Position numbers and translations under genes: made by a program. From contig NZ_PJMS01000001.1 in assembly GCF_002846555.1 (NCBI RefSeq), positions 4,386,501 to 4,450,500 on the forward strand: a DNA stretch of 64,000 nt, given 5' to 3'. The notes beneath the pieces are model-generated. The model searched no databases. It saw only the letters and a program-made list of their open reading frames with translations, and was not told the origin of the DNA. Origin of the DNA: Aquimarina sp. MAR_2010_214 (GTDB taxonomy: Bacteria; Bacteroidota; Bacteroidia; Flavobacteriales; Flavobacteriaceae). Positions 1 to 64,000 of the stretch are shown here, piece after piece. How positions within the stretch are numbered: the first letter of the stretch is position 1; the number at the start of each line of letters is the position of its first letter.

Positions 1-29
1 GGTGTTAGGTGTTAGGTGTTAGGTGTTAG
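1..29. repeat. Heptanucleotide tandem repeat, unit GGTGTTA, 4 copies
   Basis: Four perfect head-to-tail copies of a 7-bp unit lie just downstream of the trmH stop codon. The array may continue beyond the left edge of the window. Two other heptamer arrays with different units lie at 52987-53020 and 53044-53078, so 7-bp slippage arrays are a recurring intergenic feature here. No function is evident. Confidence 0.85.
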
Positions 30-36
30 AAAGTTA

Positions 37-690
37 CTAATTTTCATGATATCGTGCAATAATTTGCTCATGGCTTTTAATTACTTTCTTTGCCCATTCC
101 ATTCGTTTTTCTAATTTTTCTTCTTCAGATAATTGCCAATTAATATTTGTTTCTTTAAGTTTAGAAGTGACATGTTGTAATATTATTGCAGCAGAAACTG
201 AAATATTAAGACTTTCGGTAAATCCCACCATTGGGATATGCAATCTGGCATCTGCTGCTTCCAAAACCTGATCACTTAGCCCCTGCTGTTCTCTTCCAAA
301 GAAAAACGCAGACGGTTTATCAATATCAAAATTCCGTAAGATTTTAGAATTATCATGAGGGGTAGTTGCAACAATTTGATATCCTTTTCTTTGTAATGTA
401 GTAAGACATTCTTTGGTTGTTGAGTATCGATTAACATCTACCCATTTCTGAGCTCCCATTGCAATCTCACGATCTATACGTTTTGCATTTATTTCTTCAA
501 TTACATGTACATTTTGAACTCCAAACACATCACAAGTACGAATCACCGCACTTGTATTATGTAATTGATATACATCCTCCACTGCTACAGTAAAATGGTT
601 TGTACGTTGTTCCAAAACTTTTTTATTTAAACCTTGTCTCCTTGGAGTAAGAAATGATTCTAAATATTCGAGAAGTTTTATATCTATCAT
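37..690 (-). CDS. trmH: TrmH/SpoU-family RNA 2'-O-ribose methyltransferase
   Basis: A SAM-dependent SPOUT-class methyltransferase, probably tRNA (guanosine-2'-O-)-methyltransferase, acting in the cytoplasm. The three SpoU motifs are visible: the N-terminal NTSAVIRTCDVFGV stretch with the catalytic-type Arg, FFFGREQQGLSD in the middle, and IPMVGFTESLNISVSAA near the C-terminus, which forms the trefoil knot that binds SAM. The reading frame stays open upstream to a TTG at 729, but I chose the ATG at 690 (217 residues) because the protein then begins like other TrmH proteins (MIDIKLLEYL) and because a hairpin terminator at 724-769 sits directly upstream. The domain assignment is firm. The exact RNA target (tRNA G18 or another 2'-O site) cannot be read from the sequence. 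Confidence 0.85.
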   Translation of the reverse strand: MIDIKLLEYLESFLTPRRQGLNKKVLEQRTNHFTVAVEDVYQLHNTSAVIRTCDVFGVQNVHVIEEINAKRIDREIAMGAQKWVDVNRYSTTKECLTTLQRKGYQIVATTPHDNSKILRNFDIDKPSAFFFGREQQGLSDQVLEAADARLHIPMVGFTESLNISVSAAIILQHVTSKLKETNINWQLSEEEKLEKRMEWAKKVIKSHEQIIARYHEN

Positions 691-723
691 AATCGCTAAA
701 ATATGAAAACATCGACTATTTTT

Positions 724-769
724 CACCAAAAAAAGAACTGCCAGTTATAAAATCCGACAGTTCTTTTAC
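724..769 (-). terminator. Rho-independent terminator upstream of trmH
   Basis: On the minus strand AAAAGAACTG pairs with CAGTTCTTTT across a loop of about 17 nt and is followed by a T tract. It would stop transcription coming from higher coordinates before trmH. A second terminator in the same direction lies at 947-987, so a short transcript could exist between the two. No ORF or clear promoter was seen in that interval. Confidence 0.6.
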
Positions 770-946
770 AATCTACTTAATTTAACATAAACATATACAC
801 CATAGCTTTATATGCTGCATTGCTTATGGCTTATTGCAACAAAGTTCTAGTATGATGTAATTTAGATTTAAAGAACACTTAAATTCGATATAAACTATCA
901 AACATTACTTTCTTAACTAGTTACTATACATTTGTTTTTTTTAGAT

Positions 947-987
947 AAAAAAAACCTCCCGAAATTACCCCTAAAAACGGAAGGTTT
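947..987 (-). terminator. Rho-independent terminator of the orphan leader transcript
   Basis: On the minus strand AAACCTTCCG, a 16-nt loop and CGGGAGGTTT form a stem with one mismatch, followed by a run of T. It lies about 55 nt past the end of the short ORF at 1040-1399. Together with the leader hairpin at 1430-1480 it defines an independent transcription unit of roughly 0.5 kb or more with no large gene in it. Confidence 0.75.
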
Positions 988-1039
988 AAGTAAACACATT
1001 GTCAAAATGTTCCTTGCTGACTAATTATGCGAATTATAA

Positions 1040-1399
1040 TTAGTCAAATTTTTCTTTTTCATTATTTCTGAATTTATACTCTATTATATTGCTGTTATAT
1101 AATTTATAATTTTGGTAAATACGCGCCACAAAAAGCCCCAAAAACTTGTTAATCTGAACATTAAGCCTATATATAAAATAAGCAAAAGGTAAAGCGATAG
1201 TTTTTCTGGTAGTATATCGTGTTAAGAAAGTGATAAAAAAAGTACGGTAAGTCCGTAAAAAAGATAAAGAATTACTATATTTCGCCTTTTGGAAAGAGGA
1301 GAAAAATGATATATAATTTTCCTTAAGGGTAATAAGCATCCTTTCAATTGAAAATCGAAATTGACAATTTCTAGACGCATGAAATAATAGTCCACTCAT
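1040..1399 (-). CDS. Short ORF behind leader module copy A (uncertain coding)
   Basis: A 119-codon frame starting ATGAG exactly 50 nt below the conserved hairpin core at 1449-1465. That is the same spacing and the same ATGAG context as the ORFs at 22343 and 39890. Its first residues (MSGLLFHASRN) loosely resemble the start of the 39890 ORF (MRFYFFASTDV). The rest is basic and aromatic-rich, shows no recognised domain and does not align by eye with the 159-residue membrane ORF at 39411-39890. It may be a real leader peptide, a decayed remnant, or a fortuitous frame inside a non-coding RNA. Only the start context is supported; the length and product are not. Confidence 0.35.
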   Translation of the reverse strand: MSGLLFHASRNCQFRFSIERMLITLKENYISFFSSFQKAKYSNSLSFLRTYRTFFITFLTRYTTRKTIALPFAYFIYRLNVQINKFLGLFVARIYQNYKLYNSNIIEYKFRNNEKEKFD

Positions 1400-1429
1400 A
1401 ATGATTGATTTATTTTAAATTAATCGCTA

Positions 1430-1480
1430 TTCAGACCCTGCTTTTGTTGGCTCGCCAAAGTTTTACAATCGCGGGGTTGT
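1430..1480 (-). promoter_or_regulatory. Conserved leader hairpin, copy A
   Basis: The core on the minus strand is TAAAACTTTGGCGAGCC at 1465-1449. Flanking arms (1435-1441 with 1471-1477) pair ACCC with GGGT and GC with GC around one mismatched position. The core is shared with copies at 22393, 39942 and 44105, while the arm sequences differ but still pair. The downstream stretch to the ATG at 1399 is also conserved with copies B and C. I know of no named RNA family matching this. Confidence 0.65.
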
Positions 1481-2308
1481 TTTTGTCTTAACCTTAATTT
1501 TTAATGATATATTAAAGAAACTAACATTAAAAATCTACAGTTTTTACACATTTATTTATTATAACTTTATTTTAGTACTACAATCAATATACTTCTTAAA
1601 AACAGAAGTTTTTGATTTTATATTATTCTGCATTTTTTTATGTATAATAAAAGTAATGCATTCTTATTTTTTCATTAATTCAATTTGACAATAATGGTGC
1701 TTATTCATAAAAGTAAATAACTACTACCTAAATGAAAAAATTATATGTTTTTTCAAAACAATATATCGAATATAAAACTCAGGGAGGGGTAAGAAAACAA
1801 GTTTTTTATTCTAAAATTATTACATTACGTTTTGTCCAAAAACAATACTTAAAGATAGTTACTATTTGTCAAAAATGAGCATTGAAATACCACATAATTA
1901 TTACGGTTTAACCATCATTATACAAATGACTAATTATATTTACAAAAAGGTAAACAAAATTAACACACAAGGCAGCTCAAAAAACACTTAAATAGCTGTT
2001 TTTTAAATAGTTAAAATACATACAGAAAAACAAAAAAAGATAATTAGCCTTCAAAAAAGTAAGAATATTCTATAAAAACTAACCAAAAACACGTATTTCA
2101 ACTGACAAAAACACACTTTAACCGATTTTGGTTTGTTAAAAAAACGTCAATTATTGACAGGTAAACTGTAATTTCTTATTAAATTAAAGTATAAATCTTG
2201 TTTTTGAATACTAAAATTTGAAATATTGTTTTATCATCTTAATTTCTGATATTTTTAACTCTCTAAATTCAAATGGTTTATGTAAAAATCACAAATTTAT
2301 TTTTACAA
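1481..2308. other. Gene-free stretch upstream of leader copy A
   Basis: About 830 nt of very AT-rich DNA without a credible ORF. It holds blocks shared with the regions upstream of the other leader copies: ATAAAAGTAATG near 1647, GGGGTAAGAAA at 1786-1796 (also at 40321), and the inverted repeat ACGGT-TTA-ACCAT at 1903-1915. Near 2085-2165 there are two CAAAAACAC-like words about 22 bp apart. The promoter of transcript A should lie somewhere here, but I could not place it. Confidence 0.5.
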
Positions 2309-3124
2309 TTAGCCTTCTTTTTTTATTTCTACTGAGTGTGGGTAAGGTATTTCTATGCCAGCATCATCAAGCGCTAGTTTGCAATTTTCTAAGGTAGCAA
2401 AATATACATCCCAATAATCCTCGGGGGTGCAGTATGGTCGTACAGCCAAATCGACAGAGCTTTCTCCCAATTGACTAACATTTACAGAAGGAGCTGGATC
2501 TTTCATTATCTTAGGGTTTGATGTTAAAACTCCTAATAATACTTCTTTTGCATTTTTTATATTTTCATCATAACCTATACCTATCGTGATATCTACTCTC
2601 ATCATACCTTCTGCAGTATAGTTAATAATATTACCATTTGCCATTGCTCCATTAGGAACAATAGCTAACTTATTTTCTGGAGTAGTTAATTTGGTTGTAA
2701 AAATTTCAATTTCTTTAACTACGCCCAATATACCCTGTGCCTCTATAACATCTCCTATTTTATATGGTCTAAAAATCATAATGAGTACTCCACCAGCAAA
2801 ATTTGATAAAGATCCCTGTAGAGCCAAACCTACTGCCAAACCAGCTGCAGCAATTACAGCAGCAAAAGTAGTAACATCTACTCCTAATCTTGAAATTACA
2901 ATAATAATAAGGAATACTTTTAGAGACCAAGTGATTAAGTTCAATAAAAACTTTTGCAAAGATTCATCATACTTGCTTTTAGACATCACCTTCTTAACAC
3001 TACTAATCAGTTTCTTGATAACCCACGATCCTATGATATAAATAAGGATGGCAGTAATGAGTTTAGGGCCAAATTCTTTTGCCAGTTCAATACCGTAATT
3101 GAACCATTCTTGAGCTTTTTCCAT
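2309..3124 (-). CDS. MscS-family small-conductance mechanosensitive channel
   Basis: A 271-residue inner-membrane channel of minimal MscS size that opens under membrane tension to release osmolytes. Three hydrophobic helices are visible at about residues 20-35, 65-80 and 84-104. The third carries the Gly/Ala-packed pore helix (AAVIAAAGLAVGLALQGSLS) typical of TM3, followed by the beta-domain start NFAGGVLIMIFRPYKIGD and the alpha/beta vestibule. The ATG at 3124 is 122 nt downstream of the stop of the PorE-like gene, so co-transcription with the surface operon is possible but not required. The family assignment is clear; the paralogue type is not. Confidence 0.9.
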   Translation of the reverse strand: MEKAQEWFNYGIELAKEFGPKLITAILIYIIGSWVIKKLISSVKKVMSKSKYDESLQKFLLNLITWSLKVFLIIIVISRLGVDVTTFAAVIAAAGLAVGLALQGSLSNFAGGVLIMIFRPYKIGDVIEAQGILGVVKEIEIFTTKLTTPENKLAIVPNGAMANGNIINYTAEGMMRVDITIGIGYDENIKNAKEVLLGVLTSNPKIMKDPAPSVNVSQLGESSVDLAVRPYCTPEDYWDVYFATLENCKLALDDAGIEIPYPHSVEIKKEG

Positions 3125-3246
3125 TATAATTTGCGTTATTTTTTGTTGAAATATTGTAGTTATAAATAACCCTACAAGACATAAAATTTAGAACAGTAAA
3201 GGTATATTAAATCAATTCAATGCCAAAACGTTTTTCTATACTATGC

Positions 3247-5217
3247 TTATTGTAGTATAATAAATTCACTTCTACGGTTAAGTTGATGTTCTGCATCACT
3301 GCAAGATATACCATCTACACATTTATTAATAAGTGAAGTTTCACCATATCCTCTACCCGTTACACGAGATCTGTCTATCTTACCTTTTTCAACTATATAC
3401 TTAATCGTACTTTTTGCTCTTCGTTCACTTAAATACATATTATAGTCATCATCAGCCCTGCTATCTGTATGAGATCTTACATCGATCCTTAAATTAGGAT
3501 ATTCTTTAAGTGCCGCAATGATTTTTTGCAATTCTATTTCTGCATCTGATCTTATAAAAGATTTATTCAAATCAAAATATATGATCTCCAAATCCAATAG
3601 CTTAGCCAAATCATCACCTGGTTTTAATTCTTTTTCAATCAATCCGCCTTTACTAAGTTGTAAGGCCAGATCATGTTTATGTTCTAATACATTATTTGCC
3701 GTAAGAGGCACTTCAGTAGGACTATATTCTATCTTGTTTGCTCTAATAATATATGATGTATCACAATCAAGATCAAACTTATACATTCCTTTTGTATCTG
3801 TAACGGTACGCAATAATTCGTTATTGGTATCATCTAATAAAAATACTTCGGCATCTACCAAAACTTCTCTAGAGTTAGCATCTGTGATCACGCCAGTAAC
3901 ATATTGATTACAAGTAGTAATTAATTCTTCCGTTTGCTTAAAACTATAAATATCATCATTTCCTTTCCCTCCTGCTCGATTGCTTGAGAAATATCCAATT
4001 TTTGTATTTTCATTCAATACAAAAGTAAAATCATCTTCAGAACTATTTACTGGTTTCCCTACATTATAAGGGATAGAAAACTCTCCTTCTTTCTCAGGAA
4101 CAGTTACAAAAACATCCAATCCTCCTAAACCAATATGCCCATCACTTGCAAAATACAATCGTCCCGAATTGCTAACATACGGAAAGGTTTCTCTTCCTTC
4201 TGTATTAATTTTATCTCCTAGATTTTGAGGCTCACCAAAAGTACCATCTTCATGTATGTCAATAACATATAAGTCAGAAAGACCTCTGCTATCGGGCATA
4301 TCACTTGCAAAATAAAGTTTGGTTCCATCTGCACTTAATGCAGGATGAGCTACAGAATATTCATTACTATTAAAAGACAGCTCTTCTATATTTGTCCATT
4401 TATCATTTTCGAGTGTTGCTCTATATATTTTTAATAATATGGTACCCTCTACATTAGATCCTAATTTTCTTTTAATATAATTATTACGAGTAAAATATAC
4501 TGTTTGCCCATCACTACTAAATGAAGTAGATGATTCGTGAAATTTTGTATTTATTTTTCCTTTTAATTTTTTGGGTGTTTGCAAAATCCCATTAGATTCA
4601 ATAATTGTCGAAGAAAACAGGTCGAGAAATGGCATTTCATTCCATTCATGTACAGTCTTACTCATTCCACTTCCTCCTCCTCTAGAAGATGCAAAAATTA
4701 ACTTTCCTTGATTATTAAAACTAGGCGCATAATCAGAGTATTTAGAATTTACACTTAGTTTTAACAGTCTAAATTTACCTGATTGCATTTCAATAAACTT
4801 CAAGTAATCTCTGGTATTCATAAAAGATTCTGCTCTTTGATCATTACCTGTTATCGTATTGAATTGCTCCATTATTTTATCTGCTTCCTCATATCGTTGT
4901 ATACTTTTTAAACTTTGAGAGTATCTAAATAAATATTCAGGATTGATATCATCTGCATATTTGGTAGTTAACTTTTCATACCAAGGAATCGCATCCTCTA
5001 ACCGGGCATTAAAATAATAAGAGTCTCCAAGTTTTTTAAACAAATTCGCAGATTCATAACCACTTTCTGCAACTTGAAGATATATTTTACGAGCATCCAC
5101 AAAGGCATAACGATTAAAGCTTTCATCAGCTTTTGCCATACGCTTTTCTTGAGAAAATGCAATACCCGACAACAACATACTTAAGGATATATTTATAAAG
5201 TATTTGGTAAAATTCAT
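3247..5217 (-). CDS. PorE-like T9SS-associated OmpA-family protein (TPR, PD40, CRD, OmpA)
   Basis: 656 residues. A signal peptide (about 1-22, ending AFSQ) is followed by TPR-like helices (about 25-130), PD40/WD40-like propeller repeats (about 160-430, with repeated SADGTKLYFASD and SNSGRLYFASDG words), a carboxypeptidase-regulatory-like beta domain (about 440-520) and a C-terminal OmpA peptidoglycan-binding domain (IIYFDLNKSFIRSDAEIEL to the end, with HTDSRADDDYN and LSERRAKS). This domain order is that of PorE, which in Porphyromonas links the type IX secretion machinery to peptidoglycan and works with PorP. It is the last gene of the surface operon, 86 nt after the PorP/SprF gene at 5304-6260. 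I infer an anchoring role for the adhesin export system; it could also be a paralogue dedicated to these adhesins. Confidence 0.85.
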   Translation of the reverse strand: MNFTKYFINISLSMLLSGIAFSQEKRMAKADESFNRYAFVDARKIYLQVAESGYESANLFKKLGDSYYFNARLEDAIPWYEKLTTKYADDINPEYLFRYSQSLKSIQRYEEADKIMEQFNTITGNDQRAESFMNTRDYLKFIEMQSGKFRLLKLSVNSKYSDYAPSFNNQGKLIFASSRGGGSGMSKTVHEWNEMPFLDLFSSTIIESNGILQTPKKLKGKINTKFHESSTSFSSDGQTVYFTRNNYIKRKLGSNVEGTILLKIYRATLENDKWTNIEELSFNSNEYSVAHPALSADGTKLYFASDMPDSRGLSDLYVIDIHEDGTFGEPQNLGDKINTEGRETFPYVSNSGRLYFASDGHIGLGGLDVFVTVPEKEGEFSIPYNVGKPVNSSEDDFTFVLNENTKIGYFSSNRAGGKGNDDIYSFKQTEELITTCNQYVTGVITDANSREVLVDAEVFLLDDTNNELLRTVTDTKGMYKFDLDCDTSYIIRANKIEYSPTEVPLTANNVLEHKHDLALQLSKGGLIEKELKPGDDLAKLLDLEIIYFDLNKSFIRSDAEIELQKIIAALKEYPNLRIDVRSHTDSRADDDYNMYLSERRAKSTIKYIVEKGKIDRSRVTGRGYGETSLINKCVDGISCSDAEHQLNRRSEFIILQ

Positions 5218-5303
5218 AGTTTTTCGTTTTTATTTAATTCTAAAAACTAGGTTTTATTAAAGTTCTAATCTTTTTTTGAAGGCTTAACATCTCTGAATAC
5301 AAA

Positions 5304-6260
5304 TTAAAAGAAACGAGGTGTTAACATTCTATTGTATTTTTTGAAGAGCTCGAATCTGAGAAATACCTCATAACTTCCGTCATTAAATTGACTCTGACCT
5401 AACTCAGTCGTTTCTCGATCATATGCAAATCCAATCATTAATGCATCTGAGATCTGAAACCCTATTGTACCACTTAAGGCTGCACTCCAACGATAAGCAG
5501 CTCCCAATGTCAAACGATCATACAATAAAAAATTTGCTGAAACATCTACTTGTAAAGGCGCTCCGAACACCAACTTACCCAAAACTGCTGGCTTAAACTT
5601 TACATCATCACTCAAATCAAAAACATGACCTGCTATTAAATAATAATTAACACGCTCCTCGGCCAGAAAACTAACTGCATCACTATTACTTGTAGTTGTA
5701 CTCTCATCAAAATGATCCGTCTCTAATAAATTGGGAGCACTTAAACCTACATAAAACTTATTGGTGTGGTAATAAACTCCAACTCCAACATTAGGACTAA
5801 ACTTATTATCTATATTATTCTCAAATAATGCATCATTGGTATTGAACTGTGATAGCTTCTGAAAATCAACATTCAGTAAATGACCTCCCGCTTTTATTCC
5901 TAAGCTTAATTTACCTGTTTCTGAAGTTGGGATCGTGTATGAAAAATCAATATCAAAATAGGTTTCACTTGTAGGGCCAATCTCATCATTAACAATAGAC
6001 AAACCTAAACCAACGCGTTCATTACCCCCAATTGGAGTATTAAGAGTAAGAGTCTGGGTTCGGGGAGCTCCATCTAAACCAACCCACTGACTACGATGAA
6101 GACCCATAATACTCATTACCCCTCGACTACCAGCATAGGCAGGATTAACACTTATAGTGTTATACATATACTGAGTGTACTGAGCATCTTGTTGCGCATA
6201 ACTGTTAAAAAACATAATGCTCAAAAACGATGTCACAACTATTATTCTTATTTTTTTCAT
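5304..6260 (-). CDS. PorP/SprF-family T9SS outer-membrane protein, copy 1
   Basis: 318 residues with a signal peptide ending around NSYAQ and then the PorP/SprF core (YTQYMYNTISVNPAYAGSRG, RSQWVGLDGAPRT), a beta-barrel-like body and an aromatic C-terminus. Proteins of this family are encoded beside type B CTD cargo and are needed for secretion or surface attachment of that partner, as SprF is for SprB. It starts 71 nt after the giant adhesin gene at 6332-21826, so it is its probable partner. It differs from the copy at 22918-23874 at only three residues that I could find (Q/K near 23, N/D in the YYHT-KFY stretch, V/I in LQVD-SANF), while the DNA shows many more silent changes. Confidence 0.93.
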   Translation of the reverse strand: MKKIRIIVVTSFLSIMFFNSYAQQDAQYTQYMYNTISVNPAYAGSRGVMSIMGLHRSQWVGLDGAPRTQTLTLNTPIGGNERVGLGLSIVNDEIGPTSETYFDIDFSYTIPTSETGKLSLGIKAGGHLLNVDFQKLSQFNTNDALFENNIDNKFSPNVGVGVYYHTNKFYVGLSAPNLLETDHFDESTTTSNSDAVSFLAEERVNYYLIAGHVFDLSDDVKFKPAVLGKLVFGAPLQVDVSANFLLYDRLTLGAAYRWSAALSGTIGFQISDALMIGFAYDRETTELGQSQFNDGSYEVFLRFELFKKYNRMLTPRFF

Positions 6261-6331
6261 CCGCTCTAATTTAACATTTTTATTTCACTCACGTGTGTGT
6301 TAACACTCGTAGAAATTTAAGTTTTGATTGA

Positions 6332-9300
6332 TTATCTGTTAATGTATAAGTAACCTGCTTTACTCTTATGTTCACCTGATTCTAGAACATACTCTAAAAC
6401 ATAATAATAGGTACCTACTGGTAATTGATCTGTCTCTTCTATTGTAGTTCTTCCATTAGAGAATCCTCTAAAGAAGTTATCGTTTCTTCCATAGTTTTTA
6501 GCTCCATACACTTTAACTCCCCAACGGTTGTATATCTCTAAGGTGTTCTCTAATCTTTCTATTCCACTAATTATAAATACATCATTAACACCATCTCCAT
6601 TTGGCGACATTCCAGTAAAGACTGTTATTCCATCTTCACCTTCTCCTGTTGGTCCGTTAGGCTCTAGATAATCAGGAGTACCATTACCATCTGTATCAAC
6701 AGCATCGTCTGGGTTTCCATCTCCATTAGGATCTGGATTTTCATCAACAGTAAGAATACCATCATTATCATCATCAGTATCCAGATAATCAGGTGTTCCA
6801 TCTCCATCTGTATCTGTATCAGAAGGGTCATTATCGTTATCATAATTTTCTTCTACAGTATCAACTCCATCTCCGTCATCATCATTATCTCTATAATCCG
6901 GTTCATCTTCTCCATCCGTATTATTCAGATCTGTATCAGGATTACTATCTACAATATTTCCATTTGGATCTCCATAACCTGTTGTATCTCCATCGTAAGC
7001 GTCATCTAATCCGTCTCCATCTACATCATTACCACTAGGTAACGTATCCGGTTCTCCATCGTTATCATAATCGAAACCTTCAGTCGAATCAGGAATACCA
7101 TCATTATCACTATCCTCATCCAGATAATCCGGAGTATCATTTCCATCTGTATTCTCTGGTGTTATTCCTTCATTACCAACTCCTTCATATGCATCATCTA
7201 ATCCATCTCCATCTGAATCGTTACCACTAGGTGGTATGTATCCATCTGTAGATTGCGCTTCAACATTATCAGGAATACCATCATTATCAGCATCTTGATC
7301 AAAAGAATCTATAATACCATCTCCATCGCTATCTATTGTGCCTTCTACTGTATCCAAAATACCATCATTATCATCATCAAGATCTATACTATCAGAAACT
7401 CCATCATTATCATTATCTCCATCTATAGTAATTATTTCTTCAAGATCATCAGGAGTATTATTTAGATCATTTTGATCGAGTGTTACATCTGTTATTCTAT
7501 TGGTAATAGTAGTTCCTGCTGTATTATTATCTACTGAAAAACTTATAGTTAACATTCTTAGTTCTCCGGATGGTATTGTTCCTACAGTCCAAACTCCGGT
7601 ACTTACATCAAAAATTCCTTGATCTGGTGTATCTGACACATACGTCACTCCTGTTGGTAGTTGATCTGTAATTGAAACATTAGTCGCTTGTGCTGGTCCA
7701 GTGTTAGACAGAATAATACTATACGTATATATTCCTCCGAGCACGTATGGACCTGGCTCAATTATTGATTTAATTACTACAAAATCAATATCTCCTATCA
7801 CATTAATCTCTTCTTCGAGATCATTATTAGTAAGATCAGGATCTGTTTGATCCATTGTATAGGTAATTACATTATTGATAGTAGTACCACTCGTTCCTAT
7901 ATCTACTGTAGCATCAATACTCAATATAGCTGTAACTCCTGTGCTTAAGTTACCAATAGTCCAATTACCTGTAACATTATCATAAGTTCCTAAACTTGAC
8001 GTATTTGAAACATAAGTCAACCCTACTGGTAAGAGGTCATTAATAAGTAAACTAGTAGTTTGAGCTTCTCCATTATTACGTACTGTAATTGTATATGTAA
8101 TTGTATCTCCTTCTGTCGGTGCACTATCATTAACTGTTTTGGTAATTTCTAGATCAGCTTCATTACCTATAACGATTTCTTCTTCAAGGTCATTATTGGT
8201 AGGATTAGGATCATTTTGATCCATTACAAATGTAATCACATTATTGATTGTATTTCCACTAGTACCAGAATCTATAGTTACTATAATATCCAATGTAGTG
8301 TTAACTCCGCTTGCCAAATCGCCTATGACCCAATTACCAGATGCAGGAACATAGGATCCTTGAGATGGAATATCATTAACATACGTTACTCCAGAAGGAA
8401 GCAAGTCAGTAATAACCAGATTTGTTGCTTGTGCAACTCCATTATTGGTTACGTCTATTGTATAAGTAATTGTATCTCCCTCATTTGGAGTGCTATTATC
8501 AACTGTTTTACTCACTGCCAGATCTGCATCATTATTCACTACAATATCTTCACTTGGATCATCAGGTGTCGTATCATTATCTGTTTGATCTAAACTAACT
8601 CCTGTAACGGTATTAGTAATCGTATCTCCACTTGTACCAACATCAACACTAGCTACAATATTAAGTGTAGCAACTCCTGTACTATTGATCGTACCAACTG
8701 TCCATACTCCTGTTGCTGAAACATACGCTCCTGATCCGGTATCACTTACATAAGTTACCCCTGTTGGCAATACATCTGTAAGAACTACACTAGTCGCTTG
8801 AGCAGGGCCATTGTTAGTCACGGTTATCGTATAGGTAACATTACTTCCTTCATTAGGAGTACCATTATCAACTGTCTTGGCAACTACTAAATCCACCACA
8901 TTATTAACTACAATGTCTTCACTTGGATCATCAGGTGTCGTATTATTATCTGTTTGATCTAAACTAACTCCTGTAACGGTATTAGTAATCGTATCTCCAC
9001 TTGTACCAACATCAACACTAGCTACAATATTAAGTGTAGCAACTCCTGTACTATTGATTGTTCCAACTGTCCATACTCCTGTTGCTGAAACATACGCTCC
9101 TGATCCGGTATCACTTACATAAGTTACCCCTGCTGGCAGTACATCTGTAAGAACTACACTAGTCGCTTGAGCAGGACCATTGTTAGTCACGGTTATCGTA
9201 TAGGTAACATTACTTCCTTCATTAGGAGTACCATTATCAACTGTCTTGGCAACTACTAAATCCACCACATTATTCACTACAATATCTTCACTTGGATCAT

Positions 9301-12300
9301 CAGGTGTCGTATTATTATCTGTTTGATCTAAACTAACTCCTGTAACAGTATTAGTAATCGTATCTCCACTTGTACCAACATCAACACTAGCAACAATATC
9401 AAGTGTAGCAACTCCTGTACTATTGATCGTACCAACTGTCCATACTCCTGTTGCTGAAACATACGCTCCTGATCCGGTATCACTTACATAAGTTACCCCT
9501 GTTGGCAATACATCTGTAAGAACTACATTAGTCGCTTGAGCAGGGCCATTGTTAGTCACGGTTATCGTATAGGTAACATTACTTCCTTCATTAGGAGTAC
9601 CATTATCAACTGTCTTGGCAACTACTAAGTCCACCACATTATTCACTACAATATCTTCACTTGGATCATCAGGTGTCGTATTATTATCTGTTTGATCTAA
9701 ACTAACTCCTGTAACAGTATTAGTAATCGTATCTCCACTTGTACCAACATCAACACTAGCTACAATATTAAGTGTAGCAACTCCTGTACTATTGATTGTT
9801 CCAACTGTCCATACTCCTGTTGCTGAAACATACGCTCCTGATCCGGTATCACTTACATAAGTTACCCCTGTTGGCAGTACATCTGTAAGAACTACACTAG
9901 TCGCTTGAGCAGGGCCATTGTTAGTCACGGTTATCGTATAGGTAACATTACTTCCTTCATTAGGAGTACCATTATCAACTGTCTTAGCAACTACTAAGTC
10001 CACCACATTATTAACTACAATATCTTCACTTGGATCATCAGGTGTCGTATTATTATCTGTTTGATCTAAACTAACTCCTGTAACGGTATTAGTAATCGTA
10101 TCTCCACTTGTACCAACATCAACACTAGCTACAATATCAAGTGTAGCAACTCCTGTACTATTGATTGTTCCAACTGTCCATACTCCTACTGCAGCATTAT
10201 AATCTACTGCTGGAGTAGCACTAACAAAGGTTACTCCTGCTGGTAGTACATCTGTAAGAACTACATTAGTCGCTTGAGCTGGACCATTGTTAGTCACGGT
10301 TATCGTATAGGTAACATTACTTCCTTCATTAGGAGTACCATTATCAACTGTCTTGGCAACTACTAAATCCACCACATTATTAACTACAATGTCTTCACTT
10401 GGATCATCAGGTGTCGTATTATTATCTGTTTGATCTAAACTAACTCCTGTAACGGTATTAGTAATCGTATCTCCACTTGTACCAACATCAACACTAGCTA
10501 CAATATTAAGTGTAGCAACTCCTGTACTATTGATTGTTCCAACTGTCCATACTCCTGTTGCTGAAACATACGCTCCTGATCCGGTATCACTTACATAAGT
10601 TACCCCTGCTGGCAGTACATCTGTAAGAACTACACTAGTCGCTTGAGCAGGACCATTGTTAGTCACGGTTATCGTATAGGTAACATTACTTCCTTCATTA
10701 GGAGTACCATTATCAACTGTCTTGGCAACTACTAAATCCACCACATTATTCACTACAATATCTTCACTTGGATCATCAGGTGTCGTATTATTATCTGTTT
10801 GATCTAAACTAACTCCTGTAACAGTATTAGTAATCGTATCTCCACTTGTACCAACATCAACACTAGCAACAATATCAAGTGTAGCAACTCCTGTACTATT
10901 GATCGTACCAACTGTCCATACTCCTGTTGCTGAAACATACGCTCCTGATCCGGTATCACTTACATAAGTTACCCCTGTTGGCAATACATCTGTAAGAACT
11001 ACATTAGTCGCTTGAGCAGGGCCATTGTTAGTCACGGTTATCGTATAGGTAACATTACTTCCTTCATTAGGAGTACCATTATCAACTGTCTTGGCAACTA
11101 CTAAGTCCACCACATTATTCACTACAATATCTTCACTTGGATCATCTGGTGTCGTATTATTATCTGTTTGATCTAAACTAACTCCTGTAACAGTATTAGT
11201 AATCGTATCTCCACTTGTACCAACATCAACACTAGCTACAATATTAAGTGTAGCAACTCCTGTACTATTGATTGTTCCAACTGTCCATACTCCTGTTGCT
11301 GAAACATACGCTCCTGATCCGGTATCACTTACATAAGTTACCCCTGTTGGCAGTACATCTGTAAGAACTACACTAGTCGCTTGAGCAGGGCCATTGTTAG
11401 TCACGGTTATCGTATAGGTAACATTACTTCCTTCATTAGGAGTACCATTATCAACTGTCTTAGCAACTACTAAGTCCACCACATTATTAACTACAATATC
11501 TTCACTTGGATCATCAGGTGTCGTATTATTATCTGTTTGATCTAAACTAACTCCTGTAACGGTATTAGTAATCGTATCTCCACTTGTACCAACATCAACA
11601 CTAGCTACAATATCAAGTGTAGCAACTCCTGTACTATTGATTGTTCCAACTGTCCATACTCCTACTGCAGCATTATAATCTACTGCTGGAGTAGCACTAA
11701 CAAAGGTTACTCCTGCTGGTAGTACATCTGTAAGAACTACATTAGTCGCTTGAGCTGGACCATTGTTAGTCACGGTTATCGTATAGGTAACATTACTTCC
11801 TTCATTAGGAGTACCATTATCAACTGTCTTGGCAACTACTAAGTCCACCACATTATTCACTACAATATCTTCACTTGGATCATCTGGTGTCGTATTATTA
11901 TCTGTTTGATCTAAACTAACTCCTGTAACAGTATTAGTAATCGTATCTCCACTTGTACCAACATCAACACTAGCAACAATATCAAGTGTAGCAACTCCTG
12001 TACTATTGATTGTTCCAACTGTCCATACGCCTGTTGCTGAAACATACGCTCCTGATCCGGTATCACTTACATAAGTTACCCCTGTTGGCAATACATCTAT
12101 AAGAACTACACTAGTCGCTTGAGCAGGACCATTGTTAGTTACTGTTATCGTATAGGTAACATTACTTCCTTCATTAGGAGTACCATTATCAACTGTCTTG
12201 GCAACTACTAAGTCCACCACATTATTCACTACAATATCTTCACTTGGATCATCAGGTGTCGTATTATTATCTGTTTGATCTAAACTAACTCCTGTAACAG

Positions 12301-15300
12301 TATTAGTAATCGTATCTCCACTTGTACCAACATCAACACTAGCTACAATATTAAGTGTAGCAACTCCTGTACTATTGATCGTACCAACTGTCCATACTCC
12401 TGTTGCTGAAACATACGCTCCTGATCCGGTATCACTTACATAAGTTACCCCTGTTGGCAGTACATCTGTAAGAACTACACTAGTCGCTTGAGCAGGACCA
12501 TTGTTAGTTACTGTTATCGTATAGGTAACATTACTTCCTTCATTAGGAGTACCATTATCAACTGTCTTAGCAACTACTAAGTCCACCACATTATTAACTA
12601 CAATATCTTCACTTGGATCATCAGGTGTCGTATTATTATCTGTTTGATCTAAACTAACTCCTGTAACAGTATTAGTAATCGTATCTCCACTTGTACCAAC
12701 ATCAACACTAGCTACAATATTAAGTGTAGCAACTCCTGTACTATTGATTGTTCCAACTGTCCATACGCCTGTTGCTGAAACATACGCTCCTGATCCGGTA
12801 TCACTTACATAAGTTACCCCTGTTGGCAGTACATCTGTAAGAACTACACTAGTTGCTTGAGCAGGGCCATTGTTAGTCACGGTTATCGTATAGGTAACAT
12901 TACTTCCTTCATTAGGAGTACCATTATCAACTGTCTTAGCAACTACTAAGTCCACCACATTATTAACTACAATATCTTCACTTGGATCATCAGGTGTCGT
13001 ATTATTATCTGTTTGATCTAAACTAACTCCTGTAACGGTATTAGTAATCGTATCTCCACTTGTACCAACATCAACACTAGCTACAATATCAAGTGTAGCA
13101 ACTCCTGTACTATTGATCGTACCAACTGTCCATACCCCTACTGCAGCATTATAATCTGCTGCTGGAGTAGCACTAACAAAGGTTACTCCTGCTGGCAATA
13201 CATCTGTAAGAACTACATTAGTCGCTTGAGCTGGACCATTGTTAGTCACGGTTATCGTATAGGTAACATTACTTCCTTCATTAGGAGTACCATTATCAAC
13301 TGTCTTGGCAACTACTAAGTCCACCACATTATTCACTACAATATCTTCACTTGGATCATCAGGTGTCGTATTATTATCTGTTTGATCTAAACTAACTCCT
13401 GTAACAGTATTAGTAATCGTATCTCCACTTGTACCAACATCAACACTAGCAACAATATCAAGTGTAGCAACTCCTGTACTATTGATCGTACCAACTGTCC
13501 ATACTCCTGTTGCTGAAACATACGCTCCTGATCCGGTATCACTTACATAAGTTACCCCTGTTGGCAATACATCTATAAGAACTACACTAGTCGCTTGAGC
13601 AGGACCATTGTTAGTTACTGTTATCGTATAGGTAACATTACTTCCTTCATTAGGAGTACCATTATCAACTGTCTTGGCAACTACTAAGTCCACCACATTA
13701 TTCACTACAATATCTTCACTTGGATCATCAGGTGTCGTATTATTATCTGTTTGATCTAAACTAACTCCTGTAACAGTATTAGTAATCGTATCTCCACTTG
13801 TACCAACATCAACACTAGCTACAATATTAAGTGTAGCAACTCCTGTACTATTGATCGTACCAACTGTCCATACGCCTGTTGCTGAAACATACGCTCCTGA
13901 TCCGGTATCACTTACATAAGTTACCCCTGTTGGCAATACATCTGTAAGAACTACACTAGTCGCTTGAGCAGGACCATTGTTAGTTACTGTTATCGTATAG
14001 GTAACATTACTTCCTTCATTAGGAGTACCATTATCAACTGTCTTGGCAACTACTAAGTCCACCACATTATTAACTACAATATTTTCAATTGGATCATCAG
14101 GTGTCGTATTATTATCTGTTTGATCTAAACTAACTCCTGTAACAGTATTAGTAATCGTATCTCCACTTGTACCAACATCAACACTAGCTACAATATTAAG
14201 TGTAGCAACTCCTGTACTATTGATTGTTCCAACTGTCCATACGCCTGTTGCTGAAACATACGCTCCTGATCCGGTATCACTTACATAAGTTACCCCTGTT
14301 GGCAGTACATCTGTAAGAACTACACTAGTTGCTTGAGCAGGACCATTGTTAGTCACGGTTATCGTATAGGTAACATTACTTCCTTCATTAGGAGTACCAT
14401 TATCAACTGTCTTGGCAACTACTAAGTCCACCACATTATTAACTACAATATCTTCACTTGGATCATCAGGTGTCGTATTATTATCTGTTTGATCTAAACT
14501 AACTCCTGTAACAGTATTAGTAATCGTATCTCCACTTGTACCAACATCAACACTAGCAACAATATTAAGTGTAGCAACTCCTGTACTATTGATCGTACCA
14601 ACTGTCCATACCCCTACTGCAGCATTATAATCTGCTGCTGGAGTAGCACTAACAAAGGTTACTCCTGCTGGTAGTACATCTGTAAGAACTACATTAGTCG
14701 CTTGAGCAGGACCATTGTTAGTCACGGTTATCGTATAGGTAACATTACTTCCTTCATTAGGAGTACCATTATCAACTGTCTTGGCAACTACTAAGTCCAC
14801 CACATTATTAACTACAATATCTTCACTTGGATCATCAGGTGTCGTATTATTATCTGTTTGATCTAAACTAACTCCTGTAACGGTATTAGTAATCGTATCT
14901 CCACTTGTACCAACATCAACACTAGCAACAATATCAAGTGTAGCAACACCTGTATTGTTGATTGTTCCAACTGTCCATACTCCTGTTGCTGAAACATATG
15001 CTCCTGATCCGGTATCACTTACATAAGTTACCCCTGTTGGCAATACATCTGTAAGAACTACATTAGTCGCTTGAGCAGCCCCATTATTAGTTACTGTTAT
15101 CGTATAGGTAACATTACTTCCTTCATTAGGAGTACCATTATCAACAGTCTTAGCAATTACTAAGTCCACTGCATCATCAATAGCTCTCCAATCTGGATCT
15201 CCTCCTGGGTTATCTGTATCAGGAAAAGGGTTATTGGCCGTCTGCCCTCCATTATTTGATCCACCAGCATTTGTAGTACTCGCACCATCTATATCAAATT

Positions 15301-18300
15301 CATCATCTAACCCATCCCCATCACTATCGGTTCCCAATAGACTTAAATCTGGAGTGGTTCCAATAGTGTCTGTTGCATCTATTACACCATCATCATTACT
15401 ATCATAGGCTTCAATAGTATCACTTTCTCCATCTTCATCAGAGTTCAAATCTATATAATCTGCACCGTCTGCAAGACCATCTGTATTTTCTGGTGTTATA
15501 GGAGTTCCATTTAATCCGCATATGGCAATAGTACAATTTGCATCATATTGGTCATCGATACCATCATTATCGGTATCATTTCCGCTTGGCGGAAGATATC
15601 CTGAAGTAGATTGCCCTTCTATATTATCTACAATACCATCATCATCAGCGTCTATATCTATATAGTTTGCATTACCATCTGTATCTGTACTTGTAGGATT
15701 TGCTGTGGTAGCAGTGTCAGTATCATTTGATTCGATAGCATTAGCAAGTCCATTAGCTCCAAAATCAGCAGGTAAGCCATCTATAATACCATCTTGATTT
15801 GTATCTACTGCTCCATTATCTAACTGTCCCGACTCCATTAAGTCTGTGATTCCGTCGTTATCACTGTCTAAATCTAAATGATTAGAGACTCCATCTCCAT
15901 CAAAATCAAAAGCAGGATCCAATGTATCACAAATCCCATCTAGATTACCATCTATACATACAGGAGCTGTAGCACTTCCATTATTATCAAAATCCTGATA
16001 ATTGGGTATCCCATCTGCATCTGCATCTGCAGAAGGGTTTACTCCTAAGGTATTTTCTGTTGTATCCAGAATCCCATCATTATCACCATCCAGATCAACA
16101 GCATCACCTATTCCATCACCATCATTATCATCAAATGTAGGATCGCAAGCATCTGATATACCATCTCCATCTCCATCAGGACCTCCGATTTGCTGATAAT
16201 CATCTGTTGAATTCGTATCTCCATCTACCGGATCAGTATATGCTGCGGCCACAACTAACCCATTCGTATTTACTGTACCTGCACCTACTGTTAAAGGTTC
16301 TGCCGCTGTGTTTGAAGGATTATACACTCCGCCATCACCACCATCGGCATTAGCATCAGCGTAGGCTTCATTAGCATCACTACAACTATCCCCATCACTA
16401 TCTAAAGTTAAATAATCTAAACTACCATCACTACCTGTATCTGTTGGGGTATTCCCTGCTCCTCCATTTGCAAAAGAAGGCACCCCGTTAGTAGCTGCAT
16501 TATTAATATTATTGTCATCATCTATATGACGACCTTCTTGTCCCGGAATCAAACTTACTATGCCTCCGGATTCAACAACATCATAAATTCCATCATTATC
16601 TGCATCTAAATCCAAATAATCTGCAATACCATCGCCATCAGTATCACAAGTTAATGCACCAAAAATAGAATATGCCACGTTATCACCAGGCCCAATATTT
16701 GAACTAGTAACAACCAGCTCTGTAATAAGAGTTGTAGAATTACCTACTAACATAATACTTTGATTATTTACTGTATCTCCTAAACTAGATATTGTTCCTG
16801 TAGACACATTATAGGTCATTTTATTTGAAAATAATTCAGCTCTTCTAAACAATCCTTGTGGTGCACTTCCTCCATTTACTGTAATCATGTAAGATCCGCC
16901 TGGAGAATTTACACCATCAAAATCATTAATGTAGAAGCCTATTTCATTTGCAGGAACTCCTGGGGAAAAAGTAACCGTATATATAATATCACCGGATTTA
17001 GCAACCCTAGTTCCTGCTCCGTTATCATTAATATAATAACGAGTTTGCCCATCGTTTGTATTCATTGTATTACTTTGAGATACAAAACCTGGAAGTGTAT
17101 ATGTTACTGTACTTGTTGTATTTCCTATCCAAGATCCATTTGAATTCTGTGCTCTAAATCCCTCACAATTTTCTTCTAAATCTTTAATACCATCATTATC
17201 ATCATCTAAATCAGCACTATCTACAATACCATCACCATCAGAATCTGGTTCACAAACAATAGCTGTATTATTAGTCACATTCCCTAAACGAGTGACATCG
17301 GTAGTATAGGTTAAACCTGTAATGGCTCCGTTTGTAGTAACTCCTGTGTTATCCACTACACCACCATAGGTTCCATCTGCATTAGAATCTGCTGGTGAAC
17401 TTTGATAGTTAGCATAACTTGTATTATAAGCTTCATTGGCATCGTTACAACCATCACCATCACTTTCGGTGTTTAGGTAATCTGCTGGACTTGTACCTAC
17501 TGTATTGGTTGGTGTTGTTCCTGTTCCTGCAGAACTTGGTATTCCTCTGGTAGTTGGCGTAGTTCCTACTGCTCCATCGGCTTCTCCTAAGTTTGTAGTA
17601 CTTGGGGTTCCGCCTGATTCTACTACATCATAGATACCATCATTATCTGCGTCTACATCTAATCGGTTTTCTATTCCATCTCCATCGTCATCACAAATTC
17701 TATATTGTATACGTAATAATATACCATTTTGAGATGCTGTTACTAATCCGCCAGATGCTATTGCTGCAGTAAGATTTATAGCTGATCCATTTGTTATTTC
17801 ATATTGTGGAAAAACTACTGTTGTTGTTCCTGCTCCTCCTACTGGATTCGTAACAGAATCACCTGTTATTGTTAAACCTGCTTGTGGTGATGTTGGTTGT
17901 AACAAAACTCCTCCTGCTGGACTATAACTCACAGATTCCCCATCAGTAAACTGGCCATCATACATTAGCATTATTTTCTCAAAAGATTGTGTAAACGATA
18001 CTTCTATAGTTCGTGTTCCTCCAACAGCATTGGCTACTGTTAACCATGGACTTCCTGCATTTCCAACTAAATTGGAAGTAGGAGATGTGGGGCCTGTGGT
18101 ATTAAATCTTACCGTAACACCCACTCCGTTTAATTCTGGGATAGATAATACTGCTCCTATATCTGCTATAGTTTGTCCGCCTGAAGCACTTATACCTGCA
18201 TCGGTTAACCCTAAATCTGCCCAGTTTATATTTAAACTTGTTAAACCACATTCCTCTGTATCTAAAATACCATCATTATCATCGTCTAAATCTGCTGTAT

Positions 18301-21300
18301 CCTGAATACCATCGCCATCTGAATCGACTTCGCAAACACTAGTTGTACTATTAGTAACATTTCCTAAACGGGTAGCATCAGTAGTATAGGTTAATCCTGT
18401 AATGGCTCCGTTTGTAGTAACTCCTGTATTATCCACTACTCCACCATAGGTACCATCTGCATTAGAATCTGCTGGTGAACTTTGATAGTTAGCATAACTT
18501 GTATTATAAGCTTCATTGGCATCGTTACAACCATCACCATCACTTTCGGTGTTTAGGTAATCTGCTGGACTTGTACCTACTGTATTGGTTGGTGTTGTTC
18601 CTGTTCCTGCAGAACTTGGTATTCCTCTGGTAGTTGGCGTAGTTCCTACTGCTCCATCGGCTTCTCCTAAGTTTGTGGTACTTGGGGTTCCGCCTGATTC
18701 TACTACATCATAGATACCATCATTATCTGCGTCTACATCTAATCGGTTTTCTATTCCATCTCCATCGTCATCACAAATTCTATATTGTATACGTAATAAT
18801 ATACCATTTTGAGATGCTGTTACTAATCCGCCAGATGCTATTGCTGCAGTAAGATTTATAGCTGATCCATTTGTTATTTCATATTGTGGAAAAACTACTG
18901 TTGTTGTTCCTGCTCCTCCTACTGGATTCGTAACAGAATCACCTGTTATTGTTAAACCTGCTTGTGGTGATGTTGGTTGTAACAAAACTCCTCCTGCTGG
19001 ACTATAACTCACAGATTCCCCATCAGTAAACTGGCCATCATACATTAACATTATTTTCTCAAAAGATTGTGTAAACGATACTTCTATAGTTCGTGTTCCT
19101 CCAACAGCATTGGCTACTGTTAACCATGGACTTCCTGCATTTCCAACTAAATTGGAAGTAGGAGATGTGGGGCCTGTGGTATTAAATCTTACCGTAACAC
19201 CCACTCCGTTTAATTCTGGGATAGATAATACTGCTCCTATATCTGCTATAGTTTGTCCGCCTGAAGCACTTATACCTGCATCGGTTAACCCTAAATCTGC
19301 CCAGTTTATATTTAAACTTGTTAAACTACATTCCTCTGTATCTAAAATACCATCATTATCATCATCTAAATCAGCACTATCTGCAATACCATCACCATCA
19401 GAATCTGGTTCACAAACAATAGCTGAATTATTGGTTACATTGCCTAAACGGGTAGCATCGGTAGTATAGGTTAATCCTGTAATAGCACCGTTTGTAGTAA
19501 CTCCTGTATTATCCACTACACCACCATAGGTTCCATCTGCATTAGAATCTGCTGGTGAACTTTGATAGTTAGCATAACTTGTATTATAAGCTTCATTGGC
19601 ATCGTTACAACCATCGTCATCACTATCGGTGTTTAGGTAATCTGCTGGACTTGTACCTACTGTATTGGTTGGTGTTGTCCCTGTTCCTGCAGAACTTGGT
19701 ATACCATTGGTAGTTGGCGTAGTACCTACTGCTCCATCTGCCTGCCCTAAGTTTGTAGTACTTGGGGTTCCGCCTGATTCTACTACATCATAGATACCAT
19801 CATTATCTGCGTCTACATCTAAATAATCAGGAATACTATCGCCATCTGTATCGCATATAGCAGTAATATTCTGAAAATCATCCAACCAAACTATTTGGTT
19901 ACCAGGGTCCGTGTCTCCTGGTGGTGTACCTCCATCTCCTAAATCATAAGTTATAACAAGAGATCTTATAGGGTTATTAATAGAAAACGTTGCAATATTT
20001 GTAGCATCTGTAGTTCCTGAGCCATCCGTATCGAGTTCATCAACAATAAAACCTTCGCTATTAAAAACTAAAGCACTACCTAGGGTTGTTGAGATTGCAA
20101 CTGGGTTATTATTAACATCGAAAGCTTCAATTTTTATGGCATCCTGAAAAGCATCATCATTTCTATCTATATCATAGATATTAAATGGATTTCCAATTAG
20201 TACGTCTTGTGAAAAAGTTAACGTGAAAACTGAATTTTGTGTATCGTCATTTATATCAGATCCATTCATACCAAATTGTAAGGTACCTCCTGCTGATGGG
20301 CTATAGTCTGGAGAATCTGAAGCTGCTATAACACCTCCGTTGTAACTCGATGTAATATTTAAATTAACTCCAGAACCATCAATATCTATAAAATCAAAAT
20401 CTAAACTACCATTTGGGTCTGATTGATTCTCCCAAAGAAGATTAAATGGAGAAGCACCAGGACATGCATACTCAACGGTATCTAAAATCCCATCATTATC
20501 GTCGTCTAGATCAGCAGTATCTGCAATACTATCACCGTCTGAATCTAATAAAACAGTTACAGTAACTGTTGAAGAATCGCAATTTGTTGGAGATGGCTTA
20601 CAGGTATTGTACACTAATGTGTATTCGCCTGCAGGTGTACCAGGTGCTACATTTACTGCCCCTGTGCTTGTATTTAAAGTTACTCCTGGATTTGTTGAAC
20701 TTACTTCTACTAAATCTACATCGGCAACAGGAGGATTTGTTACCCCTCCAACTTCATCATTTACCAAAACATTAGCTACCGCTACACCTCCTGAAGTTGT
20801 ACTAACACCTGAATCATCACTTGTTATAATAATTGGAAGTCCAGCTACACTAGATACAAAAACCCCAGAATCATAGGATGAATCTCCTACATCTGCTATG
20901 GCAATTTTCATACGGTAAGTAACTCCTACCATTAGATTTACAATCGATTCAAACTTTTTAGTTATTCCATTATATTCAATATGAATTGTTTTAGTTCCTG
21001 AATTATCATTAACTGGGCCAGCATTATTAGGATCAGCGTCATTATCGAGTATATGACCATTATTGACATAATTAGTTGCTTGAGTTAAATCAGGAAAAAT
21101 TGTTGGATTATCTACTGCTGCACCAGAAGATCCTCTAAAGCCAGCATTTACATTATTAATAGATACAGGATTAGAAGTACCAGGAACTACTGCTAAATTT
21201 AACGCTGGGACTTCTCCAAAATCATAAACATTATTATTATTTACATCTCCATCTGGTATACTAGGATCTGATCCAGATGGATCAGATACAAAAAAGCCAA

Positions 21301-21826
21301 AAACATCATTAAAAGACGACCCTACATAATCAGGGTATTCTTCTGACCCAAATTGATACTCTACTAAAACACCTTTGTAATTAGGTTGAGCTATAAAATC
21401 AAACTCGAAAACAACAACATCATGATTAGCGATTGTATTTATATTTACTAAATCTTCATCATCATAGGTAATTCCTCCTTCAAAATCATCTGAATTAGCC
21501 GTAAGTGAATTCTGATTATCAAAAGCTGATGCTATAGATGAGGTAGTAAAAGCTACCCCGTCATCAACACTTAAACTAGCATCAGCTATACCATTTGAAA
21601 ATATCCCTAACTGAGTCGAAGTATCTTTAGTTATAACAGGATTGCTAATAACGATACCTGCCGTTTGTAATTCTGTAGCAATTGCTAATGCTGTAGGGTT
21701 TGTAGTGTATGATGCTTGCGCATAAGAAAAACCTAATCCAGCAAACAAAAACATAAAAAAAACTAATCCTGATTGGATTCTTTTTTGTTTTATATAATTT
21801 AAAATAGTAAGAGTTTCCATAGACAT
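6332..21826 (-). CDS. Giant T9SS type B adhesin with TSP3 and DUF11 repeats
   Basis: 5164 residues, secreted to the cell surface. Order of parts: signal peptide (about 1-37, ending SYAQA); a choice-of-anchor L domain (about 38-330); a long region of calcium-binding thrombospondin type 3 repeats (DSDGDGI and DLDDDNDGILD words) with interspersed beta domains, including a 360-residue tandem duplication; 18 nearly identical 123-residue DUF11 repeats (about 2221-4434); three diverged DUF11 units; another TSP3 block rich in Asp; and a type B (gliding-motility type) sorting domain over the last 95 residues (SPNGDGVNDVF, IYNRWGVKVY, LPVGTYYYVLEY, KAGYLYINR). It is probably an adhesin or gliding/biofilm surface filament. 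The partner PorP/SprF protein follows at 5304-6260. The alternative start at codon 3 cannot be excluded. The ligand is unknown. Confidence 0.95.
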   Translation of the reverse strand: MSMETLTILNYIKQKRIQSGLVFFMFLFAGLGFSYAQASYTTNPTALAIATELQTAGIVISNPVITKDTSTQLGIFSNGIADASLSVDDGVAFTTSSIASAFDNQNSLTANSDDFEGGITYDDEDLVNINTIANHDVVVFEFDFIAQPNYKGVLVEYQFGSEEYPDYVGSSFNDVFGFFVSDPSGSDPSIPDGDVNNNNVYDFGEVPALNLAVVPGTSNPVSINNVNAGFRGSSGAAVDNPTIFPDLTQATNYVNNGHILDNDADPNNAGPVNDNSGTKTIHIEYNGITKKFESIVNLMVGVTYRMKIAIADVGDSSYDSGVFVSSVAGLPIIITSDDSGVSTTSGGVAVANVLVNDEVGGVTNPPVADVDLVEVSSTNPGVTLNTSTGAVNVAPGTPAGEYTLVYNTCKPSPTNCDSSTVTVTVLLDSDGDSIADTADLDDDNDGILDTVEYACPGASPFNLLWENQSDPNGSLDFDFIDIDGSGVNLNITSSYNGGVIAASDSPDYSPSAGGTLQFGMNGSDINDDTQNSVFTLTFSQDVLIGNPFNIYDIDRNDDAFQDAIKIEAFDVNNNPVAISTTLGSALVFNSEGFIVDELDTDGSGTTDATNIATFSINNPIRSLVITYDLGDGGTPPGDTDPGNQIVWLDDFQNITAICDTDGDSIPDYLDVDADNDGIYDVVESGGTPSTTNLGQADGAVGTTPTTNGIPSSAGTGTTPTNTVGTSPADYLNTDSDDDGCNDANEAYNTSYANYQSSPADSNADGTYGGVVDNTGVTTNGAITGLTYTTDATRLGNVTNNSAIVCEPDSDGDGIADSADLDDDNDGILDTEECSLTSLNINWADLGLTDAGISASGGQTIADIGAVLSIPELNGVGVTVRFNTTGPTSPTSNLVGNAGSPWLTVANAVGGTRTIEVSFTQSFEKIMLMYDGQFTDGESVSYSPAGGVLLQPTSPQAGLTITGDSVTNPVGGAGTTTVVFPQYEITNGSAINLTAAIASGGLVTASQNGILLRIQYRICDDDGDGIENRLDVDADNDGIYDVVESGGTPSTTNLGEADGAVGTTPTTRGIPSSAGTGTTPTNTVGTSPADYLNTESDGDGCNDANEAYNTSYANYQSSPADSNADGTYGGVVDNTGVTTNGAITGLTYTTDATRLGNVTNSTTSVCEVDSDGDGIQDTADLDDDNDGILDTEECGLTSLNINWADLGLTDAGISASGGQTIADIGAVLSIPELNGVGVTVRFNTTGPTSPTSNLVGNAGSPWLTVANAVGGTRTIEVSFTQSFEKIMLMYDGQFTDGESVSYSPAGGVLLQPTSPQAGLTITGDSVTNPVGGAGTTTVVFPQYEITNGSAINLTAAIASGGLVTASQNGILLRIQYRICDDDGDGIENRLDVDADNDGIYDVVESGGTPSTTNLGEADGAVGTTPTTRGIPSSAGTGTTPTNTVGTSPADYLNTESDGDGCNDANEAYNTSYANYQSSPADSNADGTYGGVVDNTGVTTNGAITGLTYTTDVTRLGNVTNNTAIVCEPDSDGDGIVDSADLDDDNDGIKDLEENCEGFRAQNSNGSWIGNTTSTVTYTLPGFVSQSNTMNTNDGQTRYYINDNGAGTRVAKSGDIIYTVTFSPGVPANEIGFYINDFDGVNSPGGSYMITVNGGSAPQGLFRRAELFSNKMTYNVSTGTISSLGDTVNNQSIMLVGNSTTLITELVVTSSNIGPGDNVAYSIFGALTCDTDGDGIADYLDLDADNDGIYDVVESGGIVSLIPGQEGRHIDDDNNINNAATNGVPSFANGGAGNTPTDTGSDGSLDYLTLDSDGDSCSDANEAYADANADGGDGGVYNPSNTAAEPLTVGAGTVNTNGLVVAAAYTDPVDGDTNSTDDYQQIGGPDGDGDGISDACDPTFDDNDGDGIGDAVDLDGDNDGILDTTENTLGVNPSADADADGIPNYQDFDNNGSATAPVCIDGNLDGICDTLDPAFDFDGDGVSNHLDLDSDNDGITDLMESGQLDNGAVDTNQDGIIDGLPADFGANGLANAIESNDTDTATTANPTSTDTDGNANYIDIDADDDGIVDNIEGQSTSGYLPPSGNDTDNDGIDDQYDANCTIAICGLNGTPITPENTDGLADGADYIDLNSDEDGESDTIEAYDSNDDGVIDATDTIGTTPDLSLLGTDSDGDGLDDEFDIDGASTTNAGGSNNGGQTANNPFPDTDNPGGDPDWRAIDDAVDLVIAKTVDNGTPNEGSNVTYTITVTNNGAAQATNVVLTDVLPTGVTYVSDTGSGAYVSATGVWTVGTINNTGVATLDIVASVDVGTSGDTITNTVTGVSLDQTDNNTTPDDPSEDIVVNNVVDLVVAKTVDNGTPNEGSNVTYTITVTNNGPAQATNVVLTDVLPAGVTFVSATPAADYNAAVGVWTVGTINSTGVATLNIVASVDVGTSGDTITNTVTGVSLDQTDNNTTPDDPSEDIVVNNVVDLVVAKTVDNGTPNEGSNVTYTITVTNNGPAQATSVVLTDVLPTGVTYVSDTGSGAYVSATGVWTVGTINSTGVATLNIVASVDVGTSGDTITNTVTGVSLDQTDNNTTPDDPIENIVVNNVVDLVVAKTVDNGTPNEGSNVTYTITVTNNGPAQATSVVLTDVLPTGVTYVSDTGSGAYVSATGVWTVGTINSTGVATLNIVASVDVGTSGDTITNTVTGVSLDQTDNNTTPDDPSEDIVVNNVVDLVVAKTVDNGTPNEGSNVTYTITVTNNGPAQATSVVLIDVLPTGVTYVSDTGSGAYVSATGVWTVGTINSTGVATLDIVASVDVGTSGDTITNTVTGVSLDQTDNNTTPDDPSEDIVVNNVVDLVVAKTVDNGTPNEGSNVTYTITVTNNGPAQATNVVLTDVLPAGVTFVSATPAADYNAAVGVWTVGTINSTGVATLDIVASVDVGTSGDTITNTVTGVSLDQTDNNTTPDDPSEDIVVNNVVDLVVAKTVDNGTPNEGSNVTYTITVTNNGPAQATSVVLTDVLPTGVTYVSDTGSGAYVSATGVWTVGTINSTGVATLNIVASVDVGTSGDTITNTVTGVSLDQTDNNTTPDDPSEDIVVNNVVDLVVAKTVDNGTPNEGSNVTYTITVTNNGPAQATSVVLTDVLPTGVTYVSDTGSGAYVSATGVWTVGTINSTGVATLNIVASVDVGTSGDTITNTVTGVSLDQTDNNTTPDDPSEDIVVNNVVDLVVAKTVDNGTPNEGSNVTYTITVTNNGPAQATSVVLIDVLPTGVTYVSDTGSGAYVSATGVWTVGTINSTGVATLDIVASVDVGTSGDTITNTVTGVSLDQTDNNTTPDDPSEDIVVNNVVDLVVAKTVDNGTPNEGSNVTYTITVTNNGPAQATNVVLTDVLPAGVTFVSATPAVDYNAAVGVWTVGTINSTGVATLDIVASVDVGTSGDTITNTVTGVSLDQTDNNTTPDDPSEDIVVNNVVDLVVAKTVDNGTPNEGSNVTYTITVTNNGPAQATSVVLTDVLPTGVTYVSDTGSGAYVSATGVWTVGTINSTGVATLNIVASVDVGTSGDTITNTVTGVSLDQTDNNTTPDDPSEDIVVNNVVDLVVAKTVDNGTPNEGSNVTYTITVTNNGPAQATNVVLTDVLPTGVTYVSDTGSGAYVSATGVWTVGTINSTGVATLDIVASVDVGTSGDTITNTVTGVSLDQTDNNTTPDDPSEDIVVNNVVDLVVAKTVDNGTPNEGSNVTYTITVTNNGPAQATSVVLTDVLPAGVTYVSDTGSGAYVSATGVWTVGTINSTGVATLNIVASVDVGTSGDTITNTVTGVSLDQTDNNTTPDDPSEDIVVNNVVDLVVAKTVDNGTPNEGSNVTYTITVTNNGPAQATNVVLTDVLPAGVTFVSATPAVDYNAAVGVWTVGTINSTGVATLDIVASVDVGTSGDTITNTVTGVSLDQTDNNTTPDDPSEDIVVNNVVDLVVAKTVDNGTPNEGSNVTYTITVTNNGPAQATSVVLTDVLPTGVTYVSDTGSGAYVSATGVWTVGTINSTGVATLNIVASVDVGTSGDTITNTVTGVSLDQTDNNTTPDDPSEDIVVNNVVDLVVAKTVDNGTPNEGSNVTYTITVTNNGPAQATNVVLTDVLPTGVTYVSDTGSGAYVSATGVWTVGTINSTGVATLDIVASVDVGTSGDTITNTVTGVSLDQTDNNTTPDDPSEDIVVNNVVDLVVAKTVDNGTPNEGSNVTYTITVTNNGPAQATSVVLTDVLPAGVTYVSDTGSGAYVSATGVWTVGTINSTGVATLNIVASVDVGTSGDTITNTVTGVSLDQTDNNTTPDDPSEDIVVNNVVDLVVAKTVDNGTPNEGSNVTYTITVTNNGPAQATSVVLTDVLPTGVTYVSDTGSGAYVSATGVWTVGTINSTGVATLNIVASVDVGTSGDTITNTVTGVSLDQTDNDTTPDDPSEDIVVNNDADLAVSKTVDNSTPNEGDTITYTIDVTNNGVAQATNLVITDLLPSGVTYVNDIPSQGSYVPASGNWVIGDLASGVNTTLDIIVTIDSGTSGNTINNVITFVMDQNDPNPTNNDLEEEIVIGNEADLEITKTVNDSAPTEGDTITYTITVRNNGEAQTTSLLINDLLPVGLTYVSNTSSLGTYDNVTGNWTIGNLSTGVTAILSIDATVDIGTSGTTINNVITYTMDQTDPDLTNNDLEEEINVIGDIDFVVIKSIIEPGPYVLGGIYTYSIILSNTGPAQATNVSITDQLPTGVTYVSDTPDQGIFDVSTGVWTVGTIPSGELRMLTISFSVDNNTAGTTITNRITDVTLDQNDLNNTPDDLEEIITIDGDNDNDGVSDSIDLDDDNDGILDTVEGTIDSDGDGIIDSFDQDADNDGIPDNVEAQSTDGYIPPSGNDSDGDGLDDAYEGVGNEGITPENTDGNDTPDYLDEDSDNDGIPDSTEGFDYDNDGEPDTLPSGNDVDGDGLDDAYDGDTTGYGDPNGNIVDSNPDTDLNNTDGEDEPDYRDNDDDGDGVDTVEENYDNDNDPSDTDTDGDGTPDYLDTDDDNDGILTVDENPDPNGDGNPDDAVDTDGNGTPDYLEPNGPTGEGEDGITVFTGMSPNGDGVNDVFIISGIERLENTLEIYNRWGVKVYGAKNYGRNDNFFRGFSNGRTTIEETDQLPVGTYYYVLEYVLESGEHKSKAGYLYINR
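8525..15166 (-). repeat. 18-unit DUF11 tandem array, 369-bp period
   Basis: The marker CTTGGATCATC recurs every 369 bp from 8553 to 14826, giving exactly 18 units of 123 codons. Variants reveal a four-unit higher-order period of 1476 bp: units 2, 6, 10 and 14 carry TFVSATPA instead of TYVSDTGSG (DNA landmarks near 14612, 13136, 11660 and 10184). This points to repeated duplication of four-unit blocks. Copy number is likely to be unstable and is sensitive to assembly errors. Confidence 0.95.
17246..19850 (-). repeat. 1080-bp tandem duplication inside the TSP3 region
   Basis: Lines of sequence at 17700-18250 recur at 18780-19330 with only single-base differences that I could see (for example near 17970/19050 and 18246/19326). 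The part encoding the GGTPSTTNLG to ATRLGNVTN stretch is present a third time, more diverged, at about 19440-19850. The reading frame is kept because 1080 is 360 codons. Confidence 0.93.
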
Positions 21827-21948
21827 TTTAGGATAATATAGGTTGTATTATTTTTTTGAGTCGATTTAAAATAAAACCGCAAAAGTTAATAGGTAAAATC
21901 ATTACAAATTAACATGGCTTTATGTTAAAAAATCTAAAAACAAAGACG

Positions 21949-21988
21949 AATCGACATGTTTAATCGATAAAAGAACATTTTTAATCGA
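21949..21988. promoter_or_regulatory. Phased TAATCGA direct repeats upstream of giant adhesin 1
   Basis: TAATCGA occurs at 21961-21967 and 21982-21988, exactly 21 bp apart, with a third AATCGA at 21949. They lie 125-160 bp upstream of the ATG at 21826. The same word (TTATCGA) with the same 21-bp period lies at 50037-50064, 150-175 bp upstream of the LytTR regulator gene. Two direct repeats one to two helical turns apart are the usual layout of LytTR-family binding sites. That this is such a site is inference. Confidence 0.45.
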
Positions 21989-22036
21989 CAAACGGAAACG
22001 CACCCTGTTTGCAAAATATTCATTAAATTCTGTGAT

Positions 22037-22343
22037 TTATTGTAACAAACTCTCTTTTTGAAAGTTAGCTACCAAAACAATTTCAATTAATATATTCACT
22101 ACAATGTATTTCTGTACTGTTCTTAATAACACGATAAGGAAATTCTCTATTAGTACCGAAGAAGTTTCTAAAAAGGAGTGTACAATAAAAGAATATGTTC
22201 CCAATAAAATGGAAAGCATTCTTCTTAAAAGCTATGTTATGTAATTTGTTTGTTGAATTATCAACTTGCTTTTGAATGCAATTTGTATAAATATTCTGTA
22301 TAAGAGTAGATATATCTTTTGATATAAAAAAAGAAAACCTCAT
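22037..22343 (-). pseudogene. Frameshifted copy of the small membrane leader ORF (copy B)
   Basis: The frame from ATG 22343 begins MRFSFFISKDIST, matching MRFYFFASTDVQR of the intact 159-residue ORF at 39411-39890, and includes NIYTNC, matching GIYTNY. The homology then continues in a different frame: the frame reaching 22037 encodes GTYSFIVHSFLETSSVL, matching VLYSFIAYSFLKSSSAL of the intact copy. One indel near 22225 therefore separates the N-terminal part from the membrane segment. The first frame runs on to a stop at 22083. It could be a true pseudogene, a programmed frameshift or a sequencing error. It lies between leader hairpin B and giant adhesin 1. Confidence 0.6.
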
Positions 22344-22370
22344 AATGGTGATTTAGTTTAAAATTATCGT

Positions 22371-22427
22371 TATTCAAATCCTCACAACTACTGGCTCGCC
22401 AAAAGTTTTATAATTGTCAGGGGGTTT
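22371..22427 (-). promoter_or_regulatory. Conserved leader hairpin, copy B
   Basis: The core on the minus strand is TAAAACTTTTGGCGAGCC, with GGCTCGCC at 22393-22400 on the plus strand. The arms ACAATTA and TAGTTGT pair over seven positions with one G-U, and outer CC/GG and AA/TT pairs extend the stem. The arm sequence differs from copies A, C and D, so the pairing is compensatory. The ATGAG start at 22343 is 50 nt below the core, through a conserved stretch ending AAATCACCATTATGAG. Confidence 0.7.
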
Positions 22428-22917
22428 TATATATGTTACTGTAAATTCGTCATTCAATTTGATTTTTTTAACATAAAACGCTATTCTCTTACCAATTAAA
22501 ATAGATAATAATACTCATACTACATAAGAGAATAAAAGTAATGTTATTCATAAATATTATGCTACATCAATAATTTAGATGTATTGAATTTGGAAAGAAA
22601 AACACTGGAATGCAATTAACTATAGCATAGTATTATTGTGCCATAAAAAGAAAGTACATCAAAAAGATGAAATTGGAAATATATTTATCTAATGTATTTT
22701 TTTTATATACGCAACAATGATTTTAAAATATCGACTTCCGCCGTGTTTTTCTCAACATTATAAATTTATACATAAATATGTAATTTTCATTATGTCAAAA
22801 CATTTAAATAATTACGTTTTCCCCTTTCTTTCATCATAAAATATTGATTACCAGTACTTAAAATCAAAAAAAAAGTATTAAAAAAATGTTAATATCATTT
22901 ACTAAACACTTTTTTTG
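22428..22917. other. Gene-free stretch between PorP copy 2 and leader B
   Basis: About 490 nt with no credible ORF. It contains ATAAAAGTAATGTTATTCAT near 22532, also found upstream of copies A and C; an AACATTATAAAT block near 22753, shared with copies C and D; and ATTACGTTTTCCCC near 22811, a decayed version of the ACGGT-N3-ACC inverted repeat. No clear terminator after the PorP/SprF gene was seen, so read-through from the upstream cassette is possible. Confidence 0.5.
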
Positions 22918-23874
22918 TTAAAAGAAACGAGGTGTTAGCATTCTATTGTATTTTTTGAAGAGTTCGAATCTGAGAAATACCTCATAACTTCCGTCATTAA
23001 ATTGACTCTGACCTAACTCAGTCGTTTCTCGATCATATGCAAATCCAATCATTAATGCATCTGAGATCTGAAACCCTATTGTACCACTTAAGGCTGCACT
23101 CCAACGATAAGCAGCTCCCAATGTCAAACGATCATACAATAAAAAATTAGCTGAAATATCAACTTGTAATGGCGCTCCGAACACCAATTTACCTAAAACT
23201 GCTGGCTTAAACTTTACATCATCACTCAAATCAAAAACATGACCTGCTATTAAATAATAATTAACACGCTCCTCTGCCAGAAAACTAACTGCATCGCTAT
23301 TACTTGTAGTTGTACTCTCATCAAAATGATCCGTTTCTAATAAATTGGGAGCACTTAAACCTACATAAAACTTATCGGTATGATAATAAACTCCAACTCC
23401 AACATTAGGACTAAACTTATTGTCTATATTATTCTCAAATAATGCATCATTGGTATTGAATTGTGATAGTTTTTGAAAATCAACATTCAGTAAATGACCT
23501 CCCGCTTTTATACCTAAGCTTAATTTACCTGTTTCTGAAGTAGGAATCGTGTATGAAAAATCAATATCAAAATAAGTCTCACTTGTAGGGCCAATCTCAT
23601 CATTAACTATAGATAATCCTAAACCAACACGTTCATTACCCCCAATTGGGGTATTAAGGGTAAGTGTCTGGGTTCGGGGAGCTCCATCTAAACCAACCCA
23701 CTGACTACGATGAAGTCCCATAATACTCATTACCCCTCGACTACCAGCATAGGCAGGATTAACACTTATAGTGTTATACATATACTGAGTGTACTGAGCA
23801 TCTTGTTTTGCATAACTGTTAAAAAACATAATGCTCAAAAACGATGTCACAACTATTATTCTTATTTTTTTCAT
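22918..23874 (-). CDS. PorP/SprF-family T9SS outer-membrane protein, copy 2
   Basis: 318 residues with the same PorP/SprF features as the copy at 5304-6260: signal peptide, NPAYAGSRG motif near the N-terminus and the C-terminal LTPRFF. It starts 77 nt after the stop of the second giant gene, in a spacer (23875-23951) that is itself similar to the spacer before copy 1 and contains a small CCCAC/GTGGG hairpin. It is the probable export partner of the HYR adhesin. The protein is about 99 percent identical to copy 1 despite many silent differences, so the protein is under strong constraint or homogenised by gene conversion. Confidence 0.93.
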   Translation of the reverse strand: MKKIRIIVVTSFLSIMFFNSYAKQDAQYTQYMYNTISVNPAYAGSRGVMSIMGLHRSQWVGLDGAPRTQTLTLNTPIGGNERVGLGLSIVNDEIGPTSETYFDIDFSYTIPTSETGKLSLGIKAGGHLLNVDFQKLSQFNTNDALFENNIDNKFSPNVGVGVYYHTDKFYVGLSAPNLLETDHFDESTTTSNSDAVSFLAEERVNYYLIAGHVFDLSDDVKFKPAVLGKLVFGAPLQVDISANFLLYDRLTLGAAYRWSAALSGTIGFQISDALMIGFAYDRETTELGQSQFNDGSYEVFLRFELFKKYNRMLTPRFF

Positions 23875-23951
23875 CCGCTTTAATAGAACTATTTTAATTT
23901 AACCCAACCCACAAGTATCTAAACACTCGTGGGAATTTAAATTTTGGTTGA

Positions 23952-26900
23952 TTATCTATTAATATATAGGTATCCAGCTCTAGATTTATGGACTCCACTA
24001 GCATTTTCATATTCCAAGACATAATAATAGGTCCCTACAGGTAATTCTTCTTTTCCATTTATAGTTTGTCTTCCACTAGAGGCTCCTTTAAAAAATCTTA
24101 CTCCTGGTTGTTCATACCCATCTTGTTCAAATACCTTAACTCCCCAACGATTAAATATCTGTAGTGTGTTTTTAGGAAAATCACTTAGTCCCATGATCCT
24201 AAACTCATCATTAATACCATCTCCATTTGGAGTAATCCCTGTATATATAATGATATCTTCAGGTACGATTATAAATACTGTCTCGTCTTCAAAATCACCA
24301 TCATTATCTAAATCAATATTGGTATCATTTAATGGATCATCAGATAGATCAGATATATCCAGACCATTTGGATTCTGACCAATCACAGTAGCTTGATTGG
24401 ATACGCTACCAGACCTTATATCCTCCTCTGTTAGAACATATGTTGCTGTAAAACTATCAGTATCTGTTTCTCCAGGAACTAAATCAATCGGGTCGCCTAC
24501 TACTACAATTCCTGGTAATGGGTCATTAAGAACAATATTAGTAATATCTACATTACCTGTATTTTCTATAGTAAAGGTATATTGTATCTCATCTCCTTCA
24601 TTAGGAATATCATCGCCATTCACATCTACATATGAAGCTGTCTTGGTTAATGCCAGATTGGAAATATCATTGGCTATTACTACTGAAATAACTGCTATAG
24701 CATCATCACATACCACAGGAGTAGTAACACTACATAAGGTATAATTTATGATATACTCTCCTGGCATTGTATTTGGCAATACCGTTACTATCCCTGTTAT
24801 CGGATCTAGGCTAACACCATCCCCAGAATCAGAATCTGTAACTCCCGTTATAACAACATTTGTTCCTAATATAACAGGACTACAATCCAATAGATCATTA
24901 GCTTCTACTATATTAACAGAGTCGCCTCCTGTAGTTCCATTAATAACTATAATATCATTATTAGCTACTGCTACAGTTGGTACAACTATATCAAAAGTAC
25001 ACGTATCACTATTTCCAGAAGCATCACTAAATGTATAAATTACTGTGGTTGTTCCTACTGGGAATACATCACCTGGGTTATGTGTGCTACTAACAATTAA
25101 TGGATTTGTACAATTATCGGTTGCAGTAGGTGGTGTCCAACTAACAACAGTATTACATGTATTAACATTTGCATTCTGAACTATATCTGATGGACAACCA
25201 GTAACTACAGGATCTATATTATCAATTACTGTTACGATCTGGGTACAGGTCGCTGTATTACCGGAACTATCGGTTACCGTCCAGGTTACTGTGGTATCTC
25301 CTAATGGGAAGATGGTTGGTGCATTGTTAGTGGTACTCGCTACTGCACAGTTATCTCCGGTAGTTGGTGTACCTAAAGCAACACTACTCGCGGTACATAA
25401 ACCGGCATCTACATTGACATTTACTGTGGCTGGGCAACTGATTGTTGGATTGATGTTATCGGTTACGGTTACCGTTTGAGTACAGGTCGCTGTATTACCG
25501 GAACTGTCTGTTACCGTCCAGGTTACTGTGGTATCTCCTAATGGGAAGATGGTTGGTGCATCGTTAGTGGTACTCGCTACTGCACAGTTATCTCCGGTAG
25601 TTGGTGTACCTAAAGCAACACTACTTGCGGTACATAAACCGGCATCTACATTGACATTTACTGTAGCTGGACATGTGATCGTTGGATTGATATTATCAGT
25701 TACGGTTACCGTTTGAGTACAGGTCGCTGTATTTCCAGAACTATCCGTTACTGTCCAGGTGACTGTGGTATCTCCTAATGGGAAGATGGTTGGTGCATCG
25801 TTGGTCGTACTGGCTACTGCACAATTATCTCCCGTGGTTGGTGTACCTAGAGCAACACTACTCGCTGTACATAAACCGGCATCTACATTTACATTTACTG
25901 TGGTTGGACATGTAATTGTTGGATCAATGTTATCAGTTACGGTTACCGTTTGAGTACAGGTCGCTGTATTTCCAGAACTATCCGTTACCGTCCAGGTGAC
26001 TGTGGTATCTCCTAATGGGAAAATGGTTGGTGCATTGTTGGTGGTACTCGCCACTGCACAATTATCTCCGGTAGTTGGAGTTCCTAAAGCAACACTACTT
26101 GCAGTACATAAACCGGCATCTACATTTACATTTACTGTAGCTGGGCAACTGATTGTTGGATTGATATTATCGGTTACTGTTACCGTTTGAGTACAGGTTG
26201 CGGTATTTCCAGAACTGTCTGTTACCGTCCAGGTCACTGTGGTATCTCCTAATGGGAAGATGGTTGGTGCATCGTTGGTCGTACTGGCTACTGCACAGTT
26301 ATCTGAAGTAGTTGGTGTACCTAAAGCAACACTACTCGCAGTACATAAGCCTGCGTCTACATTTACACTCACATCTGCAGGACATACTATTGTTGGATCA
26401 ATAGTATCATCAACAATAACAGTTTGTATCTGTTGAACGACATTACCATTACCATCATCATAATTCCAAGTTACTGTAAAAGTTCCTTGTGTTGTATATG
26501 TTAAAGGGTCCGTAGTTGTCCCATTTATTGTTGTAGCTCCTCCACATCCATCTGTCGCTGTAGGAATAGTAGTTATTGTTGCAATACACTCTCCTACTAC
26601 ATCAGGTAATGGATTAACATCTGGAACCGGAATACCCGTATCTTGTACAATTACCGTTTGTGTTTGCTGGCTTGTATTACCATTACCATCATCATAAGTC
26701 CAGGTAATCGTATACGTTCCGATCACTGTATAACTTGTAGGATCGGTAGTGGTTGCGGTTATTATTCCTCCACAATTATCTGTCGCCGTTGGAGCTATTA
26801 CTGTAGCAGTACACTCTCCTATTACATCAGCTAATGGATTAACATTTGCTACTGGAGCTTCATTATCCGTTACTGTTACCGTTTGAGTACAGGTCGCTGT

Positions 26901-29900
26901 ATTGCCAGAACTGTCTGTTACCGTCCAGGTTACTGTGGTATCTCCTAATGGGAAGATGGTTGGTGCATCGTTGGTGGTACTGGCTACTGCACAGTTATCT
27001 CCGGTAGTTGGTGTTCCTAAAGCAACACTACTCGCGGTACATAAACCAGCATCTACATTGACATTTACTGTAGCCGGACATGTGATCGTTGGATCAATGT
27101 TATCGGTTACGGTTACCGTTTGAGTACAGGTCGCTGTATTTCCAGAACTGTCCGTTACTGTCCAGGTGACTGTGGTATCTCCTAATGGGAAGATGGTTGG
27201 TGCATCGTTGGTTGTACTGGCTACTGCACAATTATCTCCGGTAGTCGGGGTGCCTAAAGCAACACTACTTGCAGTACATAAACCAGCATCTACATTGACA
27301 TTTACTGTAGCCGGACATGTGATTGTTGGATCAATGTTATCGGTTACTGTTACCGTTTGAGTACAGGTCGCTGTATTACCAGAACTATCCGTTACCGTCC
27401 AGGTCACTGTGGTATCTCCTAATGGGAAGATGGTTGGTGCATCGTTGGTGGTACTGGCTACTGCACAGTTATCTCCGGTAGTTGGTGTTCCTAAAGCAAC
27501 ACTACTCGCGGTACATAAACCAGCATCTACATTGACATTTACTGTAGCCGGACATGTGATTGTTGGATCAATGTTATCGGTTACTGTTACCGTCTGAGTA
27601 CAGGTCGCTGTATTTCCAGAACTGTCGGTTACCGTCCAGGTCACTGTGGTATCTCCTAATGGGAAGATGGTTGGTGCATTGTTGGTCGTACTGGCTACTG
27701 CACAGTTATCTCCGGTAGTTGGTGTTCCTAGAGCCACACTACTCGCGGTACATAAACCAGCATCAACATTGACATTTACTGTGGCTGGGCAACTGATTGT
27801 TGGATCAATGTTATCGGTTACTGTTACCGTTTGAGTACAGGTCGCTGTATTGCCAGAACTATCTGTTACCGTCCAGGTCACTGTGGTATCTCCTAATGGG
27901 AAGATGGTTGGTGCATCGTTAGTCGTACTGGCTACTGCACAGTTATCTCCGGTAGTTGGTGTTCCTAGAGCAACACTACTGGCTGTACATAAACCGGCAT
28001 CAACATTTACATTTACTGTAGCTGGACATGTGATTGTTGGATCAATGTTATCGGTTACTGTTACCGTCTGAGTACAGGTCGCTGTATTTCCAGAACTGTC
28101 GGTTACCGTCCAGGTCACTGTGGTATCTCCTAATGGGAAGATGGTTGGTGCATCGTTGGTGGTACTGGCTACTGCACAGTTATCTCCGGTAGTTGGTGTT
28201 CCTAAAGCAACACTACTCGCGGTACATAAACCAGCATCTACATTGACATTTACTGTAGCCGGACATGTGATTGTTGGATCAATGTTATCGGTTACTGTTA
28301 CCGTCTGAGTACAGGTCGCTGTATTTCCAGAACTGTCGGTTACCGTCCAGGTCACTGTGGTATCTCCTAATGGGAAGATGGTTGGTGCATTGTTGGTCGT
28401 ACTGGCTACTGCACAGTTATCTCCGGTAGTCGGGGTACCTAAAGCCACACTACTGGCTGTACATAAACCAGCATCAACATTGACATTTACTGTGGCTGGA
28501 CATGTGATCGTTGGATCAATGTTATCGGTTACTGTTACCGTCTGAGTACAGGTCGCTGTATTTCCAGAACTATCGGTTACCGTCCAGGTCACTGTGGTAT
28601 CTCCTAATGGGAAGATGGTTGGTGCATCGTTGGTGGTACTGGCTACTGCACAGTTATCTCCGGTAGTTGGTGTTCCTAGAGCAACACTACTGGCTGTACA
28701 TAAACCGGCATCTACATTTACATTTACTGTAGCTGGACATGTGATCGTTGGATCAATGTTATCGGTTACTGTTACCGTCTGAGTACAGGTCGCTGTATTT
28801 CCAGAACTATCGGTTACCGTCCAGGTCACTGTGGTATCTCCTAATGGGAAGATGGTTGGTGCATCGTTGGTCGTACTGGCTACTGCACAATTATCTCCGG
28901 TAGTCGGGGTACCTAAAGCAACACTACTGGCTGTACATAAACCGGCATCTACATTGACATTTACTGTAGCTGGACATGTGATCGTTGGATCAATGTTATC
29001 GGTTACTGTTACCGTTTGAGTACAGGTCGCTGTATTTCCAGAACTATCGGTTACTGTCCAGGTGACTGTGGTATCTCCTAATGGGAAGATGGTTGGTGCA
29101 TCGTTGGTCGTACTGGCTACTGCACAATTATCTCCGGTAGTCGGGGTACCTAAAGCCACACTACTCGCGGTACATAAACCAGCATCTACATTGACATTTA
29201 CTGTAGCCGGACATGTGATTGTTGGATCAATGTTATCGGTTACGGTTACCGTTTGAGTACAGGTTGCTGTATTTCCAGAACTATCGGTTACCGTCCAGGT
29301 CACTGTGGTATCTCCTAATGGGAAGATGGTTGGTGCATCGTTGGTGGTACTGGCTACTGCACAGTTATCTCCGGTAGTTGGTGTTCCTAAAGCAACACTA
29401 CTTGCGGTACATAAACCAGCATCTACATTTACATTTACTGTAGCCGGACATGTGATCGTTGGATCAATGTTATCGGTTACTGTTACCGTCTGAGTACAGG
29501 TCGCTGTATTTCCAGAACTATCCGTTACCGTCCAGGTGACTGTGGTATCTCCTAATGGGAAGATGGTTGGTGCATTGTTGGTGGTACTGGCTACTGCACA
29601 GTTATCTCCGGTAGTCGGAGTTCCTAAAGCAACACTACTGGCTGTACATAAACCAGCATCTACATTGACATTTACTGTGGCTGGACATGTGATTGTTGGA
29701 TCAATATTATCGGTTACTGTTACCGTCTGAGTACAGGTTGCTGTATTTCCAGAACTATCCGTTACTGTCCAGGTGACTGTCGTATCTCCTAATGGGAAGA
29801 TCGTTGGTGCATCGTTGGTGGTACTGGCTACTGCACAGTTATCTCCGGTAGTCGGAGTTCCTAAAGCAACACTACTCGCAGTACATAAACCAGCATCTAC

Positions 29901-32900
29901 ATTGACATTTACTGTGGCCGGACATGTGATTGTTGGATCAATATTATCGGTTACTGTTACCGTCTGGGTACAGGTCGCTGTATTTCCAGAACTATCCGTT
30001 ACTGTCCAGGTTACTGTCGTATCTCCTAATGAGAAGATCGTTGGTGCATTGTTGGTGGTACTGGCTACTGCACAGTTATCTCCGGTAGTCGGAGTTCCTA
30101 AAGCAACACTACTCGCAGTACATAAACCAGCATCTACATTGACATTTACTGTGGCCGGACATGTGATTGTTGGATCAATATTATCAGTTACTGTTACGGT
30201 CTGGGTACAGGTTGTTGTATTTCCAGAACTATCCGTTACCGTCCAGGTGACTGTGGTATCTCCTAATGGGAAGATCGTTGGTGCATCGTTGGTCGTACTG
30301 GCTACTGCACAGTTATCTCCCGTGGTTGGTGTACCTAAAGCAACACTACTCGCGGTACATAGTCCAGCATCAACATTTACATTTACTGTAGCTGGACATG
30401 TGATCGTTGGATCAATATTATCGGTTACTGTTACCGTCTGGGTACAGGTTGTTGTATTTCCAGAACTATCCGTTACTGTCCAGGTTACTGTCGTATCTCC
30501 TAATGGGAAGATCGTTGGTGCATCGTTGGTGGTACTGGCTACTGCACAGTTATCTCCGGTAGTCGGAGTTCCTAAAGCAACACTACTGGCTGTACATAAA
30601 CCAGCATCTACATTGACATTTACTGTGGCCGGACATGTGATTGTTGGATCAATATTATCAGTTACTGTTACGGTCTGGGTACAGGTCGCTGTATTTCCAG
30701 AACTATCGGTTACTGTCCAGGTTACTGTGGTGTTTCCTAATGGGAAGATCGTTGGTGCATTGTTAGTCGTACTCGCTACTGCACAGTTATCTCCCGTGGT
30801 TGGTGTGCCTAAAGCAACACTACTCGCAGTACATAAACCAGCGTCTACATTGACATTTACTGTGGCCGGACATGTGATTGTTGGATCAATATTATCAGTT
30901 ACTGTTACCGTCTGAGTACAAGTAGCTGTATTACCAGAACTATCCGTTACCGTCCAGGTTACTGTGGTATCTCCTAATGGGAAGATGGTTGGTGCATTGT
31001 TGGTGGTACTCGCCACTGCACAGTTATCTCCGGTAGTCGGAGTTCCTAAAGCAACACTACTGGCTGTACATAAACCGGCATCTACATTGACATTTACTGT
31101 AGCCGGACATGTGATTGTTGGATCAATATTATCAGTTACTGTTACGGTCTGAGTACAAGTAGCTGTATTTCCAGAACTATCGGTTACTGTCCAGGTTACT
31201 GTGGTATCTCCTAATGGGAAGATCGTTGGTGCATCGTTGGTGGTACTGGCTACTGCACAGTTATCTCCCGTGGTTGGTGTGCCTAAAGCAACACTACTGG
31301 CTGTACATAAACCAGCATCTACATTGACATTTACTGTAGCTGGACATGTGATCGTTGGATCAATATTATCGGTTACTGTTACCGTTTGTGTACAAGTAGC
31401 TGTATTTCCAGAACTATCCGTTACCGTCCAGGTGACTGTGGTGTTTCCTAATGGGAAGATCGTTGGTGCATCGTTGGTCGTACTGGCTACTGCACAGTTA
31501 TCTCCCGTAGTTGGTGTTCCTAAAGCAACACTACTGGCTGTACATAAACCAGCATCAACATTGACATTTACTGTAGCTGGACATGTGATCGTTGGATCAA
31601 TATTATCGGTTACTGTTACCGTCTGGGTACAGGTTGTTGTATTTCCAGAACTATCCGTTACTGTCCAGGTGACTGTCGTATCTCCTAATGGGAAGATCGT
31701 TGGTGCATTGTTGGTCGTACTGGCTACTGCACAGTTATCTCCCGTGGTTGGTGTACCTAAAGCAACACTACTGGCTGTACATAAACCAGCATCTACATTG
31801 ACATTTACTGTGGCTGGACATGTGATTGTTGGATCAATATTATCAGTTACTGTTACCGTCTGAGTACAGGTCGCTGTATTTCCAGAACTATCCGTTACTG
31901 TCCAGGTGACTGTGGTATCTCCTAATGGGAAGATCGTTGGTGCATCGTTGGTCGTACTGGCTACTGCACAGTTATCTCCCGTGGTTGGTGTACCTAAAGC
32001 AACACTACTGGCTGTACATAAACCAGCATCTACATTGACATTTACTGTGGCTGGACATGTGATTGTTGGATCAATATTATCAGTTACTGTTACCGTCTGA
32101 GTACAGGTCGCTGTATTTCCAGAACTATCCGTTACTGTCCAGGTGACTGTCGTATCTCCTAATGGGAAGATCGTTGGTGCATCGTTGGTCGTACTGGCTA
32201 CTGCACAGTTATCTCCCGTGGTTGGTGTACCTAAAGCAACACTACTGGCTGTACATAAACCAGCATCTACATTGACATTTACTGTGGCCGGACATGTGAT
32301 CGTTGGATCAATATTATCGGTTACTGTTACCGTCTGGGTACAGGTCGCTGTATTTCCAGAACTATCCGTGACTGTCCAGGTTACTGTGGTGTTTCCTAAT
32401 GGGAAGATCGTTGGTGCATTGTTGGTGGTACTGGCTACTGCACAGTTATCTCCGGTAGTCGGGGTGCCTAGAGCAACACTACTTGCAGTACATAAACCAG
32501 CGTCTACATTGACATTTACTGTGGCTGGACATGTGATTGTTGGATCAATATTATCAGTTACTGTTACGGTCTGAGTACAGGTCGCTGTATTTCCAGAACT
32601 ATCCGTTACCGTCCAGGTGACTGTGGTATCTCCTAATGGGAAGATGGTTGGTGCATTGTTGGTGGTACTGGCTACTGCACAGTTATCTCCCGTGATTGGT
32701 GTACCTAAAGCAACACTACTTGCAGTACATAAACCAGCGTCTACATTGACATTTACTGTGGCTGGACATGTGATTGTTGGATCAATATTATCGGTTACTG
32801 TTACCGTCTGAGTACAGGTTGTTGTATTTCCAGAACTATCGGTTACTGTCCAGGTCACTGTGGTGTTTCCTAATGGGAAGATGGTTGGTGCATCATTGGT

Positions 32901-35900
32901 CGTACTGGCTACTGCACAGTTATCTCCCGTAGTTGGAGTGCCTAAAGCCACACTACTGGCTGTACATAAACCAGCATCTACATTGACATTTACTGTGGCC
33001 GGACATGTGATTGTTGGATCAATATTATCGGTTACTGTTACCGTCTGGGTACAGGTCGCTGTATTTCCAGAACTATCCGTTACTGTCCAGGTTACTGTCG
33101 TATCTCCTAATGGGAAGATCGTTGGTGCATTGTTGGTGGTACTGGCTACTGCACAGTTATCTCCGGTAGTCGGAGTTCCTAAAGCAACACTACTGGCTGT
33201 ACATAAACCAGCGTCTACATTGACATTTACTGTGGCCGGACATGTGATCGTTGGATCAATATTATCGGTTACTGTTACCGTCTGGGTACAGGTCGCTGTA
33301 TTTCCAGAACTATCCGTTACTGTCCAGGTTACTGTCGTATCTCCTAATGGGAAGATCGTTGGTGCATTGTTGGTCGTACTGGCTACTGCACAGTTATCTC
33401 CCGTGGTTGGTGTACCTAAAGCAACACTACTGGCTGTACATAAACCAGCATCTACATTGACATTTACTGTGGCTGGACATGTGATTGTTGGATCAATATT
33501 ATCAGTTACTGTTACCGTCTGAGTACAGGTCGCTGTATTTCCAGAACTATCCGTTACTGTCCAGGTGACTGTCGTATCTCCTAATGGGAAAATCGTTGGT
33601 GCATCATTGGTGGTACTGGCTACTGCACAGTTATCTCCGGTAGTCGGGGTGCCTAGAGCAACACTACTGGCTGTACATAAACCAGCGTCTACATTGACAT
33701 TTACTGTAGCTGGACATGTGATTGTTGGATCAATATTATCGGTTACTGTTACCGTTTGTGTACAAGTAGCTGTATTACCAGAACTATCCGTGACTGTCCA
33801 GGTTACTGTGGTGTTTCCTAATGGGAAGATCGTTGGTGCATCATTGGTGGTACTGGCTACTGCACAGTTATCTCCCGTGGTTGGTGTGCCTAAAGCAACA
33901 CTACTCGCTGTACATAAACCAGCGTCTACATTGACATTTACTGTGGCCGGACATGTGATCGTTGGATCAATATTATCGGTTACTGTTACCGTCTGAGTAC
34001 AGGTCGTTGTATTTCCAGAACTATCCGTTACTGTCCAGGTGACTGTCGTATCTCCTAATGGGAAGATGGTTGGTGCATCGTTGGTCGTACTGGCTACTGC
34101 ACAGTTATCTCCGGTAGTCGGAGTTCCTAAAGCAACACTACTGGCTGTACATAAACCAGCATCTACATTGACATTTACTGTGGCCGGACATGTGATTGTT
34201 GGATCAATATTATCAGTTACTGTTACGGTCTGGGTACAGGTCGCTGTATTTCCAGAACTATCGGTTACTGTCCAGGTTACTGTGGTGTTTCCTAATGGGA
34301 AGATCGTTGGTGCATTGTTAGTCGTACTCGCTACTGCACAGTTATCTCCCGTGGTTGGTGTGCCTAAAGCAACACTACTCGCAGTACATAAACCAGCGTC
34401 TACATTGACATTTACTGTGGCCGGACATGTGATTGTTGGATTAGTAGTATCTTCAACAGTAAGAGTTACAGAAATTGAAGTTTCAGAAGTACACACATAT
34501 GTTGAGCTTGAAACAACAACGCGATATTGATTACCATTATCTGCTATCAAAGCATTTGTAATGTTTAATGTAGCCGTAGTTGTAGTACTATGAATTCCTG
34601 TATCTGTTAAATCATCCCAGGTGCTACCATTAAACAATTGCCATTGATAGGTATCTGCATTAGATGTCACAACAGTAAACGTTGTATTTGCACTTGGACA
34701 TATCGTCGAATCGGATGGTTGTGTCGTAATTGATGGAGCAACTCCGGCTGTAGTCACATTGATATTAGTACCTGTATACCCATCAGTTCCTGAAGTTACT
34801 ACTCCATTTCCGTCTACAGCAAGACCAGTACCAAAAGTACCGTTACCCAAGTATCCGTTAGTGTCACCATCGGTAAAACCTGCTTCAATAACATCATCAC
34901 ATCCATCTGCATCACTATCTAACTCTAAAAAATTATAATTACTATCCGAATCACTGTCCGCAACTGTATAATTTATGGTTCCGCTATTCTCACTTCCCGA
35001 TGCTTGAACAGCATCTGGTACTCCATCTCCACCAATAGCTCCAGATACAACTCCATTTACATGTGTTTGGTTATGCCCCGCTTCGACAGCATCATAAATT
35101 CCATCATTATCACTATCTAAATCCAAACGATCTACAATATTATCACCATCAGTATCTCTATCAAAACATAAGGCAAAAGAATTTGCTTTAAAAGCTAACC
35201 AGGAGTCATAAAGATTATCTCCGTTATCAGCAACTCCTATTTTAATTGTATTATTTCCTGCATTTAACACTGCAGAAAAAGTTATGGTAGAAGTAAAACC
35301 ATCTGCTTCAATATTAACGGCTGTAGGGTCAGTTTCATTATCAACATATGATCCGCTATCTACTGTATTATTTACGGTATCTATACTTAATTGTGCACCA
35401 GAAGGTGTTAATGCTAAATTGGTTCCGTTAATAAAAATTTTGGGAGCATCGTTTAGGCCAGAATTCACATAATCGTTATATTCTTCTGAAGCGAAAACAA
35501 ACTGACCTGAGATCACTGTTTCTGCGGGAATATTAACTACTATTTCAAGGCTGGCAACATCAAATTCTGCACTTCCTCCACCAAAATCGGCATCTTTACC
35601 TCCTCCGGCAGCACCAGTGCCATTAATCCCATCTCCTAATGCATTAGGGGAAGAGAATTGATTAGATAAATTATCATCTAATTCAAGAATATTACCTGAA
35701 GAAAAGATAATTCCTCTATCAAATCCAAGAAATGCATTTAAAGCTCCTCCACTACTTGTTACCCGATCACCGTCATTAAATGTTCCTATTTGCGCTACTG
35801 CTCCACTACCTTCATTGACTGTAGCTGATACCAAGGTAAGATCAGAATTAGGAGCAAATAATAAGTTAGCTAAGGTAGTAGCATTATTTTGTGCTGTAAT

Positions 35901-38900
35901 TTCAAAAGTTGTATTTGCATCATCTACCAATTCAACTCCAAATGTTCCTCCTCCCAGATCACATTCATCTCTATCCAGAATTCCGTCATTATCATCATCT
36001 AAATCAACAGAATCCATAATACCATCACTATCTGAATTTACGGTTAAAACCCCAGGTCCGGCAGGATCAATAATTTGCCCATCTGAGACCGTATCATCAC
36101 CAAAAACACCATCTGTAAGATTATAGGAAGCCGTAGCAATTGTTCTCCCTCCTATTGTAGTTGTATTTAATGTAGTTGTAAAATCTTGATATATATCTGA
36201 TGCTCCTCCAGGTGTATTCGGACCATATTTACGATATGTAAAACCTGCTAAAGAATTAGTAATATGCCAATAATAGGTTACAGTTACATCATCTCCCGGT
36301 GTTATACAATCTAAAGTAAAGTCTACCAATCCATATGGGTAATGATGTGTTGCATCATTTGCAGCCAGCTCAGATTCTAAAACAGTGCTTATACTAGCGA
36401 TCTGAAAACAAACTCCAGTAGTTTCGATTGTTACATATCCTGTACCATCTGCTATTGGTATAGAGACTACATTTCCTTGTGAAGAATCTAATATTCCATC
36501 TCCATTTCCATCTCCTCCATTAGGTCCTTCATCTTCTACTGTTCCTACAATACCATCACCATCTTCACAACCGGTAGATACCGCATTATTTGTTACTGCG
36601 GCTACTACTCCTGTATTATATGCTGCTGCAACCACTAATCCATTAGAATTAACAGCACCTGTAGATACTGTTAGTGGTTCTGTAGCTGCATTCCATGGAT
36701 TATAAACACCTCCATTAGCGCCATCGGCATTCCAATCATTGTATGCTTCATTAGCGTCACTACAACCATCTGCATCACTATCTAAAGATTCAAAATCTGC
36801 ATCTCCAGCTGCATCTGTGTTTGTTATTGTATAATTAAGTACTCCGGATTCTGCAACCGTTTCTATACTATCGAAAAGCCCATTATTTCCTGATCCCGTA
36901 TCGGCTCCATTAATTCTTCCATTACTGGTAGCAAATCCATGACCTGATTCTATAGCATCGTAGATACCATCATTATCACTATCCAGATCATAAAAATCGG
37001 GGACTCCATCTCCATCGGTATCAAAAGCAGTTTCGACTGCTCCATCTGCATTCCCTGTTCCTGCATCGGCATCATTATCATCAAGATAAGCAAAGATATT
37101 ATCTGTATCTCCATCTGCAAAGGGATCAGATGGGGACTCATTTAAATTAGGAATCCCGTCATTATCTACATCCAGATCCCATGGATCTAAAACGAGATCG
37201 CCATCCAGATCAAAAGCAGAAGATGCGGTAGGGCAAGCAAATCCATCATTACTGGTTGTGGCAATTGTATTATTTAAAAGTGTTACAGAAGGTGTTGCTG
37301 TGGTATAATCGTTAACCAGATACATCCCTCCATTATTATAGGAAACATATAAGCGGTTTTCTGCATCAGTAAATGCAGCTCCAAAATTGGTTGCTGTAGG
37401 AGTTCCCAAACCTGAAACTTCTGTTTTAACAAGTGAAGTAAGATCCCAATTAATTAATCTATTATTGTTACTAACACCGTATAATTTTCCGTTGATAAAA
37501 ACTACATCATTAGTATTTTTATTTGTTCCTCCTGTAAAAGCAACCGTAACTACTGCAGGTGAACCTCCAGCCGGTAAGGTGGATAAATTTTCTATTTTAT
37601 CATAATGTTTTCCTCGATTAATCCATAGGTTATCACTATCATCTACGTCTCCGGATATACCGCCACCGCTCATATTAGTTAATGCTCCTAAATCCTGAAA
37701 AGCTCCATCCACTCCTATACGAAGTAAATGATTATTAATAGGGCTTGAACCTCCTCCTTTACCAATAGCATACACATAATTATCAATTCTATTATACCCT
37801 GTTGCGTTATATAATTGACTCACTGCAATGGGATCAGAATATTCTCCTGTTATGGCATCGTAACTTTTTAACTCTCCAGAGATAATTTGAAAAAAGTTTT
37901 GAGGGCAACTAAATGGAGTAAGCGAGCATGCTGCTGATACTACTCCACCATTAATATAATCTGCATTTGGAGTGGTATACCCATCTATTGCACTAGTCAC
38001 TACTCCGTCTTCATTAACGGTTACGACAATAGGCCCTAAAATGCCGTCACTACTTTCATCTGTAAAACCAGCCTCTCGTACATCACTACACGAATCTCCA
38101 TCACTATTTGTAGATTGAAAATTAGAATTTCCTACCGTATCTGTATCTGCTATTGTATAATTAATTATACCAGAATCTACTATAGTTTCCAGACCATCGA
38201 AAAGCCCATTTGTACCTGCTCCTGTATCCTGACCGGTAATCCTACCATTGGTATGTGGTAAACCATGTCCCGCTTCAACCACATCATAAATCCCGTCATT
38301 ATCACTATCAAGATCAAAAAAATCGGGAACTCCATCTCCATCGGTATCAAAAGCAGTTTCAATAACCCCATCTACATTACCTGTTGCTCCATCTGCATCA
38401 TCATCATCTAAATATGCAAAAACCATATCTCCATCTACATCAGCAAAAGGATCAGATGGAGATTCGTCTGTATTTGTTAAACCATCACCATCTACATCTA
38501 AATCTAAAGGATCTAATATATCATCACCATCCTGATCTATAGGTGAAGGTGCCGAGGGGCATGAAAACCCATCATTACTGGTTGTAGTAGCTGTAGAATT
38601 CAAAAATGATGATGTTGGTGTTCCTGTTGTATAATCATTAATCAAATACAATCCACCATCATTATACGATACATACAAACGATCCTTATCATCGGTAAAT
38701 GCCGCTCCAAAACCAAGAGTTGTAGTTGGGGTACTTAAACCTCCTACTACCGTTTTGATTGATGTATCCAGATCCCATATAACTAGCTCTGCAGTTTTAT
38801 TGACCCCATATAGTTTTCTATTAATATGAACAACATCATTAACTTCGCTAGTCGGACCGGTAAAAATAACTGTTATAACCGCAGGGGACCCTCCTATCGG

Positions 38901-39404
38901 AAGGGTTGACAGGTTTTCGATCCTGTCATAATGATCACCCCTATTGATCCATAAATTATCACTGTCATCAACATCTCCCGATATACCGCCAGATCCCATA
39001 TTGGTTAACGCTCCAAGATCGGCTATTGATCCATCTGAATCAATACGAATCAAATGCCCATTTATGGTACCTGCTTTTCCTATAGCATATACAAAATTAT
39101 CAACTGGATTATATCCTGTAGCATTATAGAGATCATTCGTGCTAATCGGTGCCGAATATTCTCCTGTAACCGCATCATAACTTTTTAATTCTCCACTAAT
39201 GACCTGATAGAATGTGGAAGGACAACTAAACTGACCATATCCAAAAGAACCGATCAGCATAAAGATCACACCATATACTATAGATAAATTGTTACTTTTT
39301 TTATGTATAAAAGCATTTTTTTCTACTCTACAAAAACCTAACAATCTATTTATCAAGGTAAATATGAGTTGTATTAGAAATAAGAATCGTGTATTGATTT
39401 TCAT
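23952..39404 (-). CDS. Giant T9SS type B adhesin with DUF6923, TSP3 and HYR repeats
   Basis: 5150 residues, predicted to be surface-exposed. The N-terminus is long and basic, with the hydrophobic export segment only at about residues 40-57 (VYGVIFMLIGSFGYGQ), so either an extended signal peptide or a later start (codon 49) is used. Then come two copies of a DUF6923-like propeller (about 60-320 and 497-760), each followed by TSP3 repeats; a choice-of-anchor L domain (about 1145-1415); an Ig-like domain (about 1560-1645); 32 nearly identical 79-residue HYR domains (about 1645-4172); two diverged HYR-like units; five more HYR domains (about 4324-4718); a final diverged HYR; a DUF11-like domain; and a type B sorting domain (TPNGDGINDEF, IFNRWGVKVF, RAGYLYINR). 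It begins 6 nt after the small membrane ORF at 39411 and is followed by its PorP/SprF partner. Confidence 0.95.
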   Translation of the reverse strand: MKINTRFLFLIQLIFTLINRLLGFCRVEKNAFIHKKSNNLSIVYGVIFMLIGSFGYGQFSCPSTFYQVISGELKSYDAVTGEYSAPISTNDLYNATGYNPVDNFVYAIGKAGTINGHLIRIDSDGSIADLGALTNMGSGGISGDVDDSDNLWINRGDHYDRIENLSTLPIGGSPAVITVIFTGPTSEVNDVVHINRKLYGVNKTAELVIWDLDTSIKTVVGGLSTPTTTLGFGAAFTDDKDRLYVSYNDGGLYLINDYTTGTPTSSFLNSTATTTSNDGFSCPSAPSPIDQDGDDILDPLDLDVDGDGLTNTDESPSDPFADVDGDMVFAYLDDDDADGATGNVDGVIETAFDTDGDGVPDFFDLDSDNDGIYDVVEAGHGLPHTNGRITGQDTGAGTNGLFDGLETIVDSGIINYTIADTDTVGNSNFQSTNSDGDSCSDVREAGFTDESSDGILGPIVVTVNEDGVVTSAIDGYTTPNADYINGGVVSAACSLTPFSCPQNFFQIISGELKSYDAITGEYSDPIAVSQLYNATGYNRIDNYVYAIGKGGGSSPINNHLLRIGVDGAFQDLGALTNMSGGGISGDVDDSDNLWINRGKHYDKIENLSTLPAGGSPAVVTVAFTGGTNKNTNDVVFINGKLYGVSNNNRLINWDLTSLVKTEVSGLGTPTATNFGAAFTDAENRLYVSYNNGGMYLVNDYTTATPSVTLLNNTIATTSNDGFACPTASSAFDLDGDLVLDPWDLDVDNDGIPNLNESPSDPFADGDTDNIFAYLDDNDADAGTGNADGAVETAFDTDGDGVPDFYDLDSDNDGIYDAIESGHGFATSNGRINGADTGSGNNGLFDSIETVAESGVLNYTITNTDAAGDADFESLDSDADGCSDANEAYNDWNADGANGGVYNPWNAATEPLTVSTGAVNSNGLVVAAAYNTGVVAAVTNNAVSTGCEDGDGIVGTVEDEGPNGGDGNGDGILDSSQGNVVSIPIADGTGYVTIETTGVCFQIASISTVLESELAANDATHHYPYGLVDFTLDCITPGDDVTVTYYWHITNSLAGFTYRKYGPNTPGGASDIYQDFTTTLNTTTIGGRTIATASYNLTDGVFGDDTVSDGQIIDPAGPGVLTVNSDSDGIMDSVDLDDDNDGILDRDECDLGGGTFGVELVDDANTTFEITAQNNATTLANLLFAPNSDLTLVSATVNEGSGAVAQIGTFNDGDRVTSSGGALNAFLGFDRGIIFSSGNILELDDNLSNQFSSPNALGDGINGTGAAGGGKDADFGGGSAEFDVASLEIVVNIPAETVISGQFVFASEEYNDYVNSGLNDAPKIFINGTNLALTPSGAQLSIDTVNNTVDSGSYVDNETDPTAVNIEADGFTSTITFSAVLNAGNNTIKIGVADNGDNLYDSWLAFKANSFALCFDRDTDGDNIVDRLDLDSDNDGIYDAVEAGHNQTHVNGVVSGAIGGDGVPDAVQASGSENSGTINYTVADSDSDSNYNFLELDSDADGCDDVIEAGFTDGDTNGYLGNGTFGTGLAVDGNGVVTSGTDGYTGTNINVTTAGVAPSITTQPSDSTICPSANTTFTVVTSNADTYQWQLFNGSTWDDLTDTGIHSTTTTATLNITNALIADNGNQYRVVVSSSTYVCTSETSISVTLTVEDTTNPTITCPATVNVNVDAGLCTASSVALGTPTTGDNCAVASTTNNAPTIFPLGNTTVTWTVTDSSGNTATCTQTVTVTDNIDPTITCPATVNVNVDAGLCTASSVALGTPTTGDNCAVASTTNDAPTIFPLGDTTVTWTVTDSSGNTTTCTQTVTVTDNIDPTITCPATVNVNVDAGLCTASSVALGTPTTGDNCAVASTTNDAPTIFPLGNTTVTWTVTDSSGNTATCTQTVTVTDNIDPTITCPATVNVNVDAGLCTASSVALGTPTTGDNCAVASTTNDAPTIFPLGDTTVTWTVTDSSGNTATCTQTVTVTDNIDPTITCPATVNVNVDAGLCTASSVALGTPTTGDNCAVASTTNNAPTIFPLGDTTVTWTVTDSSGNTATCTQTVTVTDNIDPTITCPATVNVNVDAGLCTASSVALGTPTTGDNCAVASTTNNAPTIFPLGDTTVTWTVTDSSGNTATCTQTVTVTDNIDPTITCPATVNVNVDAGLCTASSVALGTPTTGDNCAVASTTNDAPTIFPLGNTTVTWTVTDSSGNTTTCTQTVTVTDNIDPTITCPATVNVNVDAGLCTASSVALGTPITGDNCAVASTTNNAPTIFPLGDTTVTWTVTDSSGNTATCTQTVTVTDNIDPTITCPATVNVNVDAGLCTASSVALGTPTTGDNCAVASTTNNAPTIFPLGNTTVTWTVTDSSGNTATCTQTVTVTDNIDPTITCPATVNVNVDAGLCTASSVALGTPTTGDNCAVASTTNDAPTIFPLGDTTVTWTVTDSSGNTATCTQTVTVTDNIDPTITCPATVNVNVDAGLCTASSVALGTPTTGDNCAVASTTNDAPTIFPLGDTTVTWTVTDSSGNTATCTQTVTVTDNIDPTITCPATVNVNVDAGLCTASSVALGTPTTGDNCAVASTTNNAPTIFPLGDTTVTWTVTDSSGNTTTCTQTVTVTDNIDPTITCPATVNVNVDAGLCTASSVALGTPTTGDNCAVASTTNDAPTIFPLGNTTVTWTVTDSSGNTATCTQTVTVTDNIDPTITCPATVNVNVDAGLCTASSVALGTPTTGDNCAVASTTNDAPTIFPLGDTTVTWTVTDSSGNTATCTQTVTVTDNIDPTITCPATVNVNVDAGLCTASSVALGTPTTGDNCAVASTTNNAPTIFPLGDTTVTWTVTDSSGNTATCTQTVTVTDNIDPTITCPATVNVNVDAGLCTASSVALGTPTTGDNCAVASTTNNAPTIFPLGNTTVTWTVTDSSGNTATCTQTVTVTDNIDPTITCPATVNVNVDAGLCTASSVALGTPTTGDNCAVASTTNDAPTIFPLGDTTVTWTVTDSSGNTTTCTQTVTVTDNIDPTITCPATVNVNVDAGLCTASSVALGTPTTGDNCAVASTTNDAPTIFPLGDTTVTWTVTDSSGNTTTCTQTVTVTDNIDPTITCPATVNVNVDAGLCTASSVALGTPTTGDNCAVASTTNNAPTIFSLGDTTVTWTVTDSSGNTATCTQTVTVTDNIDPTITCPATVNVNVDAGLCTASSVALGTPTTGDNCAVASTTNDAPTIFPLGDTTVTWTVTDSSGNTATCTQTVTVTDNIDPTITCPATVNVNVDAGLCTASSVALGTPTTGDNCAVASTTNNAPTIFPLGDTTVTWTVTDSSGNTATCTQTVTVTDNIDPTITCPATVNVNVDAGLCTASSVALGTPTTGDNCAVASTTNDAPTIFPLGDTTVTWTVTDSSGNTATCTQTVTVTDNIDPTITCPATVNVNVDAGLCTASSVALGTPTTGDNCAVASTTNDAPTIFPLGDTTVTWTVTDSSGNTATCTQTVTVTDNIDPTITCPATVNVNVDAGLCTASSVALGTPTTGDNCAVASTTNDAPTIFPLGDTTVTWTVTDSSGNTATCTQTVTVTDNIDPTITCPATVNVNVDAGLCTASSVALGTPTTGDNCAVASTTNDAPTIFPLGDTTVTWTVTDSSGNTATCTQTVTVTDNIDPTITCPATVNVNVDAGLCTASSVALGTPTTGDNCAVASTTNNAPTIFPLGDTTVTWTVTDSSGNTATCTQTVTVTDNIDPTITCPATVNVNVDAGLCTASSVALGTPTTGDNCAVASTTNDAPTIFPLGDTTVTWTVTDSSGNTATCTQTVTVTDNIDPTITCPATVNVNVDAGLCTASSVALGTPTTGDNCAVASTTNDAPTIFPLGDTTVTWTVTDSSGNTATCTQTVTVTDNIDPTISCPATVNVNVDAGLCTASSVALGTPTTGDNCAVASTTNNAPTIFPLGDTTVTWTVTDSSGNTATCTQTVTVTDNIDPTITCPATVNVNVDAGLCTASSVALGTPTTGDNCAVASTTNDAPTIFPLGDTTVTWTVTDSSGNTATCTQTVTVTDNIDPTITCPATVNVNVDAGLCTASSVALGTPTTGDNCAVASTTNDAPTIFPLGDTTVTWTVTDSSGNTATCTQTVTVTDNIDPTITCPATVNVNVDAGLCTASSVALGTPTTGDNCAVASTTNDAPTIFPLGDTTVTWTVTDSSGNTATCTQTVTVTDNEAPVANVNPLADVIGECTATVIAPTATDNCGGIITATTTDPTSYTVIGTYTITWTYDDGNGNTSQQTQTVIVQDTGIPVPDVNPLPDVVGECIATITTIPTATDGCGGATTINGTTTDPLTYTTQGTFTVTWNYDDGNGNVVQQIQTVIVDDTIDPTIVCPADVSVNVDAGLCTASSVALGTPTTSDNCAVASTTNDAPTIFPLGDTTVTWTVTDSSGNTATCTQTVTVTDNINPTISCPATVNVNVDAGLCTASSVALGTPTTGDNCAVASTTNNAPTIFPLGDTTVTWTVTDSSGNTATCTQTVTVTDNIDPTITCPTTVNVNVDAGLCTASSVALGTPTTGDNCAVASTTNDAPTIFPLGDTTVTWTVTDSSGNTATCTQTVTVTDNINPTITCPATVNVNVDAGLCTASSVALGTPTTGDNCAVASTTNDAPTIFPLGDTTVTWTVTDSSGNTATCTQTVTVTDNINPTISCPATVNVNVDAGLCTASSVALGTPTTGDNCAVASTTNNAPTIFPLGDTTVTWTVTDSSGNTATCTQIVTVIDNIDPVVTGCPSDIVQNANVNTCNTVVSWTPPTATDNCTNPLIVSSTHNPGDVFPVGTTTVIYTFSDASGNSDTCTFDIVVPTVAVANNDIIVINGTTGGDSVNIVEANDLLDCSPVILGTNVVITGVTDSDSGDGVSLDPITGIVTVLPNTMPGEYIINYTLCSVTTPVVCDDAIAVISVVIANDISNLALTKTASYVDVNGDDIPNEGDEIQYTFTIENTGNVDITNIVLNDPLPGIVVVGDPIDLVPGETDTDSFTATYVLTEEDIRSGSVSNQATVIGQNPNGLDISDLSDDPLNDTNIDLDNDGDFEDETVFIIVPEDIIIYTGITPNGDGINDEFRIMGLSDFPKNTLQIFNRWGVKVFEQDGYEQPGVRFFKGASSGRQTINGKEELPVGTYYYVLEYENASGVHKSRAGYLYINR
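25252..26436 (-). repeat. Second HYR block, 5 units of 237 bp
   Basis: Five 79-codon HYR units (VNVDAGLCTASSVALGTPTT core) continue the large block after an interruption of about 450 bp that encodes two diverged HYR-like units. The interruption marks either an insertion into an older array or the boundary of array expansion. Confidence 0.9.
26887..34470 (-). repeat. First HYR block, 32 units of 237 bp
   Basis: Counting unit ends every 237 bp from 27123 to 34470 gives 32 units. The protein is almost invariant, differing mainly at N/D positions (NNAP or NDAP, LGNTT or LGDTT) and at A/T in GNTATC or GNTTTC. Silent positions vary more than replacement positions. Each unit keeps two cysteine-rich motifs (ITCPA and DNCAV), which may form disulfides outside the cell. 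Exact copy number depends on a correct assembly. Confidence 0.95.
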
Positions 39405-39410
39405 AAGCTA

Positions 39411-39890
39411 TTATGATAAAATTGTTTTATTATTCTGAAGAGATTTATTAGAATCTATACCTACTCTACTTTTAGAAATCTGTAATAATGTATAATCTTG
39501 TTGAATTGGCTTTACATATTTCTGAAAAGAACTATGAATAGTACTTACTACACTATTTTTTGAGGTATGAGTAGTACTGCATATATTATTTTTATGTGTA
39601 AACGTGTATATATGAGAATCTATACTATAATTATGAGCTGTACTATTTTCTATATGTATCTTGGCATGATTATTATTTTTAAGTAAGAGAGCAGAAGAAG
39701 ACTTTAAAAATGAGTATGCTATAAATGAATATAATACCAATAGAAGAGTAATCACTCCCATCAAAATTATGATGTTATAGTTGGATAGTGTATCTATTTT
39801 TCGAACATAATTCGTATAGATACCAGAAAAATTATCTTTTATAGAAGAAGACCTTTGTACATCTGTTGATGCAAAAAAATAAAACCTCAT
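39411..39890 (-). CDS. Small single-pass membrane ORF in leader module C
   Basis: 159 residues with ATGAG at 39890, 51 nt below the conserved leader hairpin and 6 nt upstream of the giant adhesin gene, so translational coupling is likely. One strong hydrophobic segment lies at about residues 42-66 (NIIILMGVITLLLVLYSFIA). It is preceded by a short hydrophilic N-terminus and followed by a Ser/Thr/His/Asn-rich tail with no recognised domain. A frameshifted homologue sits in the same position before the other giant gene (22037-22343), so the ORF belongs to the cassette and is not random. It could be a membrane-bound regulator or assembly factor of the adhesin, or a leader whose translation controls the giant gene. 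I do not recognise the family. Confidence 0.6.
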   Translation of the reverse strand: MRFYFFASTDVQRSSSIKDNFSGIYTNYVRKIDTLSNYNIIILMGVITLLLVLYSFIAYSFLKSSSALLLKNNNHAKIHIENSTAHNYSIDSHIYTFTHKNNICSTTHTSKNSVVSTIHSSFQKYVKPIQQDYTLLQISKSRVGIDSNKSLQNNKTILS

Positions 39891-39920
39891 AATGGTTGAT
39901 TTAATATTAAATTGATCGTT

Positions 39921-39975
39921 ATTCAGATCCCTGGAATTGGCGGCTCGCCAAAAGTTTTACAATTCCGGGATTGTT
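39921..39975 (-). promoter_or_regulatory. Conserved leader hairpin, copy C (best paired)
   Basis: The arms ATCCCTGGAATTG (39927-39939) and CAATTCCGGGAT (39960-39971) pair over 12 positions with one bulged base. They close on an apical region whose minus-strand sequence is TAAAACTTTTGGCGAGCC plus two bases. It has the strongest stem of the four copies. The downstream stretch GAATAACGAT to AAATCAACCATTATGAG is shared with copies A and B. Confidence 0.75.
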
Positions 39976-40618
39976 ATTCTATATTCTCATGTATGCATAT
40001 TATCAAATAAAAAACATCTTTTCTTTTCACATCCCTATACAACAAAATGTCATTTATTAACAGATTCTGAAATCACATGTATTGTGCTTTCAAAATGGTA
40101 TTATATATTTTGCTTATAAGAAAATCAGACGAGAAAAACATCGTCACACGTTTTATGAAAGAAATAAAAGTAGTGTTATCCATAAGCTATTTATTTTATC
40201 GATTAAAGTTCACTAATTATAATATCTACGGGCAAATAAATATCATACTATATCACAGCTATATTACTGTAATTTTCTATCTAAAATAGCCATCAAAAAA
40301 GAACACATTTGAGACATAGAGGGGTAAGAAATAAAATGTCTGGTGTAATTTTTTTTATAAGCGATATCTATTTTTAAGTAATGTGTTTACGTTGTACATT
40401 TATTAACATTATAAATGTATACATAAAACTTTGATTATGAATATTTTAAAACACCAAAATAATTACGGTTTTACCATAAAAATAGGTTGAAATCATCAAT
40501 TTTAAGGACGAAAGACAGGTTTTTGAGAAAATCTCACAAATTCACATTATGGTTTCTAAAAAAATAATCAATACTTATTTAACCTTGATTATGTATTGAG
40601 AAGCCCAATTATTATATA
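39976..40618. other. Gene-free stretch upstream of leader C
   Basis: About 640 nt of AT-rich DNA. Small frames here (for example one starting at 40077) show no domain or homologue in the window. Blocks shared with other leader copies: ATAAAAGTAGTGTTATCCAT at 40163, GGGGTAAGAAA at 40321-40331, AACATTATAAATGTATACAT near 40407, and ACGGT-TTT-ACCAT at 40465-40477. Several of these resemble blocks at similar distances before copies A, B and D. Confidence 0.5.
40465..40477. promoter_or_regulatory. Candidate operator ACGGT-N3-ACC (C copy)
   Basis: ACGGTTTTACCAT is a near-palindrome with 5-bp arms. Versions occur at 1903-1915, at 44639-44651 (other orientation) and, as a perfect palindrome ACGGTAAAACCGT, at 49976-49988 before the LytTR gene. 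A shared regulator binding here is inference. Confidence 0.4.
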
Positions 40619-40652
40619 AAAAAAGAGGTTATCAATTTGATAACCTCTTTTA
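40612..40652 (-). terminator. Rho-independent terminator of the sulfatase gene
   Basis: On the minus strand AAGAGGTTATCA and TGATAACCTCTT form a perfect stem with a tiny loop, followed by seven T. It lies about 50 nt past the sulfatase stop codon, so the sulfatase is not co-transcribed with the adhesin cassettes. Confidence 0.9.
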
Positions 40653-40700
40653 CTTCACACTCTTACCTTACTAGTCATGTGATCATGATATAATTTAACA

Positions 40701-43700
40701 TTACATCTTGATTAATCGCTTTTGAATTATAGTATCACCAACACTTATTTTTATAAAATACTGACCTGTAGATAAATCTTGAGTAGGCACTTTAATTCTT
40801 TCTTGATTTGTGTATGATTTCAAGAATATTGATTGTCCTAAATTATTAAATATTTCTACTTCTGTATTTTGATCACTACTTTGTTTTGAAGTAATATATA
40901 TCTGGTTTCCAAATGGATTTGGATATATCGAAAACATATCTTCTTTAGATATCATTTCTTCTTCTAATGCTTGCTCATCTGCTTGTGTTTCGGATTGTAC
41001 TTCTGCTTCTGTATTTACATCATTAACCATTGTTGTACTGGTCATCGAAGCGTTAGGGGTACTGCATCCATTAATTACCACATCATCTATATATACCCAA
41101 TCTGAATTACCAGATGCATCTGCTCTAAATCGAATTTGAGTAGTTGCAGTAAAAGGACCTGGGATTACCACCTGATCATTATAACGTTGATTGTTTACAA
41201 ATTCATCAGACTGGTTCCACTCTTCTACCGTAGTAAAATTAGCTCCGCCATCTGTTGATATCTGCAACCAGAAATCTTCATTATTATTATCCATACTTCT
41301 ACAGTAATATGAGAAATCAATCGTCAATTCTTCATAGCTTGTCATATCAAAATTAAAAGTAGTCATTACTGATGTAGATGTATTATCTCGTAATCGTATA
41401 CAGTATGTTCCCGAATTTGCATACGCTGCATCGCTAGAACTTCTTCTTGCATCAGATCCACCACCTGACCATACTCCCCACCCGGATTCAAAATCTTCTG
41501 AGTTGATAACAGCATATGTACATTCTGATGGATTAGGATCTGGAAGACACCCTGACGTGATAACTTGCGCTGCAGAAAGTGCAAAATCATAAACAACCGC
41601 TGCATCCATTTTTCCTGTATAAAAATTATTTGCGGTTTCTCCATAACTATCTTTTTTCTGTACACCGCCAATTCCTCCTGATCCTATATGTGTAGGAACA
41701 GAACTTGGTGCAGCACTGCTAGAAGCAGCAGAAACACCATCAATATATAAGCTATGGCTAGTACTTCCTCCATTATACACTACAGCAACATGGTGCCAAT
41801 CTCCATCATTTGGAAAAGCTACACTGTGACTATCAGAAACCGTAGCGCTATTTCTTACTATAGACTCGAGGTTGGTTCCATTCAACCTCAATACAACACC
41901 ACTAATCCCTCCTCCTTCTTCAAAAAGATTCTGGATACCAGACAAAGCAGTTGGTTTTATCCACATAGCAACACTTCTTTGCGACATCGATGCAATCAAA
42001 AATGGTCCTGGGTTTTGGCTATATTGTATTTTAGTAGCTCCATCAAATACAGCAGATCGATCTCCTTCTTTAAAATCTACTGTATCATAGGTTAATGCTC
42101 CTATAGTAGAAAGAGGATCATTATTACTTGCAGAAGCATCATTTGCATCTATACCAACATCAAAATTCCAAAGTGCCAAATATGTATCTGGCTCAACACA
42201 ACTAACAACAGATGGATTGATCTGGATTATTTCTGGTAACGGAACCGTAAGTCCACTACTTCTAAATGTGGGTAACGGAGCCGATATATTAATAAGATAG
42301 TTGCGAAGATCAGTACTTAGATCATTTGCTATAGTTAATGTTGCATTATCAGGACTTCCTGATAATAAATTCGTAGCTTCACCAATATCGGTAATCAGGT
42401 TATACATTTCATAAGAAGCGGTTTCATAATTATGAATCAATTTATAGTCTCCTTTTCGTATAATAGATACTGGTCTTTGATCTCTTTTAGAATCAATCAG
42501 ATATCCAGGAAAGTGCCAATAGATCGCATCTCTGTTTAAATTAGGATTAGTACCTGTTAGCATAGCCCATTGACTTACCCCATCGATATCATATCCTGTT
42601 GGTAATGTCCCTCCTGCTGCTTCAACCACTGTTGGATACAGATCAAAAGCAACAATAGGAGTATTATTAATTGTTCCTGTATTAGCCAATAAACCTTCAG
42701 ACCATGCAATAGTTACTGATCGTACACCGCCTTCATAATGCTCTCCTTTCATTCCTCTTAGCGGACCATTATCATCTGTTCCGATTGCGCCACCATTATC
42801 AGAAATAAAGTACACCAATGTATTTGCAGATAACATATGGCCAGGATTTCTGGGATCTGCCGTTGTTTTTAGATAATCGACAAGCCTACTAATGGTTTGA
42901 TCCATTCCTTCTGCAATTGCTGCTTGAGCAATATTTGTATGTCCCATCTGACTAGGGTTCGTATTATTTTTAGCTACATATTTGGCATATAAATCAGGCC
43001 TTGCATTTGCCTGACCCCAAGGGCCATGTATAGCATAGTTACTAAAATGCATAAAAAATGGAGATGTATTATTTGCATTCATAAAATCGATTGCGGCATC
43101 TGCCATTGCATCGGTTACGTGTTTTGCGGTTCCGTCTAAAGAACTATCTCCTGCAAGAGCCATAGATTCACTTAATGTATAAGGTGCTGCATATGGATCC
43201 AGTTCTGGACCTATTTTACTGTGGAAAGTCCAAACCCCGCCAGATTGCGAAGCAAAATAACTTCCCGGACTTCCCGGAGAACCACCTCCATAATTGAAAT
43301 CAAATCCCTGATCGGTAGGTGAATTACTCATACTTCCACCAGAATGATATTTTCCAAAATGAGCTGTTGTATATCCACTTGTTTTTATGGTTTCGGCTAT
43401 CGTAATCGCACTAGCCGGAATTTCATCTTCTCCATTAGAGATCCCCTGACTAGGCCCTACTAATAATGTAGAACTCCCTCCTCTATTTAAACCATTTACC
43501 GCAAATACATTATTATCTGGTCTTGAAGCATATTGCCCACTTAAAATTGCAGCCCTTGTGGGTGCACAATTTGCTCCGTTTACATAAGCCTGCGGAAATG
43601 CGATACCTTGAGTAGCCAATGTTTCTAAAGTTGGCGTCTCATAAAAGTCACTAGGGTTATTAAGATTAGTGGCTCCTGTACTTACCTGTGACCACCCCAT

Positions 43701-43802
43701 ATCATCAGCAATGATAACCACAATATTTGGAGATTGAGAATAGATTGAACTACTAACACCAATACAGAGTAGCAGTACTAAAAATTTGGTTGTTGTTTTC
43801 AT
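40701..43802 (-). CDS. Secreted sulfatase with LamG domain and T9SS type A sorting domain
   Basis: 1033 residues. A signal peptide (about 1-23, ending SIYSQ) is followed by a type I sulfatase domain (about 24-510). The domain has the metal-binding IIADDMGW stretch and the C-A-P-T-R motif at Cys79 (CAPTRAAILSGQY), the cysteine that a formylglycine-generating enzyme converts to the catalytic residue. Then come a concanavalin-like LamG domain (about 545-750, with SVAMWIKP and DGDWHHVAVVYNG), a second jelly-roll domain (about 770-920), an acidic linker and a type A T9SS sorting domain (FSIYPNPFGNQIYI, GQYFIKI, KRLIKM). It probably removes sulfate esters from marine polysaccharides outside the cell. 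No polysaccharide lyase or SusCD pair is nearby. Leader hairpin D lies about 290 nt upstream. The substrate cannot be read from the sequence. Confidence 0.93.
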   Translation of the reverse strand: MKTTTKFLVLLLCIGVSSSIYSQSPNIVVIIADDMGWSQVSTGATNLNNPSDFYETPTLETLATQGIAFPQAYVNGANCAPTRAAILSGQYASRPDNNVFAVNGLNRGGSSTLLVGPSQGISNGEDEIPASAITIAETIKTSGYTTAHFGKYHSGGSMSNSPTDQGFDFNYGGGSPGSPGSYFASQSGGVWTFHSKIGPELDPYAAPYTLSESMALAGDSSLDGTAKHVTDAMADAAIDFMNANNTSPFFMHFSNYAIHGPWGQANARPDLYAKYVAKNNTNPSQMGHTNIAQAAIAEGMDQTISRLVDYLKTTADPRNPGHMLSANTLVYFISDNGGAIGTDDNGPLRGMKGEHYEGGVRSVTIAWSEGLLANTGTINNTPIVAFDLYPTVVEAAGGTLPTGYDIDGVSQWAMLTGTNPNLNRDAIYWHFPGYLIDSKRDQRPVSIIRKGDYKLIHNYETASYEMYNLITDIGEATNLLSGSPDNATLTIANDLSTDLRNYLINISAPLPTFRSSGLTVPLPEIIQINPSVVSCVEPDTYLALWNFDVGIDANDASASNNDPLSTIGALTYDTVDFKEGDRSAVFDGATKIQYSQNPGPFLIASMSQRSVAMWIKPTALSGIQNLFEEGGGISGVVLRLNGTNLESIVRNSATVSDSHSVAFPNDGDWHHVAVVYNGGSTSHSLYIDGVSAASSSAAPSSVPTHIGSGGIGGVQKKDSYGETANNFYTGKMDAAVVYDFALSAAQVITSGCLPDPNPSECTYAVINSEDFESGWGVWSGGGSDARRSSSDAAYANSGTYCIRLRDNTSTSVMTTFNFDMTSYEELTIDFSYYCRSMDNNNEDFWLQISTDGGANFTTVEEWNQSDEFVNNQRYNDQVVIPGPFTATTQIRFRADASGNSDWVYIDDVVINGCSTPNASMTSTTMVNDVNTEAEVQSETQADEQALEEEMISKEDMFSIYPNPFGNQIYITSKQSSDQNTEVEIFNNLGQSIFLKSYTNQERIKVPTQDLSTGQYFIKISVGDTIIQKRLIKM

Positions 43803-43976
43803 AGATTAATGGTTTAAAATTTACAATCGTTATGATTGGATAGATTAGTTGTTTTTATATATTTAGTTATAGTCATATTATATAATAGTATCTAATGAAG
43901 ATGGCTTAAATTCTTCACTAACTCATTATCATACTGATCTTTGGGAGGATTCTAAACTTAGAAAGGAAAATCATTA

Positions 43977-44042
43977 TCAGATCTGGGAAACTACTAACTC
44001 AAAAAAACAATAAGAATTTTGAGTTCTTTTTTTAGAAAACAT
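43977..44042 (-). CDS. Possible 21-residue leader peptide, copy D
   Basis: The first ATG below leader hairpin D opens a 21-codon frame (MFSKKRTQNSYCFFELVVSQI). Spacing from the core is 63 nt rather than 50-51, and the ATGAG context of the other copies is absent. Within the frame the RNA can fold AACTCAAAA onto TTTTTGAGTT. There is weak support for translation. Confidence 0.2.
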   Translation of the reverse strand: MFSKKRTQNSYCFFELVVSQI

Positions 44043-44087
44043 TACTTGATGTGTATTGTTTCTAAATTATAAATAGTATTTCTATTC

Positions 44088-44135
44088 CAGATACTGCTTT
44101 TGTCGGCTCGCCAAAGTTTTACAGTTGCAGCGTTG
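44088..44135 (-). promoter_or_regulatory. Conserved leader hairpin, copy D
   Basis: The core TAAAACTTTGGCGAGCC is intact on the minus strand (GGCTCGCC at 44105-44112). Arms pair CTGC (44094-44097) with GCAG (44127-44130) and TGT with ACA around an internal loop. It lies about 290 nt upstream of the sulfatase ATG, so the sulfatase transcript probably carries it in its 5' untranslated region. Confidence 0.6.
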
Positions 44136-44638
44136 TTTTATATCTTGTTTTTATAACATTCTATAATTATAACAAACTGGTTCACATTTTTAATGCATAT
44201 GTAATATACTGTCTCATATTTTTCAAGAAATCCTATAATTAGTTATATCAATTTCTTTTAGATCCGAAAAAAAATCAGATCCAACATAAATAGCATAGAT
44301 GGTGTACAGGTGGTAAAAAGATGACTTAAAAAATATTTGCATCACCCTTAGTAAGAAAAAAGTAAATTTAGTCATAAGTAGAATAATTTAATTAATATCA
44401 AAAAAATTAGTTCATTAATCTAAACATGTGATTGGGTACATGATTAGTATTATTTACATTATGACAATTGTACTTGATTATAGTATGTATAAAAAAGACG
44501 TATTTAGTAACTGGGGTAGATGCTACTGTCTTCGACAACTAAACTATCGTATATCAAGATTTTTATTAAGTTTTTTTTAACATTATAAATATATGTATAA
44601 AACTTTGATTAACAGCAATTTAAATCCTCAAAACAAGT

Positions 44639-44651
44639 AAGGTAAAACCGT
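44639..44651. promoter_or_regulatory. Candidate operator ACGGT-N3-ACC (D copy)
   Basis: AAGGTAAAACCGT on the plus strand reads ACGGTTTTACCTT on the minus strand, matching the copies at 1903 and 40465 but in the reverse orientation relative to the downstream gene. It is about 600 nt upstream of the copy D ATG, similar to the 575 nt in copy C. Confidence 0.35.
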
Positions 44652-44852
44652 ACATTGTATATTTATATCCCTGAATACATGCAAAATCCAAAAAATAAAA
44701 AAGGTATGTACTTACAAATAGCCATTTTATTTTAATGTAGATTTCAATCCTGTTCTTTAATAAGATGACAAAGTATTGGAATAACAGCATGAATCTTACG
44801 AAACGTAATGAGATATCAGCCAAACATGAGTAGTCCTTTTGTTATTACAGTG

Positions 44853-44925
44853 AAGACTGGGATCCAGAGCGAAGTTACTACTCTAATATGCATTCTAGCC
44901 TTCGCTGGAATGACAGGGCAACTTA
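44853..44925. repeat. Dispersed repeat relic (GGATCC..CTAGCCTTCGCTGGAATGAC type)
   Basis: This holds the words GGGATCCAG and CATTCTAGCCTTCGCTGG followed by AATGACA. The same end (GGCTGGAATGACAA) closes the repeats at 51150-51275 and 52335-52412. It looks like a degenerate REP- or MITE-like intergenic repeat. Confidence 0.5.
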
Positions 44926-45067
44926 TTTCAGAATTAAGTCAAAAAAGAGTCTCGATAACCCAGCTGAGTGCTTCGATAAACGTAGGACAGGCGTATTTTT
45001 CTTCGTTATACTACGAAAAATCATTCGACCTGACACTGAAACGATCCATAGTAGTTAACACCGTATA

Positions 45068-45116
45068 AAAAGAAAGGCTGATTTCTAAGTAAAAACAAAG
45101 AATTCAGCCTCTTTTA
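45068..45116. terminator. Probable bidirectional hairpin terminator
   Basis: AGGCTGA and TCAGCCT, plus TTCT and AGAA, form a stem separated by about 15 nt, with A- and T-rich flanks. It may terminate the response-regulator transcript arriving from 45380 on the minus strand, 260 nt away. Confidence 0.5.
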
Positions 45117-45185
45117 TATAGTATTAACTCGTTTTGCATTTGAGACTTTTTGATTCTAAATTCGTCAATTCGAGTACTTCGACCA

Positions 45186-45318
45186 AAGGAAGATGTGTAT
45201 CAAGCCCTTCGACACGCTCAGGATGACGAGAATTTTGAATTAAAAAAGCTATTCTCGATACAATTTTTCTTCATATCATCTCGAGCGTAGTCGAGAGGCT
45301 ATTTCGAAAAACCACTCG
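45186..45318. repeat. Dispersed palindromic repeat (CCTTCGACACGCTCAGGATGACG; CTCGAGCGTAGTCGAG)
   Basis: Two REP-like pieces lie side by side: CCCTTCGACACGCTCAGGA near 45201, and TCTCGAGCGTAGTCGAGAGG near 45280. The second half resembles the degenerate repeat at 50268-50352. Such cttcgac-cgctcagg elements are scattered in many genomes. No gene is affected here. Confidence 0.6.
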
Positions 45319-45379
45319 AATTGACGCTTTTTTATACTATTAATTTCTAAATGCAACGGGCTAGTATTCGTTATTTCTT

Positions 45380-46051
45380 TTATATAAACCCTCTTTTTCG
45401 AGCTTCTTCTAATAACATTTGATCATCTGCTTTGGCTATAGAAAACATCTCTTTGATCTGATTCTTTCTTTTTTCGATTGCGCTTAATGATAGACTTACA
45501 TAATTAGGTAAGTTCTTGGTCTTAACGCCACGAGATAAATGATATAAAATCTTTAGATTTTTCTCATCCAAAGAAAATTTATTTGTCATCATTTTTCTAA
45601 AATGATCATTTACTGTAGCACTATAATATGCTTTACCTTTTAAGATATTATTAAACGCTAATAACAATTCGCTAGAAGTAAGATCACTTTTGATTAAAAA
45701 TCCTGCCGGATTAATATTCTTAAGGATATTATGAATTCTATGATCTTCCCTATGCATGGTTAATATAATGATCTTTGATTTTGGTAACAGCTCTTTTGCG
45801 TGCTTTGCCAAATCCTCACCAGAGGTAATCGACCCATCAGAAGAAGGTGGTAATTTAATATCTACAAAAAGCATATCATAAGGAACCGTTTCTGAAGATT
45901 TTACGATACTGGCATATGCATCATCACAATTAGAGGCAATGTCAATCTTAATTTGATATTCTTTTTGATTTTCCCCTAATAAGGTATTTTTATACCCTTC
46001 GATAATCATAGGATGATCATCAATCATAAGAACTTTTAACTTTTTCTTCAT
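45380..46051 (-). CDS. LuxR/NarL-type response regulator
   Basis: 223 residues. The receiver domain (1-130) has the acidic pair D11-D12 in MIDDHP, the phosphoacceptor Asp64 in LFVDIKLP, and the conserved Lys in GFLIKSD. The C-terminal helix-turn-helix (about 155-210, LKILYHLSRGVKTKNLPNYV then SAIEKRKNQIKEMF) is of the LuxR type. It lies 87 nt downstream of the TPR histidine kinase on the same strand and is its obvious partner. Its targets are unknown. The adjacent tiny lipoproteins and the surface genes are candidates by position only. Confidence 0.9.
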   Translation of the reverse strand: MKKKLKVLMIDDHPMIIEGYKNTLLGENQKEYQIKIDIASNCDDAYASIVKSSETVPYDMLFVDIKLPPSSDGSITSGEDLAKHAKELLPKSKIIILTMHREDHRIHNILKNINPAGFLIKSDLTSSELLLAFNNILKGKAYYSATVNDHFRKMMTNKFSLDEKNLKILYHLSRGVKTKNLPNYVSLSLSAIEKRKNQIKEMFSIAKADDQMLLEEARKRGFI

Positions 46052-46138
46052 CTTAAAATGTATTGTTTTAGGTTTTAAAGTTATACCTCTTGCTATTTTA
46101 AACTTGATAGTATCTAAAATAGTATGAGCATTGATTAT

Positions 46139-48211
46139 TTAGTACACTTCTTCTACTTTGACTTCTATTGGTACACGTACCGATACTGTTGTACCCGAGT
46201 CTTCGTTACTTAAAAATTGTACTTCTCCATTCATCTGACTAACCCTTGATGTAATGTTTTTTAAACCAATTCCTTTTTTAACCTTATTTGTCTTAAATCC
46301 TATTCCATCATCTAAAATAGTAAGATTTATGGTACTATCCACATATTCGAAATTAATTTTTATAAGATCTGCATGGGCATGCTTAAAGATATTCTGCATA
46401 GACTCTTGTAAAATCCTAAAAAAGTTTACTTTTTTCTGGTCGTCTATCCCATCCCAATCGATATCCTCATCGTTATTAAACTCAAATTTTATTTTATGTA
46501 CTTCGCACAGGTCTTTAATCAGGTTTTCTACCGCATCGATATAGGCCACATCAGATGGTAAAGTTTCTGCACCCAGATCATGAGAGATCAATCGTATTTC
46601 TTTTTCTATGGCTTTAAGTTCATCTATATATTTATTCCTGGTTTCTGTAAACCCATCATTAGCGCGCTGGTTGATCCCATCAAGACTTAGTCGTACCCCA
46701 AACAATCGGCCCAGTACCCCATCGTGCAACTCCTCAGACATACGTTGCTGCTCCATCTGCCTACCTTCTTCTAATTTGATCTGTTGATTAAGCAGTAAAC
46801 GATAGATCTCCTCATTAGATTCTTGCTGGGTTTGGGCAAATAGCAGTTCTTTATTACTCTGTTGTTGTCTAAAAATAATATACCCCAATAAAAATAGGGC
46901 GGTTAACCCTAATATGGCAATGATCAGGATTTGATTTTCTCTACTGATTTGTTGGTTTTCTTCGGCGATTTCTTTTGTCTCAAAACGAATACGAGCAAAT
47001 TTATCTCTAAATAAACGTTCTTCTTTAATCAAACTATCGTTTAAGGCTATATATCTATTAGCATAACTTAAGCCTTCTTCACTATCAGAAATATCTGATA
47101 GCAAACGGTAGACTTTTAGTAAATCTCCATTATTTTGTAATTTTAAAGATAAATCTCGAGATCTTTCTGCATACACCCTGGCAATACTATCCGAATCAAT
47201 AGAGTGATAATATTCTGCCAAATGTAAGGTATTGGTAAGAATACCATTTTGATCATCTATACTATCTCGTATTTTTAAGGCTTTGTAAAACAAATCAGGA
47301 ATATCGGCCGTATCCTTAGATAAAAAATTAACATAGGCTAAATTATCTAGTAATCTAGCATGACGTCTAGGTTTTTTATTTAAAAACTCTGTATAGGATA
47401 ATGCTTTATGATAGTATTCTTTAGCTTTATCATACTTTTGTTGCGATTTATAAACTGTACCAATATTATTATAAGATATTAATGTTCGTGATATTTCTTC
47501 ATCCTTACCTTTTGTATATTCTATAGCTTTTAGGTTATATTCAATGGATTTATCATATTGTTCCAAATATTTTGCTAATATTCCTAAATTGGTATAACAT
47601 GTAGGAATATATTGATCATTTTCTACAAGCTCGAAGCTTTCAATCGCTTTAATCGTTAAGGATTCACTTTTACTATAGTCTTTAGTTTTAAGAAGAATTT
47701 GAGCTAAATCAAGTAATACTTTACCATGATCATAAGCATAATCTTTTTGGTTGTATTTCTTACTATCCAAAGTTGAATATATCTTATCCGATTCATAAAA
47801 ATTCTTAAATGCAATTTCTAAATCATTACTTCTATAGTAAAGTCCAAGAAGAAAATAAGACTTTGCCATATTTAAAGAATCATTTATTTGATTAGACAAT
47901 TTCAAAGCTTTTTCATTCAATAATTTATAATCTTCTATTTCTTCAAGGGAATAATATTCAAAAGAAATTTCTTGTATTTTTTTGATTTTATTTGAGTTAT
48001 TCTCTAAAGTAGAATAGATCGTATATGCTTTTTCTAAATTTTCCTTACGTTCTTCAACCGATTTTGTTTTATCCTGAGCGTTCTCTATATAGTTACTAAC
48101 CAAATTAGATTTCAATTTATCATCTTCTATTTTTTTATCTGACTGATTACAGCCTATACAAAATACAAAAATGTGAAGGCCAATTATTTTAAAGAAAAAA
48201 CGTAACATCAT
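46139..48211 (-). CDS. TPR-containing sensor histidine kinase (HisKA_3 type), lipoprotein-like N-terminus
   Basis: 690 residues. A hydrophobic N-terminus ends at Cys21 in FCIGCNQS, a plausible lipobox or signal. A periplasmic region of TPR repeats follows (about 60-400, with ACYTNLGILAKYLEQYDKSI and YNNIGTVYKSQQKYDKAKEY type words), then one membrane helix (about 428-447), a coiled stretch, the dimerisation/phosphoacceptor domain with His496 in EELHDGVLGRLFG, and a HATPase domain (N box ESMQNIFKHAHAD, G box DDGIGF and KGIGLKN). It autophosphorylates His496 and passes phosphate to the regulator at 45380-46051. TPR kinases of this kind probably sense a protein or peptide in the periplasm. The ATG at 48211 is followed by a second ATG, so the start is uncertain by one codon. 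Confidence 0.9.
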   Translation of the reverse strand: MMLRFFFKIIGLHIFVFCIGCNQSDKKIEDDKLKSNLVSNYIENAQDKTKSVEERKENLEKAYTIYSTLENNSNKIKKIQEISFEYYSLEEIEDYKLLNEKALKLSNQINDSLNMAKSYFLLGLYYRSNDLEIAFKNFYESDKIYSTLDSKKYNQKDYAYDHGKVLLDLAQILLKTKDYSKSESLTIKAIESFELVENDQYIPTCYTNLGILAKYLEQYDKSIEYNLKAIEYTKGKDEEISRTLISYNNIGTVYKSQQKYDKAKEYYHKALSYTEFLNKKPRRHARLLDNLAYVNFLSKDTADIPDLFYKALKIRDSIDDQNGILTNTLHLAEYYHSIDSDSIARVYAERSRDLSLKLQNNGDLLKVYRLLSDISDSEEGLSYANRYIALNDSLIKEERLFRDKFARIRFETKEIAEENQQISRENQILIIAILGLTALFLLGYIIFRQQQSNKELLFAQTQQESNEEIYRLLLNQQIKLEEGRQMEQQRMSEELHDGVLGRLFGVRLSLDGINQRANDGFTETRNKYIDELKAIEKEIRLISHDLGAETLPSDVAYIDAVENLIKDLCEVHKIKFEFNNDEDIDWDGIDDQKKVNFFRILQESMQNIFKHAHADLIKINFEYVDSTINLTILDDGIGFKTNKVKKGIGLKNITSRVSQMNGEVQFLSNEDSGTTVSVRVPIEVKVEEVY

Positions 48212-48255
48212 AAACTATTTTAGCTCAATTTAATCAATTCATAAAAAGAAAAAAA

Positions 48256-48300
48256 CAAAAAAGAGTTCTAATTGCATATTAGAATTCTTTTTTGTTTTTT
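48256..48300 (-). terminator. Terminator after the small lipoprotein genes
   Basis: AACAAAAAAGA-TTCTAAT and ATTAGAA-TCTTTTTTGTT form a long AT-rich stem-loop with T tracts on both sides. It lies between the stop of the 49-residue lipoprotein gene and the start of the histidine kinase, which separates the two transcripts. Confidence 0.7.
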
Positions 48301-48325
48301 AATATATTTCAATAACTTACAAATC

Positions 48326-48475
48326 CTACTTTGGCTGAGTGTTATCATTTTCGTCCTCTGATCCAATTGTATCATTTACCTCTAATCTAACTTCATCATT
48401 TATAGATTCCGCTTCACATGCCATAAACATAGTACTAAAGAATAATATTACGAACAATACTTTTATAATTTTCAT
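48326..48475 (-). CDS. Tiny acidic lipoprotein, 49 residues
   Basis: The frame runs from ATG 48475 to TAG 48326. The product has a short basic N-terminus, a hydrophobic stretch (VLFVILFFSTMFM) and the lipobox MAC at Cys20, followed by only 29 very acidic residues (EAESINDEV, GSEDENDN). It is a clear tandem paralogue of the 63-residue protein at 48558-48749, with matching signal and NDEV and GSEDEND words. No domain is recognised. Position beside a TPR sensor kinase suggests a surface or periplasmic signal or decoy, but this is inference. Confidence 0.7.
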   Translation of the reverse strand: MKIIKVLFVILFFSTMFMACEAESINDEVRLEVNDTIGSEDENDNTQPK

Positions 48476-48557
48476 TATTTTTAATATTTAAATGAGTATT
48501 ATGAGCTTTTAAATCTTATTTTCCATTCCTAATTTAGCTAGAATTAGTATTTCTGTA

Positions 48558-48749
48558 CTAGTTAACAGGATTAGTAGTAGTATTTTCATCTTCACTTGCC
48601 TTTTGTGGACTAGTGCTATCATTTTCATCTTCAGAACCAAATGTATCAACATCTTCAATTCCCACTTCATCATTTACATTATCAGCTTCACAAGCGATAA
48701 ACATAGTACTTAAGAATAGTATAGCGAATAGTGTTTTTATAGTTTTCAT
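48558..48749 (-). CDS. Tiny acidic lipoprotein, 63 residues
   Basis: MKTIKTLFAILFLSTMFIAC is a textbook lipoprotein signal ending at Cys20. The mature part is 43 residues, strongly acidic and Ser/Thr/Asn-rich, ending TTTNPVN. It shares signal sequence and the NDEV and GSEDEND words with the gene immediately downstream (48326-48475), and the intergenic region also looks duplicated. Low complexity prevents a functional guess. The tandem pair sits between a LytTR regulator and a TPR histidine kinase. Confidence 0.75.
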   Translation of the reverse strand: MKTIKTLFAILFLSTMFIACEADNVNDEVGIEDVDTFGSEDENDSTSPQKASEDENTTTNPVN

Positions 48750-49089
48750 AATGTTAGTTTTTTTAGTTTAATTTACTTTTCAAAAGACGTATAGTCTTTA
48801 ACGGGGTATGTTTGTTTTTATTTAATTTGGGTTGTCGTTGCGCAGACGACTTTTATTTTTTAGAGTACTCTTTATATACATTTTTATGATGTGTATCTCT
48901 AATTGTACACTACAAATGTAGCCCGATACCTCCCTCGTGCCTAATATATTAAGGTGTGTTTAGTAAATACACCTCTATGAGATGTACATGAACCGATTAT
49001 ACGAGTAAATGAACATATTTTAAAATTCACTGCTTTTTGTAGGAAACGCAGTACTAACGATTTTATAATGCTATCACTGGCTTTATCCC

Positions 49090-49133
49090 ATAAAAAAACC
49101 GACAAATCTTACAATTTGTCGGCTATTTTTTAT
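49090..49133 (-). terminator. Rho-independent terminator of the LytTR gene
   Basis: On the minus strand GCCGACAAAT and ATTTGTCGG pair across a 6-nt loop, followed by seven T. It lies about 20 nt past the LytTR stop codon. The remaining stretch 48750-49089 holds no ORF; it should contain the promoter of the small lipoprotein genes. Confidence 0.92.
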
Positions 49134-49151
49134 ACTAATCAGGTCTCTATT

Positions 49152-49889
49152 TTATATATAGATCAAACTTTTCTTTGCTAAAGAATCTTTAATTTCTTCA
49201 ACATTATTTTTATAAGACTTTGAGAAAGGGATCAGATCATCTGTATTTTTGATGGCGCATTTTGCTTTACCAAAATGTATCCTGGATACATAATCGGTAT
49301 TGATAATATAACTGTTATGTATGCGCACAAAATGATCGGGTAACAGGTTCTGAAAATGCTTTAAGGTCTTGAATGCTTCTACCTTATTACCATTACTCAT
49401 AATAAAATCTGTGGTATTATTATCGGCTTTTAGGTATAATATTTCATCGACATCTACAAATCGATAATCTCCATAGGATTTAAAACATAAGGTATTATCA
49501 CCACTCAGGCCAAAGTCTTTTTCGAACCGCATTAAGGTTCTATTTATCTGCCCTTTACTAAAAGGTTTCAGGATATAATCCATGATTCTATTACGTATAC
49601 CTTCTATGGCATAATCTGATGTTTTGGTGATCACAATAAACTCTGGTAACCGCGACATATATTTAGAAAGCTCTGTCATCAGAGAGTATTTTGTCGTTAC
49701 CGTATCTATTCCTGGCACTTCTGGCTCTAAAAAAACAAGTCTGGGTCTTCGCTCTAAAATTAAATCCAATGCATCCTGCTCGTCTTTTGCTATTCCGGTG
49801 CAGATATAATCAGGCTGCTCTTCTAAAGAGATCTGGATAGCATCTGCAATTTTCTGATCATTATCAATGATTACATAAGGATATTTCAT
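49152..49889 (-). CDS. LytTR-family response regulator with altered receiver
   Basis: 245 residues. The N-terminal part (1-120) has the receiver fold, with VIIDNDQK in place of the usual acidic pair, but the phosphoacceptor position reads FLEPEVPGID: Glu55 stands where Asp is expected. The conserved Lys (ILKPF) is kept. The C-terminal LytTR DNA-binding domain (about 140-240, with VDVDEILYLKADNNTTDF, FVRIHNSYIIN and PFSKSYK) is intact. A Glu at the phosphosite often mimics the active state, so this may be a constitutively active or phosphorylation-independent regulator. No LytS-type kinase is adjacent. Candidate operators, including a perfect inverted repeat and phased direct repeats, lie at 49976-50064 upstream. 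Confidence 0.9.
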   Translation of the reverse strand: MKYPYVIIDNDQKIADAIQISLEEQPDYICTGIAKDEQDALDLILERRPRLVFLEPEVPGIDTVTTKYSLMTELSKYMSRLPEFIVITKTSDYAIEGIRNRIMDYILKPFSKGQINRTLMRFEKDFGLSGDNTLCFKSYGDYRFVDVDEILYLKADNNTTDFIMSNGNKVEAFKTLKHFQNLLPDHFVRIHNSYIINTDYVSRIHFGKAKCAIKNTDDLIPFSKSYKNNVEEIKDSLAKKSLIYI

Positions 49890-49975
49890 AGGGTATGAGT
49901 TAAAAAAATTTGTGTCGGTTAATATATGCTGAATTATTCTACTTACAAGATAGGGTATTTACACTTTCATTGTAT

Positions 49976-50064
49976 ACGGTAAAACCGTAATAAAATTACG
50001 GAATCCCTTTGATACCAAGGGATTACACAATGTTCTTTATCGATACATAAACGCTTTTTATCGA
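49976..50064. promoter_or_regulatory. Operator-like cluster upstream of the LytTR gene
   Basis: Three elements lie in 90 bp: the perfect palindrome ACGGTAAAACCGT (49976-49988), an inverted repeat AATCCCTT/AAGGGATT (50002-50024), and two TTATCGA words exactly 21 bp apart (50037-50043 and 50058-50064). The first resembles sites before leader modules A, C and D. The last matches the phased repeats before giant adhesin 1. The rest of the divergent spacer (49890-50434) shows no ORF, apart from a degenerate repeat at 50268-50352. Confidence 0.5.
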
Positions 50065-50267
50065 ATAAAATTGCAAATAAACTAAATAAAGGAATTTAAC
50101 AATACATATGTCGTTTTGTTAAAAAAAGTCAAAAACCACGTTTAGCGGCCAAAAAATTGCGATAAAAACACCTTTCAATTATTCTTTTCTGGGGATACCT
50201 CATTAAAAATTATCTATTATTAACTTATACTTATGATTTTAACAAAATATTTACTGAAATACGAAAG

Positions 50268-50352
50268 CTGATTCTTGATATATTTCATCTTCACCTCATC
50301 TCGAATACAGTCAAGAAGTCATTACGACAAAGCACTCAAATGGTTGTTTTTT
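50268..50352. repeat. Degenerate copy of the 45186-45318 dispersed repeat
   Basis: The order of words AGCTGATTCT, ATCTTCACCTCATCTCGA, CAGTCAAGAAGTCATTACGA and CACTCAAATGG matches the second half of the repeat at 45186-45318, with many substitutions. It lies in the spacer upstream of the sirtuin gene. Confidence 0.45.
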
Positions 50353-50434
50353 TTACAATATTTTTCCTAAATACACAATGGGTTTTCCTTATATTAGATT
50401 TACATTATAATCAAATCACATATCATAATAATCT

Positions 50435-51112
50435 ATGCAAAACATAGTCGTACTTACAGGAGCAGGAATTAGCGCAGAGAGCGGGATCAATACCTTTAGA
50501 GATGCAAATGGGCTATGGGAGGGACATGATGTTATGGAGGTAGCTTCTCCCCAGGGATGGAGTAATAACCCAGAACTGGTTCTCGATTTTTATAATAAGA
50601 GACGTAGCCAACTTCATGCAGTAACTCCCAACAAAGCGCATCTTGATCTGGTAACTTTGGAAGAAAAGTTTAATGTATCTATCATCACTCAAAATGTAGA
50701 TGACCTGCATGAGAGAGCAGGAAGCAGCAATGTCGTACATCTACATGGTGAATTATTAAAAGTACGAAGTCAGTTTGACGAACAGTTGGTATTCGACTGG
50801 AAACACGACTTGCTTCTCGGAGACCATTGTGAGCATAATTCGCAATTAAGACCTCATATTGTATGGTTTGGAGAGGCTGTACCTATGATGGATCTGGCAA
50901 TAGAAATTACAGAACGGGCGGATATTCTTATGATTATTGGCACATCGATGCAAGTATATCCTGCTGCTGGATTGTTACAATATGCAAAACACCAAACTCC
51001 CGTGTATTTTATCGATCCCAATCCGGCAATTTCCCCTACAGAGCACCTTACCATACTCTCTGAGAAAGCTACTATAGGAGTAGCAAAAGTGGTAAAGGAA
51101 TTATTGGGATGA
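50435..51112 (+). CDS. cobB: Class III sirtuin (NAD-dependent protein deacylase) lacking the zinc site
   Basis: 225 residues, cytosolic. It removes acyl groups from lysines using NAD. NAD-binding motifs GAGISAESGINTFRD and TQNVDDLHERAG and the catalytic His104 in HLHGELL are intact. Tyr53 and Arg56 (FYNKRRSQL) are the class III pair that favours succinyl/malonyl-lysine, as in Escherichia coli CobB. The zinc ribbon, however, is degenerate: between HGELLKVR and LRPHIVWFGE there is one Cys (Cys132) instead of four. The Rossmann core ends normally with IGTSMQVYPAAGL. The fold without zinc is presumably stabilised otherwise. It is monocistronic, followed by dispersed repeats. Confidence 0.92.
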   Translation: MQNIVVLTGAGISAESGINTFRDANGLWEGHDVMEVASPQGWSNNPELVLDFYNKRRSQLHAVTPNKAHLDLVTLEEKFNVSIITQNVDDLHERAGSSNVVHLHGELLKVRSQFDEQLVFDWKHDLLLGDHCEHNSQLRPHIVWFGEAVPMMDLAIEITERADILMIIGTSMQVYPAAGLLQYAKHQTPVYFIDPNPAISPTEHLTILSEKATIGVAKVVKELLG

Positions 51113-51149
51113 TTTGAGAAAATGTCATTGCCATTATAGCTCTTCGATT

Positions 51150-51275
51150 ATGCTTACCCTGAGCCTGTCGAAGGCTCAGGATAAATTAAAGGTCAGAATC
51201 CATATTTTGTATTCCTAAGTGGATTCTAGGCTTTAGTTTATCCTGAGCTAAGCCGAAGGGCTGGAATGACAAGCA
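51150..51275. repeat. REP-like dispersed repeat with CCTGAGCCT/AGGCTCAGG palindrome
   Basis: A 23-bp inverted repeat at 51158-51180 (9-bp arms around GTCGA) is followed by a unit ending CTTTAGTTTATCCTGAGCTA, AGCCGAAGGGCTGGAATGACAA. The same unit occurs at 52335-52412. The repeat lies between the convergent ends of the sirtuin and the haem-binding protein and may act as a terminator. A relic is also present at 44853-44925. Confidence 0.75.
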
Positions 51276-51336
51276 CAACAATTTTTGACATTGTGTATCC
51301 TGAGTTTAATGACACATTAAAAAACAAAACACAGGA

Positions 51337-51861
51337 TCAAATACTATCTACAGTAGTCGAATCTGTTTCTTTTTTCGGTAACGAATCTATTACTTTTTTC
51401 TGTAGTTCTTCTTTACCTTTGGTTATTGTCTCACGGGTTTCTTTGGCCCAATTGATTAATTTTTCTGCATCATTAACTGGTAGTTTACCATGCATCCAGG
51501 TATAAGATTCTAAAGGCATTTCTTTCTTCTCTATCATTTCTATAAACTCTTCTAGCTTATGATCCTTTTGTTTATCGGTATAGAACTCCCACTCAGAGAC
51601 ATTAAAATGTTCTTTTCCTTCTTTTATATGATAGGCCATCCAATGAGAAACAGGACTAACCTCCATATACCAAGGATATCGTGTAACGCTACTATGACAA
51701 TCATAACACTGATGCTGCAAAATTGATTTAACCTCTGCAGAAACCGTAGTAGCTGCTTCAAATGTAGCAATACTATCATAGCTTGCTTCATTTTTAGTTG
51801 GTCTTAAAAACTGTGATATCAAAAAAATCAATACGAATAGAAAAAGAATTCTTTTTATCAT
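51337..51861 (-). CDS. Haem-binding domain protein with one CxxCH site
   Basis: 174 residues from the ATG at 51861, chosen because it starts directly with a membrane or signal segment (MIKRILFLFVLIFLISQFL). A longer frame to 51954 only adds residues before it. The haem_bd-type domain has C52-Y-D-C55-H56 for covalent haem, then the family word YPWYMEVSPVSHWMAYHIKEG and the C-terminal MPLESYTWMH to LINWAKETRE. It is periplasmic or membrane-tethered; the C-terminus is Lys/Glu-rich. It probably takes part in electron transfer or haem handling. No cytochrome maturation gene is adjacent. Confidence 0.88.
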   Translation of the reverse strand: MIKRILFLFVLIFLISQFLRPTKNEASYDSIATFEAATTVSAEVKSILQHQCYDCHSSVTRYPWYMEVSPVSHWMAYHIKEGKEHFNVSEWEFYTDKQKDHKLEEFIEMIEKKEMPLESYTWMHGKLPVNDAEKLINWAKETRETITKGKEELQKKVIDSLPKKETDSTTVDSI

Positions 51862-52217
51862 TTTGTTGTTCTTTAAAAAGACACATACCAAGAAACAAGC
51901 GCTCAATATGGATTCAACCCCTATAAGATGATAATTGTCTGTTATAGAAGACATAACGGTTTTAATACATAATTATTATTAATCTGTGTTTGTTGAAGAT
52001 TAATCACACTATCACTACAGACTAAATTAGAGTTCTAATTTTGAATACCTAACTTATGGAATGCTGACAGCATTTGGAATCCATATTTTTATTTGTTGAA
52101 CTCATTTAAACTTTTTCGATTTTAAATAAAAAAATTTAAATGAGTTCGTTTATTTTTGAAATTGAAAAAACATATGTGACCGTTTTATATCAATTTATAT
52201 AATTAATGACTCTAATT

Positions 52218-52250
52218 AGACCTCACAGGTTTTAAAAACCTGTGAGGTCT
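52218..52250. repeat. Perfect 33-bp palindrome AGACCTCACAGG
   Basis: Two 16-bp arms (starting AGACCTCACAGGTTTT) flank a single base. There is no gene within 170 bp on either side, in a spacer (51955-52425) that is otherwise empty apart from the repeat at 52335-52412. It may be a transcription terminator or a member of a dispersed palindrome family. I saw only one copy in this window. Confidence 0.8.
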
Positions 52251-52334
52251 ATACCAAACCCCTTAGTACATGATAAAAATTTACCACATATAGAGATGAA
52301 TTGATCTGATATTCTGTTGAAAAACGGAATCTAA

Positions 52335-52412
52335 GTTATTAATAACACTATACCAAAATGGATTCCAGCCTTTAGTTTATCCTGAGTTAAGTCGAAGGGC
52401 TGGAATGACAAA
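52335..52412. repeat. REP-like dispersed repeat, second copy
   Basis: It shares ATTCCAGCCTTTAGTTTATC, CTGAGTTAAGTCGAAGGGCT and GGAATGACAA with 51222-51275. It ends 14 bp before the chosen start of the next gene, so it supplies that gene's 5' region and a false upstream ATG at 52405. Confidence 0.75.
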
Positions 52413-52425
52413 AGATACCTTATTT

Positions 52426-52980
52426 ATGATATCACTTGAAGACGTATTAAATACTGTAGATCACTCTCGTGAAAAGAGGAAGTTTTTTGCTAATTTAATC
52501 CTTGAGAATCCTACATTACTTCCAGATTTACTAAACATTTGTGCCCAGGTAGATAATGAGATCTCGTGTAGAGCTTCCTGGGGTCTCGAATTTTTATGTA
52601 AGCACGATCTTACTGCTATTCTTCCCTATCTAGATCGCCTCGTCGAAATAGTTCCCAATGTATATAAGCACTCAGCAGTAAGACCTATGGCAAAAATATT
52701 TGAATATCTAAGTATTGCTTATTACCAAAAAAAGAATCCTGAAGTAAGAGAATCTTTAACCACCGCACATCGGGAAAAAATAACAGAACTATGCTTCGAC
52801 TGGATCATCACAGATCAAAAAGTGGCTCCAAAAGCATATTCTATAACATCTTTATATCTGCTGGGCACAGAATTCGATTGGGTACACCCCGAACTCAAGA
52901 TAACACTAGAAAATAATTACAATACGGGTAGTGCAGCTTATAAAGCACGTTCTAGAATGGTCTTGAAAAAAATTGGATAG
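52426..52980 (+). CDS. Conserved-looking HEAT-like protein of unknown function
   Basis: 184 residues from ATG 52426 (MISLEDVLNTVDHS). The ATG at 52405 lies inside a dispersed repeat and is unlikely to be used. The product is all-helical by composition, with paired helices reminiscent of HEAT repeats (NPTLLPDLLNICAQVD; ISCRASWGLEFLCKHDLTAI; HSAVRPMAKIFEYLSIAYYQ), and has no signal peptide or membrane segment. It sits 172 bp upstream of purB on the same strand, but the purB promoter-like box and two heptamer arrays separate them, so an operon is not required. No catalytic motif was recognised. Confidence 0.8.
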   Translation: MISLEDVLNTVDHSREKRKFFANLILENPTLLPDLLNICAQVDNEISCRASWGLEFLCKHDLTAILPYLDRLVEIVPNVYKHSAVRPMAKIFEYLSIAYYQKKNPEVRESLTTAHREKITELCFDWIITDQKVAPKAYSITSLYLLGTEFDWVHPELKITLENNYNTGSAAYKARSRMVLKKIG

Positions 52981-52986
52981 AGGGTT

Positions 52987-53020
52987 GTTAGCTGTTAGCT
53001 GTTAGCTGTTAGCTGTTAGC
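52987..53020. repeat. Heptanucleotide tandem repeat, unit GTTAGCT, 5 copies
   Basis: 34 bp of near-perfect 7-bp repeats lie 6 bp after the stop codon of the preceding gene. A second heptamer array with a different unit follows 24 bp later. Confidence 0.9.
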
Positions 53021-53043
53021 GAAAAGTATTTTTTAAATTTTGG

Positions 53044-53078
53044 AAAACCTAAAACCTAAAACCTGAAACCTGAAACTT
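53044..53078. repeat. Heptanucleotide tandem repeat, unit AAAACCT, 5 copies
   Basis: Three AAAACCT units are followed by GAAACCT and GAAACTT. It ends 21 bp upstream of the proposed -33 box of purB, so changes in copy number could alter the distance to any upstream activator site. Confidence 0.85.
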
Positions 53079-53098
53079 TTAAAATTCGTAGCCAGTAC

Positions 53099-53130
53099 TT
53101 CGTAATTCGTAATTAATTAAATTATCTTTG
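53099..53130 (+). promoter_or_regulatory. Bacteroidota-type promoter of purB
   Basis: The -7 box TATCTTTG (53123-53130) fits TAnnTTTG, and TTCG at 53099-53102 is 20 bp upstream as an imperfect -33 TTTG. The ATG at 53153 follows after 22 nt, giving a short leader. Confidence 0.65.
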
Positions 53131-53152
53131 CAGCTTCAAAAAAAATAAAATT

Positions 53153-54496
53153 ATGTCATTATTCCCTTTGCAAGCAATCTCACCTATAGATGGGCGTTAC
53201 GCATCAAAGACAAAATCTCTTAGTGCATTTTTTAGTGAAGAAGCCTTAATCAAATATCGCGTACTCGTAGAAATTGAATATTTTATCACTTTATGTGAGT
53301 TACCACTACCACAACTACAAGGTATTGACACCTCATTGTTTGATAAGTTAAGAGAGATTTATACTGCTTTTTCTAGTGAAGATGCTACGGCAATAAAAGA
53401 CATTGAAAAAGTAACCAATCACGATGTAAAAGCTGTAGAGTATTTTATCAAAGAGAAATTTGATACTCTTGGGTTACAAGAATATAAAGAGTTTATCCAT
53501 TTTGGATTAACCTCTCAGGATATCAATAATACTGCGGTACCATTAAGTATCAAAGAAGCCATTAGCAGCGTTTATATCCCAGAGTACAATACACTGTTGA
53601 CAAAACTAAAATCTTTGGTCAAAGAATGGTCTGCCATACCTATGCTTGCGCGTACTCATGGTCAGCCTGCCTCTCCTACCCGATTAGGGAAAGAGTTTCA
53701 GGTATATGTCACTAGAATCGAAGCGCAGTTTGATCTGTTAAAAGATATACCAAGTGCTGCAAAATTTGGTGGTGCTACAGGAAATTACAACGCACATAAA
53801 GTAGCTTATCCCGATATCGACTGGAAAGCTTTTGGAACTCATTTTGTACAAGAAAAACTGGGGCTTCATCATTCTTTTCCCACGACTCAGATTGAGCACT
53901 ATGATCATATGGCTGCACTGTTTGATGGTTTAAAACGTATTAATACCATTATATTGGATCTGGATCGCGATGTGTGGACCTATGTATCTATGGATTATTT
54001 TAAGCAAAAAATAAAAAAAGGAGAAGTTGGTTCTTCGGCTATGCCGCATAAAGTAAACCCTATTGATTTTGAAAATAGTGAAGGTAACCTGGGGATTGCA
54101 AATGCTATATTTGAGCATCTAGCTGCAAAGCTACCCGTAAGTCGATTACAACGTGATCTGACTGATAGTACAGTACTCAGAAATGTCGGAGTACCTTTTG
54201 GACATACTTTAATAGCTTTTCAGGCTACATTAAAAGGGTTGAACAAACTTTTATTGAATGAAGAAAAGTTTGCTGAAGATCTTGAAAAAAATTGGGCTGT
54301 TGTTGCTGAAGCTATACAGACTATACTAAGACGAGAAGGGTACCCTAATCCTTATGAAGCATTAAAAGGTCTTACTCGTACCAACGAAAAGATAAATCAA
54401 AATTCTATTGCAAATTTCATTGAAACCCTTGATGTTTCTGAATCCATAAAATCAGAGTTAAAACAAATTACACCTTCTAATTATACAGGGATCTAG
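53153..54496 (+). CDS. purB: Adenylosuccinate lyase
   Basis: 447 residues, cytosolic, normal family length. It cleaves SAICAR to AICAR plus fumarate and adenylosuccinate to AMP plus fumarate in purine synthesis. It shows the fumarase/aspartase superfamily signature GSSAMPHKVNPIDFEN (about 287-302), with the mobile catalytic Ser loop, and the earlier ARTHGQPASPT and TSQDINNT stretches that supply the catalytic His and substrate contacts. The start at 53153 follows a good -7 box and an A-rich leader. No other purine genes adjoin, and a strong terminator follows at 54532-54571. Confidence 0.97.
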   Translation: MSLFPLQAISPIDGRYASKTKSLSAFFSEEALIKYRVLVEIEYFITLCELPLPQLQGIDTSLFDKLREIYTAFSSEDATAIKDIEKVTNHDVKAVEYFIKEKFDTLGLQEYKEFIHFGLTSQDINNTAVPLSIKEAISSVYIPEYNTLLTKLKSLVKEWSAIPMLARTHGQPASPTRLGKEFQVYVTRIEAQFDLLKDIPSAAKFGGATGNYNAHKVAYPDIDWKAFGTHFVQEKLGLHHSFPTTQIEHYDHMAALFDGLKRINTIILDLDRDVWTYVSMDYFKQKIKKGEVGSSAMPHKVNPIDFENSEGNLGIANAIFEHLAAKLPVSRLQRDLTDSTVLRNVGVPFGHTLIAFQATLKGLNKLLLNEEKFAEDLEKNWAVVAEAIQTILRREGYPNPYEALKGLTRTNEKINQNSIANFIETLDVSESIKSELKQITPSNYTGI

Positions 54497-54531
54497 ACAA
54501 AGATTTTCTAATGCATAATTCGGGTTAAACC

Positions 54532-54571
54532 ATAAAAAAAGAGGCTGTTTTTAAAAACAGCCTCTTTTTTT
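54532..54571. terminator. Bidirectional Rho-independent terminator
   Basis: AAAGAGGCTGTTTTT and AAAAACAGCCTCTTT form a perfect stem with A and T tracts on both sides. It serves purB (plus strand) and the DUF4252 lipoprotein gene (minus strand), which converge here. Confidence 0.95.
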
Positions 54572-54591
54572 ATATCATTACTCCTGATTGA

Positions 54592-55137
54592 TTAATCATC
54601 AATATCAATGCTATGCGCTATTTCCTTAAAAGCATCAAGATTGATTTTACCTCTTTCTACAGATTTCATAAGAATAGCCATTTTTTCGGGTCTCATATTA
54701 TCTCCTAATACACGCACTAATGCTAATCCTTTTTCATGATTTTTGGCAAAAACGATAACCTCATCAATATCATCTTCTTCTCCTTGATATTTAAGTACCG
54801 CTTTGGTTCCGTCTGATCCAAATCGCATTAAGGTTTCATACTTATCATTATCTAATATTTTTTTTATCGCTGCACTCTCTTCTTCATATTTACCTTGATT
54901 ACTCTCGGTAAGTTGCAAAGCCAAAAAGTTAACTTTTTTGATACTTTCTAATGCTTCTCTCTCATCATTATTAAGTTCTACCTTTTCTTTATCCAAAAGA
55001 CTAGTTGGCACATCTACGGCAATAAATTCTGCATCTCCCTGGTGATCTACAAAGTACTTTTGTAGTGAGGGTTCGCTACTGCAACTCATCATTATAGATA
55101 TACTTACAATGCCTAAAATTTTATACACATTTTTCAT
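54592..55137 (-). CDS. DUF4252 lipoprotein
   Basis: 181 residues. The lipoprotein signal ends at Cys19 (MMSCSSEP). The mature part has the DUF4252 features: a helical region around LESIKKVNFLALQLTESN, the phrase YETLMRFGSDGTKAVLKYQG, and the C-terminal KAMILMKSVERGKINLDAFKE. The function of the family is unknown; it usually accompanies an ECF sigma / anti-sigma pair, as here (55878-56814). It is the last gene of the operon, separated from the sister gene at 55270 by a hairpin (55208-55246). Confidence 0.85.
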   Translation of the reverse strand: MKNVYKILGIVSISIMMSCSSEPSLQKYFVDHQGDAEFIAVDVPTSLLDKEKVELNNDEREALESIKKVNFLALQLTESNQGKYEEESAAIKKILDNDKYETLMRFGSDGTKAVLKYQGEEDDIDEVIVFAKNHEKGLALVRVLGDNMRPEKMAILMKSVERGKINLDAFKEIAHSIDIDD

Positions 55138-55207
55138 TTCTACTATTTTTTCACCTGCCTAAGCTGGCGGGTTGGTTGATTGATTATTTTTGATTGATGT
55201 TTTTAAA

Positions 55208-55246
55208 CCAGATTTCTTCTAACCTAACGATTTAGAAGAAATCTGG
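55208..55246 (-). terminator. Hairpin between the two DUF4252 genes
   Basis: CCAGATTTCTTCTAA and TTAGAAGAAATCTGG form a perfect 15-bp stem with a 9-nt loop. The T-rich tail is better on the plus strand than on the minus strand, so on the operon strand it may be a partial terminator or an RNA-processing/stability hairpin that lowers expression of the last gene. Confidence 0.6.
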
Positions 55247-55269
55247 ATCTTTTTTATCCTAATATTTGA

Positions 55270-55809
55270 TTAGTTTCCTTTCTTCTTTACGTGCTTCAAT
55301 TCTTCACCACCAGGTACATTAAGGTGATCTGCAATCTTAGAGACTTGCTTTAAATCAATATCTCCTGTTATCGTAAGCACTACAGTATTAGGCCCGTCTC
55401 CATTATCTTGTACTCCATCAAGAAACATAAACAGTTCACTTACATGGTCATCATCTTTTCCTGGCTTAGAATAAAACTTTACATTTTTTCCGTCACTTTT
55501 TACTCTCATTAATTCATCAAGAGAAGAACTTTTAAGGTAAGCACTTACGTCTGCTCTCATCTTCTCTCCTACTTGTTTGTTTTCTGTAGCAAAAACCTTG
55601 ATATTTTTTATATTTTCTACAAGATTCATATACTCTTGTACTTCGGCATCATTGCTTTCTAATTCTATTTTACTTAGCAGTTTAAACATTTTACTGGTTA
55701 CTACTACAGAAGATACGCCCTTCATATCTTCATATTTATCAAAATTACTTTGTGCATTAGACACATATGGTAATATTGCAAAGGCTAAAATAATTGCGAA
55801 CTTTTTCAT
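55270..55809 (-). CDS. DUF4252 secreted protein
   Basis: 179 residues with a signal peptide ending SNAQ (about residue 20), no lipobox Cys. It aligns in outline with the DUF4252 lipoprotein downstream: the ENIKNIKVFATEN, LDELMRVKSDGKNVKFYSKPG and TITGDIDLKQVSKIADHL segments correspond to the KKVNFLALQLTE, YETLMRFGSDGTKAVLKY and MKSVERGKINLDAFKE segments. It is envelope-localised and of unknown activity. It follows the anti-sigma gene at a distance of 68 nt and is likely controlled by the same ECF sigma factor. Confidence 0.87.
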   Translation of the reverse strand: MKKFAIILAFAILPYVSNAQSNFDKYEDMKGVSSVVVTSKMFKLLSKIELESNDAEVQEYMNLVENIKNIKVFATENKQVGEKMRADVSAYLKSSSLDELMRVKSDGKNVKFYSKPGKDDDHVSELFMFLDGVQDNGDGPNTVVLTITGDIDLKQVSKIADHLNVPGGEELKHVKKKGN

Positions 55810-55877
55810 GATATTTAAAATTTAATTCCCTTTCTACATCCTGTTTATCAACAGTATTTTAAGGTAGTCGTTTGTAT

Positions 55878-56318
55878 TTATTTTGTTAATTTCTCAGTAG
55901 TGTTTTCAAATTCATTCAGGTACACTAATTCCTGTTTGCCCTCATTCATTAATTGCGAAACCATATTGAGGATCTTTTTGGTTTCTTGTAAAGCTATTTC
56001 TGGATCTTCGTAAGTTCCGAGAGTTTCGTCTGGGTTTGGCGGTATATTTGTTAAAAATATTCCTGCAATCAAAGCTATTGATGCTGCAATACCCATCCAT
56101 GTGTATCTCGATTTTCTACTAGTACTATTTAATTTTAGATCCTTGGTAGCCGTTATGGTACTCTCTTCAGAAAAATATTGAAATAGACCTTTGTATCTCT
56201 CTAAATGCGACGGCACAGTTTCTCTGGTAAAATAAACCTTTAATTCTTTTTCTTCAGAAATGGTCGTTTCGCCTTCAAAATACTTCTCTAGTAATTTTTC
56301 TATATTAGACAACTCCAT
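55878..56318 (-). CDS. Probable membrane anti-sigma factor
   Basis: 146 residues. The N-terminal cytoplasmic helical part (about 1-70) begins IEKLLEKYFEGETTISEEKELKVYF, a pattern typical of short Bacteroidota anti-sigma proteins. A single membrane helix lies at about 75-92 (MGIAASIALIAGIFLTNI), followed by a short periplasmic tail. The start overlaps the end of the sigma gene by 14 nt, which indicates translational coupling. No zinc-binding HxxxCxxC motif is present. It is inferred to hold the sigma factor at 56305-56814 until an envelope signal arrives. Confidence 0.8.
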   Translation of the reverse strand: MELSNIEKLLEKYFEGETTISEEKELKVYFTRETVPSHLERYKGLFQYFSEESTITATKDLKLNSTSRKSRYTWMGIAASIALIAGIFLTNIPPNPDETLGTYEDPEIALQETKKILNMVSQLMNEGKQELVYLNEFENTTEKLTK

Positions 56319-56814
56319 AATTGTGTTTTTTTAATAATTCTTCTCTAATTTTTTTTCTTCCTCTTGATAATGCAACTCTAACTGCCGTTTCATTAAGTTC
56401 TAGCATATCAGCTATTTCTGCATTATTATATTGTTCTATATCTCTAAGTTGGATAATCATTCGTTGTTGTTCTGGCAGACCGTCCATAATCTTACCTACC
56501 CAATCCAAGCTATCTCTAGCTTCTACTTGTCGTTGTAACGAAGGTTTCTCATCCTTATAATTACTATGTACAATTTTTAGGTTTCCTGTTTCTTTAGCCT
56601 TAAGCTTATCATAACAATAATTCTTAGTCATTGTCATTGCAAAAGCTTCTACATTTTTATACTCGGCCATTTTACTCTTATTCTTCCATAGCTTCAATAA
56701 TACTTCTTGTGTAGCATCTTCTGCTTCTTCATTACTTACAAGCAAACGTTTAGCTAATCTAAAAAGCTTATCTTTAAATCCGTTTGTAAGCGTTATAAAT
56801 GCTCCTTCTTTCAT
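56305..56814 (-). CDS. ECF-family RNA polymerase sigma factor
   Basis: 169 residues, normal ECF length. The region 2 segment (DKLFRLAKRLLVSNEEAEDATQEVLLKLWKNK) binds core polymerase and the -10 element. The region 4 segment (LPEQQRMIIQLRDIEQYNNAEIADMLELNETAVRVALSRGRKKIREEL) has the expected helix-turn-helix. It is the first gene of the sigma / anti-sigma / DUF4252 operon and is divergent from two S41 protease lipoproteins. Both sides of the 227-bp spacer may be under its control. No promoter consensus could be fixed from one spacer. Confidence 0.93.
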   Translation of the reverse strand: MKEGAFITLTNGFKDKLFRLAKRLLVSNEEAEDATQEVLLKLWKNKSKMAEYKNVEAFAMTMTKNYCYDKLKAKETGNLKIVHSNYKDEKPSLQRQVEARDSLDWVGKIMDGLPEQQRMIIQLRDIEQYNNAEIADMLELNETAVRVALSRGRKKIREELLKKHNYGVV

Positions 56815-57041
56815 TTTGGTTGGTGGTTTTCATAAAACTTTGTCAGCTTTATATTAGGGAGACGACTATCTAAGTAATTTGTTACAATCTTTTTTAAAAT
56901 TATAATAAAGTAGTTACATTTATCGCTTTATACTAAGAAATAAGGTCGTTATGAAATGTATGCAACTAATCATTTTAACATTACTCGGAATGATTATTGA
57001 TAAATTTCATTAGACAAATAAAAACAATAAATATAAAATAG
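56815..57041. other. Divergent promoter region, ECF sigma operon and S41 genes
   Basis: 227 bp of AT-rich spacer. I see no inverted repeat of note and no ORF. Promoters in both directions must lie here. Confidence 0.5.
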
Positions 57042-58463
57042 ATGAAGTACATAAAGTATTTTGCACTATTGCTTTTCGTTGGTAACCTGTTTACATCATG
57101 TTTTGATGATAACGATGATGTTCCTCGTATCTCTGGTACTACAGAAATAAATGATTTTATATGGAAAGGATTAAACCGCTATTATTTATATAAAGCAGAT
57201 GTACCTGATTTGGCAAATAGTCGTTTTCCTTCTAATCAAGAATACACACAATTCTTAGAAGGGTTTTCTACTCCCAAAGCATTTTTTGAGGAATTAAAAT
57301 CTAAACAAACGATATTAGTAGACGGAGAACAGGTAAACGTTGATCAGTTTAGTTGGATTGTAGATGACTATGTTGCATTAGAACAAGCTTTTGACGGTAT
57401 TACAAAGAATAATGGTATGGAGTATGGTCTTGTACGTTACCCAAATGACCAGTCTCTTGTATTTGGATATGTACGTTATGTACTACCAGGAACTGATGCT
57501 GCAACTAAAGGAATAAAAAGAGGAGATATCTTTAACACAGTTAATAGTACTCAAATTAATGAACAAAATTTTAGACAATTACTAGGCCTCGATAGTTATA
57601 CTATAGGTATGGCTACTTTTGATGGTACTAATGTGACTTCTACAGGAACTTCAGTTTCGCTTACCAAAGTTCAATATACCGAGAATCCAGTTTTTATATC
57701 AAAAACTATTGATGTAGGTGGTAGTCCTGTCGGGTATCTTATGTATAATTCTTTTACTGCAGATTTCGATGTTCAACTTAATGCTGCCTTTGGAAAATTT
57801 GCATCTGATAACGTAACCGATCTAATATTGGATTTAAGATACAATGGCGGTGGATCTGTTACATCTGCAATTGATTTATCTAGTATGATTACAGGACAGT
57901 TTAATGGTCAAGTTTTTTCAACAGAGCAATGGAACTCTGATCGACAAGAACAATTTGGCAGTACCAATCTATTTGATAATCAAATCAGAACAGGTGAAGC
58001 TATTAATAATCTTAATTTAAGTAGAGTTTATATTTTAACAACCAGAAGTTCTGCTTCGGCTAGTGAACTGGTAATTAATGGACTTGATCCTCATGTAAAT
58101 GTGATTCAGGTGGGAGCCACAACAAGAGGAAAATTCCAAGCATCAATAACACTATATGACTCTGATAATTTTGGCCGACAAGGTGCTAATACAGGACATA
58201 CATATGCCATGCAACCTCTTGTTCTTAAGTCAAGTAATTCTGTTGGTTTTACAGATTATCATGGTGGTTTTTCTCCAGAAATAGAAATCAAAGAAGATTA
58301 TTCTAATCTAGGAGTTCTAGGGGATGAAAATGAACCTCTTCTTAAAGCTGCAATAGATAATATTTTGGGCACAAGAAGTGCAAAAAACTATAATACGATA
58401 CAATTAGAAAGCGTAGGAAGTAGTAAAATGTTTTCTCCCGCTTATCAACGAATGTATAAATAA
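57042..58463 (+). CDS. S41-family (C-terminal processing type) peptidase lipoprotein
   Basis: 473 residues. The lipobox FTSC places Cys20 as the mature start, followed by an Asp-rich linker, so the protein is an envelope lipoprotein. Order: N-terminal helical domain (about 33-120), PDZ domain (about 125-215, GYVRYVLPGTDAATKGIKRGDIF), and S41 protease domain (about 225-440) with the LRYNGGGS motif and a Ser339/Lys364 dyad (SASASEL and RGKF) spaced 25 residues apart as in Tsp. A serine protease of unknown substrate. It is divergent from the ECF sigma operon and followed 31 nt later by a paralogue. Confidence 0.92.
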   Translation: MKYIKYFALLLFVGNLFTSCFDDNDDVPRISGTTEINDFIWKGLNRYYLYKADVPDLANSRFPSNQEYTQFLEGFSTPKAFFEELKSKQTILVDGEQVNVDQFSWIVDDYVALEQAFDGITKNNGMEYGLVRYPNDQSLVFGYVRYVLPGTDAATKGIKRGDIFNTVNSTQINEQNFRQLLGLDSYTIGMATFDGTNVTSTGTSVSLTKVQYTENPVFISKTIDVGGSPVGYLMYNSFTADFDVQLNAAFGKFASDNVTDLILDLRYNGGGSVTSAIDLSSMITGQFNGQVFSTEQWNSDRQEQFGSTNLFDNQIRTGEAINNLNLSRVYILTTRSSASASELVINGLDPHVNVIQVGATTRGKFQASITLYDSDNFGRQGANTGHTYAMQPLVLKSSNSVGFTDYHGGFSPEIEIKEDYSNLGVLGDENEPLLKAAIDNILGTRSAKNYNTIQLESVGSSKMFSPAYQRMYK

Positions 58464-58494
58464 AAAACACTTAACGAAAAATTAAAAAACAAAA

Positions 58495-59979
58495 ATGCGT
58501 ACAATACAATTTAAAATATTACTTCTTTCCTTATTTATTGTTTTTTCTTGCTCTAATGATGATGATAATCCGCAAGATCAAGGAACAACAACCCCTGAAG
58601 CACCAATTAATTCAGATCAAAATATCGATCAATTTATATGGAAAGGCATGAATGCGGCTTATTTATATAAAGCCAACGTAGGTGATCTGGCAAATAATAG
58701 ATTTAATACAAATCAAGAGTTTTTTCAATTTTTAAGTAAATTCAAATCTCCAGAGACATTGTTTAATGGATTAAAATCTACCAATCCAGAAGATCGATTC
58801 AGTTTTATTGTTGATGACTATATTGCCCTAGAACAAGCTTTTAGTGGTATCTCTAAAAGCAATGGAATCGACTTTGGTTTAAGTCTGGTTTCTCAAGATT
58901 CTGATGATGTTATAGGCTTTATACGTTACATATTACCAGGAACGGATGCAGAAGCTAAAGGATTAAAGCGCGGAGATCTTTTTAATGCTGTTAACGGTGT
59001 GAAATTAACTAGAAATACTGATTTTAATACCATTTTTGGTCAAGATTCGTATAGCATCAATTTAATTAATATTACTAATGGAACTATTGTTGAAACAGGT
59101 CAAAATGTTTCATTAACAAAGGCCCAATACACCGAAAACCCAATTTTTATTGCTAAAACTATAGAATATCAAGGTCAAAAGATTGGCTATTTAATGTATA
59201 ATAGTTTTGTTGGTAATTTTGATGCACAACTAAATGAAGCTTTTGGGAAATTTAAAACCGATGGAATTGGTGATTTAATCCTGGATTTAAGATACAATGG
59301 CGGTGGATCAGTGAGAACGGCAATAGATATATCGAGTATGATCACAGGGCAATTTAATGGTGAAATCTTTTCAAAAGAAATATGGAATGATGAATTGCAA
59401 AATCAGTTTTCTTCTGGTGCTGATGGAGAAGAAGCATTAATCAACAGGTTTAAAAATACAATTCGTACAGGTGAACAAATTAATTCTTTAGGACTCACCA
59501 AATTACATGTTCTTGCTACCAACAGGACTGCTTCTGCCAGTGAGTTAGTTATTAATGGATTAGAGCCTTATATTGATGTGATTCAGATTGGAGAATTAAC
59601 TACAGGAAAATTTCAAGCTTCTGTTACACTTTATGATTCTCAAGGTTTTGGAAGAGAAGGTGCCAATTCGGCTCATACATACGCTATACAGCCTTTAGTA
59701 TTAAAATCTGCTAACAAAAACGGAGTGACTGATTTTGTAAATGGATTGACGCCAGATCTTATGTTTAAAGAAAATATATCAAGTATGGGGGTTCTTGGAG
59801 AAATTGATGAACCTTTCTTAAAAACAGCTTTGGATTTTATAGTTAATGGTACAGCCTTAACCGCAACAAGTAAAAATGGCTTTACAAATGATATAATTGA
59901 TTGGGAAACTAAAGCCTTATTGCCAAATTACCAAAGAATGTATAAAGACAATTTTACTTTTTCTTCCATAAATAAATAG
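58495..59979 (+). CDS. S41-family peptidase lipoprotein, tandem paralogue
   Basis: 494 residues, collinear with the gene just upstream. The lipobox is FSC (Cys19), followed by an Asp- and Thr-rich linker, a PDZ domain (GFIRYILPGTDAEAKGLKRG) and an S41 core with LRYNGGGS and Ser347/Lys372 (TASASEL and TGKF), again 25 residues apart. A short insertion near 307-318 distinguishes it from its sister. Both copies keep all catalytic residues, so both should be active. The pair is likely co-transcribed and ends at the terminator 60015-60048. Confidence 0.92.
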   Translation: MRTIQFKILLLSLFIVFSCSNDDDNPQDQGTTTPEAPINSDQNIDQFIWKGMNAAYLYKANVGDLANNRFNTNQEFFQFLSKFKSPETLFNGLKSTNPEDRFSFIVDDYIALEQAFSGISKSNGIDFGLSLVSQDSDDVIGFIRYILPGTDAEAKGLKRGDLFNAVNGVKLTRNTDFNTIFGQDSYSINLINITNGTIVETGQNVSLTKAQYTENPIFIAKTIEYQGQKIGYLMYNSFVGNFDAQLNEAFGKFKTDGIGDLILDLRYNGGGSVRTAIDISSMITGQFNGEIFSKEIWNDELQNQFSSGADGEEALINRFKNTIRTGEQINSLGLTKLHVLATNRTASASELVINGLEPYIDVIQIGELTTGKFQASVTLYDSQGFGREGANSAHTYAIQPLVLKSANKNGVTDFVNGLTPDLMFKENISSMGVLGEIDEPFLKTALDFIVNGTALTATSKNGFTNDIIDWETKALLPNYQRMYKDNFTFSSINK

Positions 59980-60014
59980 ATCATCTAAATAAGAAATACA
60001 TACAATATAATACT

Positions 60015-60048
60015 AAACCATCTCGAAATAATCGAGATGGTTTTTTTT
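60015..60048 (+). terminator. Rho-independent terminator of the S41 pair
   Basis: AACCATCTCGA and TCGAGATGGTT pair around a 5-nt loop and are followed by eight T on the plus strand. The stem would also fold in btuB transcripts, whose stop is at 60051. Confidence 0.93.
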
Positions 60049-60050
60049 CA

Positions 60051-61994
60051 TTAGAACCTAAGATTAATTCCAATTCTGGCATTTCTACCTTTGGTACTAA
60101 ATCCTAAAATCTCCTGATAATCTTCATTGGTAATATTATGCATCGTTGCATAAACATTTAGATTTTTTAGTAATTGATAACTAACATAAAAATCTAATAA
60201 ACCATAACTATCAAGAGAAACTTGCGTTGGGGCAAAAGTAATCGGGTCTAAATTGGCAAAATCATTATCGGTGCGCTTCGTATTATATTGATAGCTTAAT
60301 GAAGTATATATCTTTTCACTTAATTGATAACCTACACTGGCGTTGAACATGTGTTCAGGGATTCTAATATTGTCTCTCAATTTATCAATATTAGTATACG
60401 TATAATTTCCATTTATAGATAGTTTATCTTCTAAAACTGTTGTAGACACCTCTACTTCTACTCCATCTACTTCAATATCATCTGGCGAATTAAAATTCAC
60501 AAAAGTAGTAGGGTCAAAAGTGATAAAGTTTTCTGATTTACGATTAAAATAAACTATACTCGCAGTAGTTTTCTTCTTATGAGATAATTCAACTCCTCCT
60601 TCTATGGTTGTGCTCTCCTCTGGTTTCAGACCCGGATTTCCGCTAAAGAAGGCTGTATCATATAATTGAAATAATGACGGAGTGATATACGAGGTACTAT
60701 AAGATGCTAATCCTTTAATATAATTATCTCCGAATGTGTGGGTATATGATGGGTTTATATTATAAACAACATGATTATCATAAGTACTATGAATATTGTA
60801 TCTCGCTCCCACATTTAGATTAAGACCAAAATCTGAAGCATATACTACATTAATATAAGGATCAATAATATCAAACTCTGCATCAGTATCACTAATAGTT
60901 TCCTGTAGATCTGTAGTACCAAAAGGAATATTTTGAAGACCAAATTTGCTATATGAACCATTGGCTCCAATTACGGTATGCAATGAATTATTAAAGGTAT
61001 ATTTATTGTATGCATCAAACGTATGTACATTACCTTCGTATTTTGAAGGAAAACTAGATTTAGTAAGATCTCTTTCTAAAGACGCAATACTATTAGTAAA
61101 TGTAAAACTACCATTAGGGTATTTAATCTCCCAAAACGACCCTACACGTAACTGCTGACTTTCAAATTGATTGTTACCATCTATTCCTGCCGCAGCATCA
61201 AAATCATTTTTATATTGATCCAGATTTCCAAAAAAATGAAATTTGAAGTTATCATTCCATTGATATCCTAGTTTAGCATACACATTAAATTTAGAAAATG
61301 CATCATTTTCAGCTCCTTCTGCTTCTGCTGCTGATAATCCATCACTAAACTGGTTTCCGAAGCTTGCCAAATAACTTACTTTTCCTAGGGTTCCATTAAT
61401 TGAAGCCAAGTTTACAAATTCATTAATATCATAACCCTGATCTTCCTGAGATTGATTAGTCCCTATACTGGATTGAAAGTTAGCAGCGATCTTTTTCTTA
61501 CTCTCAGACTTTGTAGTAATACTAATTACTGCAGTTGCAGCTCCCGAGCCATATAAAGTACTAGATGCTCCCTTAAGAATTTCTATTTCTTGTATTTGAT
61601 TAACCGATAATAATCGCAAATCAAAATCTCCAGAAGAAGTAGAAGGATCACTAACCGTTACTCCGTCGATTCTAATTACTACCTGGCGATTGCGCCCACC
61701 ACGCACATAAACTCCTAGATCTTGACCTGCTGCACTACCATTACCATTAATAAACAAACCTGTCGTTCTTGTGAGTACTGTAGCCACAGATTGCCCTTGA
61801 CTACGTTCTAGTTCTTTAGCAGTAATTTTGGTGATCACCTTACCACTTTGTTGTCGTTTTAAACTAAATTTAGAATCAGAAATAACTACCTCATCAAGTT
61901 CATTAACTACTTCATCTATTTGGATCTCCTGTCCAAATACAAAAGAAGATCCCAGCATTAAAAATGCTGTTCCAAAAAACACTTTTTTGTTCAT
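60051..61994 (-). CDS. btuB: TonB-dependent cobalamin receptor
   Basis: 647 residues. A signal peptide (about 1-21, ending FVFGQ) is followed by a TonB box-like DEVVISDS stretch, the plug domain (about 45-155, with TRTTGLFINGNGSAAGQDLGV, VRGGRNRQVVIRIDGV and ILKGASSTLYGSGAATAVI) and a 22-strand-type barrel ending NARIGINLRF with the terminal aromatic. It imports a corrinoid across the outer membrane using TonB energy. Assignment to B12 rests on the cobalamin riboswitch directly upstream on the same strand and on the neighbouring cobU and cobT genes. No BtuFCD transporter is in view. Confidence 0.92.
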   Translation of the reverse strand: MNKKVFFGTAFLMLGSSFVFGQEIQIDEVVNELDEVVISDSKFSLKRQQSGKVITKITAKELERSQGQSVATVLTRTTGLFINGNGSAAGQDLGVYVRGGRNRQVVIRIDGVTVSDPSTSSGDFDLRLLSVNQIQEIEILKGASSTLYGSGAATAVISITTKSESKKKIAANFQSSIGTNQSQEDQGYDINEFVNLASINGTLGKVSYLASFGNQFSDGLSAAEAEGAENDAFSKFNVYAKLGYQWNDNFKFHFFGNLDQYKNDFDAAAGIDGNNQFESQQLRVGSFWEIKYPNGSFTFTNSIASLERDLTKSSFPSKYEGNVHTFDAYNKYTFNNSLHTVIGANGSYSKFGLQNIPFGTTDLQETISDTDAEFDIIDPYINVVYASDFGLNLNVGARYNIHSTYDNHVVYNINPSYTHTFGDNYIKGLASYSTSYITPSLFQLYDTAFFSGNPGLKPEESTTIEGGVELSHKKKTTASIVYFNRKSENFITFDPTTFVNFNSPDDIEVDGVEVEVSTTVLEDKLSINGNYTYTNIDKLRDNIRIPEHMFNASVGYQLSEKIYTSLSYQYNTKRTDNDFANLDPITFAPTQVSLDSYGLLDFYVSYQLLKNLNVYATMHNITNEDYQEILGFSTKGRNARIGINLRF

Positions 61995-62089
61995 TACTTA
62001 AACACTTAATTTTTACAATTACCGGAAAAAAGTATGTAGTTTACCCATACCCAAACCTTTGTCCCGAAAGTTTGATTATATCGAATAAA

Positions 62090-62348
62090 GGCAGGTCTCC
62101 TGGCTCGCGTCTTGTTGTTTACCTTCCCGATCGTAATAACGAGCAGTGGTTAAAAGAGTTAACAACAAGCATCCTTCTTAATAATGGACACAGCATACAG
62201 TTGCGGGAACAGCTCAGGAATATTGATTTACGATACTAGATTTCAGAAATACGATTAGAAATTAAAAAAATCGCGATTCATCTATTTACCTTCGTTCTTC
62301 ATTGTACCTGATTCCCTTTTAATCCTCAACTCCCCAGAAAGGAGCATC
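62090..62348 (-). promoter_or_regulatory. Cobalamin (AdoCbl-type) riboswitch
   Basis: On the minus strand the conserved B12 box GAGCCAGGAGACCTGCC (ending at 62090) closes the element. Upstream are CCTGAGCTG then CCCGCAACTGTA, CACTG, CGGGAAGG and, at the 5' end, GGGAATCAGGTACAATG. These are the known core words in the known order. It ends about 95 nt before the btuB ATG and should shut off btuB when adenosylcobalamin is plentiful. It is on the opposite strand to cobU. Confidence 0.95.
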
Positions 62349-62425
62349 AGAACCAAAATTCAGCGCGAATGTATTATATTTTATGGAATTTCGAATTACT
62401 TTAACAAATAAATAATGTATTCGAT

Positions 62426-62433
62426 TACCTTTG
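62426..62433 (+). promoter_or_regulatory. -7 box of the cobU-cobT operon
   Basis: TACCTTTG fits the Bacteroidota -7 consensus TAnnTTTG. It lies downstream of the ATG at 62415, so that ATG could not be in the transcript; this supports the ATG at 62454 as the start of cobU. No convincing -33 box was found. Confidence 0.5.
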
Positions 62434-62453
62434 CTTTCTTTAAAACCAATTCA

Positions 62454-62966
62454 ATGTTATATTACATTACAGGAGGAGAACGTTCTGGTAAAAGTAGCTA
62501 TGCACAAGATCTGGCATTACAATTATCTAACACTCCTTATTATCTAGCTACTTCACGTATTTGGGATGATGATCATCGTAAACGTATAGATAGGCATATT
62601 GCAGATCGAGACGAACGCTGGATCTCTATAGAAGAAGAAAAAGAAATTTCTAAAGTTATCAAAAAAGATAGTGTCGTTGTTATCGATTGTGTTACTTTGT
62701 GGCTTACCAACTACTATATGGACACAAAAAATAATATCGAACTCTCACTGTCGCAAGCAAAAGTAGAATTTGACAAACTATTAGATATAAATGCGACCAT
62801 AATTATTATTTCTAATGAAATTGGAATGGGAGTTCACGCTACTACTGAAATTGGCAGAAAATTCACCGAACTACAAGGTTGGATGAATCAGCATATAGCT
62901 AGTTATGCCGATAAAGCCGTATTAATGGTTTCTGGTATTCCTGTTGAAATCAAAAACTCTAAATAA
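62454..62966 (+). CDS. cobU: Adenosylcobinamide kinase / adenosylcobinamide-phosphate guanylyltransferase
   Basis: 170 residues from ATG 62454. It phosphorylates adenosylcobinamide and transfers GMP to it in the salvage and assembly of the B12 nucleotide loop. The P-loop is GGERSGKSSYA at residues 6-16; later motifs RIDRHIADRDERW, VVIDCVTLWLTN and ISNEIGMGVHATTEIGRKFTELQG are diagnostic of CobU. The longer frame from 62415 adds 13 residues but includes the proposed -7 box. The gene is followed 14 nt later by cobT, a standard salvage pairing. Confidence 0.95.
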   Translation: MLYYITGGERSGKSSYAQDLALQLSNTPYYLATSRIWDDDHRKRIDRHIADRDERWISIEEEKEISKVIKKDSVVVIDCVTLWLTNYYMDTKNNIELSLSQAKVEFDKLLDINATIIIISNEIGMGVHATTEIGRKFTELQGWMNQHIASYADKAVLMVSGIPVEIKNSK

Positions 62967-62980
62967 TCAAAACATACATC

Positions 62981-64000
62981 ATGGACTTTGATATAAAACC
63001 TATCTTTAATAACAAACTTGAAGCAATTCTTCAAAACAAAATTAATACTAAAACAAAACCTATTGGTGCATTAGGAGAACTTGAAACAGTTGCTTTACAA
63101 ATAGGTATGATCCAAAACACAGACCAACCAAGTTTAGATCAACCAACTATTCTTGTTTTTGCTGGTGATCACGGTATTGCAAAAAAAAGAGAAGTCAACC
63201 TTTATCCTCAGGAAGTGACTGCACAAATGGTTTATAATTTTGTAAATGAAGGGGCTGCTATTAATGTCTTTTGCAAACAACATCAAATTGCTCTTAAAAT
63301 AGTAGACGCCGGGGTTAATCATGATTTTGAAAATATTCCTGATATCATTCACGCAAAAATTGATTTTGGTACTCAAGACTATCAGGAAACCCCCGCTATG
63401 ACTGTAGAGCAATGTACTAAAGCCATACAAAAAGGTGCTGATCTGGTCACAGAAACGTTTAATAATGGTTGCAACACTATTGGTTTTGGCGAAATGGGAA
63501 TCGGAAACACCTCTGCTGCTTCATTATTGATGTCATATTTCACAAAGATTCCGATCGCAGAATGTGTGGGTTCTGGAACAGGGTTGGATACTTCAGCTAT
63601 TAAAATCAAACAACAAATTTTATCCGAAGTTTATCAAAAATACGCTCCTTCCTCTCCTCTTGAAGCATTAACTATTTTTGGAGGATTCGAAATTGCTATG
63701 ATTACCGGAGGAATTTTAAAAGCAGCAGAACTCAAAATGACTATTATCATAGACGGGTTTATTGTCACTTCTGCCTTATTAGCTGCGTATGCTATGTATC
63801 AAAACGTAATAGATTATTGCATATTTGCCCATACATCAGAAGAACAAGGGCATCAAAAAATGTATCAGTTCTTAGAAAAAAGACCATTGATCAACCTTGG
63901 AATGTGTTTGGGAGAAGGAACCGGAGTCGCTATAGCATATCCTATCATAGAATCTGCAGTTACTTTTCTTAATAATATGGCTAGTTTTGAAAGTGCAGGA
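62981..64000 (+). CDS. cobT: Nicotinate-nucleotide:dimethylbenzimidazole phosphoribosyltransferase (partial)
   Basis: The frame starts at ATG 62981 and is open to the window edge (340 codons), so the 3' end is missing; the family is about 350 residues, so little is lost. It makes alpha-ribazole phosphate, the lower ligand that CobS joins to AdoCbi-GDP made by CobU. Visible family motifs: KPIGALGELE near the N-terminus, VFAGDHGIAKK, GFGEMGIGNTSAAS, GSGTGLDT, IFGGFEIAMITGG, and GMCLGEGTGVA with the catalytic-base Glu. Further cob genes such as cobS probably follow to the right. Confidence 0.96.
   Translation, partial: MDFDIKPIFNNKLEAILQNKINTKTKPIGALGELETVALQIGMIQNTDQPSLDQPTILVFAGDHGIAKKREVNLYPQEVTAQMVYNFVNEGAAINVFCKQHQIALKIVDAGVNHDFENIPDIIHAKIDFGTQDYQETPAMTVEQCTKAIQKGADLVTETFNNGCNTIGFGEMGIGNTSAASLLMSYFTKIPIAECVGSGTGLDTSAIKIKQQILSEVYQKYAPSSPLEALTIFGGFEIAMITGGILKAAELKMTIIIDGFIVTSALLAAYAMYQNVIDYCIFAHTSEEQGHQKMYQFLEKRPLINLGMCLGEGTGVAIAYPIIESAVTFLNNMASFESAG

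Follow-up and report, generated by a model that had tools for sequence, protein, structure and literature searches.

A structured RNA element ahead of giant surface-protein genes and behind a two-component system in Aquimarina

The Csr/Rsm circuit consists of a two-component system, a decoy RNA and a leader motif near the start codon, the hairpin-loop motif of CsrA/RsmA being A(N)GGA. Processive antitermination of the LoaP/RfaH/UpxY type uses ops or hairpin leaders. To our knowledge, little is known about post-transcriptional control in marine Bacteroidota. Csr systems have been reviewed (PMC3856055), and a conserved flavobacterial small RNA, Rfp18, has been described in Flavobacterium psychrophilum, with predicted targets that include secreted proteins and an adhesin (PMC9723704).

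The element described here, which occurs four times in the window (the whole stretch of 64,000 nucleotides of Aquimarina sp. MAR_2010_214 that was analysed), is almost certainly a real RNA family that has gone undescribed. As in the Csr/Rsm systems (Gac, with CsrA/RsmA and decoys of the CsrB/RsmY type), an RNA copy lies beside a two-component system, and adhesion-type leaders and a putative sRNA carry a common hairpin-loop motif near the start codon; however, the loop is UUUGGCGAGCC or a near variant and not A(N)GGA, each copy carries one motif instead of many, and the decoy action is here a proposed one. CsrA (PF02599) was not found in any of 19 genomes, the own genome included, with a control match in 3 of 14 named genomes, and it was rejected as the partner. 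With the cis-regulatory leaders of Rfam, riboswitches among them, the element shares the general features of a covarying structure 5' of ORFs and a near-fixed spacing to the AUG, but it has no credible match in Rfam 15 and also occurs without an ORF behind it. Like the leaders of LoaP/RfaH/UpxY antitermination it stands ahead of very long surface-related genes, whereas no specialised NusG tracks it and it is also found 3' of a regulator operon. Rfp18 is likewise a flavobacterial RNA with adhesin and secreted-protein genes as predicted targets, but it is compared here by its description, which in the excerpt concerns predicted base pairing and notes no common leader motif (PMC9723704). The element was not found described in the accessible parts of the open-licence literature on Aquimarina and flavobacterial small RNAs, riboswitches, T9SS adhesin leaders and sRNA decoys.

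The sequence-only reading of the window had singled out a loop word, TAAAACTTT(T)GGCGAGCC, at four minus-strand places. It is present at 1465-1449, 22409-22393, 39958-39942 and 44121-44105, within two bases of the positions first reported, the word searched for having 17 bases, so that two copies with four Ts are given without their first T. In 100 dinucleotide shuffles the word matched 0.10 times on average, and none of the 100 reached four; the arm pairings quoted for copies A to D are also in the sequence. What had been seen as a four-copy hairpin does occur four times in the window, but the conserved unit, of about 93 nt, is larger than the loop and arms of these copies, and the surrounding genome (5.98 Mb, a single contig) holds six of them, the two others at C1:278913-279004 and 74601-74695. 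In this element a covarying stem carries the near-invariant loop AAAACUUU(U)GGCGAGCC and is followed by a tail, CUGAAUAACGAUU..AACCAUUAUG, which usually ends on a start codon. In an alignment of 47 copies the 5' flank, AAAAACAAC, is rich in A, the stem reads CCCCGC..GCAGGG and is extended by UUGU/ACAA as its second part, and the sequence 3' of the loop is CUGAAUAACGAUURAUUUAA...AAAUYAACCAUUAUG. Chance was rejected as a source of the motif, the 11-mer CTTTGGCGAGC occurring 109 times in 50 genomes of the genus, compared with 18 for the pattern read backwards.

Covarying arms had been taken as the signature of a functional RNA, and the covariation holds in larger alignments, of 47 sequences and of 114 rows, giving strong grounds for that conclusion. 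RNAalifold, applied to a MAFFT alignment of the 47 sequences made without structure, yields 12 pairs and shows compensatory changes in 7. Among 114 distinct rows, in an alignment that was fitted to the model and so favours pairing, and that includes three weak matches (L291-L293), double-sided changes are seen in all 12 pairs, 94.4% of cells pair versus 84.3% in shuffles (0/500 as high), and 38-54% pair when the partners are slid by 1-3 columns. Support for another stem, within the tail, is weak, its arms pairing in 68.4% of cells versus 65.5% in shuffles (50 sequences). The loop itself, which had been proposed to be invariant, is near-invariant: UUUGGCGAGCC is the commonest form among model matches (76 of the 115 copies read), and GGCGAGCT, GGCGAGCA, GGCGAGTC, GGAGAGCA, GUAGAGCA and others also occur. 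Because the 47 sequences of alignment A1, the source of model R1, were picked by the exact loop pattern and had to carry a tail-like word, loop invariance in A1 exists by construction, and the true variation has been taken from the model matches. One sequence from Anaerolineales (L067) was removed from A1 as chance, and L291-L293 (family matches, E 0.004-0.01) were excluded from the class counts and from model R2.

Upstream of the element, every position between -90 and -1 has at most 0.13 bits (102 non-redundant flanks), and conservation sets in abruptly at the AAAAACAAC flank. Since the upstream sequence is not conserved, the unit is an RNA, and a promoter box at a fixed distance is ruled out. 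The onset of conservation at this flank would also suit an RNA-processing or stability site, where RNase cleavage or 5'-end protection separates or protects transcripts, and such a site would account for positions both before long mRNAs and after the regulator operon; as it would account neither for the conservation of the tail up to the AUG nor for the frames kept open behind it, this explanation appears very improbable.

Comparison with Rfam 15, which had been suggested together with the original claim, gave no credible match for the copies, so a known Rfam family is ruled out: no window copy reaches the gathering threshold of any family, copy C has no match at E<=5, and for five of the six genomic copies the surrounding loci returned one lncRNA match, with an E of 1.2 and away from the element. 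The only Rfam match in the window is a cobalamin riboswitch at 62073-62372 (-), with 74.7 bits.

The proposal that the copies head surface-protein transcripts stands, as far as the downstream genes are concerned, for B, C and D and fails for copy A (all features of the window given below lie on the minus strand). Copy C (39884..39980; covariance model score 86.1 bits, E 2.1e-17) has the stem AUCCC.GGAAUUG/CAAUUCC.GGGAU, the loop UAAAACUUUUGGCGAGCC and the tail CUGAAUAACGAUCAAUUUAAU..AAAUCAACCAUUAUG, with a predicted fold of -17.3 kcal/mol. Its AUG is the start of a 159-aa ORF without a Pfam family (39411..39890), for which 10 homologous proteins were found, the named ones all 'hypothetical protein' and from Aquimarina where the organism is given. 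This ORF stops 6 nt ahead of the start of a giant adhesin of 5150 aa (23952..39404), whose last 2000 residues were scanned and which has HYR repeats and a CHU_C type IX secretion signal, and a PorP/SprF gene lies behind it (22918..23874). The arrangement around copy B (22337..22431; 73.6 bits, E 3.4e-14) is similar, with an 86-aa ORF starting at its AUG (22083..22343), a giant adhesin of 5164 aa with DUF11 repeats and a CHU_C type IX secretion signal (6332..21826, last 2000 residues scanned) and another PorP/SprF gene (5304..6260). The small ORF of this copy (22037-22343, -) diverges from its relatives after about residue 33, and their membrane segment, LLGTYSFIAYSFLE, is found, slightly changed, as a separate ORF behind copy B; because this segment sits in another frame, the small ORF looks frame-disrupted.

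Copy D (44050..44142; 80.3 bits, E 6.5e-16) keeps the stem and the loop, has a divergent tail and ends without an ORF; downstream of it lies a sulfatase with a laminin-G domain and a Por_Secre_tail T9SS signal (40701..43802). Copy A (1393..1486; 106.8 bits, E 1e-22) is followed by a 119-aa ORF which starts at its AUG (1040..1399) and whose open frame is kept in relatives, by a conserved intrinsic terminator (947..987) and by a gene with the Pfam domain SpoU_methylase, which we take to be trmH. A second conserved segment, GAAATATAGTAATTCTTTATCTTTTTTACGGACTTACCGTACTTTTTTTATCACTTTCTTAAC, is located at 1221..1283, with a terminator-like hairpin at 1257-1243; it is shared by the trmH class and one adhesin leader, L230, and many kinase-linked copies have a related form of it. 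Upstream of trmH, in the window (947-1020, -) and in L201, L240 and L242, the terminator AACCYYCCGTTNTTAGGGGTAATTNCGGGRGGTT is preceded by a word like CATTTTGACGATGTGTTTACTT, one or the other being present twice in some species, and both together are possibly an attenuator of their own.

The end of the element is an AUG or GUG in 91 of 100 non-redundant copies. Frames of at least 60 codons run from this start codon in 62 of the 91, compared with 0 and 2 times in the other two frames; in shuffles, frames from the element end average 8-20 codons. The test has two limits: of the ATGs within 21 nt it took the one with the longest frame, and the TGA inside ATGA frequently closes the +1 frame. Such frames are distributed by class, being found in 44/49 giant, 17/20 trmH, 0/14 regulator-linked, 0/7 sulfatase and 1/10 other copies, so that 61 of the 69 adhesin-type and trmH-type copies have an AUG-opened frame of this length. 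In five copies (L265, L287, L289, L360 and L362) the giant ORF itself starts on the AUG of the element; three of them are within the 49 giant-class copies, L360 and L362 being newly fetched from other genera. Two to four tandem copies, about 200-700 nt apart, are seen in L266, L287, L288 and L289, and in L287 and L289 the last of them lies directly on the start codon of the giant ORF.

The median dN/dS of the small ORFs is 0.25 for type B and 0.39 for type C (six sequences each), indicating purifying selection, and 0.55 for the trmH type, indicating a weak constraint on amino acids. An ORF of about 83-140 codons (1040-1399 (-) and its orthologues) is nevertheless open in 17 of 20 trmH-type loci and, taking into account that it is kept open despite this weak constraint, translation itself may be what matters. 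The gap between the small-ORF stop and the first in-frame ATG of the giant frame could be measured in 41 adhesin leaders, and in 15 of them it is at most 30 nt.

The 117 copies considered, obtained from 120 model matches in fetched loci by leaving out three weak ones, comprise 60 before a frame of at least 600 codons that starts within 2.4 kb, 23 of the trmH class, 18 behind one response regulator, 8 before a sulfatase and 8 elsewhere. With a 900-codon limit, the 100 non-redundant copies are divided into giant (49), trmH (20), regulator-linked (14), other (10) and sulfatase (7), four rows having been reassigned manually. L206 and L210, with their regulator outside the 1.7 kb examined, went to the regulator class, and L226:10684 and L264:1532, by size, to the sulfatase class. 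The distribution with respect to genes is non-random, in agreement with the original proposal. Frames of at least 600, 900 and 1200 codons start within 2.4 kb of 72, 64 and 44 of the 117 copies, versus 134, 47 and 9 of 1200 background positions taken every 500 nt on both strands in 20 stretches spaced evenly along the own genome, the copies coming from related genomes and being mutually non-independent. The giant proteins outside the window, whose ends mostly fall beyond the fetched stretches, would presumably be T9SS substrates as well.

Genes of 15 kb, as found behind copies B and C, invite the idea that the element lets the polymerase pass terminators in very long operons, by an antitermination or attenuation logic like that of put, LoaP or RfaH. 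A hairpin of approximately TTACGG-NNNN-CCGTAA followed by T-rich sequence does lie inside the leader ORF in many trmH-class copies and in L230, being flagged by a terminator scan in a few copies, and a candidate terminator of -9.1 kcal/mol was found for window copy B. However, copies C and D of the window and many adhesin-class and sulfatase-class leaders have no candidate terminator in the scan, others having weak ones, and among 50 genomes searched a single NusG match was obtained in 11 element-bearing ones (G177, G304, G309, G325, G326, G329, G334, G343, G346, G354 and G358). A specialised NusG was discarded, as paralogues do not track the element in the 50 genomes, and antitermination is on the whole improbable.

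A covariance model was built and searched, as had been advised, with matches in 35 of 57 Aquimarina genomes at E<=0.1 and in 33 of 57 at E<1e-4, and the exact-core pattern was found in 29 of 66 genomes of the genus. At the family level, model R1 matched 9 of 299 genomes at E<=0.01, 6 of them convincingly, and model R2 10 of 397, 9 of them convincingly, the new ones being G384, G395 and G426; convincing copies beyond Aquimarina belong to five genera (g37, g132, g139, g149 and g195). In a class draw of 295 genomes the matches were the own genome, G384 and one weak one. Stricter filters, under which weak copies can be missed, were applied whenever a search covered more than 40 genomes. The borderline genus matches in G331, G344, G313 and G343 (E 0.04-0.08) are not taken as finds, nor are those in G373 (0.009) and G700 (0.006). 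Among the at least 115 stretches matched, most of those outside Aquimarina resemble chance in coding DNA, and the named contigs with a full element are, among the matches listed, mostly from Aquimarina. Since matches are few in the family-wide and class-wide sets, this is a narrow RNA family, seen so far in one bacterial family, which we infer to be Flavobacteriaceae. One element that resembles the kinase-linked copies (L085), almost identical to those of Aquimarina, stands on a contig named 'Bacteroidia bacterium isolate 6_bin.65', which is probably a bin resembling Aquimarina.

A repeat or mobile element that spreads and has no regulatory role could also give rise to several copies per genome, of which there are up to six, some in tandem (L266, L287, L288, L289). 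The identities, between pairs chosen by context, point in the other direction, since 13 of 17 cross-species comparisons of the same locus are 84-99% identical (the others 83, 77, 63 and 63%), against 49-88% for the ten pairs that the copies of the own genome form with each other. The ranges do overlap, as two of four comparisons of D orthologues give 63%, one of three of C orthologues gives 77%, and one paralogue pair of the own genome reaches 88%. The higher identity locus by locus indicates vertical inheritance, and ORFs are kept open from the AUG of the element. Thus, the element is probably not a repeat, and functionless spreading is an extremely improbable account of it. Integron attC sites and REP-like repeats, also considered, are probably not the explanation.

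A distinct class of copies, called here class 4, lies downstream of a histidine kinase (HATPase_c) and response regulator (Response_reg) pair and has no ORF at its end. It is present in 20 of 33 element-bearing genomes, 18 of them identified by the regulator end seen upstream, plus G307, where regulator and element are at the ends of different contigs, and G360; the matches in the other 13 include no class-4 copy. An orthologue of the response regulator (E<=2e-94) was detected in 21 of 50 genomes, and in 17 of the 21, G360 included, an element on the same strand follows within about 1.7 kb, in four of the 17 at most 15 nt past the regulator stop. In G347 the core CUUUGGCGAGC and a terminator are all that remains, no element was seen downstream of the regulator orthologue in G349 and G310, and one class-4 copy (G318) retains the hairpin only. 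Co-transcription of element and regulator is likely in some loci, judging from their arrangement, and may not extend to others, the distance from the regulator stop running from 0 to about 1.66 kb. Of the 20 class-4 loci 18 were aligned, all but L209, which nearly duplicates another, and L286, the G318 copy in its reduced form. The element hardly varies in this alignment, whereas the middle part of the locus is variable, though frequently hairpin-like; conservation returns in a 3' segment around ACAATATAGTAAGAAGCTTTTAAATAATTACGGTTTCCCGTAA, which in some of the sequences is followed by a T-run. The terminator scan flagged this hairpin in only a few. The trmH-class ORF contains a segment related to that around ACAATATAGTAAGAAGCTTTTAAATAATTACGGTTTCCCGTAA, as does one adhesin leader (L230).

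These copies bear on whether the element is a riboswitch, that is, a metabolite aptamer switching the downstream start codon. The leader position, the strongly conserved loop on a stem of free sequence and the near-fixed distance to the AUG would be in keeping with one. Nevertheless, class-4 copies lie behind a regulator gene and end without an ORF, the downstream genes have a surface location in common and not a pathway, and a single hairpin loop with a weakly paired tail offers little for a small-molecule pocket, which makes a riboswitch decidedly improbable.

It is tentatively proposed, with somewhat less than even confidence, that the element is the leader site of a post-transcriptional regulator and that the kinase-linked copy is its decoy, in a logic like that of Csr/Rsm. 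This would be a new family of cis-acting leader RNA with an additional copy acting in trans. In the folded leader transcript, the loop AAAACUUU(U)GGCGAGCC would be displayed on a stem whose sequence is free, and 3' of it the conserved AU-rich stretch would end on the start codon of the operon's first ORF, either the gene of a small protein before the giant surface-protein gene or, in five copies, the giant gene. A putative regulator, most likely an RNA-binding protein, would recognise the loop and set translation or early elongation of the operon, upwards or downwards. The class-4 copy would be a 3'-UTR-derived or stand-alone sRNA titrating the same putative regulator, and the two-component system could thereby set adhesin output. 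A shared binding partner is favoured because a copy of the same sense cannot act as an ordinary antisense. As 13 of the 33 genomes have no class-4 copy, the decoy would not be obligatory in every system, and control of an adjacent AUG cannot be the sole use of the element, given that the sulfatase class keeps stem and loop without an ORF at the element's end (0/7) and that the copy of G318 is reduced to the hairpin.

The wider proposal, that Aquimarina and its relatives have independently evolved an Rsm-like circuit in which a decoy titrates a putative RNA-binding protein and switches surface attachment, appears somewhat unlikely. If true, a two-component system would be linked to a decoy that copies the leaders of giant adhesins as far as the start-codon region, without their open frame. 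What is gained is a defined RNA family, a covariance model and a gene set made up of giant surface proteins, secreted sulfatases and one two-component system, with which the control of surface attachment and polysaccharide attack becomes directly testable, and an RNA-binding regulator would be implied.

A contact between RNAs, in place of a protein, has also been considered, because GGCGAGCC can pair with itself (GGC-GA-GCC, including tandem G.A pairs) and leaders could thereby dimerise or kiss the class-4 RNA. An NMR structure of the (rGGCGAGCC)2 duplex has been published (SantaLucia and Turner 1993, cited in PMC10730710). The predicted self-duplex reaches -10.0 kcal/mol for the octamer GGCGAGCC and -13.6 for the whole loop, and the octamer is present in 19 of the 19 class-4 loops read. 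However, the centre of the duplex is broken in several copies, by GGAGAGCA and GUAGAGCA in other genera (-2.3 kcal/mol) and by GGCGAGAC within the genus (-4.6 kcal/mol with GGCGAGCC), and AAAACUUU is about equally conserved yet lies outside the duplex. Since loop variants of other genera break the self-pairing, dimerisation is less likely as a general mechanism, and this explanation is considered unlikely. Finally, upstream of loci of the copy D type (L252, L241, L272 and others) there is another response regulator-like gene, whose product ends in ..FSIAKADDQ.LLEEARKRGF, and sulfatase-class and several adhesin-class elements lie near it.
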